NCBI GenBank assembly: GCA_012034055.1
Contig: JAAUSG010000010.1
Coordinates: 1 to 56,803, forward strand
Source of the DNA: Leptolyngbyaceae cyanobacterium RU_5_1
Lineage (GTDB): Bacteria > Cyanobacteriota > Cyanobacteriia > Leptolyngbyales > Leptolyngbyaceae
Direction: 5' to 3'
Length of the DNA stretch: 56,803 nucleotides
A program made the translations under genes and the position numbers. Positions 1-56,803 of this stretch are shown in pieces; position 1 is the first letter of the stretch, and each line of letters opens with the position of its first letter. Below the pieces are notes generated by a model. The model was not told where the DNA came from. It ran no database searches and saw only the letters and a list, made by a program, of their open reading frames with translations.

Positions 1-26
1 ACTGACAACACTAACCGAGAAGTATT

Positions 27-110
27 GGCTCAAAGTCCCCCTTATTAAGGGGGATTTAGGGGGATCTTGCACGCTTTGCTAGAGACAGTAGGACTTTTAA
101 AACACCCTTT
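27..110. repeat. Dispersed repeat, copy 1 (hairpin core)
   Basis: About 84 bp with an internal palindrome (CCCCCTTATTAAGGGGG) followed by GGGATCTTGCACGC and GGACTTTTAAAACA. An inverted copy, roughly 90% identical by eye, lies at 55101-55183 near the other end of the window. Shorter relatives built on the same CCCCCTTAA/TTAAGGGGG core occur at 51310-51452. It precedes the first gene and ends about 60 bp before its start. It looks like one of the non-coding interspersed repeats common in cyanobacterial spacers. No ORF or transposase is present in it. Confidence 0.75.
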
Positions 111-169
111 AAGGACGGGGAGAGAAGCTGCTTGAATCTGATGTTTGGATGCTAAATAGGAGAAAGATC

Positions 170-370
170 ATGCTGACAATTGAGCAAATTGAAGCAGCTA
201 TCCTCCAGTTACCACCGGGTGAGTTTCATCAACTTCTGGAATGGTTCTTCGATGTGGACTATCAACGTTGGGATGAACAATTGGAGAGCGATATAGCGGC
301 TGGCAAGCTAGAATCTTTAGCTCAAGAAGCGATTGCTGATTTTGAGGCAGGACAATATCGAACCATCTAA
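170..370 (+). CDS. Antitoxin-like small protein
   Basis: A 66-residue acidic protein. I chose the ATG at 170 because AGGAGA (158-163) sits about six bases upstream; an ATG at 149 is possible but has no such site. The N-terminus (MLTIEQIEAAILQLPPGE) and the acidic C-terminal helix ending EAIADFEAGQYRTI resemble the short cyanobacterial antitoxin proteins normally paired with RelE/ParE or PIN toxins. That resemblance is by memory of the family, not by search. No toxin follows: the next gene is a DUF29 protein 44 bp downstream. It could be an orphan antitoxin or pair with an unrecognised partner. Confidence 0.6.
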   Translation: MLTIEQIEAAILQLPPGEFHQLLEWFFDVDYQRWDEQLESDIAAGKLESLAQEAIADFEAGQYRTI

Positions 371-414
371 TGCATTTTACGACTCGTCGATTTTTGACAT
401 TGGGAGAAGTCAAA

Positions 415-870
415 ATGCCCCAGACACCTATGCAGAGCCAGCTCTACGATCGCGACTTTAATCTCTGGATTGACGATACCGTTGCCAAACTGAAAGCGTA
501 TCAGTTCGACCAGCTTGACCTGGAGAACTTGATTGAGGAGATTGAAGCATTGGCAAGACGGGATAAACGGGAGATGAGAAGCCGACTACGGGTGCTGCTC
601 AGCCATCTTCTCAAACGCGGCTACGTTTCCTCTCCAGATAACTTTCGGGGTTGGGAGATCACAATCCGAGATCAGCGAACCGAGCTGAGAGATTTGTTGA
701 GACAGTCACCTAGCCTGAGAAATTACTTCGTTGAAGCGTTCGACGAAATCTGGCAAGACGTATTACTTGAGGTTGAAGAGGATTATGCCGCTACAGAATT
801 TCCTGATGCCTGTCCCTTTCCGTATGATGTGGATGCATTGCTATCGGAGCGGTTCTGGGAAGGAGACTAG
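415..870 (+). CDS. DUF29 family protein
   Basis: A 151-residue protein starting at the ATG at 415, which has GGGAGAAG (402-409) upstream; a longer frame opens at 370 without a good site. It shows DUF29 hallmarks: an LYDRDFNLW start, the motif LDLENLIEEIEAL, a basic helix with LRVLLSHLLK, an NFRGWEITI segment, and the end CPFPYDVDALL. DUF29 proteins are small, helical, highly multiplied in cyanobacteria and of unknown function. The gene follows the antitoxin-like gene and probably shares its transcript. A role in a toxin-antitoxin-like pair is only inference from this adjacency. Confidence 0.85.
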   Translation: MPQTPMQSQLYDRDFNLWIDDTVAKLKAYQFDQLDLENLIEEIEALARRDKREMRSRLRVLLSHLLKRGYVSSPDNFRGWEITIRDQRTELRDLLRQSPSLRNYFVEAFDEIWQDVLLEVEEDYAATEFPDACPFPYDVDALLSERFWEGD

Positions 871-926
871 CGATCGACCTTGATTGCCTTACGCTAGTAT
901 GGCGACATGCATTTTGGAAATCTATC

Positions 927-1580
927 GTGGAAGTCATTCAAGCAAGCAATCTTACCTTACACGAAGTTAAAGAGAGGTTTAACCTGCAATCATGCCAGGA
1001 TCCTCAATTTTTTCCAGAGTGGCGTAACATTCCAACATCAGACTTAGTAGCGTATGAGCAGTATTGGCTAGATCAGGCAAAGGCAGATTTTCTCAGCCTG
1101 GCTGAATATTCACTGCACGAGGAGATTGTCAAACTATCGGTTTTAGCTCCTGTGCTGTCAGTTGCCGGGTTATGTCGTGCGCCATTTGTACCAGCGGCTG
1201 AAAAGCAAGTTGAAGTTTCGTTTGAAGATGAGGATCAAGTTATTCGGGGACGAGTTGATCTGCTCATTCTGCACCGCAATCTGTGGGTGACTACGATTGA
1301 AACGAAACCGAAGCAGGCGGATGTACTCACGGCTCTACCCCAAGCATTGTTTTATATGTTGGCAAGCCCAGTGAATTCTCATCCTTTATTTGGACTAGTC
1401 ACCAACGGCAATTTTTTCCTGTTTGTGAAGCTGGTTAAGCACGGGCAACCTCGTTTTGGGCTATCGGAACCGTTTACGCTATTGCGTCAAGAGAATGAGC
1501 TGTATCAGGTTGTCGGAATTTTGAAGCACTTGAGGGATTTAGTCTTGAGCGAAGATTGGCAGGCACGTCAAGCAGGGTAG
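927..1580 (+). CDS. PD-(D/E)XK nuclease-like protein (restriction endonuclease-like)
   Basis: 217 residues, with a GTG start at 927. The core fits the PD-(D/E)XK nuclease fold: a helix glutamate near residue 65-66 (SLHEEIV), D111 in GRVDLLIL, then E125-x-K127 in VTTIETKPKQ, followed by an LPQALFYML helix. Similar stand-alone proteins are widespread in cyanobacteria and are often annotated as type I restriction-like or DUF4041/HsdR-N-like. No methylase or specificity subunit lies nearby, so a complete restriction system is not supported. It is separated by 3 bp from the Rieske gene downstream, so co-transcription is likely. Catalytic residues look intact; the substrate is unknown. Confidence 0.65.
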   Translation: MEVIQASNLTLHEVKERFNLQSCQDPQFFPEWRNIPTSDLVAYEQYWLDQAKADFLSLAEYSLHEEIVKLSVLAPVLSVAGLCRAPFVPAAEKQVEVSFEDEDQVIRGRVDLLILHRNLWVTTIETKPKQADVLTALPQALFYMLASPVNSHPLFGLVTNGNFFLFVKLVKHGQPRFGLSEPFTLLRQENELYQVVGILKHLRDLVLSEDWQARQAG

Positions 1581-1583
1581 TCT

Positions 1584-2642
1584 ATGAATTTGGATGCTCC
1601 GACTTCTGCAGCTCGACGTTTTGACATTCGGCAAGCTGGAATTAATCCAAATCACTGGTATGTGGTTGCTCGCAGCAAAGAAGTAACCAATGCTCCTTTG
1701 GGAGTGGTACTGTGGCAGCAAGGCATTGTGCTGTATCGGGATAGCCAGGGGCAGGTTCAGGCATTGGAAGACCGCTGTCCGCACCGGTTTGTCAAGCTGA
1801 GTCGGGGTTGTGTGGTGGGAGACGAGCTGGAATGTGCCTACCACGGCTGGCGGGTTAGCGCCGCAGGCAAGTGTACGCTAGTCCCCTACTTAGCAGAGAA
1901 TCAAAAACTGCCCAGTTCCCAAATCCGTCGCTATCCGGTGCGAGAACAGGATGGATTTATCTGGCTGTTTCCGGGCGATCGCGCGCTGGCGGAAACGATT
2001 CCACCCATGGGATTGCCAGAGTGGGAGCACCTCAACTACATCGGCACGGTGTCGATGATTGATGCGAAAGCCCACTTTTCCTACCTGATTGAGAACCTGA
2101 TGGATATGTATCACGGGCATCTGCACCAGGACTATCAGGCGTGGGCGTCGGCTGAGTTGGAGGCGATCGCGGAAACCGAAACCCGCATCGATGCCCATTA
2201 CACCGCTCAGAGCTACTATCGAATTGACAAAATCTGGTCAATTGCCCAACTGTTTTTCCCAAAACTGCGCCACTTGCACCCGGAACCGCTCGATGTCAGC
2301 TACGTTTATCCCCACTGGGCAGCCAGTTTGGGAGAAGACTTCAAGATTTACTGCCTATTTTGTCCGGTTGATTTGACCCACACCCGCGCCTACCTGGTGC
2401 ATTTCACATCGCTGAACGCGTTTCCCCGGCTGCATCAGCGATCGATTCCCTTTCGGCGCTTCGTCAAAAACAGGTTGTTTGGCTCCGCTCAGAAACTTCT
2501 GGATGGACTGGTCAACCAGGACGTGCCAATGATAGAAGACGAGCAGCAGGCATACCTGGAAAACTCAGAACGACGACCCCATGAGCTGAATCAGGCACTC
2601 GTCAGCGTCCAGCAGTTGATTCGGACTCAAGCAGAACTGTGA
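1584..2642 (+). CDS. Rieske 2Fe-2S aromatic ring-hydroxylating oxygenase, alpha subunit-like
   Basis: A 352-residue protein. The Rieske cluster ligands are C65/H67 (CPHR) and C84/H87 (CAYHGW). The mononuclear iron site is visible as NLMDMYHGHLH, giving D174, H177 and H181, with a candidate third ligand in NQDVPMIEDE near residue 310. The length and N-terminal Rieske plus C-terminal catalytic domain match cyanobacterial and plant Rieske oxygenases related to pheophorbide a oxygenase and choline/vanillate-type oxygenases. The substrate cannot be told from sequence alone. The enzyme would need a ferredoxin or reductase encoded elsewhere. There is no transmembrane C-terminal hairpin, unlike the thylakoid-envelope PAO/Tic55 forms. 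Confidence 0.85.
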   Translation: MNLDAPTSAARRFDIRQAGINPNHWYVVARSKEVTNAPLGVVLWQQGIVLYRDSQGQVQALEDRCPHRFVKLSRGCVVGDELECAYHGWRVSAAGKCTLVPYLAENQKLPSSQIRRYPVREQDGFIWLFPGDRALAETIPPMGLPEWEHLNYIGTVSMIDAKAHFSYLIENLMDMYHGHLHQDYQAWASAELEAIAETETRIDAHYTAQSYYRIDKIWSIAQLFFPKLRHLHPEPLDVSYVYPHWAASLGEDFKIYCLFCPVDLTHTRAYLVHFTSLNAFPRLHQRSIPFRRFVKNRLFGSAQKLLDGLVNQDVPMIEDEQQAYLENSERRPHELNQALVSVQQLIRTQAEL

Positions 2643-2643
2643 G

Positions 2644-2687
2644 GATTGGAGATTGGAGATTGGAGATTGAAGATTGAAGATTGGAGA
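2644..2687. repeat. Short tandem repeat (GATTGGA/GATTGAA units)
   Basis: Five to six tandem 8-bp units of GATTGGA(G) and GATTGAA(G) directly after the Rieske stop codon. The same unit type appears inside the CHAT-CHASE2 gene (43262-43286) and at 55055-55090. These fit the short tandemly repeated sequences known from cyanobacterial spacers. Confidence 0.7.
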
Positions 2688-2785
2688 GACACTACATTCC
2701 ATCGCCTCGCATCTCGCACCTTTCAATCTACAATCTAAAATCGTGAAGGTTGCATAAAACCTGAGAATTCTTTAGAGAAATCTGC

Positions 2786-2809
2786 ATACGTTTGGGAAGT
2801 CAAACGTAT
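2786..2809. promoter_or_regulatory. 9-bp palindrome in the leader of the parvulin gene
   Basis: ATACGTTTG (2786-2794), a 6-base loop, and CAAACGTAT (2801-2809) form a perfect inverted repeat 42 bp upstream of the isomerase ATG. No T-run follows, so it is not a standard terminator. An operator for a dimeric regulator or a leader hairpin are both possible. Confidence 0.4.
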
Positions 2810-2851
2810 AGATAGCTAGACGATGATTCTCTAGAGGCGAGGGTTTTGGAC

Positions 2852-3568
2852 ATGACAGCAGTTCTTCAAGTCGGCAACCAGACAATTCAGGCAGATGAGA
2901 TGATATCTCTCCTGCGTCGCTACCAGGTGATGCCGCAGGTGTTGCGTGGAATCGTGATCGACGAAGCGATCGCGCCCCTCACCTGCAGTTCAGAAGAACG
3001 TCAGCACGCGATCGCAGTCTTTGAACAACAGCAGCACATTACCTCTGACGAAGCACGGAAGGGTTGGTTACACCGTCAGGGTATGACCCTGGCCCAACTG
3101 GAAGAGTTAGCAATTCGCCCCGTTTTGATTGAGAAATTTAAGTCCGCAACCTGGGGACACAAGGTTGACTCGTATTTCCTGCGTCGCAAGCGGGATTTAG
3201 ACCACGTCGTCTATTCCCTGATTCGCACCAAAGATTTGGGACTGGCGAATGAACTTTATTTCCGCATCCTGGAGGGTGAGCAGTCATTTGAAGAGCTGTC
3301 CCGGCAATACTCTGAAGGTCCGGAAGCCAAAATGGGAGGACTGATCGGCCCTGTGCCTCTGGTTCAGCCGCATCCCGCGATCGCCAAGCTTCTATCTGTC
3401 AGCCAGCCCGGTAAGCTCTGGTCACCGCGCCTGGTCGGAGAGTGGGCAGTGATTGTTCGCCTCGAAAAGCTGCTTCCCGCTCAACTCGACGACGTGATGT
3501 ACCGTCGCATGGTAGACGAGATGTTTGAAGCCTGGCTGCAGGAGCAAGTGCAACAGAAGCGAGAGTAG
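2852..3568 (+). CDS. Parvulin-type peptidylprolyl isomerase
   Basis: 238 residues from ATG 2852, preceded by GAGGCGAGGG; an in-frame TTG lies two codons upstream. Residues about 1-100 form a SurA-N-like helical region. Residues about 110-210 form the PpiC rotamase domain, with YSLIRTKDLGLANELYFRI, the SFEELSRQYSEGPEAKMGG block and LIGPVPL. There is no signal peptide or membrane segment, so it should act in the cytoplasm. In cyanobacteria, soluble PpiC proteins of this type often lie beside type I secretion or peptide-export genes. Here the only neighbour is the small membrane peptide gene 35 bp downstream, probably in the same transcript. Confidence 0.8.
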   Translation: MTAVLQVGNQTIQADEMISLLRRYQVMPQVLRGIVIDEAIAPLTCSSEERQHAIAVFEQQQHITSDEARKGWLHRQGMTLAQLEELAIRPVLIEKFKSATWGHKVDSYFLRRKRDLDHVVYSLIRTKDLGLANELYFRILEGEQSFEELSRQYSEGPEAKMGGLIGPVPLVQPHPAIAKLLSVSQPGKLWSPRLVGEWAVIVRLEKLLPAQLDDVMYRRMVDEMFEAWLQEQVQQKRE

Positions 3569-3603
3569 AGAAGTCCGATTTAAGGACATTTGAGGAGGTT
3601 ACG

Positions 3604-3840
3604 ATGCTGCAGAATCAGTTCCATAATTCACAAGAACTAAAGTCTCCACTGGCGCGGCTGGCTGCATCGGGAGTGATGATTGCTGAGGCTGCGATCGCCA
3701 CTGCCATCCTCAGCTTTGTTGCCACCTGCCCCAACGCGCTTCAGATCAGCTCCATGTCTACTCATGCCACACAGTCCCAACAAACCAATCAGCCCTTGCA
3801 AATGATCTCAATCCGCCTCCCGATTGGAGCTAAGCAGTAA
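3604..3840 (+). CDS. Small hypothetical single-span membrane peptide
   Basis: 78 residues with a strong Shine-Dalgarno (GAGGAGG at 3593-3599) ahead of the ATG. It has one hydrophobic segment at about residues 20-44 (ASGVMIAEAAIATAILSFVA) and a polar, Ser/Thr/Gln-rich tail. I do not recognise the family. It follows the parvulin gene by 35 bp and probably shares its mRNA, so it could be an isomerase client, a membrane anchor for it, or an exported peptide. These are inferences from adjacency only. Confidence 0.6.
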   Translation: MLQNQFHNSQELKSPLARLAASGVMIAEAAIATAILSFVATCPNALQISSMSTHATQSQQTNQPLQMISIRLPIGAKQ

Positions 3841-3958
3841 GCTGATCCGTATTTAGCCCTCTTCAGTCACTCTGATTAAAGGATAGTTAGAATAGAGGTC
3901 AGTTTTTCGGTGCTTAAGACCAACGAATTGGAACATTGGCACGGCTGGAGGATTACCC

Positions 3959-4057
3959 ATGAGCCAATCAACTTCTTCCGTGGGTTGGCGATCGCAGGGC
4001 CTATACTATGGATTGATGAGTACGATGGACGCATCTCATCAATCTATAGCCTTGTAG
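3959..4057 (+). CDS. Candidate 32-residue small ORF
   Basis: A short ORF (MSQSTSSVGWRSQGLYYGLM and 12 more residues) with an excellent Shine-Dalgarno: GGAGGA at 3947-3952, six bases before the ATG. A TAGAAT-like -10 hexamer lies near 3886-3893. It ends 29 bp before the convergent minus-strand gene. No family is recognised and there is no clear membrane segment. The support is the ribosome site and the spacer location only, so it may be a leader peptide or chance. Confidence 0.35.
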   Translation: MSQSTSSVGWRSQGLYYGLMSTMDASHQSIAL

Positions 4058-4085
4058 TGGCGTTCTAGCGGATATGCCGATTAGA

Positions 4086-4970
4086 TTAGATTTCTGCAAC
4101 GGCACGTTCAATCAAACGGCGGGCTAAGGTCTGAAGTCCGGTGTGACGGTAATATTTTACATTCATATCCAGCAAAGCACCCAGGTAGTCGGCTTTATCG
4201 TCCGTGAACTCGATGAAGCCTTTCAGTCGGCTCAGCAAGCTTTCCCGTGTGACACCGGTTGAAGATACAAAGTTATTCATCCAGCCCTTTGTGGAATTGA
4301 AGCTTTGGGCAATGAAGCCACCTTTTTCAGCCGAGTTGCCGCCTGGAATCAGATCCTGAACACTCTTGTAGGTTTGATTGCCTTCCAATTCCTGGGGGCT
4401 GGTTCCCTGGAAGCTGGAAAGTGCCTTATCCGCAAACTCTGGTCCCAACGGAATGATGCCATCAAAGCAGACCAGAGCTGCCATTCGCATCAGAGACTCG
4501 CCGCTATAGTCTCCCAACGATGCTAGAAAATCACCGATACTGTCACCGGGAATGCCATTGATCTGGCAGAAAGCCACCAGCTCGGTCACTAACTTGACAC
4601 AGAGGTCGATGCTCTGCGCTTTTTCGGGTTTGGGGGTAAAGTTTTTCAGAAATCCCAGGAAGGTATCTTGCCCAATCCGATTGGCGAGGGCTGCGGTTGC
4701 CAGCAAACCCGACCCAGCCTCCACGGTTTCGTAGAGCCAGAGGGCGCGTTGATAGCCTTGAGATTTGTCGTTGAATAGGGCAACAGCGCGTTCGCCAATT
4801 TGCTGAATCAAGCCCTCGTCGGTTTCGCCGGTTACAGCGCGAATTGTGTTGTCAAATCCGGTTATGTTTTGCCATTGTCCAGGAATGAGGAAGTCGAGAG
4901 ACTTGAGCGCCATCACCGTGATGCCGCCACTTGGTAGTTCATCAACCAGTTCATAAATCGGTTTACTCAC
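4086..4970 (-). CDS. Conserved hypothetical protein, 294 residues
   Basis: A soluble, mainly helical 294-residue protein starting MSKPIYELVDELPSGG. I see no signal peptide, no membrane span and no catalytic motif I can name. It reads as consecutive amphipathic helices (for example SIDLCVKLVTELVAFC and LARRLIERAVAEI). It lies 11 bp downstream of the second lipoprotein gene on the same strand, so the three genes 6189 to 4086 form a likely operon. Its role may relate to the lipoproteins, but nothing in the sequence shows how. Confidence 0.7.
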   Translation of the reverse strand: MSKPIYELVDELPSGGITVMALKSLDFLIPGQWQNITGFDNTIRAVTGETDEGLIQQIGERAVALFNDKSQGYQRALWLYETVEAGSGLLATAALANRIGQDTFLGFLKNFTPKPEKAQSIDLCVKLVTELVAFCQINGIPGDSIGDFLASLGDYSGESLMRMAALVCFDGIIPLGPEFADKALSSFQGTSPQELEGNQTYKSVQDLIPGGNSAEKGGFIAQSFNSTKGWMNNFVSSTGVTRESLLSRLKGFIEFTDDKADYLGALLDMNVKYYRHTGLQTLARRLIERAVAEI

Positions 4971-4981
4971 GGTAAGACTCC

Positions 4982-5491
4982 TTATTTCAGCTTTGACAGA
5001 CCATTCAGGTCAAATTTTTGAATCCAGGCCACACGATCGCGCTTCGTAAATGACGCGTCCCTCGACTGCGCTTTGACCTGGAAGCGATCGCTCACCAACA
5101 CTCCCGTAATCGTTTGTCCCTGATCCACAGCAGGGTAGCCCGAAACCTGGTAAGCACCTTGCTTGTACTTTGCAGCCGCTGAGGGATTGCTGACGGTATC
5201 GTTAATCGACAACACGGCGACATTTTTGCCCCCTTTGTTAACCTTGTGCTCCGCAAAGCCCCGTTTTTCTTGAGCCGGAACCACCGAGAAGCCGCCTCCC
5301 GATTTCGGGAAGTAGCGGTTCAGTTGGGTGCCGTTGACCGCTTCTTTGGAGACGGCTGTGCTGCCCCGTTGCGAGGTTTCCTTTTGAACCTGCTCGTACC
5401 GCGATGGGGATTTGGGCGCACAAGCACCAACTACGAGTGACAACCCAACTAGAGCAGGAACGAGAATTTGATGTGGACGGGTAGAAAGCAT
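4982..5491 (-). CDS. Putative lipoprotein (paralogue B)
   Basis: 169 residues. The signal peptide ends in a lipobox-like VVGAC at about residue 24, so it should be lipid-anchored in the periplasm or lumen. The mature part starts with an RYEQVQKETSQRG block that is nearly identical in its neighbour at 5587-6189. Both proteins share QEKRGFAE/QEKKGFAE, KVN, LSINDT, AAKY, GYP and the end LNGLSKLK/LKGLAKLK. The two are clear tandem duplicates. The family is unknown to me and no enzyme motif is visible. A tandem GGGGCTAG repeat separates the pair. Confidence 0.75.
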   Translation of the reverse strand: MLSTRPHQILVPALVGLSLVVGACAPKSPSRYEQVQKETSQRGSTAVSKEAVNGTQLNRYFPKSGGGFSVVPAQEKRGFAEHKVNKGGKNVAVLSINDTVSNPSAAAKYKQGAYQVSGYPAVDQGQTITGVLVSDRFQVKAQSRDASFTKRDRVAWIQKFDLNGLSKLK

Positions 5492-5553
5492 AGGGGCTAG
5501 GGGCTAGAAAAACAGGGATTAGGGGCTAGGGGCTAGGGATCAGGGGCTAGGGT
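5491..5553. repeat. Short tandem repeat (GGGGCTA units)
   Basis: About six imperfect copies of TAGGGGC/AGGGGCTAGG between the two lipoprotein genes. This heptamer-type repeat fits the cyanobacterial short tandem repeats seen at several other places in this window. Confidence 0.7.
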
Positions 5554-5586
5554 TTAGAAAGAGGATAGTGGATGGTAAGCAGGCGG

Positions 5587-6189
5587 CTAGTTAGCCAGCG
5601 GGTTGGGGGGAGAGAATGGGTGCTCTTTGGGGTTGGGGGAAGGTGGGGGATTGGGTGGTGACGCTGGGGCGATCGCGGGCTTCAGTTTGGCTAACCCCTT
5701 TAAGTTAAATTTCTGCAGCCATGCGGCTCGGTCTGCCGGGGTGAAGGCGGGATCGCGGGACTGGACTTTGACCTGGTAGCGGTTGTTGACCAGGATGCCG
5801 GTGGTGGTGGTGCCTTGTTCAACGGAGGGGTAGCCTGCGATCGTGGTTGTTGCCTGCTGATATTTGGCAGCCGCTGTAGGCAGACTGGTGGTGTCATTGA
5901 TCGACAACATAGCAACGGTCTTGCCGTTTTGGTTCACCTTGTATTCAGCAAATCCTTTCTTTTCTTGAGTAGGGATAATGTCATAGCCCCGCACGGAATC
6001 TGGGAAGAATTTATTAAAGGTGGAGCCTTGCTCGGCTTTTTTGGCAACGGCTGAAGTGGCTCCGCGCTGGCTGGTCTCTTTCTGAACCTGAGCGTAGCGA
6101 GAGGGAGGATTGGCTGCGCAGGCGGTAACAAACAGCAGCAGACATAAGAAAAGGGGAACGACGATTCTACGCCAACGGGTGAAGTTCAT
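5587..6189 (-). CDS. Putative lipoprotein (paralogue A) with proline-rich tail
   Basis: 200 residues from the ATG at 6189, chosen because AGGAAA precedes it and a signal peptide follows directly; a longer frame reaches 6312. The lipobox is FVTAC, with the predicted lipidated Cys near residue 23. The central domain matches paralogue B throughout. It differs by a C-terminal extension of about 30 residues rich in Pro (PPNPPPSPNP) that ends SPPNPLAN. It is the first gene of the 6189-4086 operon. Function is unknown; the tail could be a periplasmic spacer or repeat-derived sequence. Confidence 0.75.
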   Translation of the reverse strand: MNFTRWRRIVVPLFLCLLLFVTACAANPPSRYAQVQKETSQRGATSAVAKKAEQGSTFNKFFPDSVRGYDIIPTQEKKGFAEYKVNQNGKTVAMLSINDTTSLPTAAAKYQQATTTIAGYPSVEQGTTTTGILVNNRYQVKVQSRDPAFTPADRAAWLQKFNLKGLAKLKPAIAPASPPNPPPSPNPKEHPFSPPNPLAN

Positions 6190-6380
6190 AGTAGTTTCCT
6201 GGTGACAGACTGGACTAATTACAATTTTTTCGCGGAATATTTGAATTTGTAGCAAAATACTCAAAGTTTTAAGGTAATTTTTAAGGTAATTGGCTAAGTG
6301 GTAGTTGGTCATCGGTCGGCAGCAGGATTCAGTCGCTCATCCCTCCTACCCATTCCCAAGTACCCATTCCCACCCCCCTT

Positions 6381-6986
6381 TTATGACGGCACTGCCATGC
6401 CTTTTATAACCGCAGGCCGTTGCTCGATGGTTTCAAACCAGCGCTTCAGGTTGGGATGGTTGTCCAGTGTCAGTTCCTGAAATGGGTAAGCGGCCACCCA
6501 GGGGAAGGTGGCGATATCCACGATCGAGTAGTCGCCACAGATAAATTCATTCGCTGCGAGTTGGTGGTCTAAAACACCGTACAGACGGAGGGTTTCTTTT
6601 TCGTAGCGATCGATCGCATAGGGAATTTTCTCAGGGGCAAACCGCTTGAAGTGGTTGAGTTGTCCAAACATCGGTCCCACACTCGCCATTTGGAACATTA
6701 ACCATTCCAGTACTTGAAAGCGCTGCTCAGGATCAGTGGGCATCAGCTTGCCGGTTTTCTCTGCCAGGTAGATGAGAATGGCTCCAGATTCAAAAATAGT
6801 CAGATTGGTGTCGTGATCGACGATCGCGGGAATTTTACTGTTGGGGTTAATGGCCACATAGTCAGGTGTGAACTGATCCCCTTTCGTGATGTTGATTGTG
6901 TGAACGGTGTAGGGGAGTTCCACCTCTTCCAGCATGATGGAGGCTTTGCGCCCATTGGGAGTAGTAAAGGTGTAAAGGTCAATCAT
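6381..6986 (-). CDS. Glutathione S-transferase family protein (YfcG-like)
   Basis: 201 residues. The N-terminal thioredoxin-like domain begins MIDLYTFTTPNGRKASIML and has the cis-Pro loop NSKIPAIVDHD and the glutathione-binding FESGAILIYLAEKTG. The C-terminal half is the all-helical GST domain. It matches the YfcG/YghU (nu-class) group, which uses Thr/Asn of TPNG rather than Tyr/Ser/Cys and often has disulfide reductase activity with glutathione. It is cytoplasmic. The gene lies 10 bp downstream of a small membrane protein gene on the same strand, so they are probably co-transcribed. The superoxide dismutase upstream suggests an oxidative-stress neighbourhood. Confidence 0.85.
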   Translation of the reverse strand: MIDLYTFTTPNGRKASIMLEEVELPYTVHTINITKGDQFTPDYVAINPNSKIPAIVDHDTNLTIFESGAILIYLAEKTGKLMPTDPEQRFQVLEWLMFQMASVGPMFGQLNHFKRFAPEKIPYAIDRYEKETLRLYGVLDHQLAANEFICGDYSIVDIATFPWVAAYPFQELTLDNHPNLKRWFETIEQRPAVIKGMAVPS

Positions 6987-6996
6987 AAAGAGCTTT

Positions 6997-7338
6997 TCAA
7001 AAACGCATTCCGCCAGTTGTAATCAGTTGAAATCCAGCTACCAGAGAAACTAATCCGAGAAAGAGAGTCCATAAACTGGTCGGTTTGAGGATCACGCCAC
7101 CACTCACGAACACCAAAAGAATGCCCAATCCAATTAGAAGCCAACCAAACGAACCCATGCTGCGTCTAAAGAATATTAAAGAGACCACACCAACCGCTAA
7201 GGCAAGTACAGAGCCAGCCGCAGAAATATCTCGCCACCAATAGGGAGAAACCTGAGTGGTAAAAATAATGTTGCGTCCCAGGAAATAAACGCCAATCAGC
7301 AATAAAGCAAGCCCGATCAGTGCGGTTAGGATTCTCAT
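6997..7338 (-). CDS. Small membrane protein, four predicted spans
   Basis: 113 residues, strongly hydrophobic. Four segments are visible: ILTALIGLALLLIGVYFLG, AGSVLALAVGVVSLIF, FGWLLIGLGILLVFVSGGVI and TLFLGLVSLVAGFQLI. Between spans 1 and 2 is a short loop with SPYWWRD. It looks like a conserved inner- or thylakoid-membrane protein of unknown function. It lies just upstream of the GST gene in the same direction. Confidence 0.65.
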   Translation of the reverse strand: MRILTALIGLALLLIGVYFLGRNIIFTTQVSPYWWRDISAAGSVLALAVGVVSLIFFRRSMGSFGWLLIGLGILLVFVSGGVILKPTSLWTLFLGLVSLVAGFQLITTGGMRF

Positions 7339-7545
7339 GGTTTGTCCTCTTTTTATCGTCTAGCCACACTCCTCGGTACTCTACTCCAGATAGATTTGTC
7401 AACCTCTGTCTACATCGAAGGTGCTTGCTCAACAATCGTTTTAGGGCATGAGAACGAATTAAGAATTATAAAGTTATTAAAAATGGCTGTCGGCAAGGTT
7501 CCCCATTTTTAATTTTGCATTTTGCATTTTTAATTTTGCATTGTC

Positions 7546-8271
7546 CTAAGCCTTTGCTTGCTCAAAGCGCTTGTTGACGGCATCCCAGTTAACCACGTTC
7601 CACCAGGCATTCAGGTAGTCTGCGCGGCGGTTCTGGTATTTGAGGTAGTAGGCGTGCTCCCAAACGTCGTTGCCCAGGATGGGGTAATTACCCTCGATCA
7701 GGGGGGAGTCCTGGTTCGGGGTGCTGGTGACTTGAAGTTTGCCGCCTTTGGTACGAACCAACCACACCCAACCGCTGCCAAAGCGCTTGGCACCCACTTC
7801 GTTGAACTGTTTTTTGAGTATGTCGAAGCTGCCGAAGTTAGATTGGATGGCTGTGGCGATCGCGCCCTTTGGTGCTCCGCCCCCATTGGGTCCCATAATT
7901 TCCCAGAACAGATTGTGATTAATATGCCCACCACCGTTGTTGCGAACGGCTGTACGGATGTCCTCTGGCAAACTGTTCAGGTTACGAATCAAGTCTTCGA
8001 TACTTTTACCTTGCAGATTCGGATATTTCTGGACGGCTGCATTCAGGTTGTTGATATAGGTGGCGTGGTGCTTGCCGTGGTGGAACTGCATGGTTGCCGC
8101 ATCGATGTGTGGCTCCAGAGCATTATAGGGGTAGGGAAGTGGAGGCAGGGTGAAGGGCCCTTTGGTGGGATCGGCTGCCCAGGCAGCGTCCTCCAGTGGA
8201 TAGATGCCAAGCCCAGCCGCTCCAAGGCTGGCTCCCAAAAGATAGAGAAAATTACGCCGCTTCAAAGTCAT
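7546..8271 (-). CDS. sodA: Manganese superoxide dismutase, Tat-exported
   Basis: 241 residues from ATG 8271. The longer frame begins with a GTG at 8346, but the ATG places a twin-arginine signal ([10 protein letters not shown], then a hydrophobic stretch and an AWAAD cleavage site near residue 33) at the N-terminus. Metal ligands by homology are H64 (QFHHGKHH), H119 ([10 protein letters not shown]), D202 and H206 (NDVWEHAYY). The GGH motif and QDSPL favour manganese over iron. It should dismutate superoxide in the periplasm or thylakoid lumen, as for the membrane-associated MnSOD of filamentous cyanobacteria. The spacer after the stop is AT-rich, with repeated TTTTGCATT. Confidence 0.9.
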
Positions 8272-8604
8272 AGGAGAATGGTAGAGTTGCAATTCGCGCC
8301 TAGCAATCACCGATTGTCTCACGCTACTGGCGTTCTGTACTCCCACTTCCGAATGAAAAAGAAATAAATTTGCGATCGTTTTTCCTGATAGAACGTTCAG
8401 TCTTTTGTAAAGAGCATCTTGTGCCGCTGTTTCACAGCTAACATAAGAAGACCACAGAGCTGACTTGTTCTGCTACGCTACCAGATGGGTAATAGCCAAG
8501 CTTAGAATTATGGTGAGCATCTATCAAGTTTCTTCTGTTATTCAGAGTGTTATCACAGGTATGTTGGCTTGGTTTTGATGAATTTGGAGTGAGTCAACTA
8601 AACG
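8272..8604. other. Divergent spacer between sodA and the kinase gene
   Basis: About 330 bp that should hold the promoters of both genes. I can point to AT-rich stretches but no operator I can name. No small ORF with a ribosome site stands out. Confidence 0.4.
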
Positions 8605-10479
8605 ATGAACTCTCTATTTCAACAGAGCGATTCTGTTCCTATTGTTGGTAATCGTTACAGGCTCATTAGCCAGCTAGGAGTTGGCGGGTTTGGGCATACC
8701 TTTCTGGCACAAGACTTGCACTTGCCGGATCGACCTCGATGTGTCGTCAAACGGCTAGTCGCGAGAACAACGGATGCCAAACATTTGAAAACAGCGCGGC
8801 GCTTGTTTGATACGGAAGCGAAAGTTCTCTATCAACTGGGCAAACACGATCAAATTCCTTCGCTGTTTGCCCACTTTGAGGACAATCAAGAGTTTTACCT
8901 GGTTCAAGAGTTTATTGAAGGGGAATCGCTGAGTCGGCAAATTGTGAAGGGAAAGCCCTGGTCAGAAGAGCAAGTGATCGTCTTGCTATACGACATTTTA
9001 CAAGTCTTAGCATTTGTTCATCAGCAAAACGTCATTCATCGCGACATCAAGCCTTCCAATCTAATGCGTCGCCGTAAAGACGGCAAGATTGTGCTGATCG
9101 ACTTTGGCGCAGTCAAGCAAGTCAGTGTAACCGGTGATGATCCTCCTTCAGGGATGACGGATTTAACGATTTCGATCGGAACTAAAGGGTACACGTCCAA
9201 TGAACAGCTCGCTGGCAAGCCTCGCTTTTGTAGCGATGTTTACGCGGTCGGCATTGCTGGACTACAAGCGCTAACTGGGATGTCTCCAAAACATCTGGGT
9301 GAAGACACCGTCACAGGTGAGGTTGCCTGGCGCGTTCATGTGCCGACGGTCAGTCCTGAACTGGCAGAGGTGATCGATCGCATGGTTTGCTACGATTTTC
9401 GAGACCGCTACCCAACAGCAATTGAGGCTCTGGAGGCCCTTGAGCAGTTGCCAATTCAACTCAGCGAATATCAATTTCAGCCGTGGATTGAAGCCGTGGA
9501 GCTTGACTCAACGGTGGAATTTAGATCGGCGATCGACGCCCGGTCTACTCAACTGGAGACGGGAGCGACCAACGCGACCCATAACGGTGCATTAACCAAT
9601 TCGCATGATGAAACATTAACGTTGACGACGGATAATGACTCGTTTGCAACCTCCATCTATCACCCTGAGAGTTTGCAAGAGCCAGGGGAGGACCCACCTG
9701 CTACGGCTCTTTCTAAACTACCAAAACAGTTGACTAAGCGATCGACGATTGTGGCAGGTGGTCTGGCGATCGCAGGGGCTACCGTACTGTCCGTCAGCCT
9801 TCCGTCTCTAAAGTTTGGCAATCACTCTACGGTTCCTTTTGTCTCATCGGTCAATAGTTCGACGGTTCCTAGCCTTTCATCCATCCCAAACACCAAATCT
9901 CTTTCCCCCCAACAGCAGGCGACCCATTTGCTGGGTGAAGCTGACCGCCTGCGCAAACAGCGGCAGTACAGTCAAGCACTGGTGAACTACGATCAGGCAA
10001 TTAAGCTGCAGCCCAATCTGGCACGGGCCTATTGGGGGCAATGTGACAGCTTGAGCGGGTTGCGTCAGTTTGATCAGGCGATCGTGGCCTGCAATGATGC
10101 GCTTGATCTCCAACCCGATTATCCCAAAGCTCTTTGGAGTAAAGGGAAGGTATTTAAGCAGCAAGATCGTGATCTAGAAGCTCTTCGTCTGTTTGAGCAG
10201 GCAACGGCTCTCGATCCCAACTTTGCTGAAGCCTGGGTTGATTTGGGGATTGCGCTGCAGGGAGTGGGGCGTTCGGTGGAAGCGATCGAGGCACTCGACC
10301 AAGCGATCGCGTTGAATCGTAACCTGGCTGAAGCGTGGAGTGTGCGAGGAACTGCCCTTTGGAACCTGGGACGCTTTGACCAGGCCGCTGCCTCGCTGGA
10401 CAAAGCCCTGCAAATTCAGCCCGATGCCGCTGATGCTCGGGCGTTACGGGAGCTAGCGCGGAAAGAATTGGGGTATTAG
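8605..10479 (+). CDS. Serine/threonine protein kinase with C-terminal TPR repeats
   Basis: 624 residues. The Hanks-type kinase domain spans about 15-285: glycine loop GVGGFG (25-30), catalytic K49 (VVKRL), HRDIKPSN (145-152), DFG (166-168) and GTKGYTSNEQ in the P+1 loop. A linker rich in Thr/Asp follows. One membrane span lies near residues 378-402 (TIVAGGLAIAGATVLSVSL). About five TPR units then fill 435-620. The kinase is therefore cytoplasmic and the TPRs should be outside the membrane. This is the common cyanobacterial Pkn architecture; substrates are unknown. Its stop is 16 bp from the convergent response regulator gene. Confidence 0.92.
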   Translation: MNSLFQQSDSVPIVGNRYRLISQLGVGGFGHTFLAQDLHLPDRPRCVVKRLVARTTDAKHLKTARRLFDTEAKVLYQLGKHDQIPSLFAHFEDNQEFYLVQEFIEGESLSRQIVKGKPWSEEQVIVLLYDILQVLAFVHQQNVIHRDIKPSNLMRRRKDGKIVLIDFGAVKQVSVTGDDPPSGMTDLTISIGTKGYTSNEQLAGKPRFCSDVYAVGIAGLQALTGMSPKHLGEDTVTGEVAWRVHVPTVSPELAEVIDRMVCYDFRDRYPTAIEALEALEQLPIQLSEYQFQPWIEAVELDSTVEFRSAIDARSTQLETGATNATHNGALTNSHDETLTLTTDNDSFATSIYHPESLQEPGEDPPATALSKLPKQLTKRSTIVAGGLAIAGATVLSVSLPSLKFGNHSTVPFVSSVNSSTVPSLSSIPNTKSLSPQQQATHLLGEADRLRKQRQYSQALVNYDQAIKLQPNLARAYWGQCDSLSGLRQFDQAIVACNDALDLQPDYPKALWSKGKVFKQQDRDLEALRLFEQATALDPNFAEAWVDLGIALQGVGRSVEAIEALDQAIALNRNLAEAWSVRGTALWNLGRFDQAAASLDKALQIQPDAADARALRELARKELGY

Positions 10480-10495
10480 GGATGTCATGATTTCC

Positions 10496-11185
10496 TCACT
10501 GAGATTTGGACTCTTCTAACCAGGTGAGGAACGAGGTGGCAAGAATGGCGGCCTGGGTACGATCGCGCAAATTCAGCCGACTCAAGATGCTGGTGATGTG
10601 AGCTTTCACGGTTCGTTCCGAAATGTAGAGGGCTTGAGCAATTTCCCGGTTATTCGCTCCGGTGGCAATCAGGCCCAGCACTTCTTGTTCGCGGGGGGTG
10701 AGGCTGGCCAGTTCGGGGGGAAGGCGGGCGGGCTGAGGAGACGCTGGCTGCGTGGGTGGCGATTGAGCCATCAGTTTTTGGAACAGTCCCGGACCCATCT
10801 GGGTATAGCCTTTATAAACTCCCCGAATCGCATCGGCAAGTTCGTCAGAGGGAGTGTCTTTGAGCAAATACCCCATTGCCCCAAACCGCATTGCCCGATC
10901 GATATACTCATCATTGTCAAACGTCGTCAGCACCAGAACTTTGGTCTGGGGAAACCGCTGGCAAATCTCACGGGTGGCGGCGACTCCGTCCATCACGGGC
11001 ATGCGCACATCCATCAACACCACATCGACGGGTTGGTTAGTTGCGGACCAGGTTTCGACGAGGGCGATCGCCTGCTGACCATTTTCGGCTTCTCCCACCA
11101 CCTGCAAGTCTGGCTTCGCTTCCAGCAAGCTCCGCAATCCCTGACGAATAATCGTTTGGTCATCGACGAGTAGGAGCCGGATCAT
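10496..11185 (-). CDS. NarL/LuxR-family response regulator
   Basis: 229 residues. The receiver domain has the acidic pair in LLVDDQ (D8/D9), phospho-acceptor D59 (VLMDVRMPVMDG), the switch Thr in LVLTTFD and the conserved Lys in YLLKDT. A Pro/Gln linker leads to a LuxR helix-turn-helix at about 165-215 (LTPREQEVLGLIATG, NNREIAQALYISERTVKAHI). The start overlaps the stop of the histidine kinase gene by four bases (ATGA), indicating translational coupling. It is the last gene of the minus-strand block that includes the Spy-like, MacAB-like and subtilisin genes, which makes those genes plausible targets. Confidence 0.93.
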   Translation of the reverse strand: MIRLLLVDDQTIIRQGLRSLLEAKPDLQVVGEAENGQQAIALVETWSATNQPVDVVLMDVRMPVMDGVAATREICQRFPQTKVLVLTTFDNDEYIDRAMRFGAMGYLLKDTPSDELADAIRGVYKGYTQMGPGLFQKLMAQSPPTQPASPQPARLPPELASLTPREQEVLGLIATGANNREIAQALYISERTVKAHITSILSRLNLRDRTQAAILATSFLTWLEESKSQ

Positions 11186-11979
11186 GTTGCAAACCTCACA
11201 TGTGGAATCCGAACCGTAATAGTGCAGCCTGCACCCGATTGACTAACCAGGTTGAATTGCCCTCCCAGAGCAGCGGTGCGCTCTTGCATCCCCTGCAGCC
11301 CAAAGCCAGTTGTGTTTTGCTCAGGATTGAATCCAATCCCGTTGTCCTTCACTTTCAGGCACAGCATCTCGTCCTGTTCTTGCAGGTAGATTTTGACATT
11401 GGTAGCTTCGCTGTGTTTATAGATATTGGTGAGCGCTTCCTGAGTAATGCGATAGAGGGCCGTGCTGACTTCTGAGGTGAGCGGGTAAGACAGGCTAACC
11501 GTGTAGCTGGGAGTAATTCCGGTCATCGTTTGAAAGTCGTTGACGAGTGTCGCGATCGCGCCCTCCAACGACTTTCCCAGTAGCGGGTCGGCCCGCAACG
11601 TTCTCACCGACTGGCGCACCTCTCTCAACGCCTGGGTTCCCAACTGTCTAGCTGCTGTGATAAAACCCCTGGTTTTCTCTGGATCCGAGGGCAAAAACAG
11701 CAGCGCATTTTCCAACTGAATGCTCTGCGCCGTCAGTGCGTGTCCCAGGGAATCGTGGATTTCCCGAGCAATCCGGTTGCGCTCCTGCAACGCAGACTGG
11801 TCCTCAATTCGCAATGCATATTGACGCAGTTGCTCATGTGCCGTTGTCAGTTGTTCCCGATTTTGCCGCTCTGACAGCAACGCATTAATCAGCAACAACA
11901 CAAACGCGATCGCCAGCGCAAACAAGAATACTCCATTCAACTTCAGGGTCAAAAACGAGACACTCGATGGCTCGATCAA
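11182..11979 (-). CDS. NarL-type sensor histidine kinase, C-terminal catalytic part
   Basis: 265 residues as read, but the only start is a TTG. It begins with a membrane span (NGVFLFALAIAFVLLLINAL), then a short coiled-coil, the HisKA_3 phospho-acceptor H75 (REIHDSLGH), an N-box (EALTNIYKHSEATN), G1 (DNGIGF) and GFGLQGM. The first codon overlaps the stop of the upstream membrane ORF (11976-12431) in another frame. Homologues I know of join the two parts in one protein of about 410 residues. I therefore read this as one kinase split by a one-base shift between about 11979 and 12058. Two coupled genes remain possible. Confidence 0.85.
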   Translation of the reverse strand: MIEPSSVSFLTLKLNGVFLFALAIAFVLLLINALLSERQNREQLTTAHEQLRQYALRIEDQSALQERNRIAREIHDSLGHALTAQSIQLENALLFLPSDPEKTRGFITAARQLGTQALREVRQSVRTLRADPLLGKSLEGAIATLVNDFQTMTGITPSYTVSLSYPLTSEVSTALYRITQEALTNIYKHSEATNVKIYLQEQDEMLCLKVKDNGIGFNPEQNTTGFGLQGMQERTAALGGQFNLVSQSGAGCTITVRIPHVRFAT

Positions 11980-12431
11980 TTTGAGGCGATCGCCCCCTGT
12001 CTTCCCAGATGTTCGGCAGATTTGATAAATGGAAACGGTGGATCCACGAAGAACAGATTAATTACAAACGACAAAACCGCTATGCCTGCAACAATCAACC
12101 GTCCTGGCATCTGATAGGTTCGACAGGCCCGAATCACCGCTACCAATGCGAGAAACGGCAGGGAGCGCATGGGACCATCAGAGGTTGGCAGCCAAATAAT
12201 TGCAAACTCCAAAGCCGTATGCAGAATCTTGTCAATCAGCCGTTTAGTGGGCACCCGCAGTCCCAGTAAACCGAAGCACAGCACACTCACAAACGACAAC
12301 CAGGGAGATTTTGGGAACGGGTCAATCCTTGGCACCAGGATAATTGTGAGGGCAGTAAAACCCAGCAAAATCCACTCCAGATAAAGCAGCAGGCGTAGAG
12401 GATGGGTTTGTAACGAAAACAGGCGATTCAC
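11976..12431 (-). CDS. Sensor histidine kinase, N-terminal membrane part
   Basis: 151 residues with four hydrophobic stretches (for example LRLLLYLEWILLGFTALTII, SFVSVLCFGLLGL and LIVAGIAVLSFVINLFFV) and no catalytic domain. It ends at TGA 11976, overlapping the TTG from which the kinase part is read. The other frame continues open upstream past the junction (reading GKTGGDRLKLIEPSS) back to a TAA at about 12060. This is the pattern expected from a frameshift near the HIP1 site at 11987-11994. The membrane part would supply the sensing region. Confidence 0.7.
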   Translation of the reverse strand: MNRLFSLQTHPLRLLLYLEWILLGFTALTIILVPRIDPFPKSPWLSFVSVLCFGLLGLRVPTKRLIDKILHTALEFAIIWLPTSDGPMRSLPFLALVAVIRACRTYQMPGRLIVAGIAVLSFVINLFFVDPPFPFIKSAEHLGRQGAIASN

Positions 12432-12592
12432 AGTAGATGAGTTTCAGATTTGGGGTTAGATGAGGCTGAAAGCGGCTTCCTGTCTGGAACATAAAATTCG
12501 TCAGAATCAGAATCACTCGTGGATATATCGCCCTCTGTAGAACATGACGTCGCTGAAATTCGCAGTCGATGTAAGTGCGGTCGTAGGTTGCC

Positions 12593-13285
12593 TTATCCAG
12601 AGGCGCGATCGCGTGTGTCCACAATTAACCCATCCTGGACACGAATGGTTCGTTTTGTTTGGGCGGCAACATCGGATTCGTGAGTGACGATCACGATGGT
12701 GATGCCTTGTTGATTCAGATCGGTGAGCAGCGACATGACCTCCCGCGATGTTTCAGTATCCAGGGCACCCGTAGGTTCGTCTGCCAATACCAGAGCAGGA
12801 TGATTGACTAAGGCACGGGCGATCGCCACTCGCTGCTGCTGCCCTCCCGAAAGCTGGCTGGGACGGTTGTGCAGTCGATCTGCCAGCCCAACGCGCGTCA
12901 ATGCGGCAATCGCTCGTTGCCGTCGCTTTCGACGAGGCACATTGGCATACACCATTGGCAGCATCACATTCTCCAGCGCCGTGGCACGCGGCAACAGGTT
13001 GAACTGCTGAAACACAAAACCAACGCGCTGGTTGCGAATGTACGCCAGTTCATCATTGTCCAACGTCGTCAGGTTTCTGCCCTCCAGAACGTAATGCCCC
13101 GTAGTTGGGCGATCCAGGCAGCCAATGATATTCATCAACGTAGACTTGCCCGAACCCGACACGCCCATGATGGCGATGTATTCGCCCTCTTCAATGGCCA
13201 AATCAATGCCTTTTAGCACGGGAACAGAGACCTCGCCTAAACGATAGGTTTTACGAATTCCCTCCATCCAGATCATGGTTGCCAT
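12593..13285 (-). CDS. ABC transporter ATP-binding protein (MacB/LolD type)
   Basis: 230 residues. Walker A is GVSGSGKST (41-49), the Q-loop is FVFQQFNLLP, the signature is QLSGGQQQR (from 144), and Walker B with the D-loop is LVLADEPTGALD. The H-loop His is in IVTHE. It is most like the MacB, LolD and DevA group that pairs with FtsX-type permeases. Its partners are the permease (14895-16192) and MacA-like adaptor (16338-17726) upstream on the same strand; the subtilisin gene lies between permease and ATPase. The complex would move a substrate out of the cytoplasmic membrane or periplasm. Confidence 0.9.
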   Translation of the reverse strand: MATMIWMEGIRKTYRLGEVSVPVLKGIDLAIEEGEYIAIMGVSGSGKSTLMNIIGCLDRPTTGHYVLEGRNLTTLDNDELAYIRNQRVGFVFQQFNLLPRATALENVMLPMVYANVPRRKRRQRAIAALTRVGLADRLHNRPSQLSGGQQQRVAIARALVNHPALVLADEPTGALDTETSREVMSLLTDLNQQGITIVIVTHESDVAAQTKRTIRVQDGLIVDTRDRASG

Positions 13286-13292
13286 AGTAGGT

Positions 13293-13336
13293 AGTGAGGA
13301 GTGAGGAGTGAGGAGTGAGGAGTGAGGAGTGAGGAG
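13293..13336. repeat. Heptamer tandem repeat (AGTGAGG)
   Basis: Six perfect or near-perfect copies of AGTGAGG in the 80-bp spacer between the subtilisin stop and the ABC ATPase start. Several AGGAGT stretches are ribosome-site-like only on the opposite strand. It matches the heptanucleotide repeat class of cyanobacteria. Confidence 0.8.
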
Positions 13337-13365
13337 ATGTTGTTAGCTGAAACCTGAAACCTCTC

Positions 13366-14868
13366 CTAAGCCGTAGTCTTGAGTGGGTCAGCCGTTGTCG
13401 TTAACAAGTTTGTGACTTGACTGGGGGTTAGAGTTGGGTTGGCGCTCAGGATCAGGGCTGCTACGCCGGATACGTGAGGCGTTGCCATTGATGTGCCGTT
13501 ATAGTTCTGGTACGTACTGCCTGGAGTGGTGGAAGTGATAGTCACGCCGGGTGCAACGATGTAGTTCAGGACTGATGCTCCGGCGCGATTTGAGAAGCTT
13601 GCCAGGGTTTGATTGCGGTCTACGGCACCTACGGCAATTCCCCACTGGTTTGCCAGACTGGCAGGAAAACTTGTTTGCGAAGTATATTCATTCCCGGCGG
13701 CCATGACAACTAGAGATCCCTTCGCCGTCGCGTATTCAACAGCGGCTGCCATGTCACTGGAATAGTCACCGCCGAGGCTGAGGTTGATAATGTCGGCTCC
13801 GTTGTCAGCCGCATATCGGATTCCAGCCGCTACGTTTTTTGATGTGCCACTGCCAGTTTCATCTAAAACTCTCACGGGCATAATTTGGGCGCTGTAGGCA
13901 ACACCAGTTGTGCCAGTCCCGTTGTTTTCAGCCGCGATCGTGCCTGCAACGTGAGTACCGTGACTATCCAAGTCCATCGGGTCATGATCACTGCCGACAA
14001 AATCCCAGCCTCGTAGATCGTCGATGTATCCGTTGCTGTCATCGTCAATGCCATTGCCAGCAATTTCGTCGCTGTTCACCCAAATGTTGGCATCCAGATC
14101 CGGATGGGTGTAATCTACGCCCGTGTCTACGACGGCGACGACAACGCCCTGCCCAGTATAGCCCTGTGCCCAAACTTCAGGGGCATTGATCTGATCTAAA
14201 TTCCAGCTATTGCCACCCAAATCCGCGACTTCTGCAAAGGAACTCTGCCCGATCGCTTCGGAAACGGCATCTGCCGCATTGACTAACCCATAACCGTAGA
14301 CGGAACTATATCCGGTTGGTAACGTTGACTCGGACGCAGAGACTGTCAGGGTATAGTTTGTGCTGCCGGAGTATCGATAAACCTGGATAAAGTAGGTGCC
14401 TGCGGTCAGCCCTGGTTGAGTGATTGACTCATTCGACCCGAACCCCAGCTCGGAACGGGCAATTTCCTCGCCTGTATCGATCGCGCCATTGCTGTTGAAA
14501 TCGGCAAACAGTTTCACATCAGCATCGGCAAAGGTACTCATTCCCGTCAGTGACAGGCTGACATTGCTAGAGCTGGTCAGACTGAAGCGGTAGTAGTCGG
14601 ATGGATCTGTGCGGCTCACTGAGTCGCTATAGGTCTGAGTCCCCTGGAGGACACCCATATCGGTGGCTGTAGCAGGGGTGTTATCGGTGTCAGCCGTAAC
14701 GACTTGACGCTCGAACGAAGCATGGTAGATAAGGGAGCTATCAATGGAGGAGTCTGCCCAACCGGAGTCAGAGTCGGCAAATCCGTACCTGGATGTGCTG
14801 GACTGGGAAACCAGACGGGTATTCAGTTCTAGGTCGGTTCGCAATTCGGTCAACATATCGGTGCTCAA
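13366..14868 (-). CDS. Subtilisin-like (S8) serine protease with PPC domain
   Basis: 500 residues. Residues about 60-178 form a pre-peptidase C-terminal (PPC) beta domain (DYYRFSL, GTYFIQVYRY). The S8 catalytic domain follows, with D248 (AVVDTGVDYTHPDL), H303 (DSHGTHVAGT), oxyanion N393 (AAGN) and S460 (NGTSMATPHVSG). All catalytic residues are intact. There is no Sec or Tat signal and no RTX repeats. Oddly, YGYGLVNAADAV, a motif usually at the C-terminal end of S8 domains, sits before the catalytic domain at 191-202. The gene lies 26 bp after the macB-like permease and before its ATPase, so it may be exported by that transporter, or be exported another way. Confidence 0.9.
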   Translation of the reverse strand: MSTDMLTELRTDLELNTRLVSQSSTSRYGFADSDSGWADSSIDSSLIYHASFERQVVTADTDNTPATATDMGVLQGTQTYSDSVSRTDPSDYYRFSLTSSSNVSLSLTGMSTFADADVKLFADFNSNGAIDTGEEIARSELGFGSNESITQPGLTAGTYFIQVYRYSGSTNYTLTVSASESTLPTGYSSVYGYGLVNAADAVSEAIGQSSFAEVADLGGNSWNLDQINAPEVWAQGYTGQGVVVAVVDTGVDYTHPDLDANIWVNSDEIAGNGIDDDSNGYIDDLRGWDFVGSDHDPMDLDSHGTHVAGTIAAENNGTGTTGVAYSAQIMPVRVLDETGSGTSKNVAAGIRYAADNGADIINLSLGGDYSSDMAAAVEYATAKGSLVVMAAGNEYTSQTSFPASLANQWGIAVGAVDRNQTLASFSNRAGASVLNYIVAPGVTITSTTPGSTYQNYNGTSMATPHVSGVAALILSANPTLTPSQVTNLLTTTADPLKTTA

Positions 14869-14894
14869 ATAATGGGGCTATGGACTGCAAAGGG

Positions 14895-16192
14895 TTACTC
14901 ACTCCGGAGAGCCGCGATCGGATCGAGATGGGCCGCATTGCGAGCTGGAATCACGCCTGCAAGTAGCCCAACGGTAAATGACAACCCAAAACCACACCCA
15001 ATTGACCAGACAGACACGACAAACGGAAAGGCGAACAGGGTGGCAGCGCCAAACGCAATCAGAATGCCGCTGCCAATCCCGATTCCACCACCGATGGTAG
15101 AAATCGCGATCGCTTCAGCGAGGAATTGGTTCAGGATAGCAAAATTCGTTGCACCGACGGCTTTGCGAACACCAATCTCGCGGGTGCGTTCAACAACCGC
15201 CACCAGCATGATGTTGGCGATCCCGATGCCACCGACGACGAGAGAGATGCCCGCGATCGCACCACCATCATCGTGAACAGCCCCACCACATTCGTGAGCG
15301 TGCTGACGATATCCGCCTGGTTTGTAATCCGGAAATCGTCTTCTCCCGACGAACGGATGTCGTGGCGCAGACGCAAGAGATTGGTGACCTGAAATTGGGC
15401 CGCGTTCAGGTGTTCCTGTCCCGCCACTTTCACATAGATGCCGTTTACGGCCACCCCGGTCAATGCATTGTTACCGACCATTCGGGCTGACATGGCCGTG
15501 AGCGGAATAAAGACCTGATCATCCCGATCCATCGGGCCCTGAGACCCCTTCGCTTCCATCACCCCAATCACTTCGTACTGCTCTCCGTGAATCCGAATCG
15601 TTTGCGTGATCGCAGTCCCACCCTGTCCAAACAGCTCATTCCGCACCGTTGGCCCCAGAATCGCCACCTGTTGTGCCGAATCCAGCTCCTTTTGACTAAA
15701 AAATCGCCCTTCAACCGGATGAGTATTGCGGGCTTCTGGATAGTTCAAATCGGTGCCCAAGATGGTGGTTGACTGGTTCTGCTGCCCATAAACAACCTGT
15801 CCCGGTTTTTGCAGGTAGGCAGAAACCACCTGAGCTGAGGGAGCCTGTTCTTGAATCGCCTTCGCATCCTCCCAGGTCAGGGTTGAACTAGATCCCATCG
15901 ACAACATGACATTGCCGCTTTTGGCAGCCCCTGCCATGACCTGTAAAACGTCCGTGCCCAATGCCTGAATTTGCTGCTCCGTCGCCTTTTGTATCCCCTG
16001 GCCTATGGATGTAATCGCAATCACAGAGCCGATGCCAATAATCACACCCAGCATGGTCAGGGCTGTCCGCAGTTTGCTATTCCATAAAGCATGGGTCGCG
16101 ATCGCCAGAATTTCCACGGGTGACACCGGATTGGACTGGATCGGGTGGAGCGGACGGGTCGGACGAGTAAGAGTTGGTACAGGTTTGATCAT
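14895..16192 (-). pseudogene. MacB/FtsX-type ABC permease, frameshifted
   Basis: Read as two pieces: 15131-16192 (N-terminal 353 residues) and 14895-15209 (C-terminal 104 residues). The first has a membrane span after ALWNSKLRTALTMLGVIIGI and the MacB periplasmic domain. It loses sense after TNVVGLFTMM. From there the next frame continues GAIAGISLVVGGIGIANIML into VERTREIGVRKAVGA and two more spans, so a single base is missing near 15259-15270. The repaired protein would be about 432 residues with the usual four-span MacB plan. With its ATPase and adaptor it would form a tripartite-type exporter. Sequencing error is as likely as true loss. Confidence 0.88.
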
Positions 16193-16236
16193 CTCTAGAT
16201 ACCCATTTAAGGCATTTAATAAAACCGCAATCTTCT

Positions 16237-16302
16237 GTAGGGGCGGGTTTTGCCGAGCGCCTTTGGTTTAAGTGTTCAATCGTCTGCCAAACCCGCCCCT
16301 AC
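16237..16302. repeat. Inverted repeat family GTAGGGGCGGGTTT, copy 1
   Basis: Arms GTAGGGGCGGGTTT (16237-16250) and AAACCCGCCCCTAC (16289-16302) with a 38-base centre. It lies between the MacA-like stop and the permease start. Other copies are at 54148-54216 (16-bp arms) and a decayed one at about 40593-40653. It is non-coding and might fold in the operon mRNA. Confidence 0.85.
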
Positions 16303-16337
16303 GCCAACAAACTTTTGCATGGTATGAATCTACGTTC

Positions 16338-17726
16338 CTAAGGAGGACCACCCGGTGGAGGCCCGCCCACCGGGGGTAAGCCTGGAAAACTACGCATGGT
16401 GGATTGGGGGCGATCGCCCGCTGGAAAACTGAGCAGCACCTGCTCATTGCCCTGCAAACCAGATTTCACTTCCGTGTGTCTGCCCACCGTTACCCCCGTG
16501 GTAATCGGTGTGAACATCGGTCGGTTGTCGGTTCCGGCAACGAAAACACCCGTGATAGTGTTTTGACAAACCACAGCGGCTGTGGGGACTGCGATCGCAT
16601 TCTTCACCTGACCCACATCGAACACGACCGATACGTTCATGCCAGAACGCAGCCGCTTTCCTGGATCCGCGATCGCCATCTTCACTTCAAAACTGGTCAC
16701 GTTTTGCTCCACGGTTGCTTGAGCCGCAATCTGGGTGACCCGCCCCGCAAAGGTTTTTCCGGGAAAAGCGTCGGCTTTAATCGTGACGGTTTGACCCAGA
16801 CGAATCTTGTCGATAGTGTTTTCAGCAACATTGGCCACCACCTGGTTCGTGGACGCCAGCGCCAGAATTGACGATGAAGTAGCGGAGGAAACAGAACTGC
16901 CAGCCGTTGTTGGCGCAACAAATGCCCCCGGATCTGCATACTTTTTGGTGACCACGCCGTTAAATGGAGCACGAATAATCGTGTCATTGAGCTGGGTTTG
17001 AATGGACTGCAGCGAACCTCTGGCCGACTCTACCTGAGCACGAGCCTGGTCAATGTCTTCCTGGCGAGAACCCTTTTGAGCCAGTGCCAACGCCTGCTGG
17101 ACTTCCATCACCTGCGCCTCAGCCGTGTTTCGCTCTGTCTTGTACTGATTCAGGCTTTGCAGAGAAATAGCTCCGGCAATGGCGAGTGCCTGATAGCGAC
17201 GCAGGGTATCTTCAGCCTGCTGCAAACTGGCTTGAGCACTGTTCAACCGGGCCTGGGACTGAGCAATGTCCTCTGGGCGATTGCCTGCCAGGAGTTTCTG
17301 CCAACTGGCTTCAGCGGATGCCAGTTGGGCCCTGGATTGCGTGAGCTGTCCCTGCAGATTGGAGTCGTCCATGTATGCCAGAATTTGCCCTGCCTGGACG
17401 GCATCTCCTTCCTTCACCAGCAGGGTCTTCAGAACCCCAGTATTTTTGGGGCTGACATTGATGGAACGCTCAGGCTTAACGGTTCCATTGGCAGAAACGG
17501 TGATGGATAAGCTGCGTCGTTCAACAGGAAGCGTAATCACTCTGCTATTGGTAATTTGTTGAGCCATCACGAATTGACGATACACCACGTAACCCCCGGC
17601 TCCTAACAGGGAAAGGATGAACAGCGCGATCGCCCCTCGCACAATTCCTTTCCGCAATCCCTTTGCAGTTGGATAGGACGGCTCAATGGCACTCACTGAA
17701 TTTACTGATAGTTGGTTGTTGGTCAT
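16338..17726 (-). CDS. MacA/HlyD-type periplasmic adaptor protein
   Basis: 462 residues. One N-terminal membrane anchor (about 27-50, GIVRGAIALFILSLLGAGGY). Then come a barrel-sandwich half (KNTGVLKTLLVKEGDAVQAG), a long alpha-hairpin of Gln/Ala-rich helices (about 120-245), the second half motif IIRAPFNGVV, beta-barrel and membrane-proximal domains, and a Pro/Gly tail (PPVGGPPPGGPP). The length and order fit MacA-type adaptors. It is the first transporter gene, 145 bp ahead of the permease. The codons at the start overlap a GGTCATT tandem repeat, so the true start could lie slightly downstream. Confidence 0.9.
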   Translation of the reverse strand: MTNNQLSVNSVSAIEPSYPTAKGLRKGIVRGAIALFILSLLGAGGYVVYRQFVMAQQITNSRVITLPVERRSLSITVSANGTVKPERSINVSPKNTGVLKTLLVKEGDAVQAGQILAYMDDSNLQGQLTQSRAQLASAEASWQKLLAGNRPEDIAQSQARLNSAQASLQQAEDTLRRYQALAIAGAISLQSLNQYKTERNTAEAQVMEVQQALALAQKGSRQEDIDQARAQVESARGSLQSIQTQLNDTIIRAPFNGVVTKKYADPGAFVAPTTAGSSVSSATSSSILALASTNQVVANVAENTIDKIRLGQTVTIKADAFPGKTFAGRVTQIAAQATVEQNVTSFEVKMAIADPGKRLRSGMNVSVVFDVGQVKNAIAVPTAAVVCQNTITGVFVAGTDNRPMFTPITTGVTVGRHTEVKSGLQGNEQVLLSFPAGDRPQSTMRSFPGLPPVGGPPPGGPP

Positions 17727-17743
17727 TGGTCATTGGTCATTCG

Positions 17744-18037
17744 TTATCGGTTGTTTCTGCTGCCTACCTTTTTTGCTTCCTCATCTCGCGCGCGTAAAGC
17801 CCTTTCAGCATCAGTTCTGTCGTGCTTGATGGGGAGACGACGAACGATACTCAGGGATGGAAACTGTAGCCTCACCCTCTGGCAATTCATGACTAACAGA
17901 ATTAGCGCGATCGCCACAATCCAGAACTCGGCTGATCCCCCCATCACTTCTGTCGTAACCACCTCACCGTCGGCAAATAGAGTCTGACGGTTTGGAGCTG
18001 TAGCGATGAGCGAACCTGGTAGATGCTTCAGATTCAT
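17744..18037 (-). CDS. Small hypothetical protein with one membrane span
   Basis: 97 residues with AGGAAA six to eight bases ahead of the ATG. A single span at about 37-52 (FWIVAIALILLVMNC) is followed by a basic, Arg-rich tail (about 53-97), so the tail should be cytoplasmic. No family is recognised. It lies between the Spy-like gene and the MacA-like gene on the same strand, so it may be a small accessory of that exporter. Confidence 0.55.
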   Translation of the reverse strand: MNLKHLPGSLIATAPNRQTLFADGEVVTTEVMGGSAEFWIVAIALILLVMNCQRVRLQFPSLSIVRRLPIKHDRTDAERALRARDEEAKKVGSRNNR

Positions 18038-18148
18038 GATTTCCTTTACTAGTAAAGGGGTAGGGAGCCGATTCCGAGGTATTTTCTGACTCCCCTATAC
18101 CCCCTGGCGTCCACTCACGCCAACTTTACAACGCGATCGAGACAAAAC

Positions 18149-18655
18149 TTAACGAGGCATGGGTCTCTGGCGCAGCTTCTCGCGCTGTTCAGCGGTCAGA
18201 ATGTTGGAAATTTGCTCTCGCTCTGACTGAACCAAGTTTTGTATTTTCTGTTCTTGCTCGTCCGAAAGGTTAAGGGCTGTCATTCCAGGCGGCCCTTGCA
18301 TTCCGGCTCCGGGAGGCGGCCCTTGCATTCCAGCGTCAGGGGGAGGGCCTTGCATTCCAGGTGAGGGAGGCTTGCGGTTCTGCATGGCAGTTCTGAGTTG
18401 AGCCTTCTGTTCAGCAGTCAAAATTTTCTCGATTTCGGTGCGAGTTTTCTTGCGAATTTCAGAAATTTTGGAGCGCTGTTCTGCAGTCAGGTTCAAGTCT
18501 GCAAAGGGGGAAGGGCCACGGGGTGGACGGTCTTGAGTTTGTGAAATTGGACCATCAACGATCTGGATGGTGGATGGACTTTGGGCTTGACAGGCATTGG
18601 ACGCAAGGGCGATCGCGGCGATCGCGGCGATCGTTGAGACAGAGAGGTATTTCAT
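18149..18655 (-). CDS. Spy/CpxP-like periplasmic protein with LTxxQ motifs
   Basis: 168 residues with a cleavable signal peptide (about 1-24, ending ACQAQ). It carries LTAEQRSKI, LTAEQKAQL and LTAEQREKL, the LTxxQ motif of the Spy/CpxP family, in two helical blocks. These are separated by a linker with three near-identical GMQGPPPGA/GMQGPPPDA units. Spy and CpxP are ATP-independent periplasmic chaperones or stress sensors. It is the first gene of the colinear block leading to the MacAB-like exporter, the subtilisin and the two-component system. Its leader contains two inverted repeats. Confidence 0.8.
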   Translation of the reverse strand: MKYLSVSTIAAIAAIALASNACQAQSPSTIQIVDGPISQTQDRPPRGPSPFADLNLTAEQRSKISEIRKKTRTEIEKILTAEQKAQLRTAMQNRKPPSPGMQGPPPDAGMQGPPPGAGMQGPPGMTALNLSDEQEQKIQNLVQSEREQISNILTAEQREKLRQRPMPR

Positions 18656-18681
18656 TCAAAGACTCCCAATAAGATTTTGGA

Positions 18682-18728
18682 AAATTGACCTTTTCAACTA
18701 AAAACCTGGTGTTTGAAAAGGTCAATTT
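18682..18728. promoter_or_regulatory. Perfect 16-bp inverted repeat in the spy-like leader
   Basis: AAATTGACCTTTTCAA (18682-18697), a 15-base loop and TTGAAAAGGTCAATTT (18713-18728), lying 27-73 bp upstream of the Spy-like start codon. Such a long perfect arm suggests an operator for a dimeric regulator or a stable leader hairpin. No poly-T tract follows on either strand. Confidence 0.6.
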
Positions 18729-18813
18729 GAGATGTGAGTTTGCATCTTCAACACCCTGATCGTAGGAATCCAGCCATCTAGATGCATGGATCAAACGTTC
18801 ACATTCGTCTAGA

Positions 18814-18845
18814 ACTAAAGTCCAATACCAGGTGTGTACTTTAGT
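18814..18845. promoter_or_regulatory. 8-bp inverted repeat upstream of the spy-like gene
   Basis: ACTAAAGT (18814-18821) and ACTTTAGT (18838-18845) with a 16-base centre, about 160-190 bp before the Spy-like start and just beyond the end of the 84-residue gene. It could be an operator or a weak hairpin; there is no strong terminator U-run. Confidence 0.35.
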
Positions 18846-18900
18846 CGCATTCAGCTCCTTAAAACACCGAAAGAAATCTGCTGAATGGATTCGATTTAAC

Positions 18901-19155
18901 TCAATCTGCCAGAATATATCGGGTTAGAATGCTCATCACTTCGCCTGGATTTGGACCGGGCAGCAGAGGACTCCACTCTCTGACTTCAGCAAAGCGGAGC
19001 CGATGCAAGGTCTGAATTGTGCCAGTCACCCCTCTACGAGAGCCAATAATCAACACTCGCAACGATTCGCGATCGGGAAGACGTTGCTCAGATGGAGTAT
19101 CAATAGGTCCAGGTGAAGGGGTTTCGCTAGCGAACATAAGAAAATTTTTTGACAT
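18901..19155 (-). CDS. Conserved small cyanobacterial protein, 84 residues
   Basis: 84 residues with GAGGTG upstream of the ATG. The conserved core is VLIIGSRRGVTGTIQTLHRL followed by FAEVREWSPLLPGPNPGE and VMSILTRYI. I recall very similar small proteins across many cyanobacteria, sometimes mis-named as peptide transporter components, with no known role. It has no membrane span. The Gly/Arg-rich GSRRG loop might bind nucleotide or RNA, but that is speculation. Confidence 0.75.
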   Translation of the reverse strand: MSKNFLMFASETPSPGPIDTPSEQRLPDRESLRVLIIGSRRGVTGTIQTLHRLRFAEVREWSPLLPGPNPGEVMSILTRYILAD

Positions 19156-19220
19156 TTAAGCACCTCTAAACGGTTTGAACGGATGGGTAAGAAAGTTAGG
19201 CGCAGTTAAACAAGCAACTT

Positions 19221-19247
19221 GTCAGGGGTCAGGGGTCAGGGGTCAGG
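19221..19247. repeat. Heptamer tandem repeat (GTCAGGG)
   Basis: Four tandem copies of GTCAGGG upstream of the 84-residue gene. It belongs to the short tandem repeat class seen throughout the spacers here. Confidence 0.7.
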
Positions 19248-19318
19248 AAATTTTTCTGGAACCTAATCCCTTGGACTCTTGAATCCCTCTGAACAGTTGC
19301 GTTTAATTGGCGTTCGAC

Positions 19319-19356
19319 GTGATTGCAAGTGATTGCAAGTGATTGCAAGTGATTGA
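19319..19356. repeat. 10-bp tandem repeat (GTGATTGCAA)
   Basis: Nearly four tandem copies of GTGATTGCAA, the last one decayed (GTGATTGACA), in the spacer between the XRE gene and the 84-residue gene. It is non-coding. Confidence 0.75.
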
Positions 19357-19505
19357 CAATGGGCTAGCGCTAGCTGAGCCGCGATCGCTTCTATGACAGA
19401 ATACACGGTAGCGGATTAAAGTGTCAATCTTTTTTTGAATAGCCTGAAAAGTAGCTGACAACAACGATTTCCAATCTAAAATCACCAATCTAAAATCCAA
19501 AATCG

Positions 19506-20108
19506 CTATCCGCTTTCCTCATACTTAAACTCCGTTTTCTCTGCCACCAGGGTCAGGTGTTTGGATGAGGCACGGGTTGGAGTATAGACACCTTTTTCCC
19601 ACTCGCTGATGGTTTGCTGACGAACCCCTAACTCTTTCGCCAACTCTGCTTGAGTGAACCCCATATGTAACCGCAACGCTTTGACCAGTTCGCTGGTCCA
19701 CTGGACGGTATCATCAATGCGCTGCACCTTGTAAATCTCTGGAGGTTTCTGAAAGGTGATCCGTTCTGCCTCCAGATTCAATTCTTCAACCAGGTAGCCA
19801 GCATTCATCCAAGCCGTTGCCTGCAATGCCCCCTTACTCCGGTTGCTCCACCAGGCACGTTGGCTCCGAGCAGAACCTGGCAGAGAGGTTCCCATCAAGG
19901 CTTCAATTTCTGCGAAAGTGAGCGTCACGTGTTGGCGATCGCTCCGCCGCAGAAATTCTTGCAATGCTTGATACTTACTTCCGCCCTTCATAGACATCTT
20001 ACACGGTAGCGACCCTGATTCCGCAATCACCACTTGCGCGATCGCCTCATTACAATAATCGGGTAGCAACTTCCCAATGTCCAACCCATGCACTAGCTCA
20101 CTCTCCAT
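19506..20108 (-). CDS. XRE-family DNA-binding protein with N-terminal accessory domain
   Basis: 200 residues from the ATG at 20108; ATGs at 19997 and 19991 are also possible and would start directly at the folded domain (MKGGSKYQALQEFL). Residues about 40-115 form a domain with LTFAEIEALMG, SARSQRAWWSN and GWL/GYLVEELN-type features, like the DUF7662 family. A C-terminal helix-turn-helix spans about 145-190 (LRLHMGFTQAELAKELGVRQ, ISEWEKGVYTP). It is likely a transcription regulator. The target is unknown; the divergent deoC gene and the gene downstream are candidates. Confidence 0.75.
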   Translation of the reverse strand: MESELVHGLDIGKLLPDYCNEAIAQVVIAESGSLPCKMSMKGGSKYQALQEFLRRSDRQHVTLTFAEIEALMGTSLPGSARSQRAWWSNRSKGALQATAWMNAGYLVEELNLEAERITFQKPPEIYKVQRIDDTVQWTSELVKALRLHMGFTQAELAKELGVRQQTISEWEKGVYTPTRASSKHLTLVAEKTEFKYEESG

Positions 20109-20232
20109 GCTGTCTAATACTAAGTAAGGTCATTGGCCACAGGTCACTTGTTCTTTACGAATGACGTACGAATGACGAATGACGACGACGCTCCCAGCAT
20201 ATCCAGTTCAATTTTGGCGAACGACTTAAGTT

Positions 20233-20923
20233 ATGGCTTCAATCTCCGATTCAGAAATTGATATTGCCCCCTTCATCGATCATGCTCTGCTGGTTCCCAC
20301 TGCCACTCCAGAGCAGGTTGAGCAGTGGTGTGAAGAGGCAGACCGATTCGGGTTTGCGGCCGTGTGTTTGCATCCAGTTCATGTTCGCCAAGCAGCAAAC
20401 CTGCTGCACGGCAAACGCCCCAAGGTCGGCACCGTGATTGGCTTTCCGCATGGGGCAACCACGTCCGCTGTCAAGCTCTATGAAGCCCAGGAAGCTGTGG
20501 AGAACGGGGCAACTGAATTAGATGTCGTGATCAATATTGGCTGGCTGAAAGCCGGAATGACCAACGAGTTGCATCGGGAGTTGGCAGAAATTCGCGATGC
20601 AACTGATCAGACCCTCAAAGCCATTTTGGAAGTCGCACTCCTGACGGACGCCGAGAAAAAGTTGGCGGCTGAAATCTGCATGGATGCCGGAGCTGCTTTT
20701 CTCAAAACCAGCACTGGACTGTATGCAGGCGCTACCGTCTCAGATGTTCGATTGCTGAAAGAAATTGCCAGCGATCGCGTTGGAATTAAAGCATACGGGT
20801 GGAATTCGCACAGTAGAACAAGCGCTAGAGTTAATCATTGCCGGTGCAACCCGGCTTGGCACCTCGCGTGGCCCCGACCTGGTTCGTCAGCGCGATAGGC
20901 TAAAGGAGGGGTTAGGGGACTAG
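20233..20923 (+). pseudogene. deoC: Deoxyribose-phosphate aldolase, frameshifted near the 3' end
   Basis: DeoC cleaves 2-deoxyribose 5-phosphate to glyceraldehyde 3-phosphate and acetaldehyde in deoxynucleoside breakdown. The Schiff-base lysine is K158 in FLKTSTG, and VVINIGWLK and EVALLTD are intact. After GIKA (about residue 188) the frame breaks: as read it ends at 20898. The other frame gives [20 protein letters not shown] and [13 protein letters not shown] up to the TAG at 20921. One surplus base in GCATACGGGT (20791-20800) explains it, since removing the A restores KASGGIR. An intact enzyme plus a read error, or a fresh mutation, are both possible. Confidence 0.9.
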
Positions 20924-20946
20924 GACATCCTAGCCCCCTAACCCCT
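20907..20946. terminator. 40-nt near-perfect inverted repeat after deoC
   Basis: AGGGGTTAGGGG-A-CTAGGA pairs with TCCTAG-C-CCCCTAACCCCT around a two-base centre, with one mismatch. It sits over the restored deoC stop codon (20921-20923) and ends 23 bp before recO. There is no T-tract, so intrinsic termination is uncertain. Further CCCTAACC units continue to 20966. Confidence 0.5.
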
Positions 20947-20969
20947 GATCCCTAACCCCTAACCCCTGT

Positions 20970-21968
20970 ATGAGCCGTACCTACAAAGCCACTGGAATCA
21001 ATCTCAAAAGTATGCCGCTGGGAGAGGCAGATCGGTTGCTCACGATTCTGACGCGGGAGTATGGATTGGTGAAGGCAGTGGCGATGGGGTCTCGCAAGCA
21101 CAATTCCAAACTCGGCGGGCGGAGTGGCCTGTTTGTCGTCAATGAGCTGCTGATTGCGAAGGGGCGATCGCTGGACAAAATCACTCAGGCAGAAACGGTG
21201 GAATCCTATCCAGGCTTGGGACAGGATCTCAAGAAGCTGACCGCTAGCCAATATATAGCGGAGCTGTGTCTTTGTCAGGCGTTGAGCGATCAACCCCAGG
21301 AAGAGCTGTTTCAGGCATTGAATGGACATTTGAAACGATTGGAGCGATCGTCCACTCCCCTGATTCTGCCCCACCTCACCCACGCCATCTTTCAATTCCT
21401 GATCTTGGAAGGCGTTGCCCCCCAGGTCGATCGCTGCTGTGTCACCCGGCAACCACTCATTCCTGAATTCGACGATCCAAACTGGCGGGTAGGCTTCAGC
21501 GTCCCAGCGGGAGGAGCGGTAACCCTGGAGGCACTGAGACAATTGCAGCAGAAATCTCAGCCCTCTAAACGACTGCCAGCCGTATCCGAGCAGTCAACCG
21601 AGGCAACTCGCCAGGCAATCTCCCAGATTCAGGATGGAGTGGCTGAAACAGAGACGAGTGATTACACCGGCAGCAGTCCGATGAGACGGTCTGCCCAATT
21701 AAATCGGTTGTTAACGGCAGCAGAATTGACGCTGTTGCAGGCGGTGGCGCAAGCCTGTTCGTCAGAACGTATGGCGGTGGCGGATCATCCCCAGGTAGAC
21801 TTCCCGTCTCAGGGATCCCTTCATTTTCTTCAGCTTCCCACATCAGTAGACGAATGGCTTGCGATCGAACGCATCTTGCGCCCATATGCGCAGTATCATT
21901 TTGATCGACCGATTCGTTCAGCTGCCTTAATGGATGCTTGCTTTCTGAGTTCGTCCGCTCCTCCTTAG
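20970..21968 (+). CDS. recO: DNA repair protein RecO
   Basis: 332 residues, somewhat longer than the 240-290 usual for RecO. The N-terminal OB-fold begins SRTYKATGINLKSMPLGEAD and continues LLTILTREYGLVKAVAMGSR. The helical domain includes YIAELCLCQAL. The region expected to bind zinc shows RCCVTRQP and FSVPAGGAVT, with only part of the four-Cys set. An insert of about 65 residues (roughly 190-255) rich in Gln/Ser/Glu precedes the last helices. RecO loads RecA on SSB-coated DNA with RecR in gap repair. It lies downstream of deoC and upstream of an MFS gene. Confidence 0.88.
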   Translation: MSRTYKATGINLKSMPLGEADRLLTILTREYGLVKAVAMGSRKHNSKLGGRSGLFVVNELLIAKGRSLDKITQAETVESYPGLGQDLKKLTASQYIAELCLCQALSDQPQEELFQALNGHLKRLERSSTPLILPHLTHAIFQFLILEGVAPQVDRCCVTRQPLIPEFDDPNWRVGFSVPAGGAVTLEALRQLQQKSQPSKRLPAVSEQSTEATRQAISQIQDGVAETETSDYTGSSPMRRSAQLNRLLTAAELTLLQAVAQACSSERMAVADHPQVDFPSQGSLHFLQLPTSVDEWLAIERILRPYAQYHFDRPIRSAALMDACFLSSSAPP

Positions 21969-22085
21969 ACACTCTGTCAGGGGCGTTTTGACCGATTGAC
22001 ACTCCTCAAAACGTCTCCGAAAGGGTTTGGTGAAATTGATGAACTGCATCAATTTCGCGTTGATACCCCACTATCCGTCAGAGCC

Positions 22086-23810
22086 ATGATGCAATTGCCA
22101 AAACCCAATTTAGACGCGATGCTGATGTCGTCTATAGATGATCTAGACTCGGTTGGCAATGGCAGAAAACTGTCTAAGGATATTCCCAGTGCGGATTCCA
22201 ACCTTCACCAAACTTTGTTAAGATCTATTGCAGACAAAATGACCGAGGACGGCTGGTCTGAAGAGCCGATCCGGTCGCCGGATAGCCTGAATGATCAGGA
22301 CAAGGAGAATTCCTCGCCTATGTTCCGCTCTGAAGAGGAATCATTTGAAATGACTGAAGGGTCGCCAGACCTTGATCTGGCGGCTTCATCACTTCATACT
22401 CAAACTCCCCTGACCTCTGGGTCAACGAATGGCTCTAAATCCCTCCTTCCCGACTCCCCGCAGAATGGTGGAAATGGGTTTGAGCCGGAACGGGGGTTTT
22501 TGCCAGTCTTGAAGAATCGCAATTTTTTGACTCTTTGGAGTGGGCAGGTCTTCTCGCAATTGGCCGACAAGGTTTATTTAGTGCTGATGATTGCGCTGAT
22601 TGCCAATCGCTTTCAAGCGGAAGGTCAGACCATCAGCGGCTGGGTGTCGTCGATCATGATTGCCTTCACGATCCCGGCTATTTTGTTCGGCTCGATCGCG
22701 GGTGTTTATGTCGATCGCTGGTCTAAGAAAGCCGTCCTGGTGCTCACCAACTTGCTCCGGGGCGGGTTGGTCTTTGCCCTGCCCCTCCTGTTTTGGTTGA
22801 CGAAAGGGTGGTCACCCTGGGCAGGCTTACCCGTTGGCTTCTGCATTTTGCTGGGGATCACTTTCCTGGTTTCGACGCTGACCCAGTTTTTCGCTCCGGC
22901 AGAGCAATCGGCAATTCCATTAATCGTTGAGCGTCGTCACCTGCTCTCGGCTAATTCTCTCTACACCACAACGATGATGGCGGCGGTGATCATTGGGTTT
23001 GCGGTCGGGGAACCGCTGCTGGCGATCGCGGATACGATTGCTGCCAGGCTGGGTTGGACGGCGGTTGGACTGGGCAAAGAATTGGTGGTTGGCAGTGGCT
23101 ACCTGATTGCCGGACTGATTCTGCTGCTGCTGAACGCTCACGAAAAGAATCGTGGATTCGCCAACGGCAGCGCGAATGGAGAGGTTGCTGAAACTCCCCC
23201 CCATGTGTTTCAAGATATTCGCGATGGGTTGCGCTATCTCAGCCAGCAGCATCGCGTCCGCAGCGCCATGATCCAGCTTGTCCTGCTGTTCTCGGTTTTT
23301 GCCGCGCTAGCAGTGCTTTCAGTTCGTTTGGCGGAAATTATCCCTGAAATCAAAGCCTCCCAATTTGGCTTTTTGTTAGCGGCAGGTGGGGTTGGGATGG
23401 CGATCGGGGCCACGTTTGTGGGCCAGTTTGGACAGCGGTTTCCCCACTCTCGCCTCAGTCTCTATGGCTCGTTGGGGATGGCAGGGTCACTCTTTGGGCT
23501 GTCGCTGTTCTCGGAACGGTTGCTGCCTGCTCTGGTGTTGATTACGATGCTGGGAGCCTTTTCGGCGATCGTCGGCGTGCCCATGCAAACGGCAATTCAA
23601 GAAGAAACCCCTGAAGAGATGCGGGGTAAGGTTTTTGGACTGCAGAACAATGCCATCAATATCGCACTCAGCTTGCCGCTTGCTTTAGCGGGTGTGGCAG
23701 AAACGTTTTTGGGGCTGAGAGCAGTTTTCCTCGGTCTTGCAGTGCTAATGGTCGCGGGTGGAGTCTTAACCTGGTATATTGCGCGTACAGGTTCAACTAA
23801 GCACAGCTAG
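22086..23810 (+). CDS. MFS transporter with acidic N-terminal extension
   Basis: About 574 residues from ATG 22086; the frame is open from a TTG at 21996 and the exact start is unclear. An acidic, Ser-rich cytoplasmic region of about 140 residues precedes the first span. The membrane part begins at FLPVLKNRNFLTLWSGQVFS and has the MFS loop-2/3 motif GVYVDRWSKKAVLV. About 12 spans follow, ending TWYIARTG. It belongs to the enterobactin-exporter-like MFS_3 group. The cargo is unknown. The extension contains several SPDLDL- and SIDDLDS-like acidic patches and is unusual for this family. Confidence 0.82.
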   Translation: MMQLPKPNLDAMLMSSIDDLDSVGNGRKLSKDIPSADSNLHQTLLRSIADKMTEDGWSEEPIRSPDSLNDQDKENSSPMFRSEEESFEMTEGSPDLDLAASSLHTQTPLTSGSTNGSKSLLPDSPQNGGNGFEPERGFLPVLKNRNFLTLWSGQVFSQLADKVYLVLMIALIANRFQAEGQTISGWVSSIMIAFTIPAILFGSIAGVYVDRWSKKAVLVLTNLLRGGLVFALPLLFWLTKGWSPWAGLPVGFCILLGITFLVSTLTQFFAPAEQSAIPLIVERRHLLSANSLYTTTMMAAVIIGFAVGEPLLAIADTIAARLGWTAVGLGKELVVGSGYLIAGLILLLLNAHEKNRGFANGSANGEVAETPPHVFQDIRDGLRYLSQQHRVRSAMIQLVLLFSVFAALAVLSVRLAEIIPEIKASQFGFLLAAGGVGMAIGATFVGQFGQRFPHSRLSLYGSLGMAGSLFGLSLFSERLLPALVLITMLGAFSAIVGVPMQTAIQEETPEEMRGKVFGLQNNAINIALSLPLALAGVAETFLGLRAVFLGLAVLMVAGGVLTWYIARTGSTKHS

Positions 23811-23844
23811 TCAGAAGGTCTCAGGTTTCAAGTTCCAGGTTTCG

Positions 23845-23877
23845 GGTGTCAGGTTTGAGATCCTCTTTCCTGACACC
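23845..23877. terminator. Hairpin after the MFS gene
   Basis: GGTGTCAGG (23845-23853) and CCTGACACC (23869-23877) form a perfect 9-bp stem 35 bp past the MFS stop. The loop holds TTTGAGATCCTCTTT. No U-run follows, so it may act as a 3' end stabiliser or be part of the CAGGTTTC repeats around it. Confidence 0.4.
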
Positions 23878-23964
23878 TGAATCTGGTACTTGACACTTCA
23901 AGACTCTTAGCAAATAGATGTTTAGATGCCACCCTTTCCCCTATCACTTCTGCAATAACCCTGA

Positions 23965-25179
23965 ATGCACATTGCCTGGCTCGGAAAAAAATCGCCTTTT
24001 TGCGGTAACGTCACTTACAGTCGAGAAGTGACCAATGCACTACGGGATTTAGGTCATCAAGTCAGCTTCTTTCACTTCGCTCAAGACGAGCCTCCCCCCG
24101 ACAATTGGCCGGCTGACGTTCAAGAAGTCTCGATTCCATTCCTGTATCAATTCCAGAACGTTTACACAATTCCAACGCTCAGGTCTAAAAAAGTCCTCAC
24201 CCAAGCGCTCGAAGAACTGCAGCCAGATGTTGTCCATGCCTCGTTGACCCTATCGCCACTAGACTTTTTGCTGCCAGAGATTTGTAGTGAACTGGATTTA
24301 CCACTGGTGGCGACCTTTCACCCGGCCTTCGATCGCAAGCTCCGCAACTTCTCTGCCGGGACTCAACACCTCACCTACCAGCTCTATGCTCCCTGTCTGG
24401 CCAGGTACGATCGCGTCATCATCTTCTCGCGCCTGCAACGAGCTATCCTTACCAAACTTGGCGTTCCCTGCGATCGGGTCGTTGTCATTCCTAACGGTGT
24501 GGATACCGAAAAATATTCACCCGAACCCTCCAACTTGAAAGCTGAATTGGGGGCAGAGCGGATCTTTCTGTATCAAGGACGAATTTCGCCCGAAAAAAAT
24601 GTGGAGTCGCTGCTGAAGGCCTGGAAGCAAGCCCGTCTGGGATCGAATACCAGGCTGGTCATTGTCGGCAATCACGGACCGCTGGCAGCCTCACTGATTC
24701 CGTTTTACGGCCCTGAACATGGCATTCTCTGGATGGGGTTTATCGCCGATGAGCAGCGCCGGATTGAAATTTTGCGGGGAACCGATGTCTTTGTCTTGCC
24801 CTCGTTGGTCGAAGGACTGTCGCTCTCTCTCCTGGAGGCAATGGCCTGTGGCATTGCCTGTGTCGCAACCGATGCTGGGGCTGATGGCGAAGTCTTAGAA
24901 AAAGAAGCCGGAGTCGTTCTCAAAACTCAAGGCGTCGCCACACAGCTCAAAATTCTTCTCCCACAGCTCCGAGACCACGTTGCCTGGACGGATGCACTCG
25001 GCATCAATGCCCGCCAGCGCGTTGAAGAACGTTACACCCTCAGCAATAACATTGCCAAAGTTGTTGGGCTTTACGATGAGTTGCTGATTGAGTTTGAGCG
25101 AACTCAGCAAGTCCGTCAATATGCCAGCTCAACCCGCGATCGCTTCAGCAGCAATATCCTCCGTTCAGGACGGCTATAA
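23965..25179 (+). CDS. GT4 glycosyltransferase
   Basis: 404 residues with a GT-B fold. The N-terminal domain begins MHIAWLGKKSPFCGNVTYSR, with GNVTYSREV near the acceptor site. The C-terminal donor domain has FLYQGRISPEKNVESLL, a WMGF strand, and the GT4 E-x7-E motif in SLVEGLSLSLLEAMACGI. The protein is well conserved in cyanobacteria as a stand-alone gene. The sugar and acceptor are unknown; a lipid- or polysaccharide-directed role is likely. It is not linked to the GT cluster further right. Confidence 0.85.
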   Translation: MHIAWLGKKSPFCGNVTYSREVTNALRDLGHQVSFFHFAQDEPPPDNWPADVQEVSIPFLYQFQNVYTIPTLRSKKVLTQALEELQPDVVHASLTLSPLDFLLPEICSELDLPLVATFHPAFDRKLRNFSAGTQHLTYQLYAPCLARYDRVIIFSRLQRAILTKLGVPCDRVVVIPNGVDTEKYSPEPSNLKAELGAERIFLYQGRISPEKNVESLLKAWKQARLGSNTRLVIVGNHGPLAASLIPFYGPEHGILWMGFIADEQRRIEILRGTDVFVLPSLVEGLSLSLLEAMACGIACVATDAGADGEVLEKEAGVVLKTQGVATQLKILLPQLRDHVAWTDALGINARQRVEERYTLSNNIAKVVGLYDELLIEFERTQQVRQYASSTRDRFSSNILRSGRL

Positions 25180-25345
25180 TCAGAAACTCTCTCGCAAAGA
25201 GATTGGTGGATTGTCGAGCTTAAAGTGGTTCGTAGCAAGACTGACAAGGTGAAACTCAAACCCTGATTTGACACAGCAAGACATGCTGACAACACGCTTA
25301 CAATGAGATGGATCATAATCCGCGATCGCTACATCCTAAACTCCT

Positions 25346-25570
25346 ATGAACACAAAGTTAGTCAACCTAACTTACGAAGTTGAACTTCAGCAGGGTGAAA
25401 AACTATCCCTTCCAGACTCAATTGCAACAAGAATTGGTGCTGGACGTTGGCTCATCATCATTAAGCCAGTATCAGAAAGCTTCATAGAGCCTGTGCGCAG
25501 CCACGATGCGTTCTTAAATGGCTATGCACCTGAAGACGAAGGGCTTTACGATGACTGCACTGCCAGGTGA
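25346..25570 (+). CDS. Antitoxin of a PemK/MazF-type pair
   Basis: 74 residues. The N-terminal half (NLTYEVELQQGEKLSLPDSI) could be a small beta-rich domain. The acidic tail (YAPEDEGLYDDCTAR) is the type used to cover a toxin. The stop lies inside the toxin gene (20-bp overlap), typical of toxin-antitoxin operons. The identification rests mainly on the partner, because this antitoxin family is not one I can name. It would bind the toxin and the operon promoter. Confidence 0.7.
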   Translation: MNTKLVNLTYEVELQQGEKLSLPDSIATRIGAGRWLIIIKPVSESFIEPVRSHDAFLNGYAPEDEGLYDDCTAR

Positions 25571-25877
25571 TTTTTGGGTTGCTGACATTCCATTTACCAA
25601 CCAAACAGCGTCTAAAAAACGCCCAGTCCTGATTCTTTGGCTCGATGGTGATGATGTTGTCGCGGCTGTTGTTACGTCTGCTCAACCACGAACACAAACT
25701 GATGTTTCTCTCAATGATTGGGCAGCCAGCGGATTACGGGTTGCTTCAACCGTGCGCTTATCTCGACTGGATTGTTTAGAGAAATCTTTGTTAGCAACAA
25801 AGATTGGACAGATTTCCGAGACAGATGCAGAACAAGTAAAAGCGGTCTGGACGCAGTTTATCAAACCGCAATTCTGA
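25551..25877 (+). CDS. PemK/MazF-like toxin
   Basis: 108 residues from the ATG at 25551, inside the end of the antitoxin gene; a longer frame opens at 25518. It begins LPGDFWVADIPFTNQTASKK with the RPVLIL strand, the standard PemK/MazF SH3-like start. VVAAVVTSAQPRT and VRLSRLDCLEKSLLATKIG follow, matching the conserved core. MazF-family toxins are sequence-specific mRNA endoribonucleases. Length and motifs suggest an intact toxin. Confidence 0.85.
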   Translation: MTALPGDFWVADIPFTNQTASKKRPVLILWLDGDDVVAAVVTSAQPRTQTDVSLNDWAASGLRVASTVRLSRLDCLEKSLLATKIGQISETDAEQVKAVWTQFIKPQF

Positions 25878-26035
25878 GTAGATTGCCCCTTTCGGCACTT
25901 TACTGCTCTCTGTCGAGAGCGATCTGTGTTTTGTCCAAAATCCAATTGCATTTTGCCGCAGAAAATTTACACCTGAAAATGCTGTGCATTCTTTTGTGAA
26001 AAATTCGGCCGTTTTTGAACATTTGTGCAGAATGA

Positions 26036-28466
26036 ATGAGCAAAGTGGGTTGTTCTGACTGTTGCAAGTCAGCAGAATGCAGCATAACCCATTCGTCGTT
26101 TCGATTTCTGCCACCTTTGAACGCGACCTCACCCGGCACCCAAAACGCCGCACGCCTGCATCTGCACATTGTTGCTGCGGGTGCATTATCTGCGATCGCC
26201 ATCAGCTACTTTGCCGAGAGCACCTGTGCGGCATCCAATTCCCCAACATCTCAGTCTGAGATATCAGGGTTCAGGGTTCAGGGTTCAGGAGTGAGCAGTT
26301 CTGTAGCGATGTCCTCAACCGTGCGATCGCCTGTGTTGGTCGCCCAACAAACCCTAGAAACCACGGCTGCCGTTCCAACCGATCAATCTCTAGAGTCCCA
26401 GTACTACCAGGAGTATCAATCCGTGGTGGTGCCAACGCAACCATCTACGGCAGCTCCGCCTCAGATTGCACCTCCTCCACAGCCCCAGCCTACCCCACCT
26501 CCGCCACTCCCTCAATTTGCACCTCCTCCAAGCCAAAGTACTCCCCTCCCCCCCACCAATCAGCCAGCGTCGCTGAATGAGCCGATCTGGGTGATGCCGA
26601 GCACAGCTCCACCTGCCTCTACTCAGCCAGTCAAAGTTCCCAGCATCCAACCTTGGACGCCACCACCAGTGAGCAGACCCACTGCGCCTGTACAGCCGAC
26701 CGACTCTCCAGAGCTAGCAGTCCAAGTAACTGATGTGCAGCTTGCTGGCGTGGAGCCAGAACTGCAGCAGTATGGGCTACGTGCCATCCAAACTAAACCA
26801 GGTGGACAGACCAGTCCCAGCCAGCTTCGGAATGATGTTGCTGCGCTGTTGAATACCGGTTTTTTGCAACGGCGACGGTAACTACTCGTCCCAATCCACA
26901 AGGCGTCAGTGTCACCTTTTTGACCACGCCGACAATCGTGCGATCGCTGCAGCTCTCCAATGCCCGCGCTTTAACAGTCTCGGTTGCCAGTACCTTTTTT
27001 CAAGACCAATTTGGTAAACCGATCAACCCCTCCGCTCTGCCCCAAGCCGTCAGGCAAATTAACGACTGGTATGTCAAGAACGGCTACACCCTGGCGCGGG
27101 TGCTCAACCTACAACCCAGCCGTGAGGGGGTAATCACGATTGAGGTTGCCGAAGGAAACATTCGAGACGTAAAAATTCGTTTTGTCAATCGCCAGGGCAA
27201 AGCCGTGGACGACAAAGGCCAGCCGATTCGCTACCGCACCCAGGAATCCTTTGTCCGTCGCCAGATTAAGCTGGAGCCGGGACAGGTGTTTCAGGTCAAT
27301 CAGGCCCAAGAAGACCTGCAGCGCTTAAATCAGTTGGGGATTTTTGAGCTGACCAATATCACCTTTGAAGGGGACGCCCGTCAGCTTGATGTCATTTATA
27401 ACCTGGCAGAGCGCCCACCCCGCGATCTACGGTTCGGCGGCGGCTACAACGATACCCTGGGACTCTATGGCACCATTGGAATCCAAGACATCAACTTTGG
27501 CGGGTTGGGGCAGCAGTTAGGCGGCACCGTCCTGGTTGGCACCCGCGATGTCCAGTTTGATGCCCGCTTCGTCAGCCCCTACCGGGCAACCGAACCGAAT
27601 GTTCCTGGCTACAATGCCAATCTCTATCGTCAGCAGGGGTCATCCCTGGTGTTTGACGATGACATTGAGTTGCCCAATAGCGATCGCGTCCGCGAACGGC
27701 GCTTGGGGGGCAGTATTGGACTGGAGCAACCCCTGGGCAGTAACTGGAATGGGATTCTCTCCGTCAACTATGCCAACGTCAGCCTGCGCGACGGTGATGG
27801 CGACGTCTTCAGCACCGATGAGCGCGGCAATCCCCTTTCCCTGAGTGGAACCGGTATTGACGACTTGTTTAGCATCTCCTTCACCGCCACCAACGATTTG
27901 CGAGACAATTCGATTAACCCCAGCACCGGCTCGATCACCAGCATCAACACCGAGCAGTTTGTGCCGATCGGGCGTGGTCAGGTATTTGGCACCCGTGTGC
28001 AAGCCGCCTACTCGCACTATATTCCGATCAGCCTGATTACCAGAGACCGGACGCAGCCCTGGGCGATCGCCAGCCCGAAGTGCTTGCCTTCAATGTTCAG
28101 GGCGGCACCGCTGTCGGTGACCTCCCTCCCTACAATGCCTTTATTCTCGGCGGTCCCAACTCGGTTCGCGGCTACGATACCGGCGATGTTGCCACCAGCC
28201 GCAGCTACATTCAGGCCTCTGCCGAATACCGCTTCCCGATCTACAGATTCATTGGCGGGGCTGCCTTTTTCGACTTCGCCTCCGACTTGAGCACCAGCGA
28301 CGACGTTCTTGGCGAACCCGGCGTTCAGCGCGACAAACCCGGAACGGGCTTTGGCTTTGGCGTCGGTCTGCGGGTTAACTCCCCCTTTGGCATCTTGCGC
28401 GGCGACTTTGGCATCAGCAACAAAGGCGACACCCGCTTCCAATTCGGCTTCGGTCAGCGGTTTTGA
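26036..28466 (+). pseudogene. Omp85/BamA-type outer membrane assembly protein, two frameshifts
   Basis: Read in three frames: 26036-26881, 26920-28290 and 28080-28466. The first part has a signal-like stretch (LHIVAAGALSAIAISYF), a Pro/Gln-rich linker and POTRA 1, breaking at NTGF. Restoring one T in the six-T run at 26860-26865 gives NTGFFATATVTTRPNPQG and joins POTRA 2-3. The barrel follows (RFGGGYNDTLGLYGTIGIQD). A second base is missing near 28045-28062, before RQPEVLAFNVQGG. The protein ends in the beta-signal FQFGFGQRF. The repaired length is about 810 residues, typical for cyanobacterial Omp85. It inserts beta-barrel proteins into the outer membrane and is normally essential, which favours read error. 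Confidence 0.9.
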
Positions 28467-28502
28467 AGTTTATTTCGCACCATTGATAGGTCGAAGCTTC
28501 AT

Positions 28503-28988
28503 TTACTCAATAGCTTGAATTGCTTTAATAATTTCTAAATCAGATGCTGAACCATTATTATCAATCACTTGATCCCAGTCATAACTCACTTGAACCGCAA
28601 TTTTGTTATATTCCTCCACCTTATCGTCAGAGACTGGAATATGATTGGCGCGATCGCGATTTCTAACTCTTTCTAAGCACGTATCTAATGCAGCTTCAAC
28701 TTTAATCAGTTTAATTTGATACTTAGTTGCTAAAGAGGCGTGGAACTTTGCAAATCCCTCTCCCGCGCCGAGAGATTCAATCATAATTTGATCCTTGGTT
28801 TCAAATAAGCGATCGATTTCCGCTTCAACAACATCCCACCCATCCCGATCCTGCGATCCATTCTGCAAATACTCAACCCAGATGGGTTCCACCCGCAGAA
28901 ACGTGATTCCCATCCGAGCATCAACCAGGGTGCCAATATAAGTTTTCCCTGACCCTTTTGGGCCAATTAAGATAAACAGTGTTTTCAT
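28503..28988 (-). CDS. P-loop kinase-like ATP-binding protein
   Basis: 161 residues. Walker A is GPKGSGKT at residues 9-16, and the protein has the short length and alternating helix-strand plan of nucleotide, shikimate or gluconate kinases. The lid-like region is LERVRNRDRANHIPVSDDKV. A WDVVEAEIDRLF helix and IMIESLGAGEGF resemble the substrate-binding part. The substrate is unclear. The codon use is AT-richer than the Omp85 gene beside it, which might indicate transfer. Confidence 0.7.
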   Translation of the reverse strand: MKTLFILIGPKGSGKTYIGTLVDARMGITFLRVEPIWVEYLQNGSQDRDGWDVVEAEIDRLFETKDQIMIESLGAGEGFAKFHASLATKYQIKLIKVEAALDTCLERVRNRDRANHIPVSDDKVEEYNKIAVQVSYDWDQVIDNNGSASDLEIIKAIQAIE

Positions 28989-29032
28989 ACCATTTTGGAT
29001 TGTAGATTTGCAGTCCTGTCCTTGAAACCAAT

Positions 29033-29054
29033 AAAAAAGGTGGCATCACCCACC
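29033..29054 (-). terminator. Rho-independent terminator for the glycine-zipper gene
   Basis: On the minus strand GGTGG (29054-29050) and CCACC (29043-29039) form a short stem, followed by TTTTTT (29038-29033). It lies 54 bp past the stop of the 95-residue gene. The stem is short but the U-run is good. Confidence 0.6.
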
Positions 29055-29107
29055 CTGCTTTTTATAATCTGTTTACTTAACGGAGAAGAAAGGAAATTAT
29101 TTAAATT

Positions 29108-29395
29108 TTAAGATTTAAACCATCTGTAAAGACCATATCCCGCAGCAGCCACAGCCACAGCAGGTAGTGCCACAGAACCAGCAACGAATGCAACTCCGCC
29201 AGCTATACCAGCACCACCGGCCGCAAGTGCGCCACCACCCAAGCTAGCCAGGGCAGAAGTAGTTGCCGCTGCGCCATATAAACCAGCCGCATTTGCTGCT
29301 GCTACGGCTCCTCCATAGACAGCAGCACCTGTAGCAGCACCCGTAGCAATCCCCGCAGCACTCGCACTACCCGCAGCAATCACATCTTTGTTCAT
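29108..29395 (-). CDS. Glycine-zipper, Ala/Gly-rich membrane peptide (bacteriocin- or holin-like)
   Basis: 95 residues, about two thirds Ala, Gly, Ser or Val. Repeated small-residue spacings (ASAAGIATGAATGAAVYGG, GGGALAAGGAGIAGGVAFVA) form two or three glycine-zipper helices, then AAAGYGLYRWFKS ends in a basic aromatic cap. There is no leader peptide with a GG cleavage site. Such sequences occur in pore-forming bacteriocins, glycine-zipper outer membrane proteins and stress peptides. Its own terminator and AT-rich leader suggest a single-gene transcript. The role is unknown. Confidence 0.6.
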   Translation of the reverse strand: MNKDVIAAGSASAAGIATGAATGAAVYGGAVAAANAAGLYGAAATTSALASLGGGALAAGGAGIAGGVAFVAGSVALPAVAVAAAGYGLYRWFKS

Positions 29396-29619
29396 AATCT
29401 TTTCAAGAGGTTGAATAGTGAATAGTCACACTTGGTATTTTAAGAAATACTCTGTTTAGCTCAAGTGTGGGTTGGCACGGAAATTAAAAAGATATTATGT
29501 GCTTATCAAACAACTTTAACCTTTTCCTGGTTAACTGATTCAACTTAACAAATACTTCTGAAGCACTGTCATCACTAGTTGTTAAAAGGTCTTAACTTTT
29601 CCAATCAGCAGATGCTAGC
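29396..29619. other. AT-rich spacer upstream of the glycine-zipper gene
   Basis: About 220 bp with no ORF. It should hold the minus-strand promoter of the glycine-zipper gene. I see AT-rich segments (TTAACTTTTCC, AACAACTTTAACC) but no defined operator. Confidence 0.35.
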
Positions 29620-29768
29620 ACGATCGCCCATCACCAAAACTTAAATTGACCCTAGAAAACTCTCATTTCCTTACAGGTTCACTAACGATTTGGATGCGAT
29701 CTCAGCCTAACAATGCATCTTGAGTCGGGTGAGTGCTTCTTCAGCTTGGGAGCGATCGCAAACTGTTG
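29620..29768. repeat. Imperfect direct repeat, left copy flanking VapBC
   Basis: Begins ACGATCGCCCATC and contains CATTTCCTTACAGG, GATGCGAT and CAGCCTAACAA. The first 90 bp match the copy at 30572 at about 80% by eye; the next 50 bp are weaker. The copy lies upstream of the VapB-like gene. No known mobile element end was recognised. Confidence 0.7.
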
Positions 29769-29883
29769 TGGAATTCAGGCTGCTACCAATTTCTTCTGCC
29801 TAAACCAATTAAAGGCATGTTCAAGCATAAAAACCAACTGCATGTTACGTTTAGCGTTAAGTGGCGCGAGTAGGAATGGAGCG

Positions 29884-30162
29884 GTGAGCCAAATAGTAAC
29901 ACTAGAACTGCCTGATGAGGTATACGCAGTCTTGAGACAACAAGCTGAAAGTGTTGGCATATCGCTGTCAGAATGGATTGCTGTTGCCCTTGAAAGGCAA
30001 AGCGGTTTATTAAGTCAATCCAAAACTGAAGCAGAAAAAGAAGCGGCACGACAGCGATTCCGTCGCCATGCTGGAGCCATTGATTTGGGCTATCCAACAG
30101 GTGTAGACAATGAGAACATTGATACTGATTTAATTCGGGCTTACAGCGAAGACCTAACCTAA
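29884..30162 (+). CDS. VapB-type antitoxin
   Basis: 92 residues from the GTG at 29884, chosen because AGGA and GGAG (29872-29881) precede it and a ribbon-helix-helix-like start follows (MSQIVTLELPDEVYAVLRQQ, ISLSEWIAVALE). The frame is open back to 29713, but that stretch overlaps the repeat. The C-terminal acidic part (GYPTGVDNENIDTDLI) would wrap the toxin. The VapC gene begins directly after its stop codon. Confidence 0.8.
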   Translation: MSQIVTLELPDEVYAVLRQQAESVGISLSEWIAVALERQSGLLSQSKTEAEKEAARQRFRRHAGAIDLGYPTGVDNENIDTDLIRAYSEDLT

Positions 30163-30561
30163 GTGCTACTACTCGATACATCTGGTTTACTGTGCTATGT
30201 CTACAAAAGCGAACCGCAGCACGAGCGGGCTGTTCAGCTTTTAGATTCAACAAATCACAGTTTAACTCACAGCTACGTTCTGGCGGAGTTTGTTGCTTTA
30301 GCATTAACCCGACGGTTTCCACGTCAGGCTACCCTCAGCTTCGTTTCTGATTTGCTTGAAAATCCTGACATCGAAGTGACTTGGGTTGATGAATTATTGC
30401 ACCGAGAAGCCGTCAAGTTGTTGATGGAGCGTTTAGACAAAACCTATTCTCTCTGCGATGCGGTCAGCTTTGTGTTGATGCGCCAACGCGGTATTAATGA
30501 AGCGTTAACGACGGACCATCACTTTGAGCAGGAAGGTTTTCAGCGATTACTATTGCCCTGA
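30163..30561 (+). CDS. vapC: VapC-type PIN-domain toxin
   Basis: 132 residues with a GTG start directly following the antitoxin stop (zero spacing). The PIN acidic residues are D5 (LLLDTSG), E42 (YVLAEFVAL), D99 (SLCDAVSF) and D118 (TTDHHF), all intact. PIN toxins are Mg-dependent ribonucleases acting on tRNA or rRNA. The pair looks complete. It sits between direct repeats, and a truncated PIN gene lies just downstream on the other strand. Confidence 0.88.
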   Translation: MLLLDTSGLLCYVYKSEPQHERAVQLLDSTNHSLTHSYVLAEFVALALTRRFPRQATLSFVSDLLENPDIEVTWVDELLHREAVKLLMERLDKTYSLCDAVSFVLMRQRGINEALTTDHHFEQEGFQRLLLP

Positions 30562-30571
30562 GTCCGGCAGG

Positions 30572-30712
30572 ACGATCGCCCATCGCCGAAACTAAGTTGA
30601 CACTACAAAAACCACATTTCCTTCAGGCTTACTTACGACTTAGATGAGATCGCAGCCTAACAACACTCTCCAAACCGGATGGGTGCTTGCCTGATTTGAG
30701 GGCGATCATTCG
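30572..30712. repeat. Imperfect direct repeat, right copy flanking VapBC
   Basis: Starts 11 bp after the vapC stop with ACGATCGCCCATC. It contains CATTTCCTTCAGG, GATGAGAT and CAGCCTAACAA in the same order as the copy at 29620. It ends close to where the antisense PIN remnant loses sense, about 30 bp further on. Confidence 0.7.
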
Positions 30713-30737
30713 ATATTTTGCAACGCAGTACGATCGC

Positions 30738-30914
30738 TGGATCGCGACGGTGTAGCGGTAAGGCAGACGCTCGGAGTGCATGAGAGGCTGTAATTTCTAG
30801 CGATCGCACACCTAAATGCGCCATACGGCCAGAGATATAGCTGTCTACTGACTCTGGCAGCGGCAATTTGCCAACCGCGACTTTAATGCCCATTTCCCAA
30901 ATGAGTGAGGTATA
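30738..30914 (-). pseudogene. Remnant of a second PIN-domain toxin
   Basis: About 59 residues read as a PIN toxin centre: YTSLIWEMGIKVAVGKLPLP, then YISGRMAHLGV and ITASHALRASALPLHRRDP. In intact PIN toxins of this group the HHRDP motif is followed by FDRLLIAQ. Here it runs into unrelated sequence, close to the edge of the right direct repeat. The N-terminal strand with the first Asp is also missing. It is therefore truncated at both ends. Confidence 0.6.
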
Positions 30915-31002
30915 TCTTGTTGTGAAATGCTCGTCCTGGTTCACCGAACCTCATAGCCAAACTCTGCTGACACGTTCCAGGTCTTCGCTTGCTGTTGGTA
31001 AA

Positions 31003-32238
31003 TTATTTTTCTGCCTGTCTCAGCTCAAGTTGAGCACCTTGAGAAAGTTGGTCTGGGGGTTCGTTGCCGTCATACTGTCCAGAGGCGAGTCGGTGTTCAT
31101 ACAGCCACTGGTGACTTTGGCTGAAACGAATCACCCAATGATTCAGCATGTCGGACCACTTGACGGGAAGGCGCAAGCGATACCAGGTTCGGTAAGCACC
31201 TTCTGAAAGGGTTTGGTACAACGTTGGGTGTTGAAACAGCGTTTCAATGCTGTCTGCCAGGGCTTCAGCGTTTGCTTCTGGGAAAATCACGGCACTGACA
31301 CCCTGCTGCAGGTATTGCTGGAACATGGGATGGTCTGAGGCCACGATCGGGGTCCGAGCGCACAGCGCATGGTGAATGGTGAGCGGGAATCCTTCTGGAT
31401 AAGCGTGTCGGCTGGGAACTAACACCACATCCGCCTCTCTCATTAAGGGCACGATCGCGCTAGTGGGCTGCATACCCAGGAATTCAACCCGATCTGAAAT
31501 TCCCAACCGCTCGGCTAGTGCGGCAAAATAGCCTGGATCTTTGCCAACGAGTTTCAAACAGACTGGAAGGTTGCGATCGCGCAATGCGGCAACCGCTCTT
31601 AGACAGTCACCAACCCCCTTTTCTTCGGACATAGAGCCAACATAGAGCAGGTTCCAGGTATTGGTTCCGGTTGGCGAGGGCTTCATCGTATAGCTGCCAG
31701 GGGTGGGGGTGATCAGAAAATCCCACGGAATAATCTTATTGGCATCCACACCAATCTCTTGCAAGGTCAGTGCTGAGGTTAGTCCATAGCTCCCTACCCA
31801 CTCAACCTGTTGATGATTCAACAGTCGAGCAAGCTGGAAATTGCGCAGTCTATCTCGAAATCCTTTATTTTGCACCGATTCGGCAAACAACCCCAGAATT
31901 TTGATTTGCTTTCTAATTGCCCACCGCAACACATCACGCATCGGCGATCGCAGGATTAGATGCGTGGGGTTGTACTCCTCAAGCATCCGAATTAGCTTTT
32001 TCGTGTCGATAGAGCTGGTAAATCCTGCGCCAATTGCCCGCACTTCATTGAACAGAACTTCTTCGTAGGTTTCTGATGTTAAACAACAGAGGACAGAAAC
32101 TTCTTCGGCATACTGTGTAAGTCTTGCAACAGTTTCAACAGAATACCGTTGGGCATAATAGGTTTCGTTGCCGCCATTGGCTAAACGCTGAGCCGCTTCA
32201 CGATAATCGCCAGCATATTGCACAATCATTAAACGCAT
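31003..32238 (-). CDS. GT4 glycosyltransferase
   Basis: 411 residues. The N-terminal domain begins MRLMIVQYAGDYREAAQRLA, with GGNETYYAQRYSVE near the acceptor site. The donor domain shows LLYVGSMSEEKGVGDCLRAV, VEFLGMQP and the E-x7-type end SRHAYPEGFPLTIHHALCAR. It is soluble or peripheral. It stands alone between the toxin-antitoxin region and a long spacer. The substrate is unknown; exopolysaccharide synthesis is a reasonable guess. Confidence 0.83.
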   Translation of the reverse strand: MRLMIVQYAGDYREAAQRLANGGNETYYAQRYSVETVARLTQYAEEVSVLCCLTSETYEEVLFNEVRAIGAGFTSSIDTKKLIRMLEEYNPTHLILRSPMRDVLRWAIRKQIKILGLFAESVQNKGFRDRLRNFQLARLLNHQQVEWVGSYGLTSALTLQEIGVDANKIIPWDFLITPTPGSYTMKPSPTGTNTWNLLYVGSMSEEKGVGDCLRAVAALRDRNLPVCLKLVGKDPGYFAALAERLGISDRVEFLGMQPTSAIVPLMREADVVLVPSRHAYPEGFPLTIHHALCARTPIVASDHPMFQQYLQQGVSAVIFPEANAEALADSIETLFQHPTLYQTLSEGAYRTWYRLRLPVKWSDMLNHWVIRFSQSHQWLYEHRLASGQYDGNEPPDQLSQGAQLELRQAEK

Positions 32239-32267
32239 CTTAACCTACCTCAAACTTATCAATTTTG

Positions 32268-32299
32268 TTCAATAGACAAAGCATTCAATGGACAAAGCA
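32268..32299. repeat. Tandem 16-bp repeat upstream of the GT4 gene
   Basis: Two adjacent 16-mers differing at one base, 30-61 bp upstream of the GT4 start codon on the minus strand. The spacing could place a regulator at or near the promoter. Confidence 0.5.
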
Positions 32300-32794
32300 A
32301 ATGCACAAATCCTCGTTGTTTCATTGGCAAGCTGTCTCTTGACTTTGGTATGCCAACGGGCAGCTGTTTAACATCGCCGTAATTTCATTGCCATAACATG
32401 TTGCCATCAGACAGCAGAGTGGTTGTCTAATCGATTCTTGAGTCAAGGACTGTTGTCAACGTTACTAGCAATTACACCTTACTACTCACAAATCCCGAAT
32501 TATATGCACTTTATTGGGAAGATTCTGGCAATTGAAAGGTGTTCAAACGCCACAGAAGCGCTATCAGACTAGCGTTCTACTAACGCATCCACCTCAGTTC
32601 AATAAAAACTTGCACAGCCATAGATAATGAGCAGAGCAACCTGATACCTTCTCTACTTCAAACATGATTTGCAGCAAGAAAACACTGAATGTTTTACTTC
32701 TTAACGTTTTAGATGTGAATGATCACAAGCAGAAGATATGCAAACGATATGATTGTCAATGTCAAGGCACGATGTAAAAATTAACCAAAAACCA

Positions 32795-32819
32795 GGCTTT
32801 AATGCTGCTCATTAAAGCC
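32795..32819 (-). terminator. Perfect 10-bp hairpin with minus-strand U-run
   Basis: GGCTTTAATG and CATTAAAGCC flank a five-base loop. On the minus strand the stem is followed by TGGTTTTTGG, which is terminator-like. No minus-strand gene is visible immediately upstream, so it may end an unrecognised transcript. Confidence 0.45.
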
Positions 32820-33032
32820 GGACAAGAGTTGAGAAAGGCACGAACGAAGAACTGATTTGCAACTTTAGGATTCTCTCAAGACCCTGATTCACCGATGAGT
32901 AGGTTGTGAGTCATAGAACTGAAGTTTGGAATAGTGAAATCGTGTTGCTTGAAGCATGTTTTGTCTTTGAATATACTAAATCAGCTCGTAGGAAAATTCG
33001 GACTTTGTTTATGAAACCTGAATGAACTTTAG

Positions 33033-35326
33033 GTGAAGTTTCTAGCGCGGCAGGAGTGTCGTTGCCGTAGTACGATCGCATCGCTGCTCAGCATTGAACA
33101 TTCCCGCTTGAACCCGCTATTGTTCCCCCTCTCACGCCTATCATCCCTGATCAGCAGCCTCCTTGCCCTGCTGCTTTTCGCCCTATTCCTACTCCCCACT
33201 CCCCTTTGTCCCCCTGCCCACGCCGCGATCGCCCAGCCCGATCGCACCCCCCTGACCCTAGAACTCTTGCAAGATCGACTCCGCAATCTGATCCAAAGTG
33301 AGGGAGTGCCGACGGTTGATTTGCATGGACTGGTGATTGACCTGCGCCCGGAGAATGGCGACTTTCGGAATCAGTTTTACCGGTTGATCCAGTCCCAGAT
33401 CCAGCGTCCCGGAACGCCAGTCGGATTGGATCTCAGCTATTCTTTGATTCAGGGAGAGTTTCAGGTCAGCCAACTGGGATTGCGGGCACCCCTGTATGGG
33501 GAGGCATTGTCGCCGATCTTCACTCCCACTGAACAGGAGCAACTCCAGCGCGATCGCCGTCGTCTATCTCGCTTGGGCACCCTGTCAAAATCACTGCTGG
33601 CAACGCCAAACCCTGATTCCCAAGCCGCCTCACCGCAAATTACCGTGTTTCGCGGACCGTTGAGACTGATTCAAACCCGCTTTGCAGGTGTGGCAGACTT
33701 TACCAACACCTTCTTCCTGAATCGGCTTGAAGCTCAGCGGGCGCAGTTTTTGCAAGTTGCCGATTGGTCTCTGGCTCGGTTTAGCCAACCGACAAACTTT
33801 GCTGGGGCAGTCTTTGTGAAAGAGGCTCGGTTTCGCAGCAGCATCTTCTTTTCCAAAGTAGGGTTTGACCAGGTTCAGTTTCAAAGTGACGTGAACTTCC
33901 AGAGTAGTGAGTTTCAGGCAACGGCAAACTTCAACCGCTCAGTGTTCCAGAAAACGGCAAACTTTTCGCGGATTGAGTGGGAGGGCAATGCCGACTTTGC
34001 CCAAACTCGCTGGCAAGCCCCCGTGTTCTTTAGCCGCAGCACCTTCAGTCGAGCGTTGTTCCTGGCTGATGCGGTGTTTGAGAAAGCGGCGATGTTTCGG
34101 GAAGTGCGGTTCAGCCTGCCTGTCAACTTGCGGGGAGCCACAATTTCGGAACGAGCTGACTTTGGCTATGCCGGATTTGCCAGGGGAGCGTATCTCAACG
34201 TTCCAGGGCTGAGATTTGATTCCGATCAGTCAAGATTGTCGGCAATCCTGGACAAATTGGGCGCTACATCACGGTGCCTACGCTGCAAGGCAATGAGAAC
34301 CTGCTGCGCGAACTGGTGAGAAACTTCCGGCACCTGGAGCAAATTCCAGATGCGAACCAGATTGAGTACACGCGAGAACGGTTGCGGCTGCGGGAATTGG
34401 GTCAACAGGTGTTTGGGGTGAATGTCAACACCGCCGCTGCGATTCAGCTCACCAGCATGGGATTCACGTCCGAGCAGGCCGCCGCGATCGCTCAACGTCG
34501 CCAACAAGTCCCCTTTCGCAACACGACCGAGCTGCTGTCCATTGGCGTGGTGGATCTGGCAACCTTCATCAACGTCCGCGATCGCATCATCGCCAAAGAA
34601 ATGATGCCCCCTGGTCAAGAAGCCTGGAGCCGTGTCTCAACTGGACTTTCCTACCTTGGCTTAGGGCTACTGTTGTTGCTCAGTCGGTACGGCACCAACA
34701 CCTGGCTGATCTTTGGTGTGGGGCTGGTGGCGATCGCCTACTTTGGCGTCTTGTTTTGGCTGGTAGACCGCTGGCGACGGGTTGCCCCGACCCCGATTTT
34801 GCCCACGTCATCGGAAACCGTCTGGGTGATGAGTGCCTACAGCACCCTCACCCTGGTTGGCTTGAGCGCCATCTTTCGGAATGGCGACTATCCCGTCATG
34901 ACAGTGGCGAGTTTGTCCGCGATCGCGGTGCCCATTCCCACTCTGCTCCTGATCCGACTCTACCAAAAAGGGCGCTACCACCCGCTGATGGATGTCAGCT
35001 ACTTCACGGAAGAAGGGTCTCTGCGGCAGCTCCGCATTCTGATTGGACGCCTGCCCGTCATTCCCCGTCATGAAATGTTTCGGGAACGCTACATGCCCAT
35101 CCTCTGGGAGCGGCGCTGGAGCTGGCTCAATTACTTCGACTTCAGCTTCAACAACTTGCTCAAATTTGGCTTCAACGACATTCGGCTGCGGGATGAACAT
35201 TTGCCCAGTTTGCTCACGATTCTGGTTTGGTATCAATGGAGTCTGGGTATTTTGTATATCGCACTCCTGCTCTGGACTCTATCGCGGACGATTCCAGGGC
35301 TTAACTTGTTGATTTATTTCAAGTAG
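33033..35326 (+). pseudogene. Pentapeptide-repeat / helix-hairpin-helix membrane protein, frameshifted
   Basis: Read as 33033-34319 and 34274-35326. The first part has a signal-like hydrophobic stretch (LISSLLALLLFALFLLP) and then pentapeptide-like repeats, for example FQSSEFQATANFNRSVFQKT. Sense is lost after DKLG. The next frame continues RYITVPTLQGNENLLRELVR, so one base is missing at 34258-34264 (GGCGC for GGCCGC). The second part holds a ComEA-like helix-hairpin-helix (FGVNVNTAAAIQLTSMGFTS) and four or five membrane spans. The repaired length is about 765 residues. Function is unknown; the start (GTG 33033 or TTG 33108) is uncertain. Confidence 0.8.
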
Positions 35327-35334
35327 AGTGTTCT

Positions 35335-36213
35335 TCATGTCTGGCGCAAAAACGCCAGCAGCTCCCGATTGACGGTCTGCGGGGCTTCCTGCTGAATCCA
35401 GTGCCCACAATGGGGAATCAGCTTCAGTTGGAATGGAGCGGTGATCAGCCGCTCCATGCCTTGAGTCAGCTTAGGGCTGAGCAGCGAATCTTCTTCACCC
35501 CACAGCACCAGTGTTGGCACAGTCAGCGGTTTTGCCGCATTGAACCAGTCCCACAGCCAGTTCCAGGGTAAGAGCATTTGGCGGTAATAGTTGAGAGCCG
35601 CAGAAAGAACTCCCGGTTTTGCCAATGCGGATTGGTAAATCTGAGCGTCCTCTTTGGAAAAGGCTCCTTTGCGAATGGCTTGCTCCTGCAGCAGATTCTT
35701 GACGAATTCGGAAAGATTTTGCTGAATCAGCCACTCTGGAATACCAGGCACCTGAAATGCGAACACGTACCAACTGCGACGAAGCTGATCCAGATTGCTG
35801 ACGAGTTCTTGAACAAGGTGCTGCACCGGAGCGGCACTCAAAATTGCCAGACGGTTGAGACATTCAGGAAATTTTTGGGCCAGGTGCCAGGCGATCGCGC
35901 CACCCCAATCATGCCCAACAATATGAGCACGGGTATAGCCCAAGCCTTCAATTAGCCCGCGAATATCCGCTGCCAGGGTGTCCACATCGTAGCCGCTGTC
36001 TGGCTTGTCAGAATCGTTATAGCCGCGCAGGTCAGGCACAACAACTTTGAAGTAGCGGGCTAAGACCGGAATTTGGTAACGCCACGAGTACCAGAATTCG
36101 GGAAACCCGTGCAGGAGAAGCACCAGTTCCCCTTCTCCCTGACTCACACAGTGCAATCGAATCCGGTTCGTTTCAACGAAATGATGTTGCCATTCAGAAG
36201 TCAAAGCGGTCAT
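35335..36213 (-). CDS. Alpha/beta hydrolase, epoxide hydrolase-like
   Basis: 292 residues. The oxyanion motif is HGFPEFW (35-41), the nucleophile is D102 in VGHDWGG, the acid is probably in LWGEEDSLL, and the base is the His of PHCGHWIQQEAP. An Asp nucleophile with HGFPE fits epoxide hydrolases and haloalkane dehalogenases rather than esterases. A cap domain lies between, with Tyr residues (ALNYYRQML) that would activate the epoxide. It is soluble with no signal peptide. The substrate is unknown. Confidence 0.87.
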   Translation of the reverse strand: MTALTSEWQHHFVETNRIRLHCVSQGEGELVLLLHGFPEFWYSWRYQIPVLARYFKVVVPDLRGYNDSDKPDSGYDVDTLAADIRGLIEGLGYTRAHIVGHDWGGAIAWHLAQKFPECLNRLAILSAAPVQHLVQELVSNLDQLRRSWYVFAFQVPGIPEWLIQQNLSEFVKNLLQEQAIRKGAFSKEDAQIYQSALAKPGVLSAALNYYRQMLLPWNWLWDWFNAAKPLTVPTLVLWGEEDSLLSPKLTQGMERLITAPFQLKLIPHCGHWIQQEAPQTVNRELLAFLRQT

Positions 36214-36270
36214 AGCTTAACGGGTACAGTCTCCCAAATGCTCTAGTAATTAATAATACAAATGTTTGGC

Positions 36271-36735
36271 TCAATCTGACAACTCATCCGGCAGAGAGGA
36301 GGGGCGCATGGCCTCCCGACCCAGCATAAACAACCCGGCAATGCCCATGCAAACGAACCAGATGTATTGATACCAATAGTGCTGCACCTGGGACATCACA
36401 GTCAATTCGGGATGGCGAGTGTAAAGGTAGAGCAGCAAAAATGCCATGGCTAAGGCACCAAAGCCCACAAACGCCAAACCCATTTGGATGCGGGCAGGCT
36501 TCAACTCCTCATCCGTGATCTTGTCCAGTTCAATCTTCGCCAGTGTGTCCAGGGATTCATCCGCAACAACGGATACTTCTCCTAGATTGGTGGCGATCGC
36601 CTCTGGTAGCAGCGGAGCTAAGGTTTTCACAGTTCTTAAGCGCAGCGATCGCTCCGTATCCCGCAACAAGACAAGCGGTTTGCGCAGAACAGGTTCAGCA
36701 AACTCAGGGGGTTGAGCAGATGCTTGGTTCGACAT
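36271..36735 (-). CDS. Hypothetical protein with two C-terminal membrane spans
   Basis: 154 residues from ATG 36735 (another ATG at 36753; the frame is open to 36918). The N-terminal half is soluble with LRLRTVKTLAPLLPEAIATN and an acidic helix. Two spans follow at roughly 90-110 (MGLAFVGFGALAMAFLLLYL) and 120-142 (YQYIWFVCMGIAGLFMLG). No family is recognised. The longer frame abuts the glutaminase stop, but that N-terminus looks like non-coding sequence. Confidence 0.6.
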   Translation of the reverse strand: MSNQASAQPPEFAEPVLRKPLVLLRDTERSLRLRTVKTLAPLLPEAIATNLGEVSVVADESLDTLAKIELDKITDEELKPARIQMGLAFVGFGALAMAFLLLYLYTRHPELTVMSQVQHYWYQYIWFVCMGIAGLFMLGREAMRPSSLPDELSD

Positions 36736-36917
36736 CTTAGGTTCAAGCTTCATGGGCAATGGGCTGTTGTTGGATTTAAACCTCGTCCAGTTCGGACTCT
36801 GTAGCTTTCCCTTAAAAAAACTCCAGGTCTGGGTATGAACAAGGTTTAGTTGAGATCCATTGTAAAGGGGGTAAAGGGTAAAGAGATGACAGGTAAAGAG
36901 CGGTGCGTGACAGACCA

Positions 36918-37850
36918 CTAGCCAAAAATGCTCAGTTCGAGCGATCGCGTCAACCGTTCCAGCAAAAAGAGTCCAGCAATTGAGTTTCCGGTTTTATCCA
37001 GGGCGGGACTGTAGCAGGCGATCGCGCCAAAGGAGGGTGCGATCGCCAACAGCGCACCACTCACTCCCGATTTCGTGGGTAATCCAAGCTGAACCGCAAA
37101 TTCCCCAGAGGCTTCGTAAAGCCCACAGGTTAACATCAATGCATTCACCGTTTGCTGATGGGAGCGTGAGATGCGGGCGTGCGGACTTGTCATCAGCATT
37201 CCCAGGTGAGCCAAATCCACAACCGTTCCAGCCAGGCAACAAATATGATTGTAGGTATCCAGCGCGGTTTCAACTGAGCTAAGGCCGCTCGATTCCGCTA
37301 ACAGCGTCGCGATCGCTCGATTCGTTTCATTGCCGACCGATCGCACCGATGCCAGCATCTCGCGATCCAGTACCAGTTGAGCACCAGACAACTGATTTAA
37401 CCACTGGCGCAGTGCTTCACAGCGCGATGGCCCATCATGTCCCGGTAAACAATCTGCCAGCGCGATCGCGCCACTGTTAATCATTGGATTGCGAGGAAAC
37501 CCCTGATCCGCGACCAGTTGTGCAACGGAATGAAACGGTTGATCTGATGGTTGCATCCCAACCTGGGAAAAAACTGTTTCATGCCCCAACTGTTCCAGCA
37601 AAAACAGCAGCACAAATGGCTTTATGACACTCATCAACGCAAACGGCTGCTCCACATCTCCCACAGCATAAGTCTGACCATCGGAGAATTCGATTTGCAC
37701 AGCCAACCAGTTGCGATCGACCTCGGCGAGTCGGGGAATATAGTCTGGAATACGCCCTGCTTGAACCATGACTCTTGCCTGAGCGACCCAAGCATCTAGC
37801 TGCGCTTGAGTTAAAGCACGAAATTCTTTCAAAGAGCCTTTCAACTGCAT
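36918..37850 (-). CDS. glsA: Glutaminase A
   Basis: 310 residues, the normal length. It hydrolyses glutamine to glutamate and ammonia using a beta-lactamase-like fold. S74-x-x-K77 (FALMSVIKPF) is the catalytic pair. NPMINSGAIA, the NETNR-containing region, the Tyr in LDTYNHICCLAG, and the LPTKSGVSG loop are all present. It is cytoplasmic. It affects nitrogen balance in cyanobacteria, where NtcA control is usual, but I did not find a convincing GTA-N8-TAC site upstream. Confidence 0.92.
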   Translation of the reverse strand: MQLKGSLKEFRALTQAQLDAWVAQARVMVQAGRIPDYIPRLAEVDRNWLAVQIEFSDGQTYAVGDVEQPFALMSVIKPFVLLFLLEQLGHETVFSQVGMQPSDQPFHSVAQLVADQGFPRNPMINSGAIALADCLPGHDGPSRCEALRQWLNQLSGAQLVLDREMLASVRSVGNETNRAIATLLAESSGLSSVETALDTYNHICCLAGTVVDLAHLGMLMTSPHARISRSHQQTVNALMLTCGLYEASGEFAVQLGLPTKSGVSGALLAIAPSFGAIACYSPALDKTGNSIAGLFLLERLTRSLELSIFG

Positions 37851-38008
37851 TGAAATTCTATCCCTGAAAAGCTAACGGAATGCTTTTATAGCAGTACCTA
37901 CAAAGATTAGGACAAGTAACAGGTGGAAGCCCAAGCACATAGCACTTTTTATACCTGACACCGATTACCTGCTATATCATTCATCCTTTAGCGTTTATCG
38001 TGCTGTTT

Positions 38009-38356
38009 CTAAGCTGACAGTGGAGGTGGAAATCGAATATCTGCGCAAAAGTGGTCAATCTGACTGGAGAAATAAATCGGTAAAACTGACTCCAAATTCT
38101 CATGGGGACGAGCAATGATGTGGTAAGTCAAGAGAAGCGGTGCATCATAGCCGTTGACGCGATTTAAGGAATCAATCCCAGCGCTCACAGCCTGCTGTAC
38201 TTCAGCCACAGATCCGCGAACGATCACCGTAATCCGCCCTAAATCTGTGTTTTCGTAGCCAACAAGGGTAACGTGGGCAGCCTTAACCATTGCATCAGCC
38301 GCTTCCAGCGCCGCAGGGATACCCAATGTTTCAATCATGCCTAGCGCAACAGTCAC
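38009..38356 (-). CDS. BMC-H shell protein, CcmK1/K2-like with altered pore loop
   Basis: 115 residues from the GTG at 38356, which gives the standard [12 protein letters not shown] start. The body ([33 protein letters not shown] and [15 protein letters not shown]) is closest in my memory to CcmK1/CcmK2, yet it lies in the ccmK3-ccmK4 locus, 17 bp after ccmK4. The pore-forming loop reads ENTDLGR instead of the canonical KIGSGR. The tail is a longer Pro-rich end (FPPPLSA). It may belong to one of the additional CcmK classes described in the literature, but I cannot assign which. It should form hexamers in the carboxysome shell. Confidence 0.8.
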
Positions 38357-38373
38357 AGCCTTTAACAGCCCAT

Positions 38374-38733
38374 CTACTGCCCCGGAGAACCGTTTGGAGA
38401 ACCAAGCAATGGCCGCCCTTCCACGGCTGCCCGGAACCGCTCAACCTCTGCCGAATAGCCAATCGGCAACACAACTTCCACGTTCTCATGGGGATTGGGA
38501 ATGATTACCCACGTCTCCACGGTTCCCCCCTCTACCTTGCTAGCCGCATCTACTCCCGCTTCGACAGCCCGTTTCACTTCGGAAACATCACCTCGAATAT
38601 TGACCGTGAAACGAGCGCTACCAGCTCGAAGATAGCCAACCAGAGTAATTCGACCCGCTTTCACCATTGCATCTGCTGCCGCGAGTACAGCCGGAAACCC
38701 CTTTGTCTCAATTGAACCAACCGCTTGTGGCAT
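38374..38733 (-). CDS. ccmK4: Carboxysome shell protein CcmK4
   Basis: 119 residues with AGGAGA eight bases upstream. The sequence [38 protein letters not shown] and [16 protein letters not shown] matches CcmK4. The pore loop RAGSAR is canonical. It is a hexamer-forming BMC-H protein of the beta-carboxysome shell, typically co-encoded with CcmK3 away from the main ccm operon. It lies between ccmK3 and the third paralogue on the same strand, so the three are likely one transcript. Confidence 0.9.
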
Positions 38734-38955
38734 TCCAAAATCTCCTGATACTTAATCTAGAAGAATGCAAAATTAAAAATTACAGTTTATAGAAATTTGC
38801 AAATCCTGGTAAAGGCGATCGCAGAGCATGGGCAAAGCACTCAGAATCTAGACGAAAATCGTTAATTTTCTTTAGAAATCCTTGCTCGAATTCTTCCCCC
38901 CTGCGTTTATCACCTGCTTTCATTTTTAATTTCTAATTTTTAATTTTTTAATTAT

Positions 38956-39267
38956 CTACACCCAAAACCGTTCCACTTTAGCAGTGAACTCAATTGGCAG
39001 CACCGATTCTACATTTTCGGGTGGGTTGGGAACGATGTAGTGAGAAACCAGTTTTCCACCGGGTGGAGTGGTGTCTGCGGCTTCTGTGCCCGCTGCGATC
39101 GCTCGCCTCACTTCGGCTGTTCGTCCACGGATTGCAACCAAAAACTCAGCCCGTTCCGCTAAACCAAAGTACACCAGGGTGACATGCCCCGCTTTCACCA
39201 TTGCATCCGCAGCCGCGATCGCAGGCGGAAACCCATTGGTTTGAATCACCCCAACAGCAAATGGCAT
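38956..39267 (-). CDS. ccmK3: Carboxysome shell protein CcmK3
   Basis: 103 residues from ATG 39267, with GGAG upstream. MPFAVGVIQTNGFPPAIAAA, VTLVYFGLAERAEFLVAIRG and SHYIVPNPPENVESVLP are CcmK3-like, including the non-canonical LAER in the pore region that distinguishes it from CcmK1/2/4. In known systems CcmK3 does not form homohexamers but mixes with CcmK4. It is the promoter-proximal gene of the three. The 222-bp spacer to ccmK4 holds AT-rich sequence but no ORF. Confidence 0.9.
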   Translation of the reverse strand: MPFAVGVIQTNGFPPAIAAADAMVKAGHVTLVYFGLAERAEFLVAIRGRTAEVRRAIAAGTEAADTTPPGGKLVSHYIVPNPPENVESVLPIEFTAKVERFWV

Positions 39268-39493
39268 CAAAAACTCCTGACTCTGAAAGCACAGAATTCA
39301 TTCTACGCGCCTTGCCGACCTTTTGTACGCAAATGCTAGCGCTCCTTCACATCTGGAATATTGCTTAGGAAATTTTCAAGTCTCGCAACATTGGTGAGAG
39401 GTATGGGGTAGAGGGTGAGGGGCAATGGAGTAAAGACAGTACTTTATCCTCCGTCCTCCCTCCTCCGTCCTCCCTCCTCCACCCTTCATCCCC

Positions 39494-40507
39494 TCACGGC
39501 TGACTGCAAACTACCGGGTTGACTTCGTGGATCAATGGGCGGCTGTAGATAATCTGCTCAGAGATTACAGTAAAATCTCGGTCGAGCCAGATTAGAGAAG
39601 CTTGCAAAACAGTGCTGTTGTGTAGGTAAACCAGGGAAAAGTTGCGCCGGAGATCGCGATCGGTTTGCACAATTCGGGGGACGCTGGCGGCATTCAAGTA
39701 GACGGTTGCTTGTGGACTCACGACGACAGAGGTGCGCAGGTATTGCTTGGTGTGGTGGAGTTGGTGATGCATATGACCAAAGGCTACCAGGGGAATGGTT
39801 TTGCCGAGCTGACGAGTTTGGGCGATCGCGTCAGCAAAATCTGGATCACCGTGATCCCCACCCAAGGGTTGCCAATCGCGACCACAGGGATCTTCGGGGC
39901 GATCGCCCAAACCCAAAGGTCCACAGTGCCCCAGAAAAATGATGGTGTTACAGGCGGTGCGGCTAGCGGCTGCCATAATTCGAGCCGTGGACTCAACAAA
40001 GTTGCTGACACCATAGCGCGTGTTATAAAACTCGGCATTTTTCCAATCAGATCCCCCCCAGCTAAACGGACGCCCTCCAACAACGGACAAGTCAAGCTCG
40101 GGAAAATCCAATTTGCTGTAGCCCACATGGGTGCCATCGAGCAAATCGAGCTGTTGCTGAAGCCGATCTTCTTTGCTGCGATCGTAGGGGCACTTCTTCC
40201 TGCCCCAGTCAGAGGCGCTATACCAGGCATCATGGTTGCCCAGAATCACAGCTTTAGGAATATCCAGGGATGCGATCGCCCGCACGACCTGCACCGACTC
40301 ATTGCCAAAATCTCCCACCAGCAACACCAGATCCACATCCAAATGATGCAGCGCTGCCTCATCTTCTCCGTCCCAGCGATCGTGAACATCCCCTACCACC
40401 GCAATTTTGACTAACCCTGGATAATTTGTGTGATTCAGAGACGAAGCGATCACCTGGGTAGCCTGCTCACTAGATTTCATCGTATCGCCATGCCAACCAT
40501 CAATCAT
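39494..40507 (-). CDS. TIGR04168-type metallophosphoesterase
   Basis: 337 residues from ATG 40507 with GGGAG five bases upstream. The calcineurin-like motifs are in order: VVGDVHDRW, LLVGDFGN, ILGNHDAWY, FLGHCGPLG and AFGHMHH, so the dinuclear metal site is complete. This family is found in cyanobacteria and plastid-bearing plants; its substrate is not established. The region GRDWQPLGGDHGDPDFADAI is a characteristic insert. There is no membrane span or signal. Confidence 0.88.
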   Translation of the reverse strand: MIDGWHGDTMKSSEQATQVIASSLNHTNYPGLVKIAVVGDVHDRWDGEDEAALHHLDVDLVLLVGDFGNESVQVVRAIASLDIPKAVILGNHDAWYSASDWGRKKCPYDRSKEDRLQQQLDLLDGTHVGYSKLDFPELDLSVVGGRPFSWGGSDWKNAEFYNTRYGVSNFVESTARIMAAASRTACNTIIFLGHCGPLGLGDRPEDPCGRDWQPLGGDHGDPDFADAIAQTRQLGKTIPLVAFGHMHHQLHHTKQYLRTSVVVSPQATVYLNAASVPRIVQTDRDLRRNFSLVYLHNSTVLQASLIWLDRDFTVISEQIIYSRPLIHEVNPVVCSQP

Positions 40508-40592
40508 GCCCGCTCCCTCTGTCGCTCTTATCCAGGGTAGTGCTAAATTGGCAAGGATTTTGGATGACGGCTGCTTAAACGCTGATTATTGG

Positions 40593-40653
40593 CAGGGGCG
40601 AGTCTGGCAGAAAAAGCCTGTACGGCATCTAAGCTGATAGCAAAACCCGCCCT
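40593..40653. repeat. Inverted repeat family GTAGGGGCGGGTTT, decayed copy
   Basis: CAGGGGCGAGTCTG (about 40593) and AAAACCCGCCCTTTG (about 40642) are degenerate arms of the repeat at 16237 and 54148. It lies between rpsN and the phosphoesterase gene and could affect the rpsN 3' end. Confidence 0.5.
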
Positions 40654-40681
40654 TTGCAAAAATTCAAAACGCCTAAGACAC

Positions 40682-40984
40682 CTACCAACTCGACTTCACC
40701 ACTCCGGGTAACAATCCTTCATGCGCCATTTCGCGTAGGACGTTGCGGGATAACCCAAAGTCGCGGTAATACCCTCTAGGACGACCCGTTGCCCAGCAGC
40801 GATTACGGTGACGGCTAGGAGCGCTATTACGAGGAAGTTGCTGAATCTGACGGTGGATTGCCAGCTTCTCCTGTTGAGAGGTCGCTGCCGAAAATTGTGC
40901 TTTGAGAGCTTCCCGCTTGGCAGAATACTTAGCAATCAGCTTTTCGCGCTTCTTCTCACGTTCAATCATGCTTTTTTTAGCCAT
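40682..40984 (-). CDS. rpsN: 30S ribosomal protein S14
   Basis: 100 residues. Basic N-terminus [20 protein letters not shown], then [20 protein letters not shown] and [20 protein letters not shown], ending GVVKSSW. This is the long zinc-independent (C-minus) form, lacking the CxxC pairs. It binds the 3' major domain of 16S rRNA in the small-subunit head. It is a single-gene locus, as in other cyanobacteria. Confidence 0.96.
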
Positions 40985-41142
40985 GAATCATCCCAATATT
41001 ACTAATCAAAAGACACAATTTCTTATGGTACCTGATTACAGGAGCGAATCGCCACCCATGTTGCTTGCCAACAGCAATGCTCATTCCAACACCAATCGAA
41101 ATTCTCTAATGAGAATTGCTGAGGAGATTTCTAGAACATAAA

Positions 41143-41913
41143 CTACCGATTACAACATTTGATCAGGGGTTTTGCAGCCAATTTTTCTAAGCCAACAGTT
41201 TGCAGCAACCTGTTCCAGTCCTCTGTCAGGCGAATATCTTGCGGATTGGCAAGGCGTAGTTCTGCTAGGGTGGTGAGGGCATCAAACCAGATGCCATGTT
41301 GAGCATAGAGGACTGCCCGTTGTTGAGGGGTGGCTTGGTTGAGTTGGCTCGTTAGAGTTGTGCTGGGACTGACTCGCTGCACCCATCCATAGACTTCCTC
41401 CTTCTGGATGCGAGGTTTCACGGCTGATGTGCTGGAATCGCATTGCAAACGAACTTTGAAGAACCATTTGTACAACGTTCCAGCTTCCAGAGGTCGAACT
41501 GATGCAGGCATCTGAATACTGACAATTCCTGGTGCGTCTGGAGTCGCGATCGCAGCTCGATACACATCCCTGGCAGGGCGGGAGTTGTCTTGTAAGACGA
41601 ATTCCATCGCCGCGATCGTCCCTTTCTCGTAGGGCAGATCAAACCAGAACGTGGGTCGTTCAGCCGTGGTGGTTCCCCACACTTTGGTAATCGCTCCACC
41701 TTGAGCCAACGCTTGCTGATACTCCGGCATCAGGGCTGTGGTTGATTGGCTACCCGCTCCACAGCCACGCCCGGCCCCACCTCCTCGCCGTCCCGGTGCA
41801 TCCCGATCCGGGGGGGGCGGCGGTGGCGTAAATCCAGTTGCTCTCACCTGAGTTGCTCTCGGCGTTGCCCACGTGGCTTGAACCATCATGCGATCGCCAA
41901 AATTGGATTGCAA
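41143..41913 (-). CDS. DUF928 family protein
   Basis: Up to 256 residues; the frame begins at a TTG (41913) and the first ATGs are at about 41889. After FTPPPPPPD and a Gly/Arg-rich segment (RRGGGAGRGCGAGS) it reads DUF928: TFWFDLPYEKGTIAAMEFVL, a YKWFFKV strand, and a C-terminal helical part ending LEKLAAKPL. Most DUF928 proteins carry a signal peptide. Here the signal-like sequence APLLVSTFAIQ is in a different frame just upstream, so the N-terminus may be broken by one base or mis-read. It is the last gene of the sigma-DUF1822-CHAT operon. Function is unknown. Confidence 0.8.
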   Translation of the reverse strand: MQSNFGDRMMVQATWATPRATQVRATGFTPPPPPPDRDAPGRRGGGAGRGCGAGSQSTTALMPEYQQALAQGGAITKVWGTTTAERPTFWFDLPYEKGTIAAMEFVLQDNSRPARDVYRAAIATPDAPGIVSIQMPASVRPLEAGTLYKWFFKVRLQCDSSTSAVKPRIQKEEVYGWVQRVSPSTTLTSQLNQATPQQRAVLYAQHGIWFDALTTLAELRLANPQDIRLTEDWNRLLQTVGLEKLAAKPLIKCCNR

Positions 41914-42072
41914 AAGTACTCACTAGCAACGGTGCGATCGCGTGTTTAACGTTCTATTTTTTGAAGGTGCGGTTTCATGGTCATACCCTGGTCAATCATT
42001 AGTCATTAGTCATTTGGCAACGGATAAATAACAGATGAAACGGATAACACGATATCACATCTATTTCATCCG

Positions 42073-44430
42073 TTAAAAAATCTGCTGCTTCTTTACTTCA
42101 ACGGCTTTTACTCCGATTCCGCTCGTGATCAGAGCAATGGCTGATGGGATCAGGGGAACCCAGGCCCCCGTTTGGATCAGCAATAGTAAACAACTGCTGA
42201 ATAGAGCCGCGATCGCCCCAACCATGACCAGTCCCAGGTAGGTTGGCTTGCGGATATACAACGCCAGCAAGCCTCCCAGCAATGCCCAACCCCCCACCCA
42301 CAGTAACTCTGCCCAAAGTGCCCAGGTCCACAGCAACGGTCGCCCATCCAGCACGGCACTCAGCAGTTGGCTGGTCATTTGTGCTTGCAAGATGACTCCC
42401 GGAACTTTCTGGCGATCGCCGTGAGCCGTGCGATAGGGAGTCAGCCAGTAGTCATAGGTTCCTTCGGCGATCGTGCCAATTAAAACAATCCGATTTTTGA
42501 CCGCTTCAGGTTGGAGTTGCCCAGATAGCACTTGACCTAACGTGACGTGTCGAACACCCTTTTCTGGAGAACGGTAATTCAGCAAGAGTTGATGTCCCCG
42601 GTCATCAATCCGCTGATAGCCACCCTGATGTGCTCTGAGCGGTTGAAAATGTAATTTACCCAACTGCCAGGTCTCCGGATTGGGATATTGCAAGGAAATC
42701 CCCTGTGACTTCAAATAACGCAACGCTAGTTGAACATTCAAGGCGTAAGGTGCAGCACAGCGTGAGGATGGAGCTGGAGTCATGGCTAACAAATGACGAC
42801 GGATAATATTGCCTGAGTCAGGCACAAAGTCACTGAATCCAACTTGGGCGGTGGGCACTTCAGGGGGAGGAGCCACGCCGCTTTCCTTTGTTTCAGCATC
42901 GCCCACTTTGCAAACCGCAACCAGGTGATCGCGCTGCCGCAAGCGGTCTGCGAGTTGTGGGCCACCCTGCCCAACCGAGTAATCCCGGTAAATATCCAGA
43001 CCAATGACTTTGGGTTGATACGCTTCTAGCTTTTGTAACAGTTGATCTAAGGTCGGGTCAGACAGCGAACCCCGCCGGTGCTCTTGAGGTTGTGCTTGGA
43101 CATCTTCATTCGTAACCAGAACCACTAGCAGTCGGGGATCAGGGGGTTCATCGGGACGCAGTTGCAGCAGGTGATCAAACGCCGCAACTTCCAGCGGTTG
43201 CAACAGCCCCATAAACCGCATACCGAGGATAAGGACTGTGACGGCGAAACTGGTGAGGAATAGGGAGATTGAAGATTGAAGATTGAAGATTTTAGATTGG
43301 CGATCGGTTGGTTCACTCTGCAATCTACAATCTACAATCTGCAATTCTTCCTGGCTCCCCTGCAAACTCTGCCAGCTCGGTGGTACGACGGCTGGATTTT
43401 GCACAATGATCGGTAGCCAGGTGGCACAGGGATACTGTCCCTCCAGTCCTTGGAGGCGTTCGCGGGCTTCCCGCACGGCTTGATACAACGATTTGTCCTG
43501 GGCAAAGGCGGTGAGAAAATACTTCAAAAACTCTTGGGCAACCCGATCGGGCACAGGTTCCCGCATGACAATTAGTTGAGGCAGATGGAGTTGCTCCAGT
43601 TCGTAGGCTAACCCCAAGCCATCACAGGAGTTGAATATCGCCAGTTGCAGTCCACGGGAAATGGCTTGTCGCAGCCCGTATTTCAACTCTGCGATCGCCA
43701 AACTGTCCTCTGGATTGAGATGCAAACGACCCTGAGTGGACTCCGTGTTGCTGTGTCCGGCAAAAAAGAGGATATCCCATGCCTGATCCCAGAGTTGCTG
43801 ATTTAACTGCTGCCGGGATGGCTCGACGAGAAACAACACCTCTGCATGGGGTAATGTGGCTAAGAGCTGGCGATCGCGGTCGGTATCAATGCCCCGGCGA
43901 TCGCCCAAAATTGCCAGAATTCTAACGTTGCTGCTTCTACTCGTGCGCTCAACCGCTCGTGCTGGCGGGGTGCTTAACGCCACTTCAGCCTGGGTGTAGC
44001 GCTCGATAAACTCCCAGGCGTGCCAGGGCAATCGATGCAGGCGCAGATCGGTGGTTCGCAGCAAGACGCGCACCGGTTCAGTCAGCTCTAGGGACTCACG
44101 CAGTTGCTTTTCCACCGCGTGAAACGAAGGGGATGCCAGCCAGGTGTTCAGGTGCTGCTGCAAGTCTTGAGCGTGTTGGCGGCAGGCTTGCAGGTGTGCG
44201 CCTGAACCGGCGCGAACAGTAATTTGCTGCAGCGAAATCCGAGTCGGTGCAGAGAGTTGCCGATAGTGCTGCTGCCAATCGTTCAGGCAGGCTGCCAATT
44301 CAGGTGCAGGCGGTAACGTACCCGTGACATCTGAAAACGAAAGCGCCCCATCTTCGCCAATCTCCAGGGTGGTCTGAAAACCCTGTTCCAACTTGCCATC
44401 AAATCGCAAAACTACTCGTTTAGCCATCAT
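42073..44430 (-). CDS. CHAT protease - CHASE2 sensor membrane protein
   Basis: 785 residues from ATG 44430. Residues about 120-345 form the caspase-like CHAT domain. Its dyad is visible as His near 226 (FFAGHSNTES) and Cys near 269 (FNSCDGLGLA), so it could be proteolytic. A linker of about 30 residues is repeat-derived (RQSKIFNLQSSIS). A membrane span lies near 393-415. The CHASE2 extracytoplasmic sensor follows (VAAFDHLLQLRP, KVIGLDIY, VVLIGTIAEGTYD). Three more spans near the C-terminus anchor it again. It would sense a periplasmic signal and act in the cytoplasm. It begins 8 bp after the DUF1822 stop. Confidence 0.92.
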   Translation of the reverse strand: MMAKRVVLRFDGKLEQGFQTTLEIGEDGALSFSDVTGTLPPAPELAACLNDWQQHYRQLSAPTRISLQQITVRAGSGAHLQACRQHAQDLQQHLNTWLASPSFHAVEKQLRESLELTEPVRVLLRTTDLRLHRLPWHAWEFIERYTQAEVALSTPPARAVERTSRSSNVRILAILGDRRGIDTDRDRQLLATLPHAEVLFLVEPSRQQLNQQLWDQAWDILFFAGHSNTESTQGRLHLNPEDSLAIAELKYGLRQAISRGLQLAIFNSCDGLGLAYELEQLHLPQLIVMREPVPDRVAQEFLKYFLTAFAQDKSLYQAVREARERLQGLEGQYPCATWLPIIVQNPAVVPPSWQSLQGSQEELQIVDCRLQSEPTDRQSKIFNLQSSISLFLTSFAVTVLILGMRFMGLLQPLEVAAFDHLLQLRPDEPPDPRLLVVLVTNEDVQAQPQEHRRGSLSDPTLDQLLQKLEAYQPKVIGLDIYRDYSVGQGGPQLADRLRQRDHLVAVCKVGDAETKESGVAPPPEVPTAQVGFSDFVPDSGNIIRRHLLAMTPAPSSRCAAPYALNVQLALRYLKSQGISLQYPNPETWQLGKLHFQPLRAHQGGYQRIDDRGHQLLLNYRSPEKGVRHVTLGQVLSGQLQPEAVKNRIVLIGTIAEGTYDYWLTPYRTAHGDRQKVPGVILQAQMTSQLLSAVLDGRPLLWTWALWAELLWVGGWALLGGLLALYIRKPTYLGLVMVGAIAALFSSCLLLLIQTGAWVPLIPSAIALITSGIGVKAVEVKKQQIF

Positions 44431-44438
44431 CAATGACC

Positions 44439-45623
44439 TTAAATCTCAAAGCATTCGGTCAATGTTTTGCCACTGATCGTGACTTCAACACCGAATTTCT
44501 CTCTGACTTGACCCCTAAACTGAAATTGAATGGTTTCGGTTACCGTTGCGCTGGCTTGCCCCACTTCAGTGCCACTTCCATCCAGCAATCTGACCTGAAT
44601 CGCGGCTAAGAACGTGGCACTCTCTCCCAGTGGGCAAACGTGCAGCCCCAGGTTTACCTGACGGTCGCTGATCGGAGTCATGCCAATCAACAGCGCGATC
44701 GCCCCCTCACCCGAATCCTCCCCCAATTCCAGCACCTTCACCCGATTGATCGCATACTCTGGTGCGATCGCCTCAGCGGCGCTTCCCCCACTCCGCCAGG
44801 CCGTAGCAACCTGAGCAGGCAACAGAACAGCATCCACCGCTTGCCAGGTGGATGCAAATTGCCCCTGTAGCCAGTCACTCAGCCTGACAAGCGGCGATCG
44901 CGCCTGATCCACACCACAGCGTTGCGCATAAAGGGCTTGTCGCCACTGAGATCGCGCCAACAAAGCGCCCCAGAGGCTGAAGGGCACCTCCAATCGCGGA
45001 AATACCAGGGCCGAATCTCCCAAGCGCTGGATCAGGGTTTCCGCCTGGCTGGCAGACAGTTCTGGGAGGGGCGCGATCGCCAATCGCGTCTGGTCGGCTC
45101 CACAAAACTGATAGGTTGCCCAAAAGGCATTCAGATCCTGGGTCAACTGTTCAGAACTCAGGGAGTAGGTGCGATCGAGCGGATCATATTGCCCCAGCGA
45201 CTTCAGTTCCTGATGCGTCGTGTACCCCCAAATCCGCACCCAACCGCTCTCTGGTTCAACCTGCACCGCCAGGTAATAGTCCCCTGCCCAACTGGGACTA
45301 TCGACCCATTCCTGCGGCACCTCTAATTCGCTATCATCGATCACTTCTGTGGGAATCAACACCAGTCGAACGGCTCCCAGCGTGACTGCCGTACCGTTCA
45401 CCACGTCCCAGATGGCTGGCAGCATGTCCAGAGCCAGCCAGGAGGTGGCGTCTGGGACATCTGCTCGCAGCCAATCTAACACCCCATTCAAACATAGGGC
45501 GTTGAGATAGGCCGTCTGGCAACCATTGGGTGTACTACACCGTTGACTCTGCTGCACGGCGTCTGCCTGTGCAGTGGGCGATAGCTCTAACCACCACTCT
45601 TTTGGATCTGCAAACATAATCAT
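44439..45623 (-). CDS. DUF1822 family protein
   Basis: 394 residues. DUF1822 hallmarks are FADPKEWWLELSPTAQADAV at the start, LNALCLNGVLDWL, a WAGDYYLAVQVEPESGWVRI block and the repeated beta segments at the C-terminus. It is soluble with no catalytic motif. It overlaps the sigma factor stop by four bases (ATGA at 45620-45623), so translation is coupled. The close link with sigma and CHAT-CHASE2 genes, seen in many cyanobacteria as I recall, suggests it regulates one of them, possibly as an anti-sigma or adaptor. That is inference. Confidence 0.88.
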   Translation of the reverse strand: MIMFADPKEWWLELSPTAQADAVQQSQRCSTPNGCQTAYLNALCLNGVLDWLRADVPDATSWLALDMLPAIWDVVNGTAVTLGAVRLVLIPTEVIDDSELEVPQEWVDSPSWAGDYYLAVQVEPESGWVRIWGYTTHQELKSLGQYDPLDRTYSLSSEQLTQDLNAFWATYQFCGADQTRLAIAPLPELSASQAETLIQRLGDSALVFPRLEVPFSLWGALLARSQWRQALYAQRCGVDQARSPLVRLSDWLQGQFASTWQAVDAVLLPAQVATAWRSGGSAAEAIAPEYAINRVKVLELGEDSGEGAIALLIGMTPISDRQVNLGLHVCPLGESATFLAAIQVRLLDGSGTEVGQASATVTETIQFQFRGQVREKFGVEVTISGKTLTECFEI

Positions 45624-46897
45624 CGCTCTGTCTCCTTACCCGCAGTTTTACTGCCAGAGTCAGGATTTGGTACACCATCTGATACCCCATAGTGAACCCC
45701 AAGCCATTCGTCTAAAGCAGCACTCATATCTTTTATTAGGTTTGGAGTTGGCGGATTATTCACCGTCTCCTGACTCCACTGCACCAGCGCCATCAGCAAC
45801 GCTTCTCTGGTTTTAGTCAGTCGGCGTGAAACCGTTGCCTGACTCATCTGTAGTTGCTGCATTATCTGCTGCTGAGTCAGCCCTTGTTGGTAATAGAGCC
45901 GCAACAGCCCTTGAGACTGAGCGTCCAGTTTCTCCAACCCCGTCAGGATCAGCTGCCGCAGCTGTGACCGCTGCTCCCGGCGATCTTGACGTTCTTCCTG
46001 AGCCACCAACTCAGCCAGTAACGACTCCTGGAACGGGTCTGCAAGGTCATCCTGAATCTCACCCCCCAACTCCAGCCCAGCTTTTGGGACATTCAAAGAC
46101 TCAACCGGTGGATAAAGATAAGCCCGTACCCAGGTTGCGCATTGATTCAGCCACCGTTCAATCGTTTCTGGAGTGCAGTCTGTTCCAGAGGGTACAAGTT
46201 GCTTGCGTTGCTCCGTGTTGTAAAGATTGGCGATCGCAATCCATAACGGGCGATCGACCGCCGGGAGATGATTAGTTCCAGTTGAAGTCTGCACGTACAG
46301 AGCATTGAAACACATCCAGGCAAGCTGATACTGCGCGATCGCAGTCGGAGATAAGCCTGCCTGCCGCAATGCGTCCAGCAACCGCTTTTTACTCACCCTG
46401 CGTAACAATCCCAAATTCGTACAGAAGTTGACCTCCTGCCGTTGGCGCAACTGATCTTTCAGCAATCTGGAAAAGGCAATCGTGGCAAACGTTTTTAAAT
46501 TGGCTCCTCGATCAGGGTTGAACCTTTTTAGGACGGAGCGAAGATCAGCCATTGCCATCTGAAAGTAGTCTGACAAGCCGTATTGAACGCTTGTAAATTT
46601 CCGAACCGTTTGGTCTGCTGCCCAATAACAGGGTTCTTGTAGATACGCTGACAGATGTCCTACCGAGAGTGAAGCGGCTAGGGAATGAAGCCGCGATTCC
46701 TCTTTCACCCAGTGCTGGTGCCAGTAAAGTGCCCAGAAGGGTTCTGAGGTTGGTGCAGTTTTACTTTTAGACAACTGCTCTACACAACGCTGCATACTTC
46801 GGCGCAATCTAGCGTCACTCATCCAACCACTGACGCGATCGCCTTCAAATCGCACAAAGGTTGAAAATAAGTCGATAGTTTCCTGTCGAGGGCGCAT
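45620..46897 (-). CDS. Sigma-70 family RNA polymerase sigma factor
   Basis: 425 residues from ATG 46897; a GTG at 46927 is also in frame. Sigma region 2 is visible near 100-160 (YGLSDYFQMAMADLRSVLKR, LKTFATIAFSRLLKDQL). Sigma region 4 with its helix-turn-helix lies near 315-365 (LLRLYYQQGLTQQQIMQQLQ, SQATVSRRLTKTREALL). A long middle region separates them, with no region 1.1 or typical region 3. It belongs to the divergent cyanobacterial sigma group associated with DUF1822. It is the first gene of the operon and may read its own promoter. Confidence 0.88.
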   Translation of the reverse strand: MRPRQETIDLFSTFVRFEGDRVSGWMSDARLRRSMQRCVEQLSKSKTAPTSEPFWALYWHQHWVKEESRLHSLAASLSVGHLSAYLQEPCYWAADQTVRKFTSVQYGLSDYFQMAMADLRSVLKRFNPDRGANLKTFATIAFSRLLKDQLRQRQEVNFCTNLGLLRRVSKKRLLDALRQAGLSPTAIAQYQLAWMCFNALYVQTSTGTNHLPAVDRPLWIAIANLYNTEQRKQLVPSGTDCTPETIERWLNQCATWVRAYLYPPVESLNVPKAGLELGGEIQDDLADPFQESLLAELVAQEERQDRREQRSQLRQLILTGLEKLDAQSQGLLRLYYQQGLTQQQIMQQLQMSQATVSRRLTKTREALLMALVQWSQETVNNPPTPNLIKDMSAALDEWLGVHYGVSDGVPNPDSGSKTAGKETER

Positions 46898-47234
46898 AAT
46901 AAACAGTTCAATCCGGACTGCGTACACTATATCTCGATGACTAAACGATCAATTGCAAGGGTTGAGTTTTGGATAAATTGCTTAAAACGATAGAATAGGC
47001 GGAAGTGCCAACGTAAAACTCGTAGTTAACAAGTTCTACGATCGCGGGCTGCACGATGACCGCATCAATCACTTTTTTGGCACTGGTTCCGTTGGATGGG
47101 ATGAATAGCTCAAAATACCTGATATACAAGAATTTCAGTCATTTTCGACTTTGTTCCGTGTAACGGTTGCTCTGACTACGTTTCAAGGATTTATCCCACT
47201 CAACGGAACCAGTACCGACTTATGCATTTTGACC
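46898..47234. other. Spacer between the sigma operon and the polysaccharide locus
   Basis: About 340 bp. It should include the sigma operon promoter. A 62-codon minus-strand frame (46941-47129) has no ribosome site and no family, so I leave it uncalled. Confidence 0.4.
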
Positions 47235-47303
47235 AAAACCTCGGAGTTTTAAGCAACGATGCTGGTCATAATGTTTGATTCTTGGTTAAAAACTCCGAGG
47301 TTT
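47235..47303. promoter_or_regulatory. Inverted repeat spanning the glycosidase stop codon
   Basis: AAAACCTCGGAGTTTT (47235-47250) and AAAAACTCCGAGGTTT (47288-47303), perfect over at least 15 bp, with a 37-base centre. The right arm encodes the last residues of the glycosidase (SEFLTKNQ) and the left arm lies past the stop at 47266. On the minus strand the distal arm ends in GGTTTTGG, weakly terminator-like. Confidence 0.65.
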
Positions 47304-48774
47304 GTGTAAGTCCTGTTGGTGACAACTGCACAACCAGGGGGAAATCTGGCACGGTGAGGGATAGCTGGGTGGGTGCCTGGTATTGTCCAGTCGGATTAAT
47401 GGATTGATTGGGTAGATAGGTTGTTGCCTGTGTGATGGGTGTGCTGAGGGTGAGCGTCACAGGCTGACTACTCACCTGATCGGTGCTGAGTAGCTCTGAC
47501 CAAAGTACTAGATAAAAATCACCCGTGCTCTTTTGCAGCAAGGTATGGCGCAGGGTTTGGGGATCACCGCTGAGAGAATAGCTGAGAGAACCCGGCGTAA
47601 AACTGGTCGCAGAATCATTGAGGATGCCAATCAAAGATTGCAATGCGGTGTAGGCAGGTTTAGGGGTGCCGTCATAGCGAATGATCCCAAAATTGGCCTC
47701 ACTGTTGTTGGGATTGGCAAATTGGTCAATGAACTCATAGGCGAAGGTGCGGTAGACGCCATTGTTGAAGTTTTCCAGGAACATTCTGGGAATGTACTTG
47801 CTTTGCACAGTCTCAGAAACGGGGCGATCGGACGATGGACTGCCAGTTGGGTAACCCACTTCAGTTGCGATCAGCGGTTGATTACCAAACGGTTTAGATC
47901 GATTGGCGATTTCTTGCTGCAGATTGCCGTTACCGGGATTATTGGGGTAGGTGTAAGGGTGCATGTTGCCGTAATCGACCCACTGGCTCAAGTCCGCGAC
48001 GAGGGTACTGGAGTCAGAGTAGACAAACGACGGGCCGATGACGGCAATCTCTTGGGTTAAAGGGTCGCTGTTAATGGCATTGTAGGTATCTTGGGTAAAG
48101 TCGCGTAAGTAGGCAATCCAGTTGGCATCCGTAACCGGTTGACCATTGCGGGAGTAGCCGTTTCGACGGATAAGGTCAAACTCATTCAAAATCTCAACAG
48201 CTTCCACACCAGTAGGGACGAGGTTCTTAACCAGCGAGTAAACATCGTAACCAGGGGGTTTCATATCATAGGAAGCATTGGGGCCGGTTCCAATCAAGGG
48301 ATCGATGACGATGGTCGATTTGATGCCCACGCTGCCCAAATCATTGGTGCGCTGAATCCAGGTTGGGTCGCTGCCACCATCACGAATGTGACGAACTCCC
48401 AGGTCAAGCAGTCGTTGTTTGATGAGTGGATAGTTGCCATAGGCGGTGTCATAGTAGCGCAGATGGGTGTTAAATCCAATCGAGTCAATGAAAGAATACG
48501 CTGATTTGGCTTGTTCAGTGACAGTTGCAGCTGTCGTCAATCCGGTTGTGCCAGGGGCTGGATTGGTTGTTGAACTGCTTGCTGTAGCAGTCACGCTTGC
48601 AGCCGAAGAAGATTGGGAGAGCACGTTGGGGTGCAATAGAGTGTTCATATGTGAGGCGATCGCAGCACCAAAACTGATGGAACTTTTGAGGCTACCTGGA
48701 TTGGGACTGCCAGGCATGAGAGCGGCGATCGCAGCACCAAAACTATTTGAATGGGTGGGAAGGGCAGTTTGCAT
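47266..48774 (-). CDS. Clan GH-A glycoside hydrolase-like protein
   Basis: 502 residues. After about 90 low-complexity Ser/Thr/Ala residues comes a TIM-barrel glycosidase: GFNTHLRYYDTAYGNYPLIK, LGVRHIRDGG, then the acid/base in EILNEFD and the probable nucleophile in IATEVGYPTG. HPYTYPNNPGN and FAYEFIDQF line the cleft. A C-terminal beta region follows. It resembles GH39- or cellulase-type enzymes; the exact family is not certain. No Sec signal is seen. The N-terminus has a 23-residue duplication starting SFGAAIA. It is the outermost gene of the polysaccharide locus and could trim the polymer. Confidence 0.75.
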   Translation of the reverse strand: MQTALPTHSNSFGAAIAALMPGSPNPGSLKSSISFGAAIASHMNTLLHPNVLSQSSSAASVTATASSSTTNPAPGTTGLTTAATVTEQAKSAYSFIDSIGFNTHLRYYDTAYGNYPLIKQRLLDLGVRHIRDGGSDPTWIQRTNDLGSVGIKSTIVIDPLIGTGPNASYDMKPPGYDVYSLVKNLVPTGVEAVEILNEFDLIRRNGYSRNGQPVTDANWIAYLRDFTQDTYNAINSDPLTQEIAVIGPSFVYSDSSTLVADLSQWVDYGNMHPYTYPNNPGNGNLQQEIANRSKPFGNQPLIATEVGYPTGSPSSDRPVSETVQSKYIPRMFLENFNNGVYRTFAYEFIDQFANPNNSEANFGIIRYDGTPKPAYTALQSLIGILNDSATSFTPGSLSYSLSGDPQTLRHTLLQKSTGDFYLVLWSELLSTDQVSSQPVTLTLSTPITQATTYLPNQSINPTGQYQAPTQLSLTVPDFPLVVQLSPTGLTQTSEFLTKNQTL

Positions 48775-48813
48775 AATCGTATCAAGGGTGAAGGGTCATC
48801 AAAGCCATACGTC

Positions 48814-49857
48814 TCATTCAAAATATACTGCCAGGGTTTCTTCATGCACCCGTGTCACACTGAGCCATTCCAGGTTTTGTTGGGCCCGGTTTTTCCAATG
48901 ATTTAACTGGTCGGAATGTCTAAGCAGTTGGGCGATCGCGGTTGCCAGAGCGGCTGGGTTTGCAGGTGGAACTAAAATTCCTGCTTTCCCATCGTCAAGG
49001 GCTTCAGGAATCCCATCCACATTGCTGGCGACAACAGCACAACCAACCTCTCGTGCTTCCGACAAAACGAGTCCAAAGGGTTCGCGATGGGAGGCCAGCA
49101 CAAAGATATCGGTTGACTGCAAATAGCGTTGCGGCTTGAGTTGGAATCCTTCAAAGTGAATGCGATCGCACGCTGCACTGTCTTGAGCTTGCGCTGCAAA
49201 CTGGCTGCGATGGGGACCATCACCCACTAAGTAGAGATGAGCAGTGGGAAACTCTGCCGCAACTTGATTAAAGGCTGTGATTAACTCGGAAATACCTTTA
49301 CGTTGGTACATTCCGGCAACAGTTGCGATCGCAGGACGATGCAACGCGACAGGATTGACTACGGGTTGACTCCGCGGACTTCCCAAGGTTCCATTTCGCA
49401 CAACGCGCAGTTTCTGCGGTGGAATTCCCCGTTGCTGCATCGAATTGGCAACCGCATGACTCACGGCAATCACGCGATCGGCGAGTCCCATCAAAATTGA
49501 ATTGCGTTGAAATTCATTGTGAACAGTAGAGACTAAGGAATAGCGCGATCGCCCCCGTAATCCCCATGCCAACACAATGCCCGTCATCATGTGTGCGTGA
49601 ACGATGTTTGGCTGAAAGGTCTGGATCATGGCTCGATACCGTTGAGTCGCTTTCACTAAATTGATTGGATGCCTACGCTGGTCGAAATAAAAGTGTTTAA
49701 CTCCATAGTTTGCAAGTAAGGTTTCGTATTCTCCACCTGTTGAGGCGATCGCCGTCTCATGTCCTGATTTCGCTTGCAGGCAGGCCAAATCCACCGCCAC
49801 GTTGATAATGCCGTTTCCAGCTGCGCAGATATCGTTCAGGATATGAAGGATTCGCAT
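48814..49857 (-). CDS. GT4 glycosyltransferase
   Basis: 347 residues from ATG 49857 (another ATG two codons upstream). MRILHILNDICAAGNGIINV carries the acceptor-domain Gly-rich loop, and PNIVHAHMMTG follows. The donor domain shows IATVAGMYQRKGISELITAF, LYLVGDGPHR, and the E-x7-E motif in HREPFGLVLSEAREVGCAV. It is a retaining GT-B enzyme, likely in the exopolysaccharide pathway with the neighbours on the same strand. Confidence 0.86.
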   Translation of the reverse strand: MRILHILNDICAAGNGIINVAVDLACLQAKSGHETAIASTGGEYETLLANYGVKHFYFDQRRHPINLVKATQRYRAMIQTFQPNIVHAHMMTGIVLAWGLRGRSRYSLVSTVHNEFQRNSILMGLADRVIAVSHAVANSMQQRGIPPQKLRVVRNGTLGSPRSQPVVNPVALHRPAIATVAGMYQRKGISELITAFNQVAAEFPTAHLYLVGDGPHRSQFAAQAQDSAACDRIHFEGFQLKPQRYLQSTDIFVLASHREPFGLVLSEAREVGCAVVASNVDGIPEALDDGKAGILVPPANPAALATAIAQLLRHSDQLNHWKNRAQQNLEWLSVTRVHEETLAVYFE

Positions 49858-49907
49858 AGTCATACATGGTGATTTTGGATTTTAGATTTTGGATTTTAGA
49901 TTGTTTT

Positions 49908-50020
49908 CCTCGTTCCAAAGCTCTGCCTTGGAACGCGCACCTAGAGGCTCTGCCTCTGATGGCTAAGTGGCAGAGCCACTTCGTGGGCATTTCCAGGTAG
50001 AACCTGGAAACGAGCATTTT
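49908..50020. repeat. Dispersed repeat with nested hairpins
   Basis: CTCGTTCCAAAGCTCTGCCTTGGAACG, CAGAGCC and CCAGGTAGAACCTGGAAACGAG form several nested inverted repeats; the outer arms are CTCGTTCC and GGAAACGAG. This is a widespread interspersed type in cyanobacterial spacers. It lies between two GT genes, and the 49864-49902 part is a TTTTGGATTTTAGA tandem repeat. Confidence 0.7.
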
Positions 50021-50109
50021 ACAGCCATTTTCAGTTGCATTAAACACACCCCACACCCCACACCCCAACTCAGAGGTTGTGGCTTACTGATCTGAGAACC
50101 GCTGTAAGA

Positions 50110-51255
50110 TCAACTGACTTGCAGAGCTTTCTGATTGAGGATGCTGTACAACACATTCACATACTGATCGACGACGCAATCCAACGAGAATGATTGGGCA
50201 CATTGTCGTAAGAGTTCTGAACTCGTTGGTTGATCCAGTGTTGCAATAATTGCATCGGCGAGTGCGTCGGCATTGCTCACTGGAACTAATTTGCCAAATT
50301 TGCCATTTGCCAAAATTTCTGCTGGTCCGCTTTCACAGTCTGTGGAGACAATTGGGGTTCCGGCGGCCATTGCTTCTGCGACCACATTTCCGAATCCTTC
50401 AAAAATGGACGAGAGGGCGAAAACACTGGCATTTGCCATGTAGGCGTAGGGATTGTCCACAAATCCGGGCAGTGCAACATCCTGCTGCAAACCAAGCGTG
50501 CGAATTTGGGCTTCCAGTTTGGGGCGATCGTCGCCCTCGCCCAGGATCATCAATCGCGAGGGTCGTTGTTGGCGTACCCGTGCAAAGGCATCGATCAGGG
50601 TTGGAAAATCTTTTTGGCTGACCAATCGCCCAACCCCAAGAATAACAGGCGGTTCACCGGATGCGAACCAGGGGTGATCGATCGCGGCTTGCAGCTTGTT
50701 CAGAACGTCAGGAGTGACGACGGGATTGTGAATCACATGAATCTGATCAACAGGTACTCCTGACATCTGCGAGACATCCTCAGCAACCCCTCTAGATGCC
50801 GCGACGATCGCGTCTGCCCAGGGATAGAACCAGCGTACAAACTGCGGTCTAATTTTACCCATTGTGTAAGGTTGGTGGTCGCGAAACTGGCAAGAAAGAT
50901 GGGTTTGCACACACATCACAATTCGAGTTGTCACACCCGCTAAACGCTGGGCCCAGATGGCTGAACTGAGGATATCGAGTGCTGAAAACAGAGCGGCTGG
51001 CTGTTCTTGCTGTAGGTAGCGGCGGAGGGCGATCGTTTTGGAGATTAATACTGGAAAGTGAGCCTGCAAATCAACCACTCGTATCGAATCAGGTACAGTG
51101 GATAGGTAGTCTCCTTCTGCTTTGGCCAGCACGAGATCCGTTGAGAATCCACGTTCTGCAAAACCTTGGGACAGATGCAGCATGGCCCGTTCTGCGCCTC
51201 CACCGGCTAAGGCGGGAAGGAAAAAGCTTACAGTAGGCTTTAACGATTTGTTCAT
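50110..51255 (-). CDS. GT4 glycosyltransferase
   Basis: 381 residues. TVSFFLPALAGGGAERAMLH is the typical GGGAER acceptor loop of GT4 enzymes. The donor domain has VILGVGRLVSQKDFPTLIDA, MILGEGDDRPKLE, VALPGFVDNPYAYM, and the catalytic E-x7-E in SSIFEGFGNVVAEAMAAGTP. It is probably a hexosyltransferase for a capsular or exopolysaccharide repeat. The repeat array upstream (51310-51452) separates it from the next GT gene. Confidence 0.9.
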   Translation of the reverse strand: MNKSLKPTVSFFLPALAGGGAERAMLHLSQGFAERGFSTDLVLAKAEGDYLSTVPDSIRVVDLQAHFPVLISKTIALRRYLQQEQPAALFSALDILSSAIWAQRLAGVTTRIVMCVQTHLSCQFRDHQPYTMGKIRPQFVRWFYPWADAIVAASRGVAEDVSQMSGVPVDQIHVIHNPVVTPDVLNKLQAAIDHPWFASGEPPVILGVGRLVSQKDFPTLIDAFARVRQQRPSRLMILGEGDDRPKLEAQIRTLGLQQDVALPGFVDNPYAYMANASVFALSSIFEGFGNVVAEAMAAGTPIVSTDCESGPAEILANGKFGKLVPVSNADALADAIIATLDQPTSSELLRQCAQSFSLDCVVDQYVNVLYSILNQKALQVS

Positions 51256-51309
51256 CAGGATGTCTCCTTTAAGGGTAGGAATAACGGAATTTTGCCAAGG
51301 TTTAATGAG

Positions 51310-51452
51310 ACTCCCCCCTAACCCCCCTTAATAAGGGGGGAATCAGAGGTTTTCTAGTCCCTTTTTAATGAGATCCCCCCCTAACCCCCCTTAATAAAGG
51401 GGGGAATCAGAGGTTTGTTAGCCCCCCTTGTTAAGGGGGTTGGGGGGGATCA
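51310..51452. repeat. Array of CCCCCCTAACCCCCCTTAATAAGG repeat units
   Basis: Two full units (each with CCCCCCTTAAT(A)AAGGGGGGAATCAGAGG) followed by a third in which the core is CCCCTTGTTAAGGGGG. The third overlaps the 3' end of the next GT gene and encodes its tail. The core is the same palindrome as in the repeats at 27 and 55101. Confidence 0.8.
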
Positions 51453-52644
51453 AGGATTGAGGTTCCTTCAGATGTTCTCTTGCTTTTGGTTTGGATTGAG
51501 TGTGAATTGGAATCTGATCCAATAAGTGAGCAATCTGGCGATTGATTGCATTCTGGTGGAAGCGTTGACTGGCTTGAATTTTGGCTTTCTGGGCGATCGC
51601 TCGTACCCATTCTTGCTGCTTGCGACAGAAGTTGATGGCGGATGCCAGGGTTTCTGAGTCTTCTGGCGGCACCAACAAGCCGGTCACACCTGGTTCAATC
51701 AATTCGACGGCACCGCCTGCTTGAGCGGCAATTACGGGTCGCTCACACAACATGGCTTCGGCAATCACTCGTCCAAACGGCTCCGGGGCAATTGAGGTGT
51801 GCGCGATCGCGTCACAGGCATACATCAACGGCACCACATCGTAGCGGAATCCTAGAAACCGAGCGCGTTCTTGCAGTCCTAGCTCGGCAACCTGAGAGTG
51901 CAGTTCCTGAGCGTATGCCTGTTCACCATACAGCGCATCCCCGACAAAAATAGCGGTCACGTCCTCTGCACAATACTGCAGGGCTTTAAGCAGAACGTGC
52001 TGCCCTTTCCAGGGAGATAGCCGACTGAAATGCCCAACCAGAAATTTGCTCTGCAGTCCCAACTCCTGTTTAATCCGCTCAGTTTGGGCGCGATCGCACT
52101 GATACAGCGTGGGATCAAAGCCGTTATAGACCACTTCGACCCGCTCTGGACAGCCTCCCGCCTGAATAAACGCCGCTTGAGCGGCTTCTGAGGTGGCAAA
52201 GACTCGTGAGGCACAGCGATTGGCAAGCGTCACGGCGAGCTGGCGGTTGGTAGGGCTGAAATGCTCAAGGGACAGAATGTCGTGCAGATGGTAAACCAAC
52301 GGGCGACGGCTGATCAGGCTTGCCAATGCGCCAACTACCAGGGCCTTTTGCGTATTGGCGTAAATCAAATCAAACTCGCGGCTAAGTTGAACCACCCTGG
52401 CAACCAAGGGCAGTAGTTGCCTTAGACTGCTGATCCCTTGTACCCAACCACTATCTTTGCGCACCTGCAACGGTTGGGTTGCCAGAATTTGCACTGGAAT
52501 GTGTTCTTGCTCAAGTGCTTGTCTGAACGGCCCGTCGGTAAACAAACAGACGAGGCAGCGATCGCGATAGGGTTTGGCAATTTCAGTCAGGCAGAGTTCT
52601 GCGCCGCCGAGCTGCCCACTTTGATCTAGAAACAGGATTTTCAT
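51418..52644 (-). CDS. GT4 glycosyltransferase with repeat-derived C-terminus
   Basis: 408 residues. MKILFLDQSGQLGGAELCLT is the acceptor loop. HDILSLEHFSP lies near the cleft. The donor domain has FLVGHFSRLSPWKGQHVLLK, ARFLGFR and the E-x7-E in IAPEPFGRVIAEAMLCERP. The last residues (LIPPNPLNKGG) are not part of the fold: they are the translation of the palindromic CCCCTTGTTAAGGGGG repeat, which also supplies the stop codon. The ligase C-terminal fragment overlaps its start. It likely acts in the same polysaccharide pathway. Confidence 0.88.
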   Translation of the reverse strand: MKILFLDQSGQLGGAELCLTEIAKPYRDRCLVCLFTDGPFRQALEQEHIPVQILATQPLQVRKDSGWVQGISSLRQLLPLVARVVQLSREFDLIYANTQKALVVGALASLISRRPLVYHLHDILSLEHFSPTNRQLAVTLANRCASRVFATSEAAQAAFIQAGGCPERVEVVYNGFDPTLYQCDRAQTERIKQELGLQSKFLVGHFSRLSPWKGQHVLLKALQYCAEDVTAIFVGDALYGEQAYAQELHSQVAELGLQERARFLGFRYDVVPLMYACDAIAHTSIAPEPFGRVIAEAMLCERPVIAAQAGGAVELIEPGVTGLLVPPEDSETLASAINFCRKQQEWVRAIAQKAKIQASQRFHQNAINRQIAHLLDQIPIHTQSKPKAREHLKEPQSLIPPNPLNKGG

Positions 52645-54087
52645 GGTAAATCACCCTCTCAATTTGAGAACTAACGGATTGTGCCGAAATGGCTGTTGCG
52701 CGTTGGTAGGCGTAATATTTTTGAGCGGCTAACGCGACTCCGGCAAAAGTCCACATCACCACACCGGAAAGCGCTTGAGTTGCCGTTCCCAAGCCAATCT
52801 GCGCAAACACGCCTAGACTAATCGCCCGGGCGCACTCATAAACGCATCGGAGCGTCCGACACTGCTTTGAAATAAGCTGAAAAACAGCAGCATAACGCCG
52901 CCGATATACGGAATCGTACCGAACCAGCCCAGCGAGAAGAAGATGCTGAGCACGCCGCTGTCATTGCTGCCAATGCTGCCGTTTTGAAGCACAAATCCCA
53001 ACCCTTCACCGGAAATCTCAGACAATGCTTTGCCCAAAATTTCGCTGTAGCCAGCCATGCGCTCGTTGTAGCTAACGTCGTTTTGGGTATTGGAAAACGT
53101 TTGCAAACGGGTGGCGATCGCGCTGGCAAATGGTTCCAGGTTGGCGATCGGAATCACACAGACTGCCATTACCAGAACCGTAACCACGAGCCGCATTTGC
53201 AGCTTCGGTTTCAATGCCGGAATGAACGTTAACACGCCAACGACCCAACTTAGCCAAGCCGATCGCACCAATGACAATAGGAATGCCAGATACCCCACTC
53301 CTACCGCTGGAAAGCGCAGTGGACTTTGACTGCTAAACAGCAGTAATAATCCTGCCATCATCACCGTGGCAAAAGGACCCGGTGAATTCATCGTGCTAAA
53401 AACCCGCATACCTAACGGTTCTGGGGTGCCGAATGCCACCAATCCCGTATTCACCAACCAGAAGCGATCCCACTGCGGCGCAACCAAGTATTGCAGCACC
53501 CCATAGGCTCCCGTCACCAGCCCGCCCCAAACAAACACCCGCTGCATATTCTGGCGATAGCGGGGGTAGTCTCGCCAATTGATGAACAGGTGAAAGCCCA
53601 ACAGGATGGGAGCCAGCCAGTTGAGTAACGCCACCGTAGCGGAGACAGGGGATTGCTGCAGCAAACCAACCAGAAATCCATAGACCACGCCCATGATCGA
53701 GAGAATCAGCGGCAACCCACCTGTACGCAGCGATCGCGGCAAATTTCGCACCAACGTCAGTGCCGTGATCATCATCACCAGAAACGGGGCCAGCAGGATT
53801 GGACTGGGATCAACCCAACCGCTCTGGTAATCCACCAACCGCCGCACCAGGGGAGACAAAAACGCTACCCACCACGTAAATCCCAAATAGAGAATGGGAT
53901 AGCGCAGATACAGAAATACACCCACCCCAAACGCTCCAGCGGGATAGGCCAACCGCAACAGACCACCCGCATGAGCCAGCAAACACAGAGCAGAAAAGCC
54001 AACCAGCCCTAGAATGGCCGTCCAGGCTAGCGTCGGTCGCAGACCGAATGAAATGCTGCGTTTAGAAGTGGCGGATTGACTTGGCAT
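52583..54087 (-). pseudogene. O-antigen ligase/polymerase-like membrane protein, frameshifted
   Basis: The main piece, 52813-54087 (424 residues), has about ten spans and the Wzy/WaaL-type segment RVFSTMNSPGPFATVMMAGL plus the periplasmic loop with YNERMAGYSEI. It ends abruptly at DAFMSAPGRLV. The next frame continues ARAISLGVFAQIGLGTATQA and SGVVMWTFAGVALAA to 52583, so one base is missing at 52826-52834 (GCGCCCGGGC). The repaired protein would have one more span. This family joins or polymerises lipid-linked glycans. The C-terminal piece overlaps the following GT start by 62 bp, so its true end is unsure. Confidence 0.82.
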
Positions 54088-54147
54088 CAGGAGTGTTTAG
54101 CCTTGAAGATTTATTCCACTTGTAAATTTTCTGTTGATTGGCGATCG

Positions 54148-54216
54148 CTGTAGGGGCGGGTTTTGTCGTCAGTCTAAGGCCAAAAGCAGAGTCTGTGGCT
54201 AAACCCGCCCCTACAG
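54148..54216. repeat. Inverted repeat family GTAGGGGCGGGTTT, copy 2
   Basis: Arms CTGTAGGGGCGGGTTT (54148-54163) and AAACCCGCCCCTACAG (54201-54216) are a perfect 16-bp match. It lies between the GT2 stop and the ligase start, inside the likely operon. It is the best preserved of three copies in the window. Confidence 0.9.
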
Positions 54217-54228
54217 TCAACGGGAAAT

Positions 54229-55050
54229 TTACACCAAGGATTTATTTGCTCTCCAGTCAATCTCATAGAGTTTGATCTCCTTTAAAAAGATGTAGTAGCT
54301 CCACAACACGGCTAGTGAGAAGCCTGCTAATCCCTGCTGCACCATGCCGTACCAGAGATACTGCTGCACAAACTTGGCGGGTGGTTTTAACAGCAGACGC
54401 AGCCAGTTAAATCGCTTGCCATTTCGATAGGCTTGTTGAGCATCTAAATCGGTGTAGCGGTTAAAGCGAACGACAAGATCGCTAACATCTCGAAATCCAT
54501 AATGCCAAATCACACCTGGCAACTTGATGACTGTTGCATCACGAGTGTCTGGGCCTTCATGCACCAACACCTCTTTGATTTGAAACGAGCGTTTATTGTA
54601 CAACCGGGTATGCACTTCAGGTCGAGTATCCAACCACTTATCCCAGAAATCACCAATTCTGAAGACTGAAAATGCATTTGCTTCTAGAACAGGCGATCGC
54701 TTCCAATCCAACAACGCAGACGCCAATTGTGAATCGACCATTTCATCTGCATCAATCATAAATATCCAATCGTGCAGTGCCTTGTCTGCTCCAACATTAC
54801 GCTGGTCAGCGTATCCAGACCAGGGATTGAAATACACCTGACAACCAAGATTTTCAGCAATCTGAACGGTTGCATCGTGACTGCCGCCATCGATCACGAC
54901 AATCTGATCGGCAAAGGGTTGACACGATTGAATCGCATTGGCAATACACTCTTGCTCGTTCTGAGCAATGATCACAGCCGAAATCTGGCGGACAGAGGCA
55001 GATTGCGATCGCGTGCGATCAGTAGTTGGCGGTGGACTGGAGGTAATCAT
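54229..55050 (-). CDS. GT2 glycosyltransferase (WaaE/KdtX-like)
   Basis: 273 residues. The GT-A fold shows ISAVIIAQNEQECIANAIQS, VVIDGGSHDAT, the DxD-like IDADEM and the catalytic-loop end RPEVHTRLYNKRS. The C-terminal region (LLLKPPAKFVQQYLWYGMVQ) forms amphipathic and hydrophobic segments typical of lipopolysaccharide core GT2 enzymes that attach to the membrane. It would add one sugar to a lipid-linked acceptor. It precedes the ligase gene on the same strand. Confidence 0.87.
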   Translation of the reverse strand: MITSSPPPTTDRTRSQSASVRQISAVIIAQNEQECIANAIQSCQPFADQIVVIDGGSHDATVQIAENLGCQVYFNPWSGYADQRNVGADKALHDWIFMIDADEMVDSQLASALLDWKRSPVLEANAFSVFRIGDFWDKWLDTRPEVHTRLYNKRSFQIKEVLVHEGPDTRDATVIKLPGVIWHYGFRDVSDLVVRFNRYTDLDAQQAYRNGKRFNWLRLLLKPPAKFVQQYLWYGMVQQGLAGFSLAVLWSYYIFLKEIKLYEIDWRANKSLV

Positions 55051-55054
55051 ATCG

Positions 55055-55183
55055 ATTTGAGATTGTAGATTGATGATTGTAGATTGGAAGCTTTTCTAAG
55101 AGGATGTTTTAAAGGTCCTATTAGTTTGTAGCAAGGCGTGCAAGATCCCCTTAAATCCCCCTTAATAAGGGGGACTTTGAGCC
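55055..55183. repeat. Tandem AGATTG repeat plus dispersed repeat, inverted copy
   Basis: 55055-55090 holds GAGATTGTAGATTG units. 55101-55183 is the reverse complement of the repeat at 27-110, with about 90% identity by eye. A further CCCCCCTTGTTAAGGGGG unit follows at 55188-55216. It lies upstream of the GT2 gene. Confidence 0.8.
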
Positions 55184-55270
55184 AATTCCCCCCTTGTTAA
55201 GGGGGCTAGGGGGGATCGTTGAGTGCTTAACATCACAGACAATACCTTTTCAAACATTCTCCAAAAGGGG

Positions 55271-56467
55271 TTAGGGGCTAGGGTGCGCTTTACTGAAGTG
55301 CAGGTTACGATCAGTGACGTTTCTCAAATGCGAGACTTTTTCGTATAGGGCAAGATTCTGCTGGGCGATGCGGGACCAACTGTAGGTTTGTGCAGTTTCG
55401 TAGGCGTTGCGACGTAAGCGTTCCAGGTAGGCGCGATCGCAAATCAACTTGTCTAACGCTTGCTCGATCGCGCCGCTGTCCCGGCAGGGAACGACGATCG
55501 CATCATGTTCATCGCGGACAATTTCCAAAGGTCCCGGTGTTGCGGTTGTAATGGGGGCTAACCCACAGGCCATCGCTTCGACCAATGCCACACCGAAGCC
55601 TTCGGAAATAGTGGGAAAGAGCTTGATGTGATGTCCTGTGAGCAGGTCGGGCAGAGTTTCGTGGCGGTAGTGGGGAATCACCTGGACACGATCGCGCACC
55701 GATGGATCAAAATCGGCGTAGACTTGTGCGATCGAATTTGTCGTGTCCGGCGAACATTCAGTTCCCAGAAATGTCACTTCAACATTGGGATAGCGGGTCA
55801 GAATAGTGTTGAGCGCTGGAGTGCCATAATGAACCCCTTTGCGGAGAATGTAGGTGCCGATTTGAGCAATCCGGATTGTTGAGGGGTCTGTAAGTGGCTG
55901 AAATAGTTGATTCAGGAATGATTCGGGAATCCCGTTGGGAACGATGTGGGCGAGATCGGGATCAACTCCCAGTTTCTCAATGGCGTAGTCGCGATCGCGC
56001 TGATTCAGCAGCAACACCAGATCGGCGTAGCGCATGGACGCCGCTGCCTCCCAGAGTCGAATACTGCCACGATAGAACGGATATTTCCAGCTCAAGCGCA
56101 AATTACCCCGCTCCACTTCCTCCACGTATTCCTCATGCTCAATGTGTTCCAACCCATGACAGCGAGCGATGATCAATGGACGAGTCTGGCGCTTGCGGTT
56201 CAACGCTGCCCACAACCAACCGTCGCCAGTCGAAGCATCCACGACATCAACGCGTTGCTGGCGCTCTAATGCAGCAATGCGACAGGCAACAAACTCCGGA
56301 AATGCGGCTACCTTTACCAACGGATGCAATCGCGACGGTAAATTGTCGAGTGAGTAATACTCGGTTTCGTGCCCCAACCGTTCGTAGTCTCGCCCCAGCC
56401 GCCAGGTAACGCCAGCGGCTCCAGCGTTGGTGTTGAAGGTATAGTGACACGTAAATAGAATCTTCAT
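55271..56467 (-). CDS. GT4 glycosyltransferase
   Basis: 398 residues from ATG 56467, which starts MKILFTCHYTFNTNAGAAGV; a longer frame begins at 56488. The donor domain has IAQIGTYILRKGVHYGTPAL, VTFLGTECSPD, and the E-x7-E in ISEGFGVALVEAMACGLAP. The CHGLEHIEHEEYVEE segment suggests a distinct acceptor site. It is the rightmost gene of the polysaccharide locus in this window. Confidence 0.87.
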   Translation of the reverse strand: MKILFTCHYTFNTNAGAAGVTWRLGRDYERLGHETEYYSLDNLPSRLHPLVKVAAFPEFVACRIAALERQQRVDVVDASTGDGWLWAALNRKRQTRPLIIARCHGLEHIEHEEYVEEVERGNLRLSWKYPFYRGSIRLWEAAASMRYADLVLLLNQRDRDYAIEKLGVDPDLAHIVPNGIPESFLNQLFQPLTDPSTIRIAQIGTYILRKGVHYGTPALNTILTRYPNVEVTFLGTECSPDTTNSIAQVYADFDPSVRDRVQVIPHYRHETLPDLLTGHHIKLFPTISEGFGVALVEAMACGLAPITTATPGPLEIVRDEHDAIVVPCRDSGAIEQALDKLICDRAYLERLRRNAYETAQTYSWSRIAQQNLALYEKVSHLRNVTDRNLHFSKAHPSP

Positions 56468-56803
56468 AATTAGGAGATTAGAATGCAACGTTCATAAAAG
56501 TCCTATTGCCTGAAACTTTGCCGGGGGACTTCCCCCCGGTTCCCCGCTGCGTGGGGTCCTAACTCCCCCACACCCCCCCGAAAGAGTTCGTTTGTTAAGT
56601 ACAAAGACTTTTGATCTAAACGTTCCAATCTGTTGTACCAAGATCTGCTGCACTTCACTGCCAATCCCTTCTGGAGGGGGTTCGGGGGACGCAGCCGTCC
56701 CCTGAATTGGGGGGTTTGGGGGGCAGCCCCAAGCCGAGTCAGCTAGTTCTGACAGTCCACAGCTTTTCTTTCTACGAACTTTTGAGACCCAACCCCGTGG
56801 TTT
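56468..56803. repeat. GC-rich repeat region at the right edge
   Basis: No gene. It contains CCGGGGGACTTCCCCCCGG, GGTTCCCCGCTGCGTGGGG, GGGGGACGCAGCCGTCCCC and TTGGGGGGTTTGGGGGGCAG. These are palindromic G/C blocks resembling those of large cyanobacterial interspersed repeats, probably continuing past the window edge. The minus-strand GT4 promoter must lie in the AT-richer first part. Confidence 0.6.

Follow-up and report, generated by a model that had tools for sequence, protein, structure and literature searches.

The window analysed here is a stretch of 56,803 nucleotides from Leptolyngbyaceae cyanobacterium RU_5_1. Its minus strand carries four genes in the order sigma factor, DUF1822, EACC2-CHAT-CHASE2 and DUF928 (Table 1), as the original prediction had stated, and these genes form a real operon. 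The sigma and DUF1822 genes overlap by 4 bp, sharing the ATGA noted earlier. The 8-bp gap previously given between DUF1822 and the CHAT-CHASE2 gene holds if translation starts at ATG 44430, but shrinks to 5 bp if TTG 44433 is the start; residues H227 and C270 are numbered from the TTG. The sigma factor matched TIGR02937 in NCBIfam (4.2e-28) and Sigma70_r4 in Pfam over the cut-off (4.9e-7), and its region 2 was detected, but under the Pfam cut-off for that region. About a dozen DUF1822 genes and 36 CHAT matches were found in the genome of this strain. Filamentous cyanobacteria carry many copies of the module.

Table 1. Positions in the window of the operon genes and of the features assigned to their products
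Feature	Position	Strand	Basis
Sigma-70 family sigma factor (ECF-like, long type), 425 aa	45620..46897	-	NCBIfam TIGR02937, Pfam Sigma70_r4
Sigma region 2	46436-46606	-	
Sigma region 4	45797-45937	-	
DUF1822 protein, 394 aa, predicted anti-sigma/sigma regulator	44439..45623	-	Pfam PF08852 7.8e-86; AF2 pLDDT 90.5
DUF1822 N-terminal alpha/beta domain, aa 10-262	44838..45596	-	AF2 model
DUF1822 flexible linker, aa 263-291, with hydrophobic-Arg-[SNGQ] motif	44751..44837	-	Lowest pLDDT, 52-67
Linker motif R277	44793-44795	-	Conserved hydrophobic-Arg-[SNGQ]
DUF1822 C-terminal beta-sandwich, aa 292-394	44442..44750	-	AF2 model; fold search of PDB
EACC2-CHAT-CHASE2 protein, 786 aa	42073..44433	-	Pfam CHAT 3.6e-16, CHASE2 2e-63
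N-terminal alpha+beta domain, EACC2 position	44116..44433	-	L101 homologue model; PMC8195603 description
CHAT caspase-like domain	43417..44115	-	Pfam PF12770; L101 fold matches
Catalytic His227 codon, motif FFAGHS	43753..43755	-	Conservation
Catalytic Cys270 codon, motif FNSCDGLGL	43624..43626	-	Conservation
Transmembrane segment ahead of CHASE2, aa 387-405	43219..43275	-	Hydropathy
CHASE2, predicted extracytoplasmic sensor	42268..43239	-	Pfam PF05226
C-terminal transmembrane segments, aa 709-775	42109..42309	-	Hydropathy
DUF928 protein	41143..41913	-	Pfam PF06051 5.1e-57

The last gene of the operon is separated from the CHAT-CHASE2 gene by an atypical gap of 159 bp. In the closest relatives compared (L153 and L154), DUF928 follows after 8-13 bp and has an intact signal peptide. 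The 5' end of the window copy (about 41914-42010) is out of frame, and this copy is therefore damaged or mis-assembled.

The EACC2-CHAT-CHASE2 protein

The N-terminal domain was identified as EACC2 by its position and by the published description of the class, with no profile. In the co-fold model from locus L101, which includes a homologue of this protein, an alpha+beta N-domain is likewise followed by CHAT, and a fold search with this model returned SAVED-CHAT proteins, separases and the transmembrane anti-sigma DdvA among its matches. The CHAT region also gave a weak NCBIfam match to HetF (2.8e-5). The His-Cys dyad that had been seen in the sequence corresponds to H227 and C270; it was intact in all 48 full-length linked homologues and in 41/41 close orthologues. 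On the strength of this conservation, CHAT is very likely a caspase-like cysteine protease facing the cytoplasm. CHASE2 is flanked on both sides by transmembrane segments and retains its predicted role of extracytoplasmic sensor. At the same end of the protein, other EACC2-CHAT proteins carry Peripla_BP_6 (6/15), nSTAND1 (4/15) or WD40 (3/15).

Fold and linker of DUF1822

The AF2 model of the window DUF1822 protein (pLDDT 90.5) consists of an alpha/beta N-domain, a flexible linker and a beta-sandwich. The family is called TPR in PMC8195603, a fold that this confident model rules out for the window member. Some DUF1822 relatives contain a HEAT-like insertion. The PDB fold matches listed for the C-terminal part were beta-sandwiches only. 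Neither Csx30 nor a known anti-sigma was among the fold matches listed, and a profile search of PDB sequences gave no match between DUF1822 and Csx30 up to E 10, nor did a known anti-sigma match by sequence; homology to Csx30 or to known anti-sigmas was therefore dropped. No zf-HC2 motif (H-x3-C-x2-C) was found in the window protein, whose sole Pfam match is DUF1822 itself, and cyanobacterial DUF1822 proteins have neither a zinc motif nor a predicted membrane span.

The search for a conserved cleavage site in DUF1822, suggested with the original prediction, led to the linker. A hydrophobic-Arg-[SNGQ] motif was present there in 63 of 77 non-redundant sequences, compared with 23.6 ± 4.0 in shuffles, and is a plausible candidate for the site of cleavage. 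The Arg was equally common in DUF1822 proteins without CHAT beside them. A motif specific to CHAT-linked copies is thus ruled out, and the Arg, being general, may have another role.

The DUF1822 N-domain in non-photosynthetic relatives

The N-domain was also found outside the photosynthetic lineages. In all five resolvable loci of non-photosynthetic relatives, its gene adjoined that of an ECF sigma factor, lying 28-50 bp upstream. In three of the five, the N-domain was fused to a zf-HC2 motif (over the Pfam cut-off in L138, weaker in L143, and recognised by H-x3-C-x2-C in L141). A transmembrane segment followed the zinc motif, and most of these proteins ended in a TonB-like C-terminus. The third gene at these loci encoded a STAND-like ATPase in place of the protease.

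Judged by its sequence features, a protein encoded next to a sigma factor in which the N-domain is joined to zf-HC2 and then to a membrane span has the classical layout of a membrane anti-sigma. In the RseA system (DegS/RseP) and for other zinc anti-sigmas, an envelope signal leads to proteolysis of the anti-sigma and to release of the ECF sigma factor. The zinc motif and a membrane span are present in the non-photosynthetic DUF1822 relatives, whereas the protease of the RseA system belongs to another class and the cyanobacterial DUF1822 proteins possess neither feature. That the N-domain is joined to a zinc anti-sigma motif in proteins encoded next to ECF sigma factors points to DUF1822 as an anti-sigma, in support of the inhibitor role first proposed for it. 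We consider it fairly likely that DUF1822 regulates the adjoining sigma factor, and gene linkage together with the fusion suggests that it probably does so as an inhibitor.

Linkage and co-inheritance across genomes

The neighbourhoods of 96 DUF1822 genes from about 45 cyanobacterial genomes of many families were surveyed. In 84/96 cases, the gene immediately upstream encoded a sigma factor in the same direction as DUF1822, and the same was true of 47 of the 48 resolvable close orthologues; this adjacency is far above chance. An EACC2-CHAT protein was encoded directly after DUF1822 in 55/96, with gaps often below 30 bp or with overlapping genes. The co-evolution expected from the original prediction was also seen. 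Sigma and DUF1822 distances were correlated in both classes (Mantel r 0.87 in the long and 0.60 in the short; 0/2000 permutations), and the class of DUF1822 was predicted by that of the sigma factor, with median lengths of 403 and 321 aa (p 3e-11). The correlations were 0.72 and 0.60 for DUF1822 vs CHAT, and lowest for sigma vs CHAT (0.55 and 0.47).

The constant core of the module is therefore sigma plus DUF1822. DUF1822 as a partner of CHAT alone is ruled out, because the sigma gene is its more constant neighbour. Sigma-DUF1822 pairs often lacked CHAT, there were CHAT-CHASE2-DUF928 units with neither sigma nor DUF1822, and a few DUF1822-CHAT-CHASE2-DUF928 operons had no adjoining sigma gene (L056, L063 and L067). 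Since both halves are also found singly, the sigma-DUF1822-CHAT chain is not obligatory. The genes downstream in CHAT-less operons were mostly ordinary metabolic ones, which ruled out a common unrecognised partner there.

Comparison with known systems

The original prediction held that no function had been assigned to this gene order, which needs correction. In the passages of Kaur et al. (2021, eLife; PMC8195603) drawn on here, EACC2-caspase genes are described with ECF sigma and DUF1822 genes, and essentially the same function, signalling from protease to sigma factor, is proposed for the class. The constant N-domain with a caspase-like domain, the variable C-terminus (CHASE2 is named), the ECF sigma and DUF1822 are common to that class and the window; the C-terminus is described as either extracellular with transmembrane helices or intracellular. 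DUF928, the anti-sigma fusion and the linker motif are absent from those passages. The gene grouping had thus been described previously; the new elements are the DUF1822 fold, the anti-sigma motif joined to its N-domain in relatives, and the linker motif.

In Type III-E CRISPR systems, the CHAT protease Csx29, a TPR-CHAT protein, cuts Csx30, the inhibitor of CASP-sigma (PMC10028731). Like the window operon with its presumed inhibitor DUF1822, that pathway pairs a CHAT protease with an ECF-type sigma factor and with a sigma inhibitor whose two domains are joined by a flexible linker, and the catalytic His and Cys are 43 residues apart in both Csx29 and the window CHAT. Activation differs, being by RNA there and probably by the membrane sensor here; neither Cas7-11 nor CRISPR components were found among the operon genes and flanking ORFs. 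The HetF-PatU3 pair of Anabaena (PMC12288457) is a cyanobacterial case of a protease cutting a negative regulator, although it involves no sigma factor and the functions of HetF lie in cell division and the patterning of heterocysts. DdvA of Myxococcus (PDB 8rot) matched the L101 model with E 4e-6, presumably over the CHAT region, and an ECF sigma is linked in both systems. DdvA, however, unites the anti-sigma and this fold in one protein (its sigma is DdvS), whereas the presumed anti-sigma of the window is the separate DUF1822.

Interpretation

We favour a protease-gated sigma/anti-sigma signalling operon because of the Csx29 precedent, the N-domain fusion, the gene linkage, the retained dyad and the enriched linker motif, and we offer the entire chain tentatively as the best reading. 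In the resting state, the DUF1822 N-domain would, with fair likelihood, hold the sigma factor. The chances appear about even that CHASE2 senses a periplasmic signal, perhaps with the secreted DUF928 protein. Activated CHAT might then cut the DUF1822 linker, probably at the conserved Arg, a step that we regard as possible. The two halves of DUF1822 would part, and the freed sigma factor would switch on its own gene set. Our literature search found no report of cleavage or binding among sigma, DUF1822 and CHAT, and no regulon for any copy of such a module.

A less probable but serious alternative is that DUF1822 regulates the sigma factor while the target of CHAT is CHAT itself or some other protein; the cleavage product or the sensor domain would then relay the signal to DUF1822 and sigma by binding. 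Autopeptidase activation is proposed for the class in the passages of PMC8195603 used here, and the generality of the linker Arg also fits. So does a co-fold of sigma, DUF1822 and CHAT from L101, where all three genes lie in one frame and were read through their stops (pTM 0.55): the linker was disordered and did not enter the CHAT active site. At this pTM, the co-fold speaks neither for nor against contact between the proteins. Yet the simplest known case with like parts does cleave the anti-sigma (PMC10028731), and the adjacency and co-inheritance of DUF1822 and CHAT are strong.

DUF1822 could instead serve the sigma factor as activator, chaperone or scaffold, carrying it and tying it to a membrane sensor, with CHAT or other sensors acting by conformational change. 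It accompanies CHAT where sigma is absent and sigma where CHAT is absent, as a bridging part would, and in its non-photosynthetic relatives the third gene is that of an ATPase rather than a protease. We consider this unlikely, because the N-domain, zf-HC2 and transmembrane segment beside a sigma gene are arranged as in an inhibitor. It seems quite improbable that the operon is a module for conflict or programmed cell death, in which the protease kills or arrests the cell and sigma serves operon expression only. The abundance of CHAT in the genome and the placing of related proteins in apoptosis and immunity networks (PMC8195603, passages cited) are in its favour, but a core that is often without protease is unsuited to a killing-protease system, and membrane CHASE2 and periplasmic-binding sensor domains suit ordinary signalling. 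It is very improbable that the operon consists of a regulator made of sigma and DUF1822 with an independent CHAT-CHASE2-DUF928 unit as its chance neighbour, for although each half exists singly and the sigma-CHAT correlation is the lowest, CHAT directly follows DUF1822 in more than half of a diverse sample and the two are co-inherited.

More speculatively than the protease-gated operon itself, DUF1822 may be a large unrecognised anti-sigma family already present in the ancestor that photosynthetic and non-photosynthetic Cyanobacteriota share. It would have been zinc-containing and membrane-bound at first, and rebuilt in cyanobacteria as a soluble two-domain inhibitor with an Arg cleavage site, letting caspase-like proteases with interchangeable sensors switch dedicated sigma factors. 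If so, the Csx29/Csx30/CASP-sigma pathway would have a common counterpart outside CRISPR. If DUF1822 is an anti-sigma and CHAT its protease, the CRISPR-linked Csx29 version would look like a single application of a broader protease-sigma scheme, many cyanobacterial caspase-like proteases, often called death proteins, would be signal proteases, and a whole layer of cyanobacterial signalling would become readable.

Organization of the sigma-DUF1822-CHAT operon

The four-gene operon of the original prediction was present on the minus strand of the window, with the end of the sigma gene and the start of the DUF1822 gene sharing ATGA, as had been noted. The sigma factor contained regions 2 and 4, separated by an unusually long stretch. 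In the CHAT protein, CHASE2 was flanked by one hydrophobic segment on one side and a C-terminal cluster of such segments on the other, an arrangement by which CHAT should be cytoplasmic and CHASE2 extracytoplasmic.

Features of the window and of compared loci
Feature	Location	Coordinates	Strand	Remarks
Sigma factor	Window	45620-46897	minus	Pfam, NCBIfam
DUF1822	Window	44439-45623	minus	Pfam, NCBIfam
CHAT-CHASE2	Window	start TTG 44433 or ATG 44430, end 42073	minus	Pfam, NCBIfam
Signal-peptide-like pieces	Window	41914-42072		other frames, upstream of first usable DUF928 start
DUF928	Window	41143-41913	minus	after CHAT-CHASE2; Pfam, NCBIfam
Glycosyltransferase-like genes	Window	48814-52644	minus	row upstream of operon; sequence appearance only
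Carboxysome shell-like genes (BMC/CcmK-type)	Window	38009-39270		three in tandem; sequence appearance only
Ribosomal protein S14-like gene	Window	40682-40984		close to the shell-like trio; sequence appearance only
DUF1822, split by frame break	L014 (C104, window's genome)	1201-2411		
CHAT-CHASE2, split by frame break	L151 (C176, window's genome)	3679-6089		
CHAT-like/sigma gene, 424 aa	L058	4700-5974		immediately upstream of DUF1822
Short-type sigma, 334 aa, and overlapping gene	L147	4107-5559		no DUF1822

Every well-preserved DUF928 homologue inspected opened with an apparent signal peptide. In the closest relatives found, Leptolyngbya ULC077 (74% DUF1822 identity) and Pantanalinema GBBB05 (69%), DUF928 with an intact signal peptide began 8-13 bp past CHAT-CHASE2. 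The downstream part of the window's DUF928 was intact, and its out-of-frame 5' end would reflect either gene damage or an assembly error.

Linkage and co-inheritance

Of the photosynthetic cyanobacterial genomes sampled, most had DUF1822; none of the 14 control genomes did. The window's genome carried about a dozen DUF1822 genes, with 36 CHAT and 25 CHASE2 matches. Neighbourhoods were compared across another 12 DUF1822 regions from the same genome, plus 80 regions drawn from about 45 other genomes. The predicted linkage held: a co-directional sigma gene lay immediately upstream of DUF1822 in 84 of 96 cases, which were mutually non-independent though drawn from many families, and the long type found in the window accounted for 49 of these sigmas, a short ECF type (about 220 aa) for the other 35. 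An EACC2-CHAT protein followed DUF1822 directly in 55 cases; 29 of the 55 carried CHASE2, and DUF928 was next in line in 23 of those 29. Among 49 close orthologues in named genomes, sigma was upstream in 47 of 48 resolvable loci, and CHAT-CHASE2 was downstream in most. The 424-aa gene of locus L058 encoded a CHAT-like N-terminal region and a short-ECF-type sigma C-terminus, possibly a natural protease-sigma fusion.

In the two classes, distances correlated between sigma and DUF1822 (Mantel r 0.87 and 0.60) and between DUF1822 and CHAT (0.72 and 0.60), the sigma-CHAT pairing being the weakest (0.55 and 0.47); long DUF1822 paired with long sigma. In the window's genome, DUF1822 adjoined 7/7 resolvable long and 5/7 resolvable short sigmas. 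Sigma-DUF1822 pairs lacking CHAT were common, and CHAT-CHASE2-DUF928 units occurred apart from sigma and DUF1822 (C18 and, broken, C176). Because each half was also found alone, the operon is two often-joined modules with DUF1822 between them. The short-type sigma of locus L147 was overlapped by a downstream, uncharacterized 156-aa gene, perhaps an alternative partner.

CHAT protease and its candidate target

The His-Cys dyad, H227 (FFAGHS) and C270 (FNSCDGLGL), was retained in 48/48 full-length linked homologues, counted after fragments and rows outside this family were left out, and in 41/41 orthologues. The two residues lie 43 positions apart, as do H615 and C658 of Csx29. Versions lacking CHASE2 carried periplasmic-binding, nSTAND1 or WD40 regions in its place, so the sensor part is interchangeable.

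The DUF1822 model was confident (pLDDT 90.5, pTM 0.73) and comprised an alpha/beta N-domain, a low-confidence linker at about residues 270-290, followed in some relatives by a HEAT-like insertion, and a C-terminal beta-sandwich. Fold matches among the PDB entries listed were seemingly to the beta-sandwich only. The published label of TPR protein is at odds with this model. The sigma, DUF1822 and CHAT genes of the homologous locus L101 share one frame and were therefore folded as a single read-through chain (118 aligned rows); individual domains were confident, overall pTM was 0.55, and the DUF1822 linker had pLDDT <50. A fold search with this model gave SAVED-CHAT, separases and the transmembrane anti-sigma DdvA as top matches.

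It had been proposed that a periplasmic signal sensed by CHASE2 causes CHAT to cleave DUF1822 or another inhibitor, freeing sigma. In linkers clustered at 60% identity, a hydrophobic-Arg-[Ser/Asn/Gly/Gln] motif occurred in 63 of 77 sequences, against an expectation from shuffling of 23.6 ± 4.0. It mostly lay 12-19 residues past a conserved Trp, and the corresponding Lys motif was not enriched. A protease site would be expected to look like this, with a basic motif conserved within a flexible stretch, and the motif is a candidate for one, but it was equally frequent in DUF1822 proteins without adjacent CHAT.

DUF1822 beside sigma factors in small genomes

Many small genomes (1.5-2.5 Mb) of another class of the same phylum, which we infer to be non-photosynthetic Gastranaerophilales, gave one weak DUF1822 match, to the N-domain only. 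Loci L138, L139, L141, L142 and L143 shared a conserved cluster consisting, in this order, of DUF1822 N-domain protein, ECF sigma and zinc-ribbon/AAA/TPR (STAND-like) genes. In 5/5 resolvable loci, the N-domain headed an 860-970 aa protein encoded 28-50 bp upstream of the ECF-type sigma (NCBIfam TIGR02937, 1e-10 to 4e-19). A zf-HC2 motif, the usual motif of zinc anti-sigma factors, stood immediately past the DUF1822 domain in three of the five (L138, above the Pfam cut-off; L143, 18.6 bits; L141, H-x3-C-x2-C), and one or more membrane spans followed, with a TonB-like end in most. The more distant genome G016 encoded two DUF1822 N-domain proteins with H-x3-C-x2-C, one adjoining a sigma-like gene whose sigma match was weak. 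This fusion beside sigma genes is the best evidence for DUF1822 as a sigma regulator, and it is independent of CHAT.

Relation to known systems

The operon class is real and widespread, and its neighbourhood is already on record: Kaur et al. 2021 (PMC8195603) describe ECF sigma and DUF1822 genes beside those for EACC2-caspases, whose C-termini vary and include CHASE2, and propose autopeptidase activation leading to sigma. The closest demonstrated mechanism is the cutting of Csx30 by Csx29, which frees CASP-sigma (PMC10028731); in cyanobacteria, the protease HetF removes a negative regulator by cutting PatU3 (PMC12288457). As far as the literature found shows, what is new is the DUF1822 structure, the fusion to an anti-sigma motif, the motif in the linker, the counts on modularity and the association with DUF928. 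The full mechanism, a protease-gated sigma/anti-sigma chain, is a tentative reading with somewhat less than even chances; DUF1822 itself is probably a sigma regulator.
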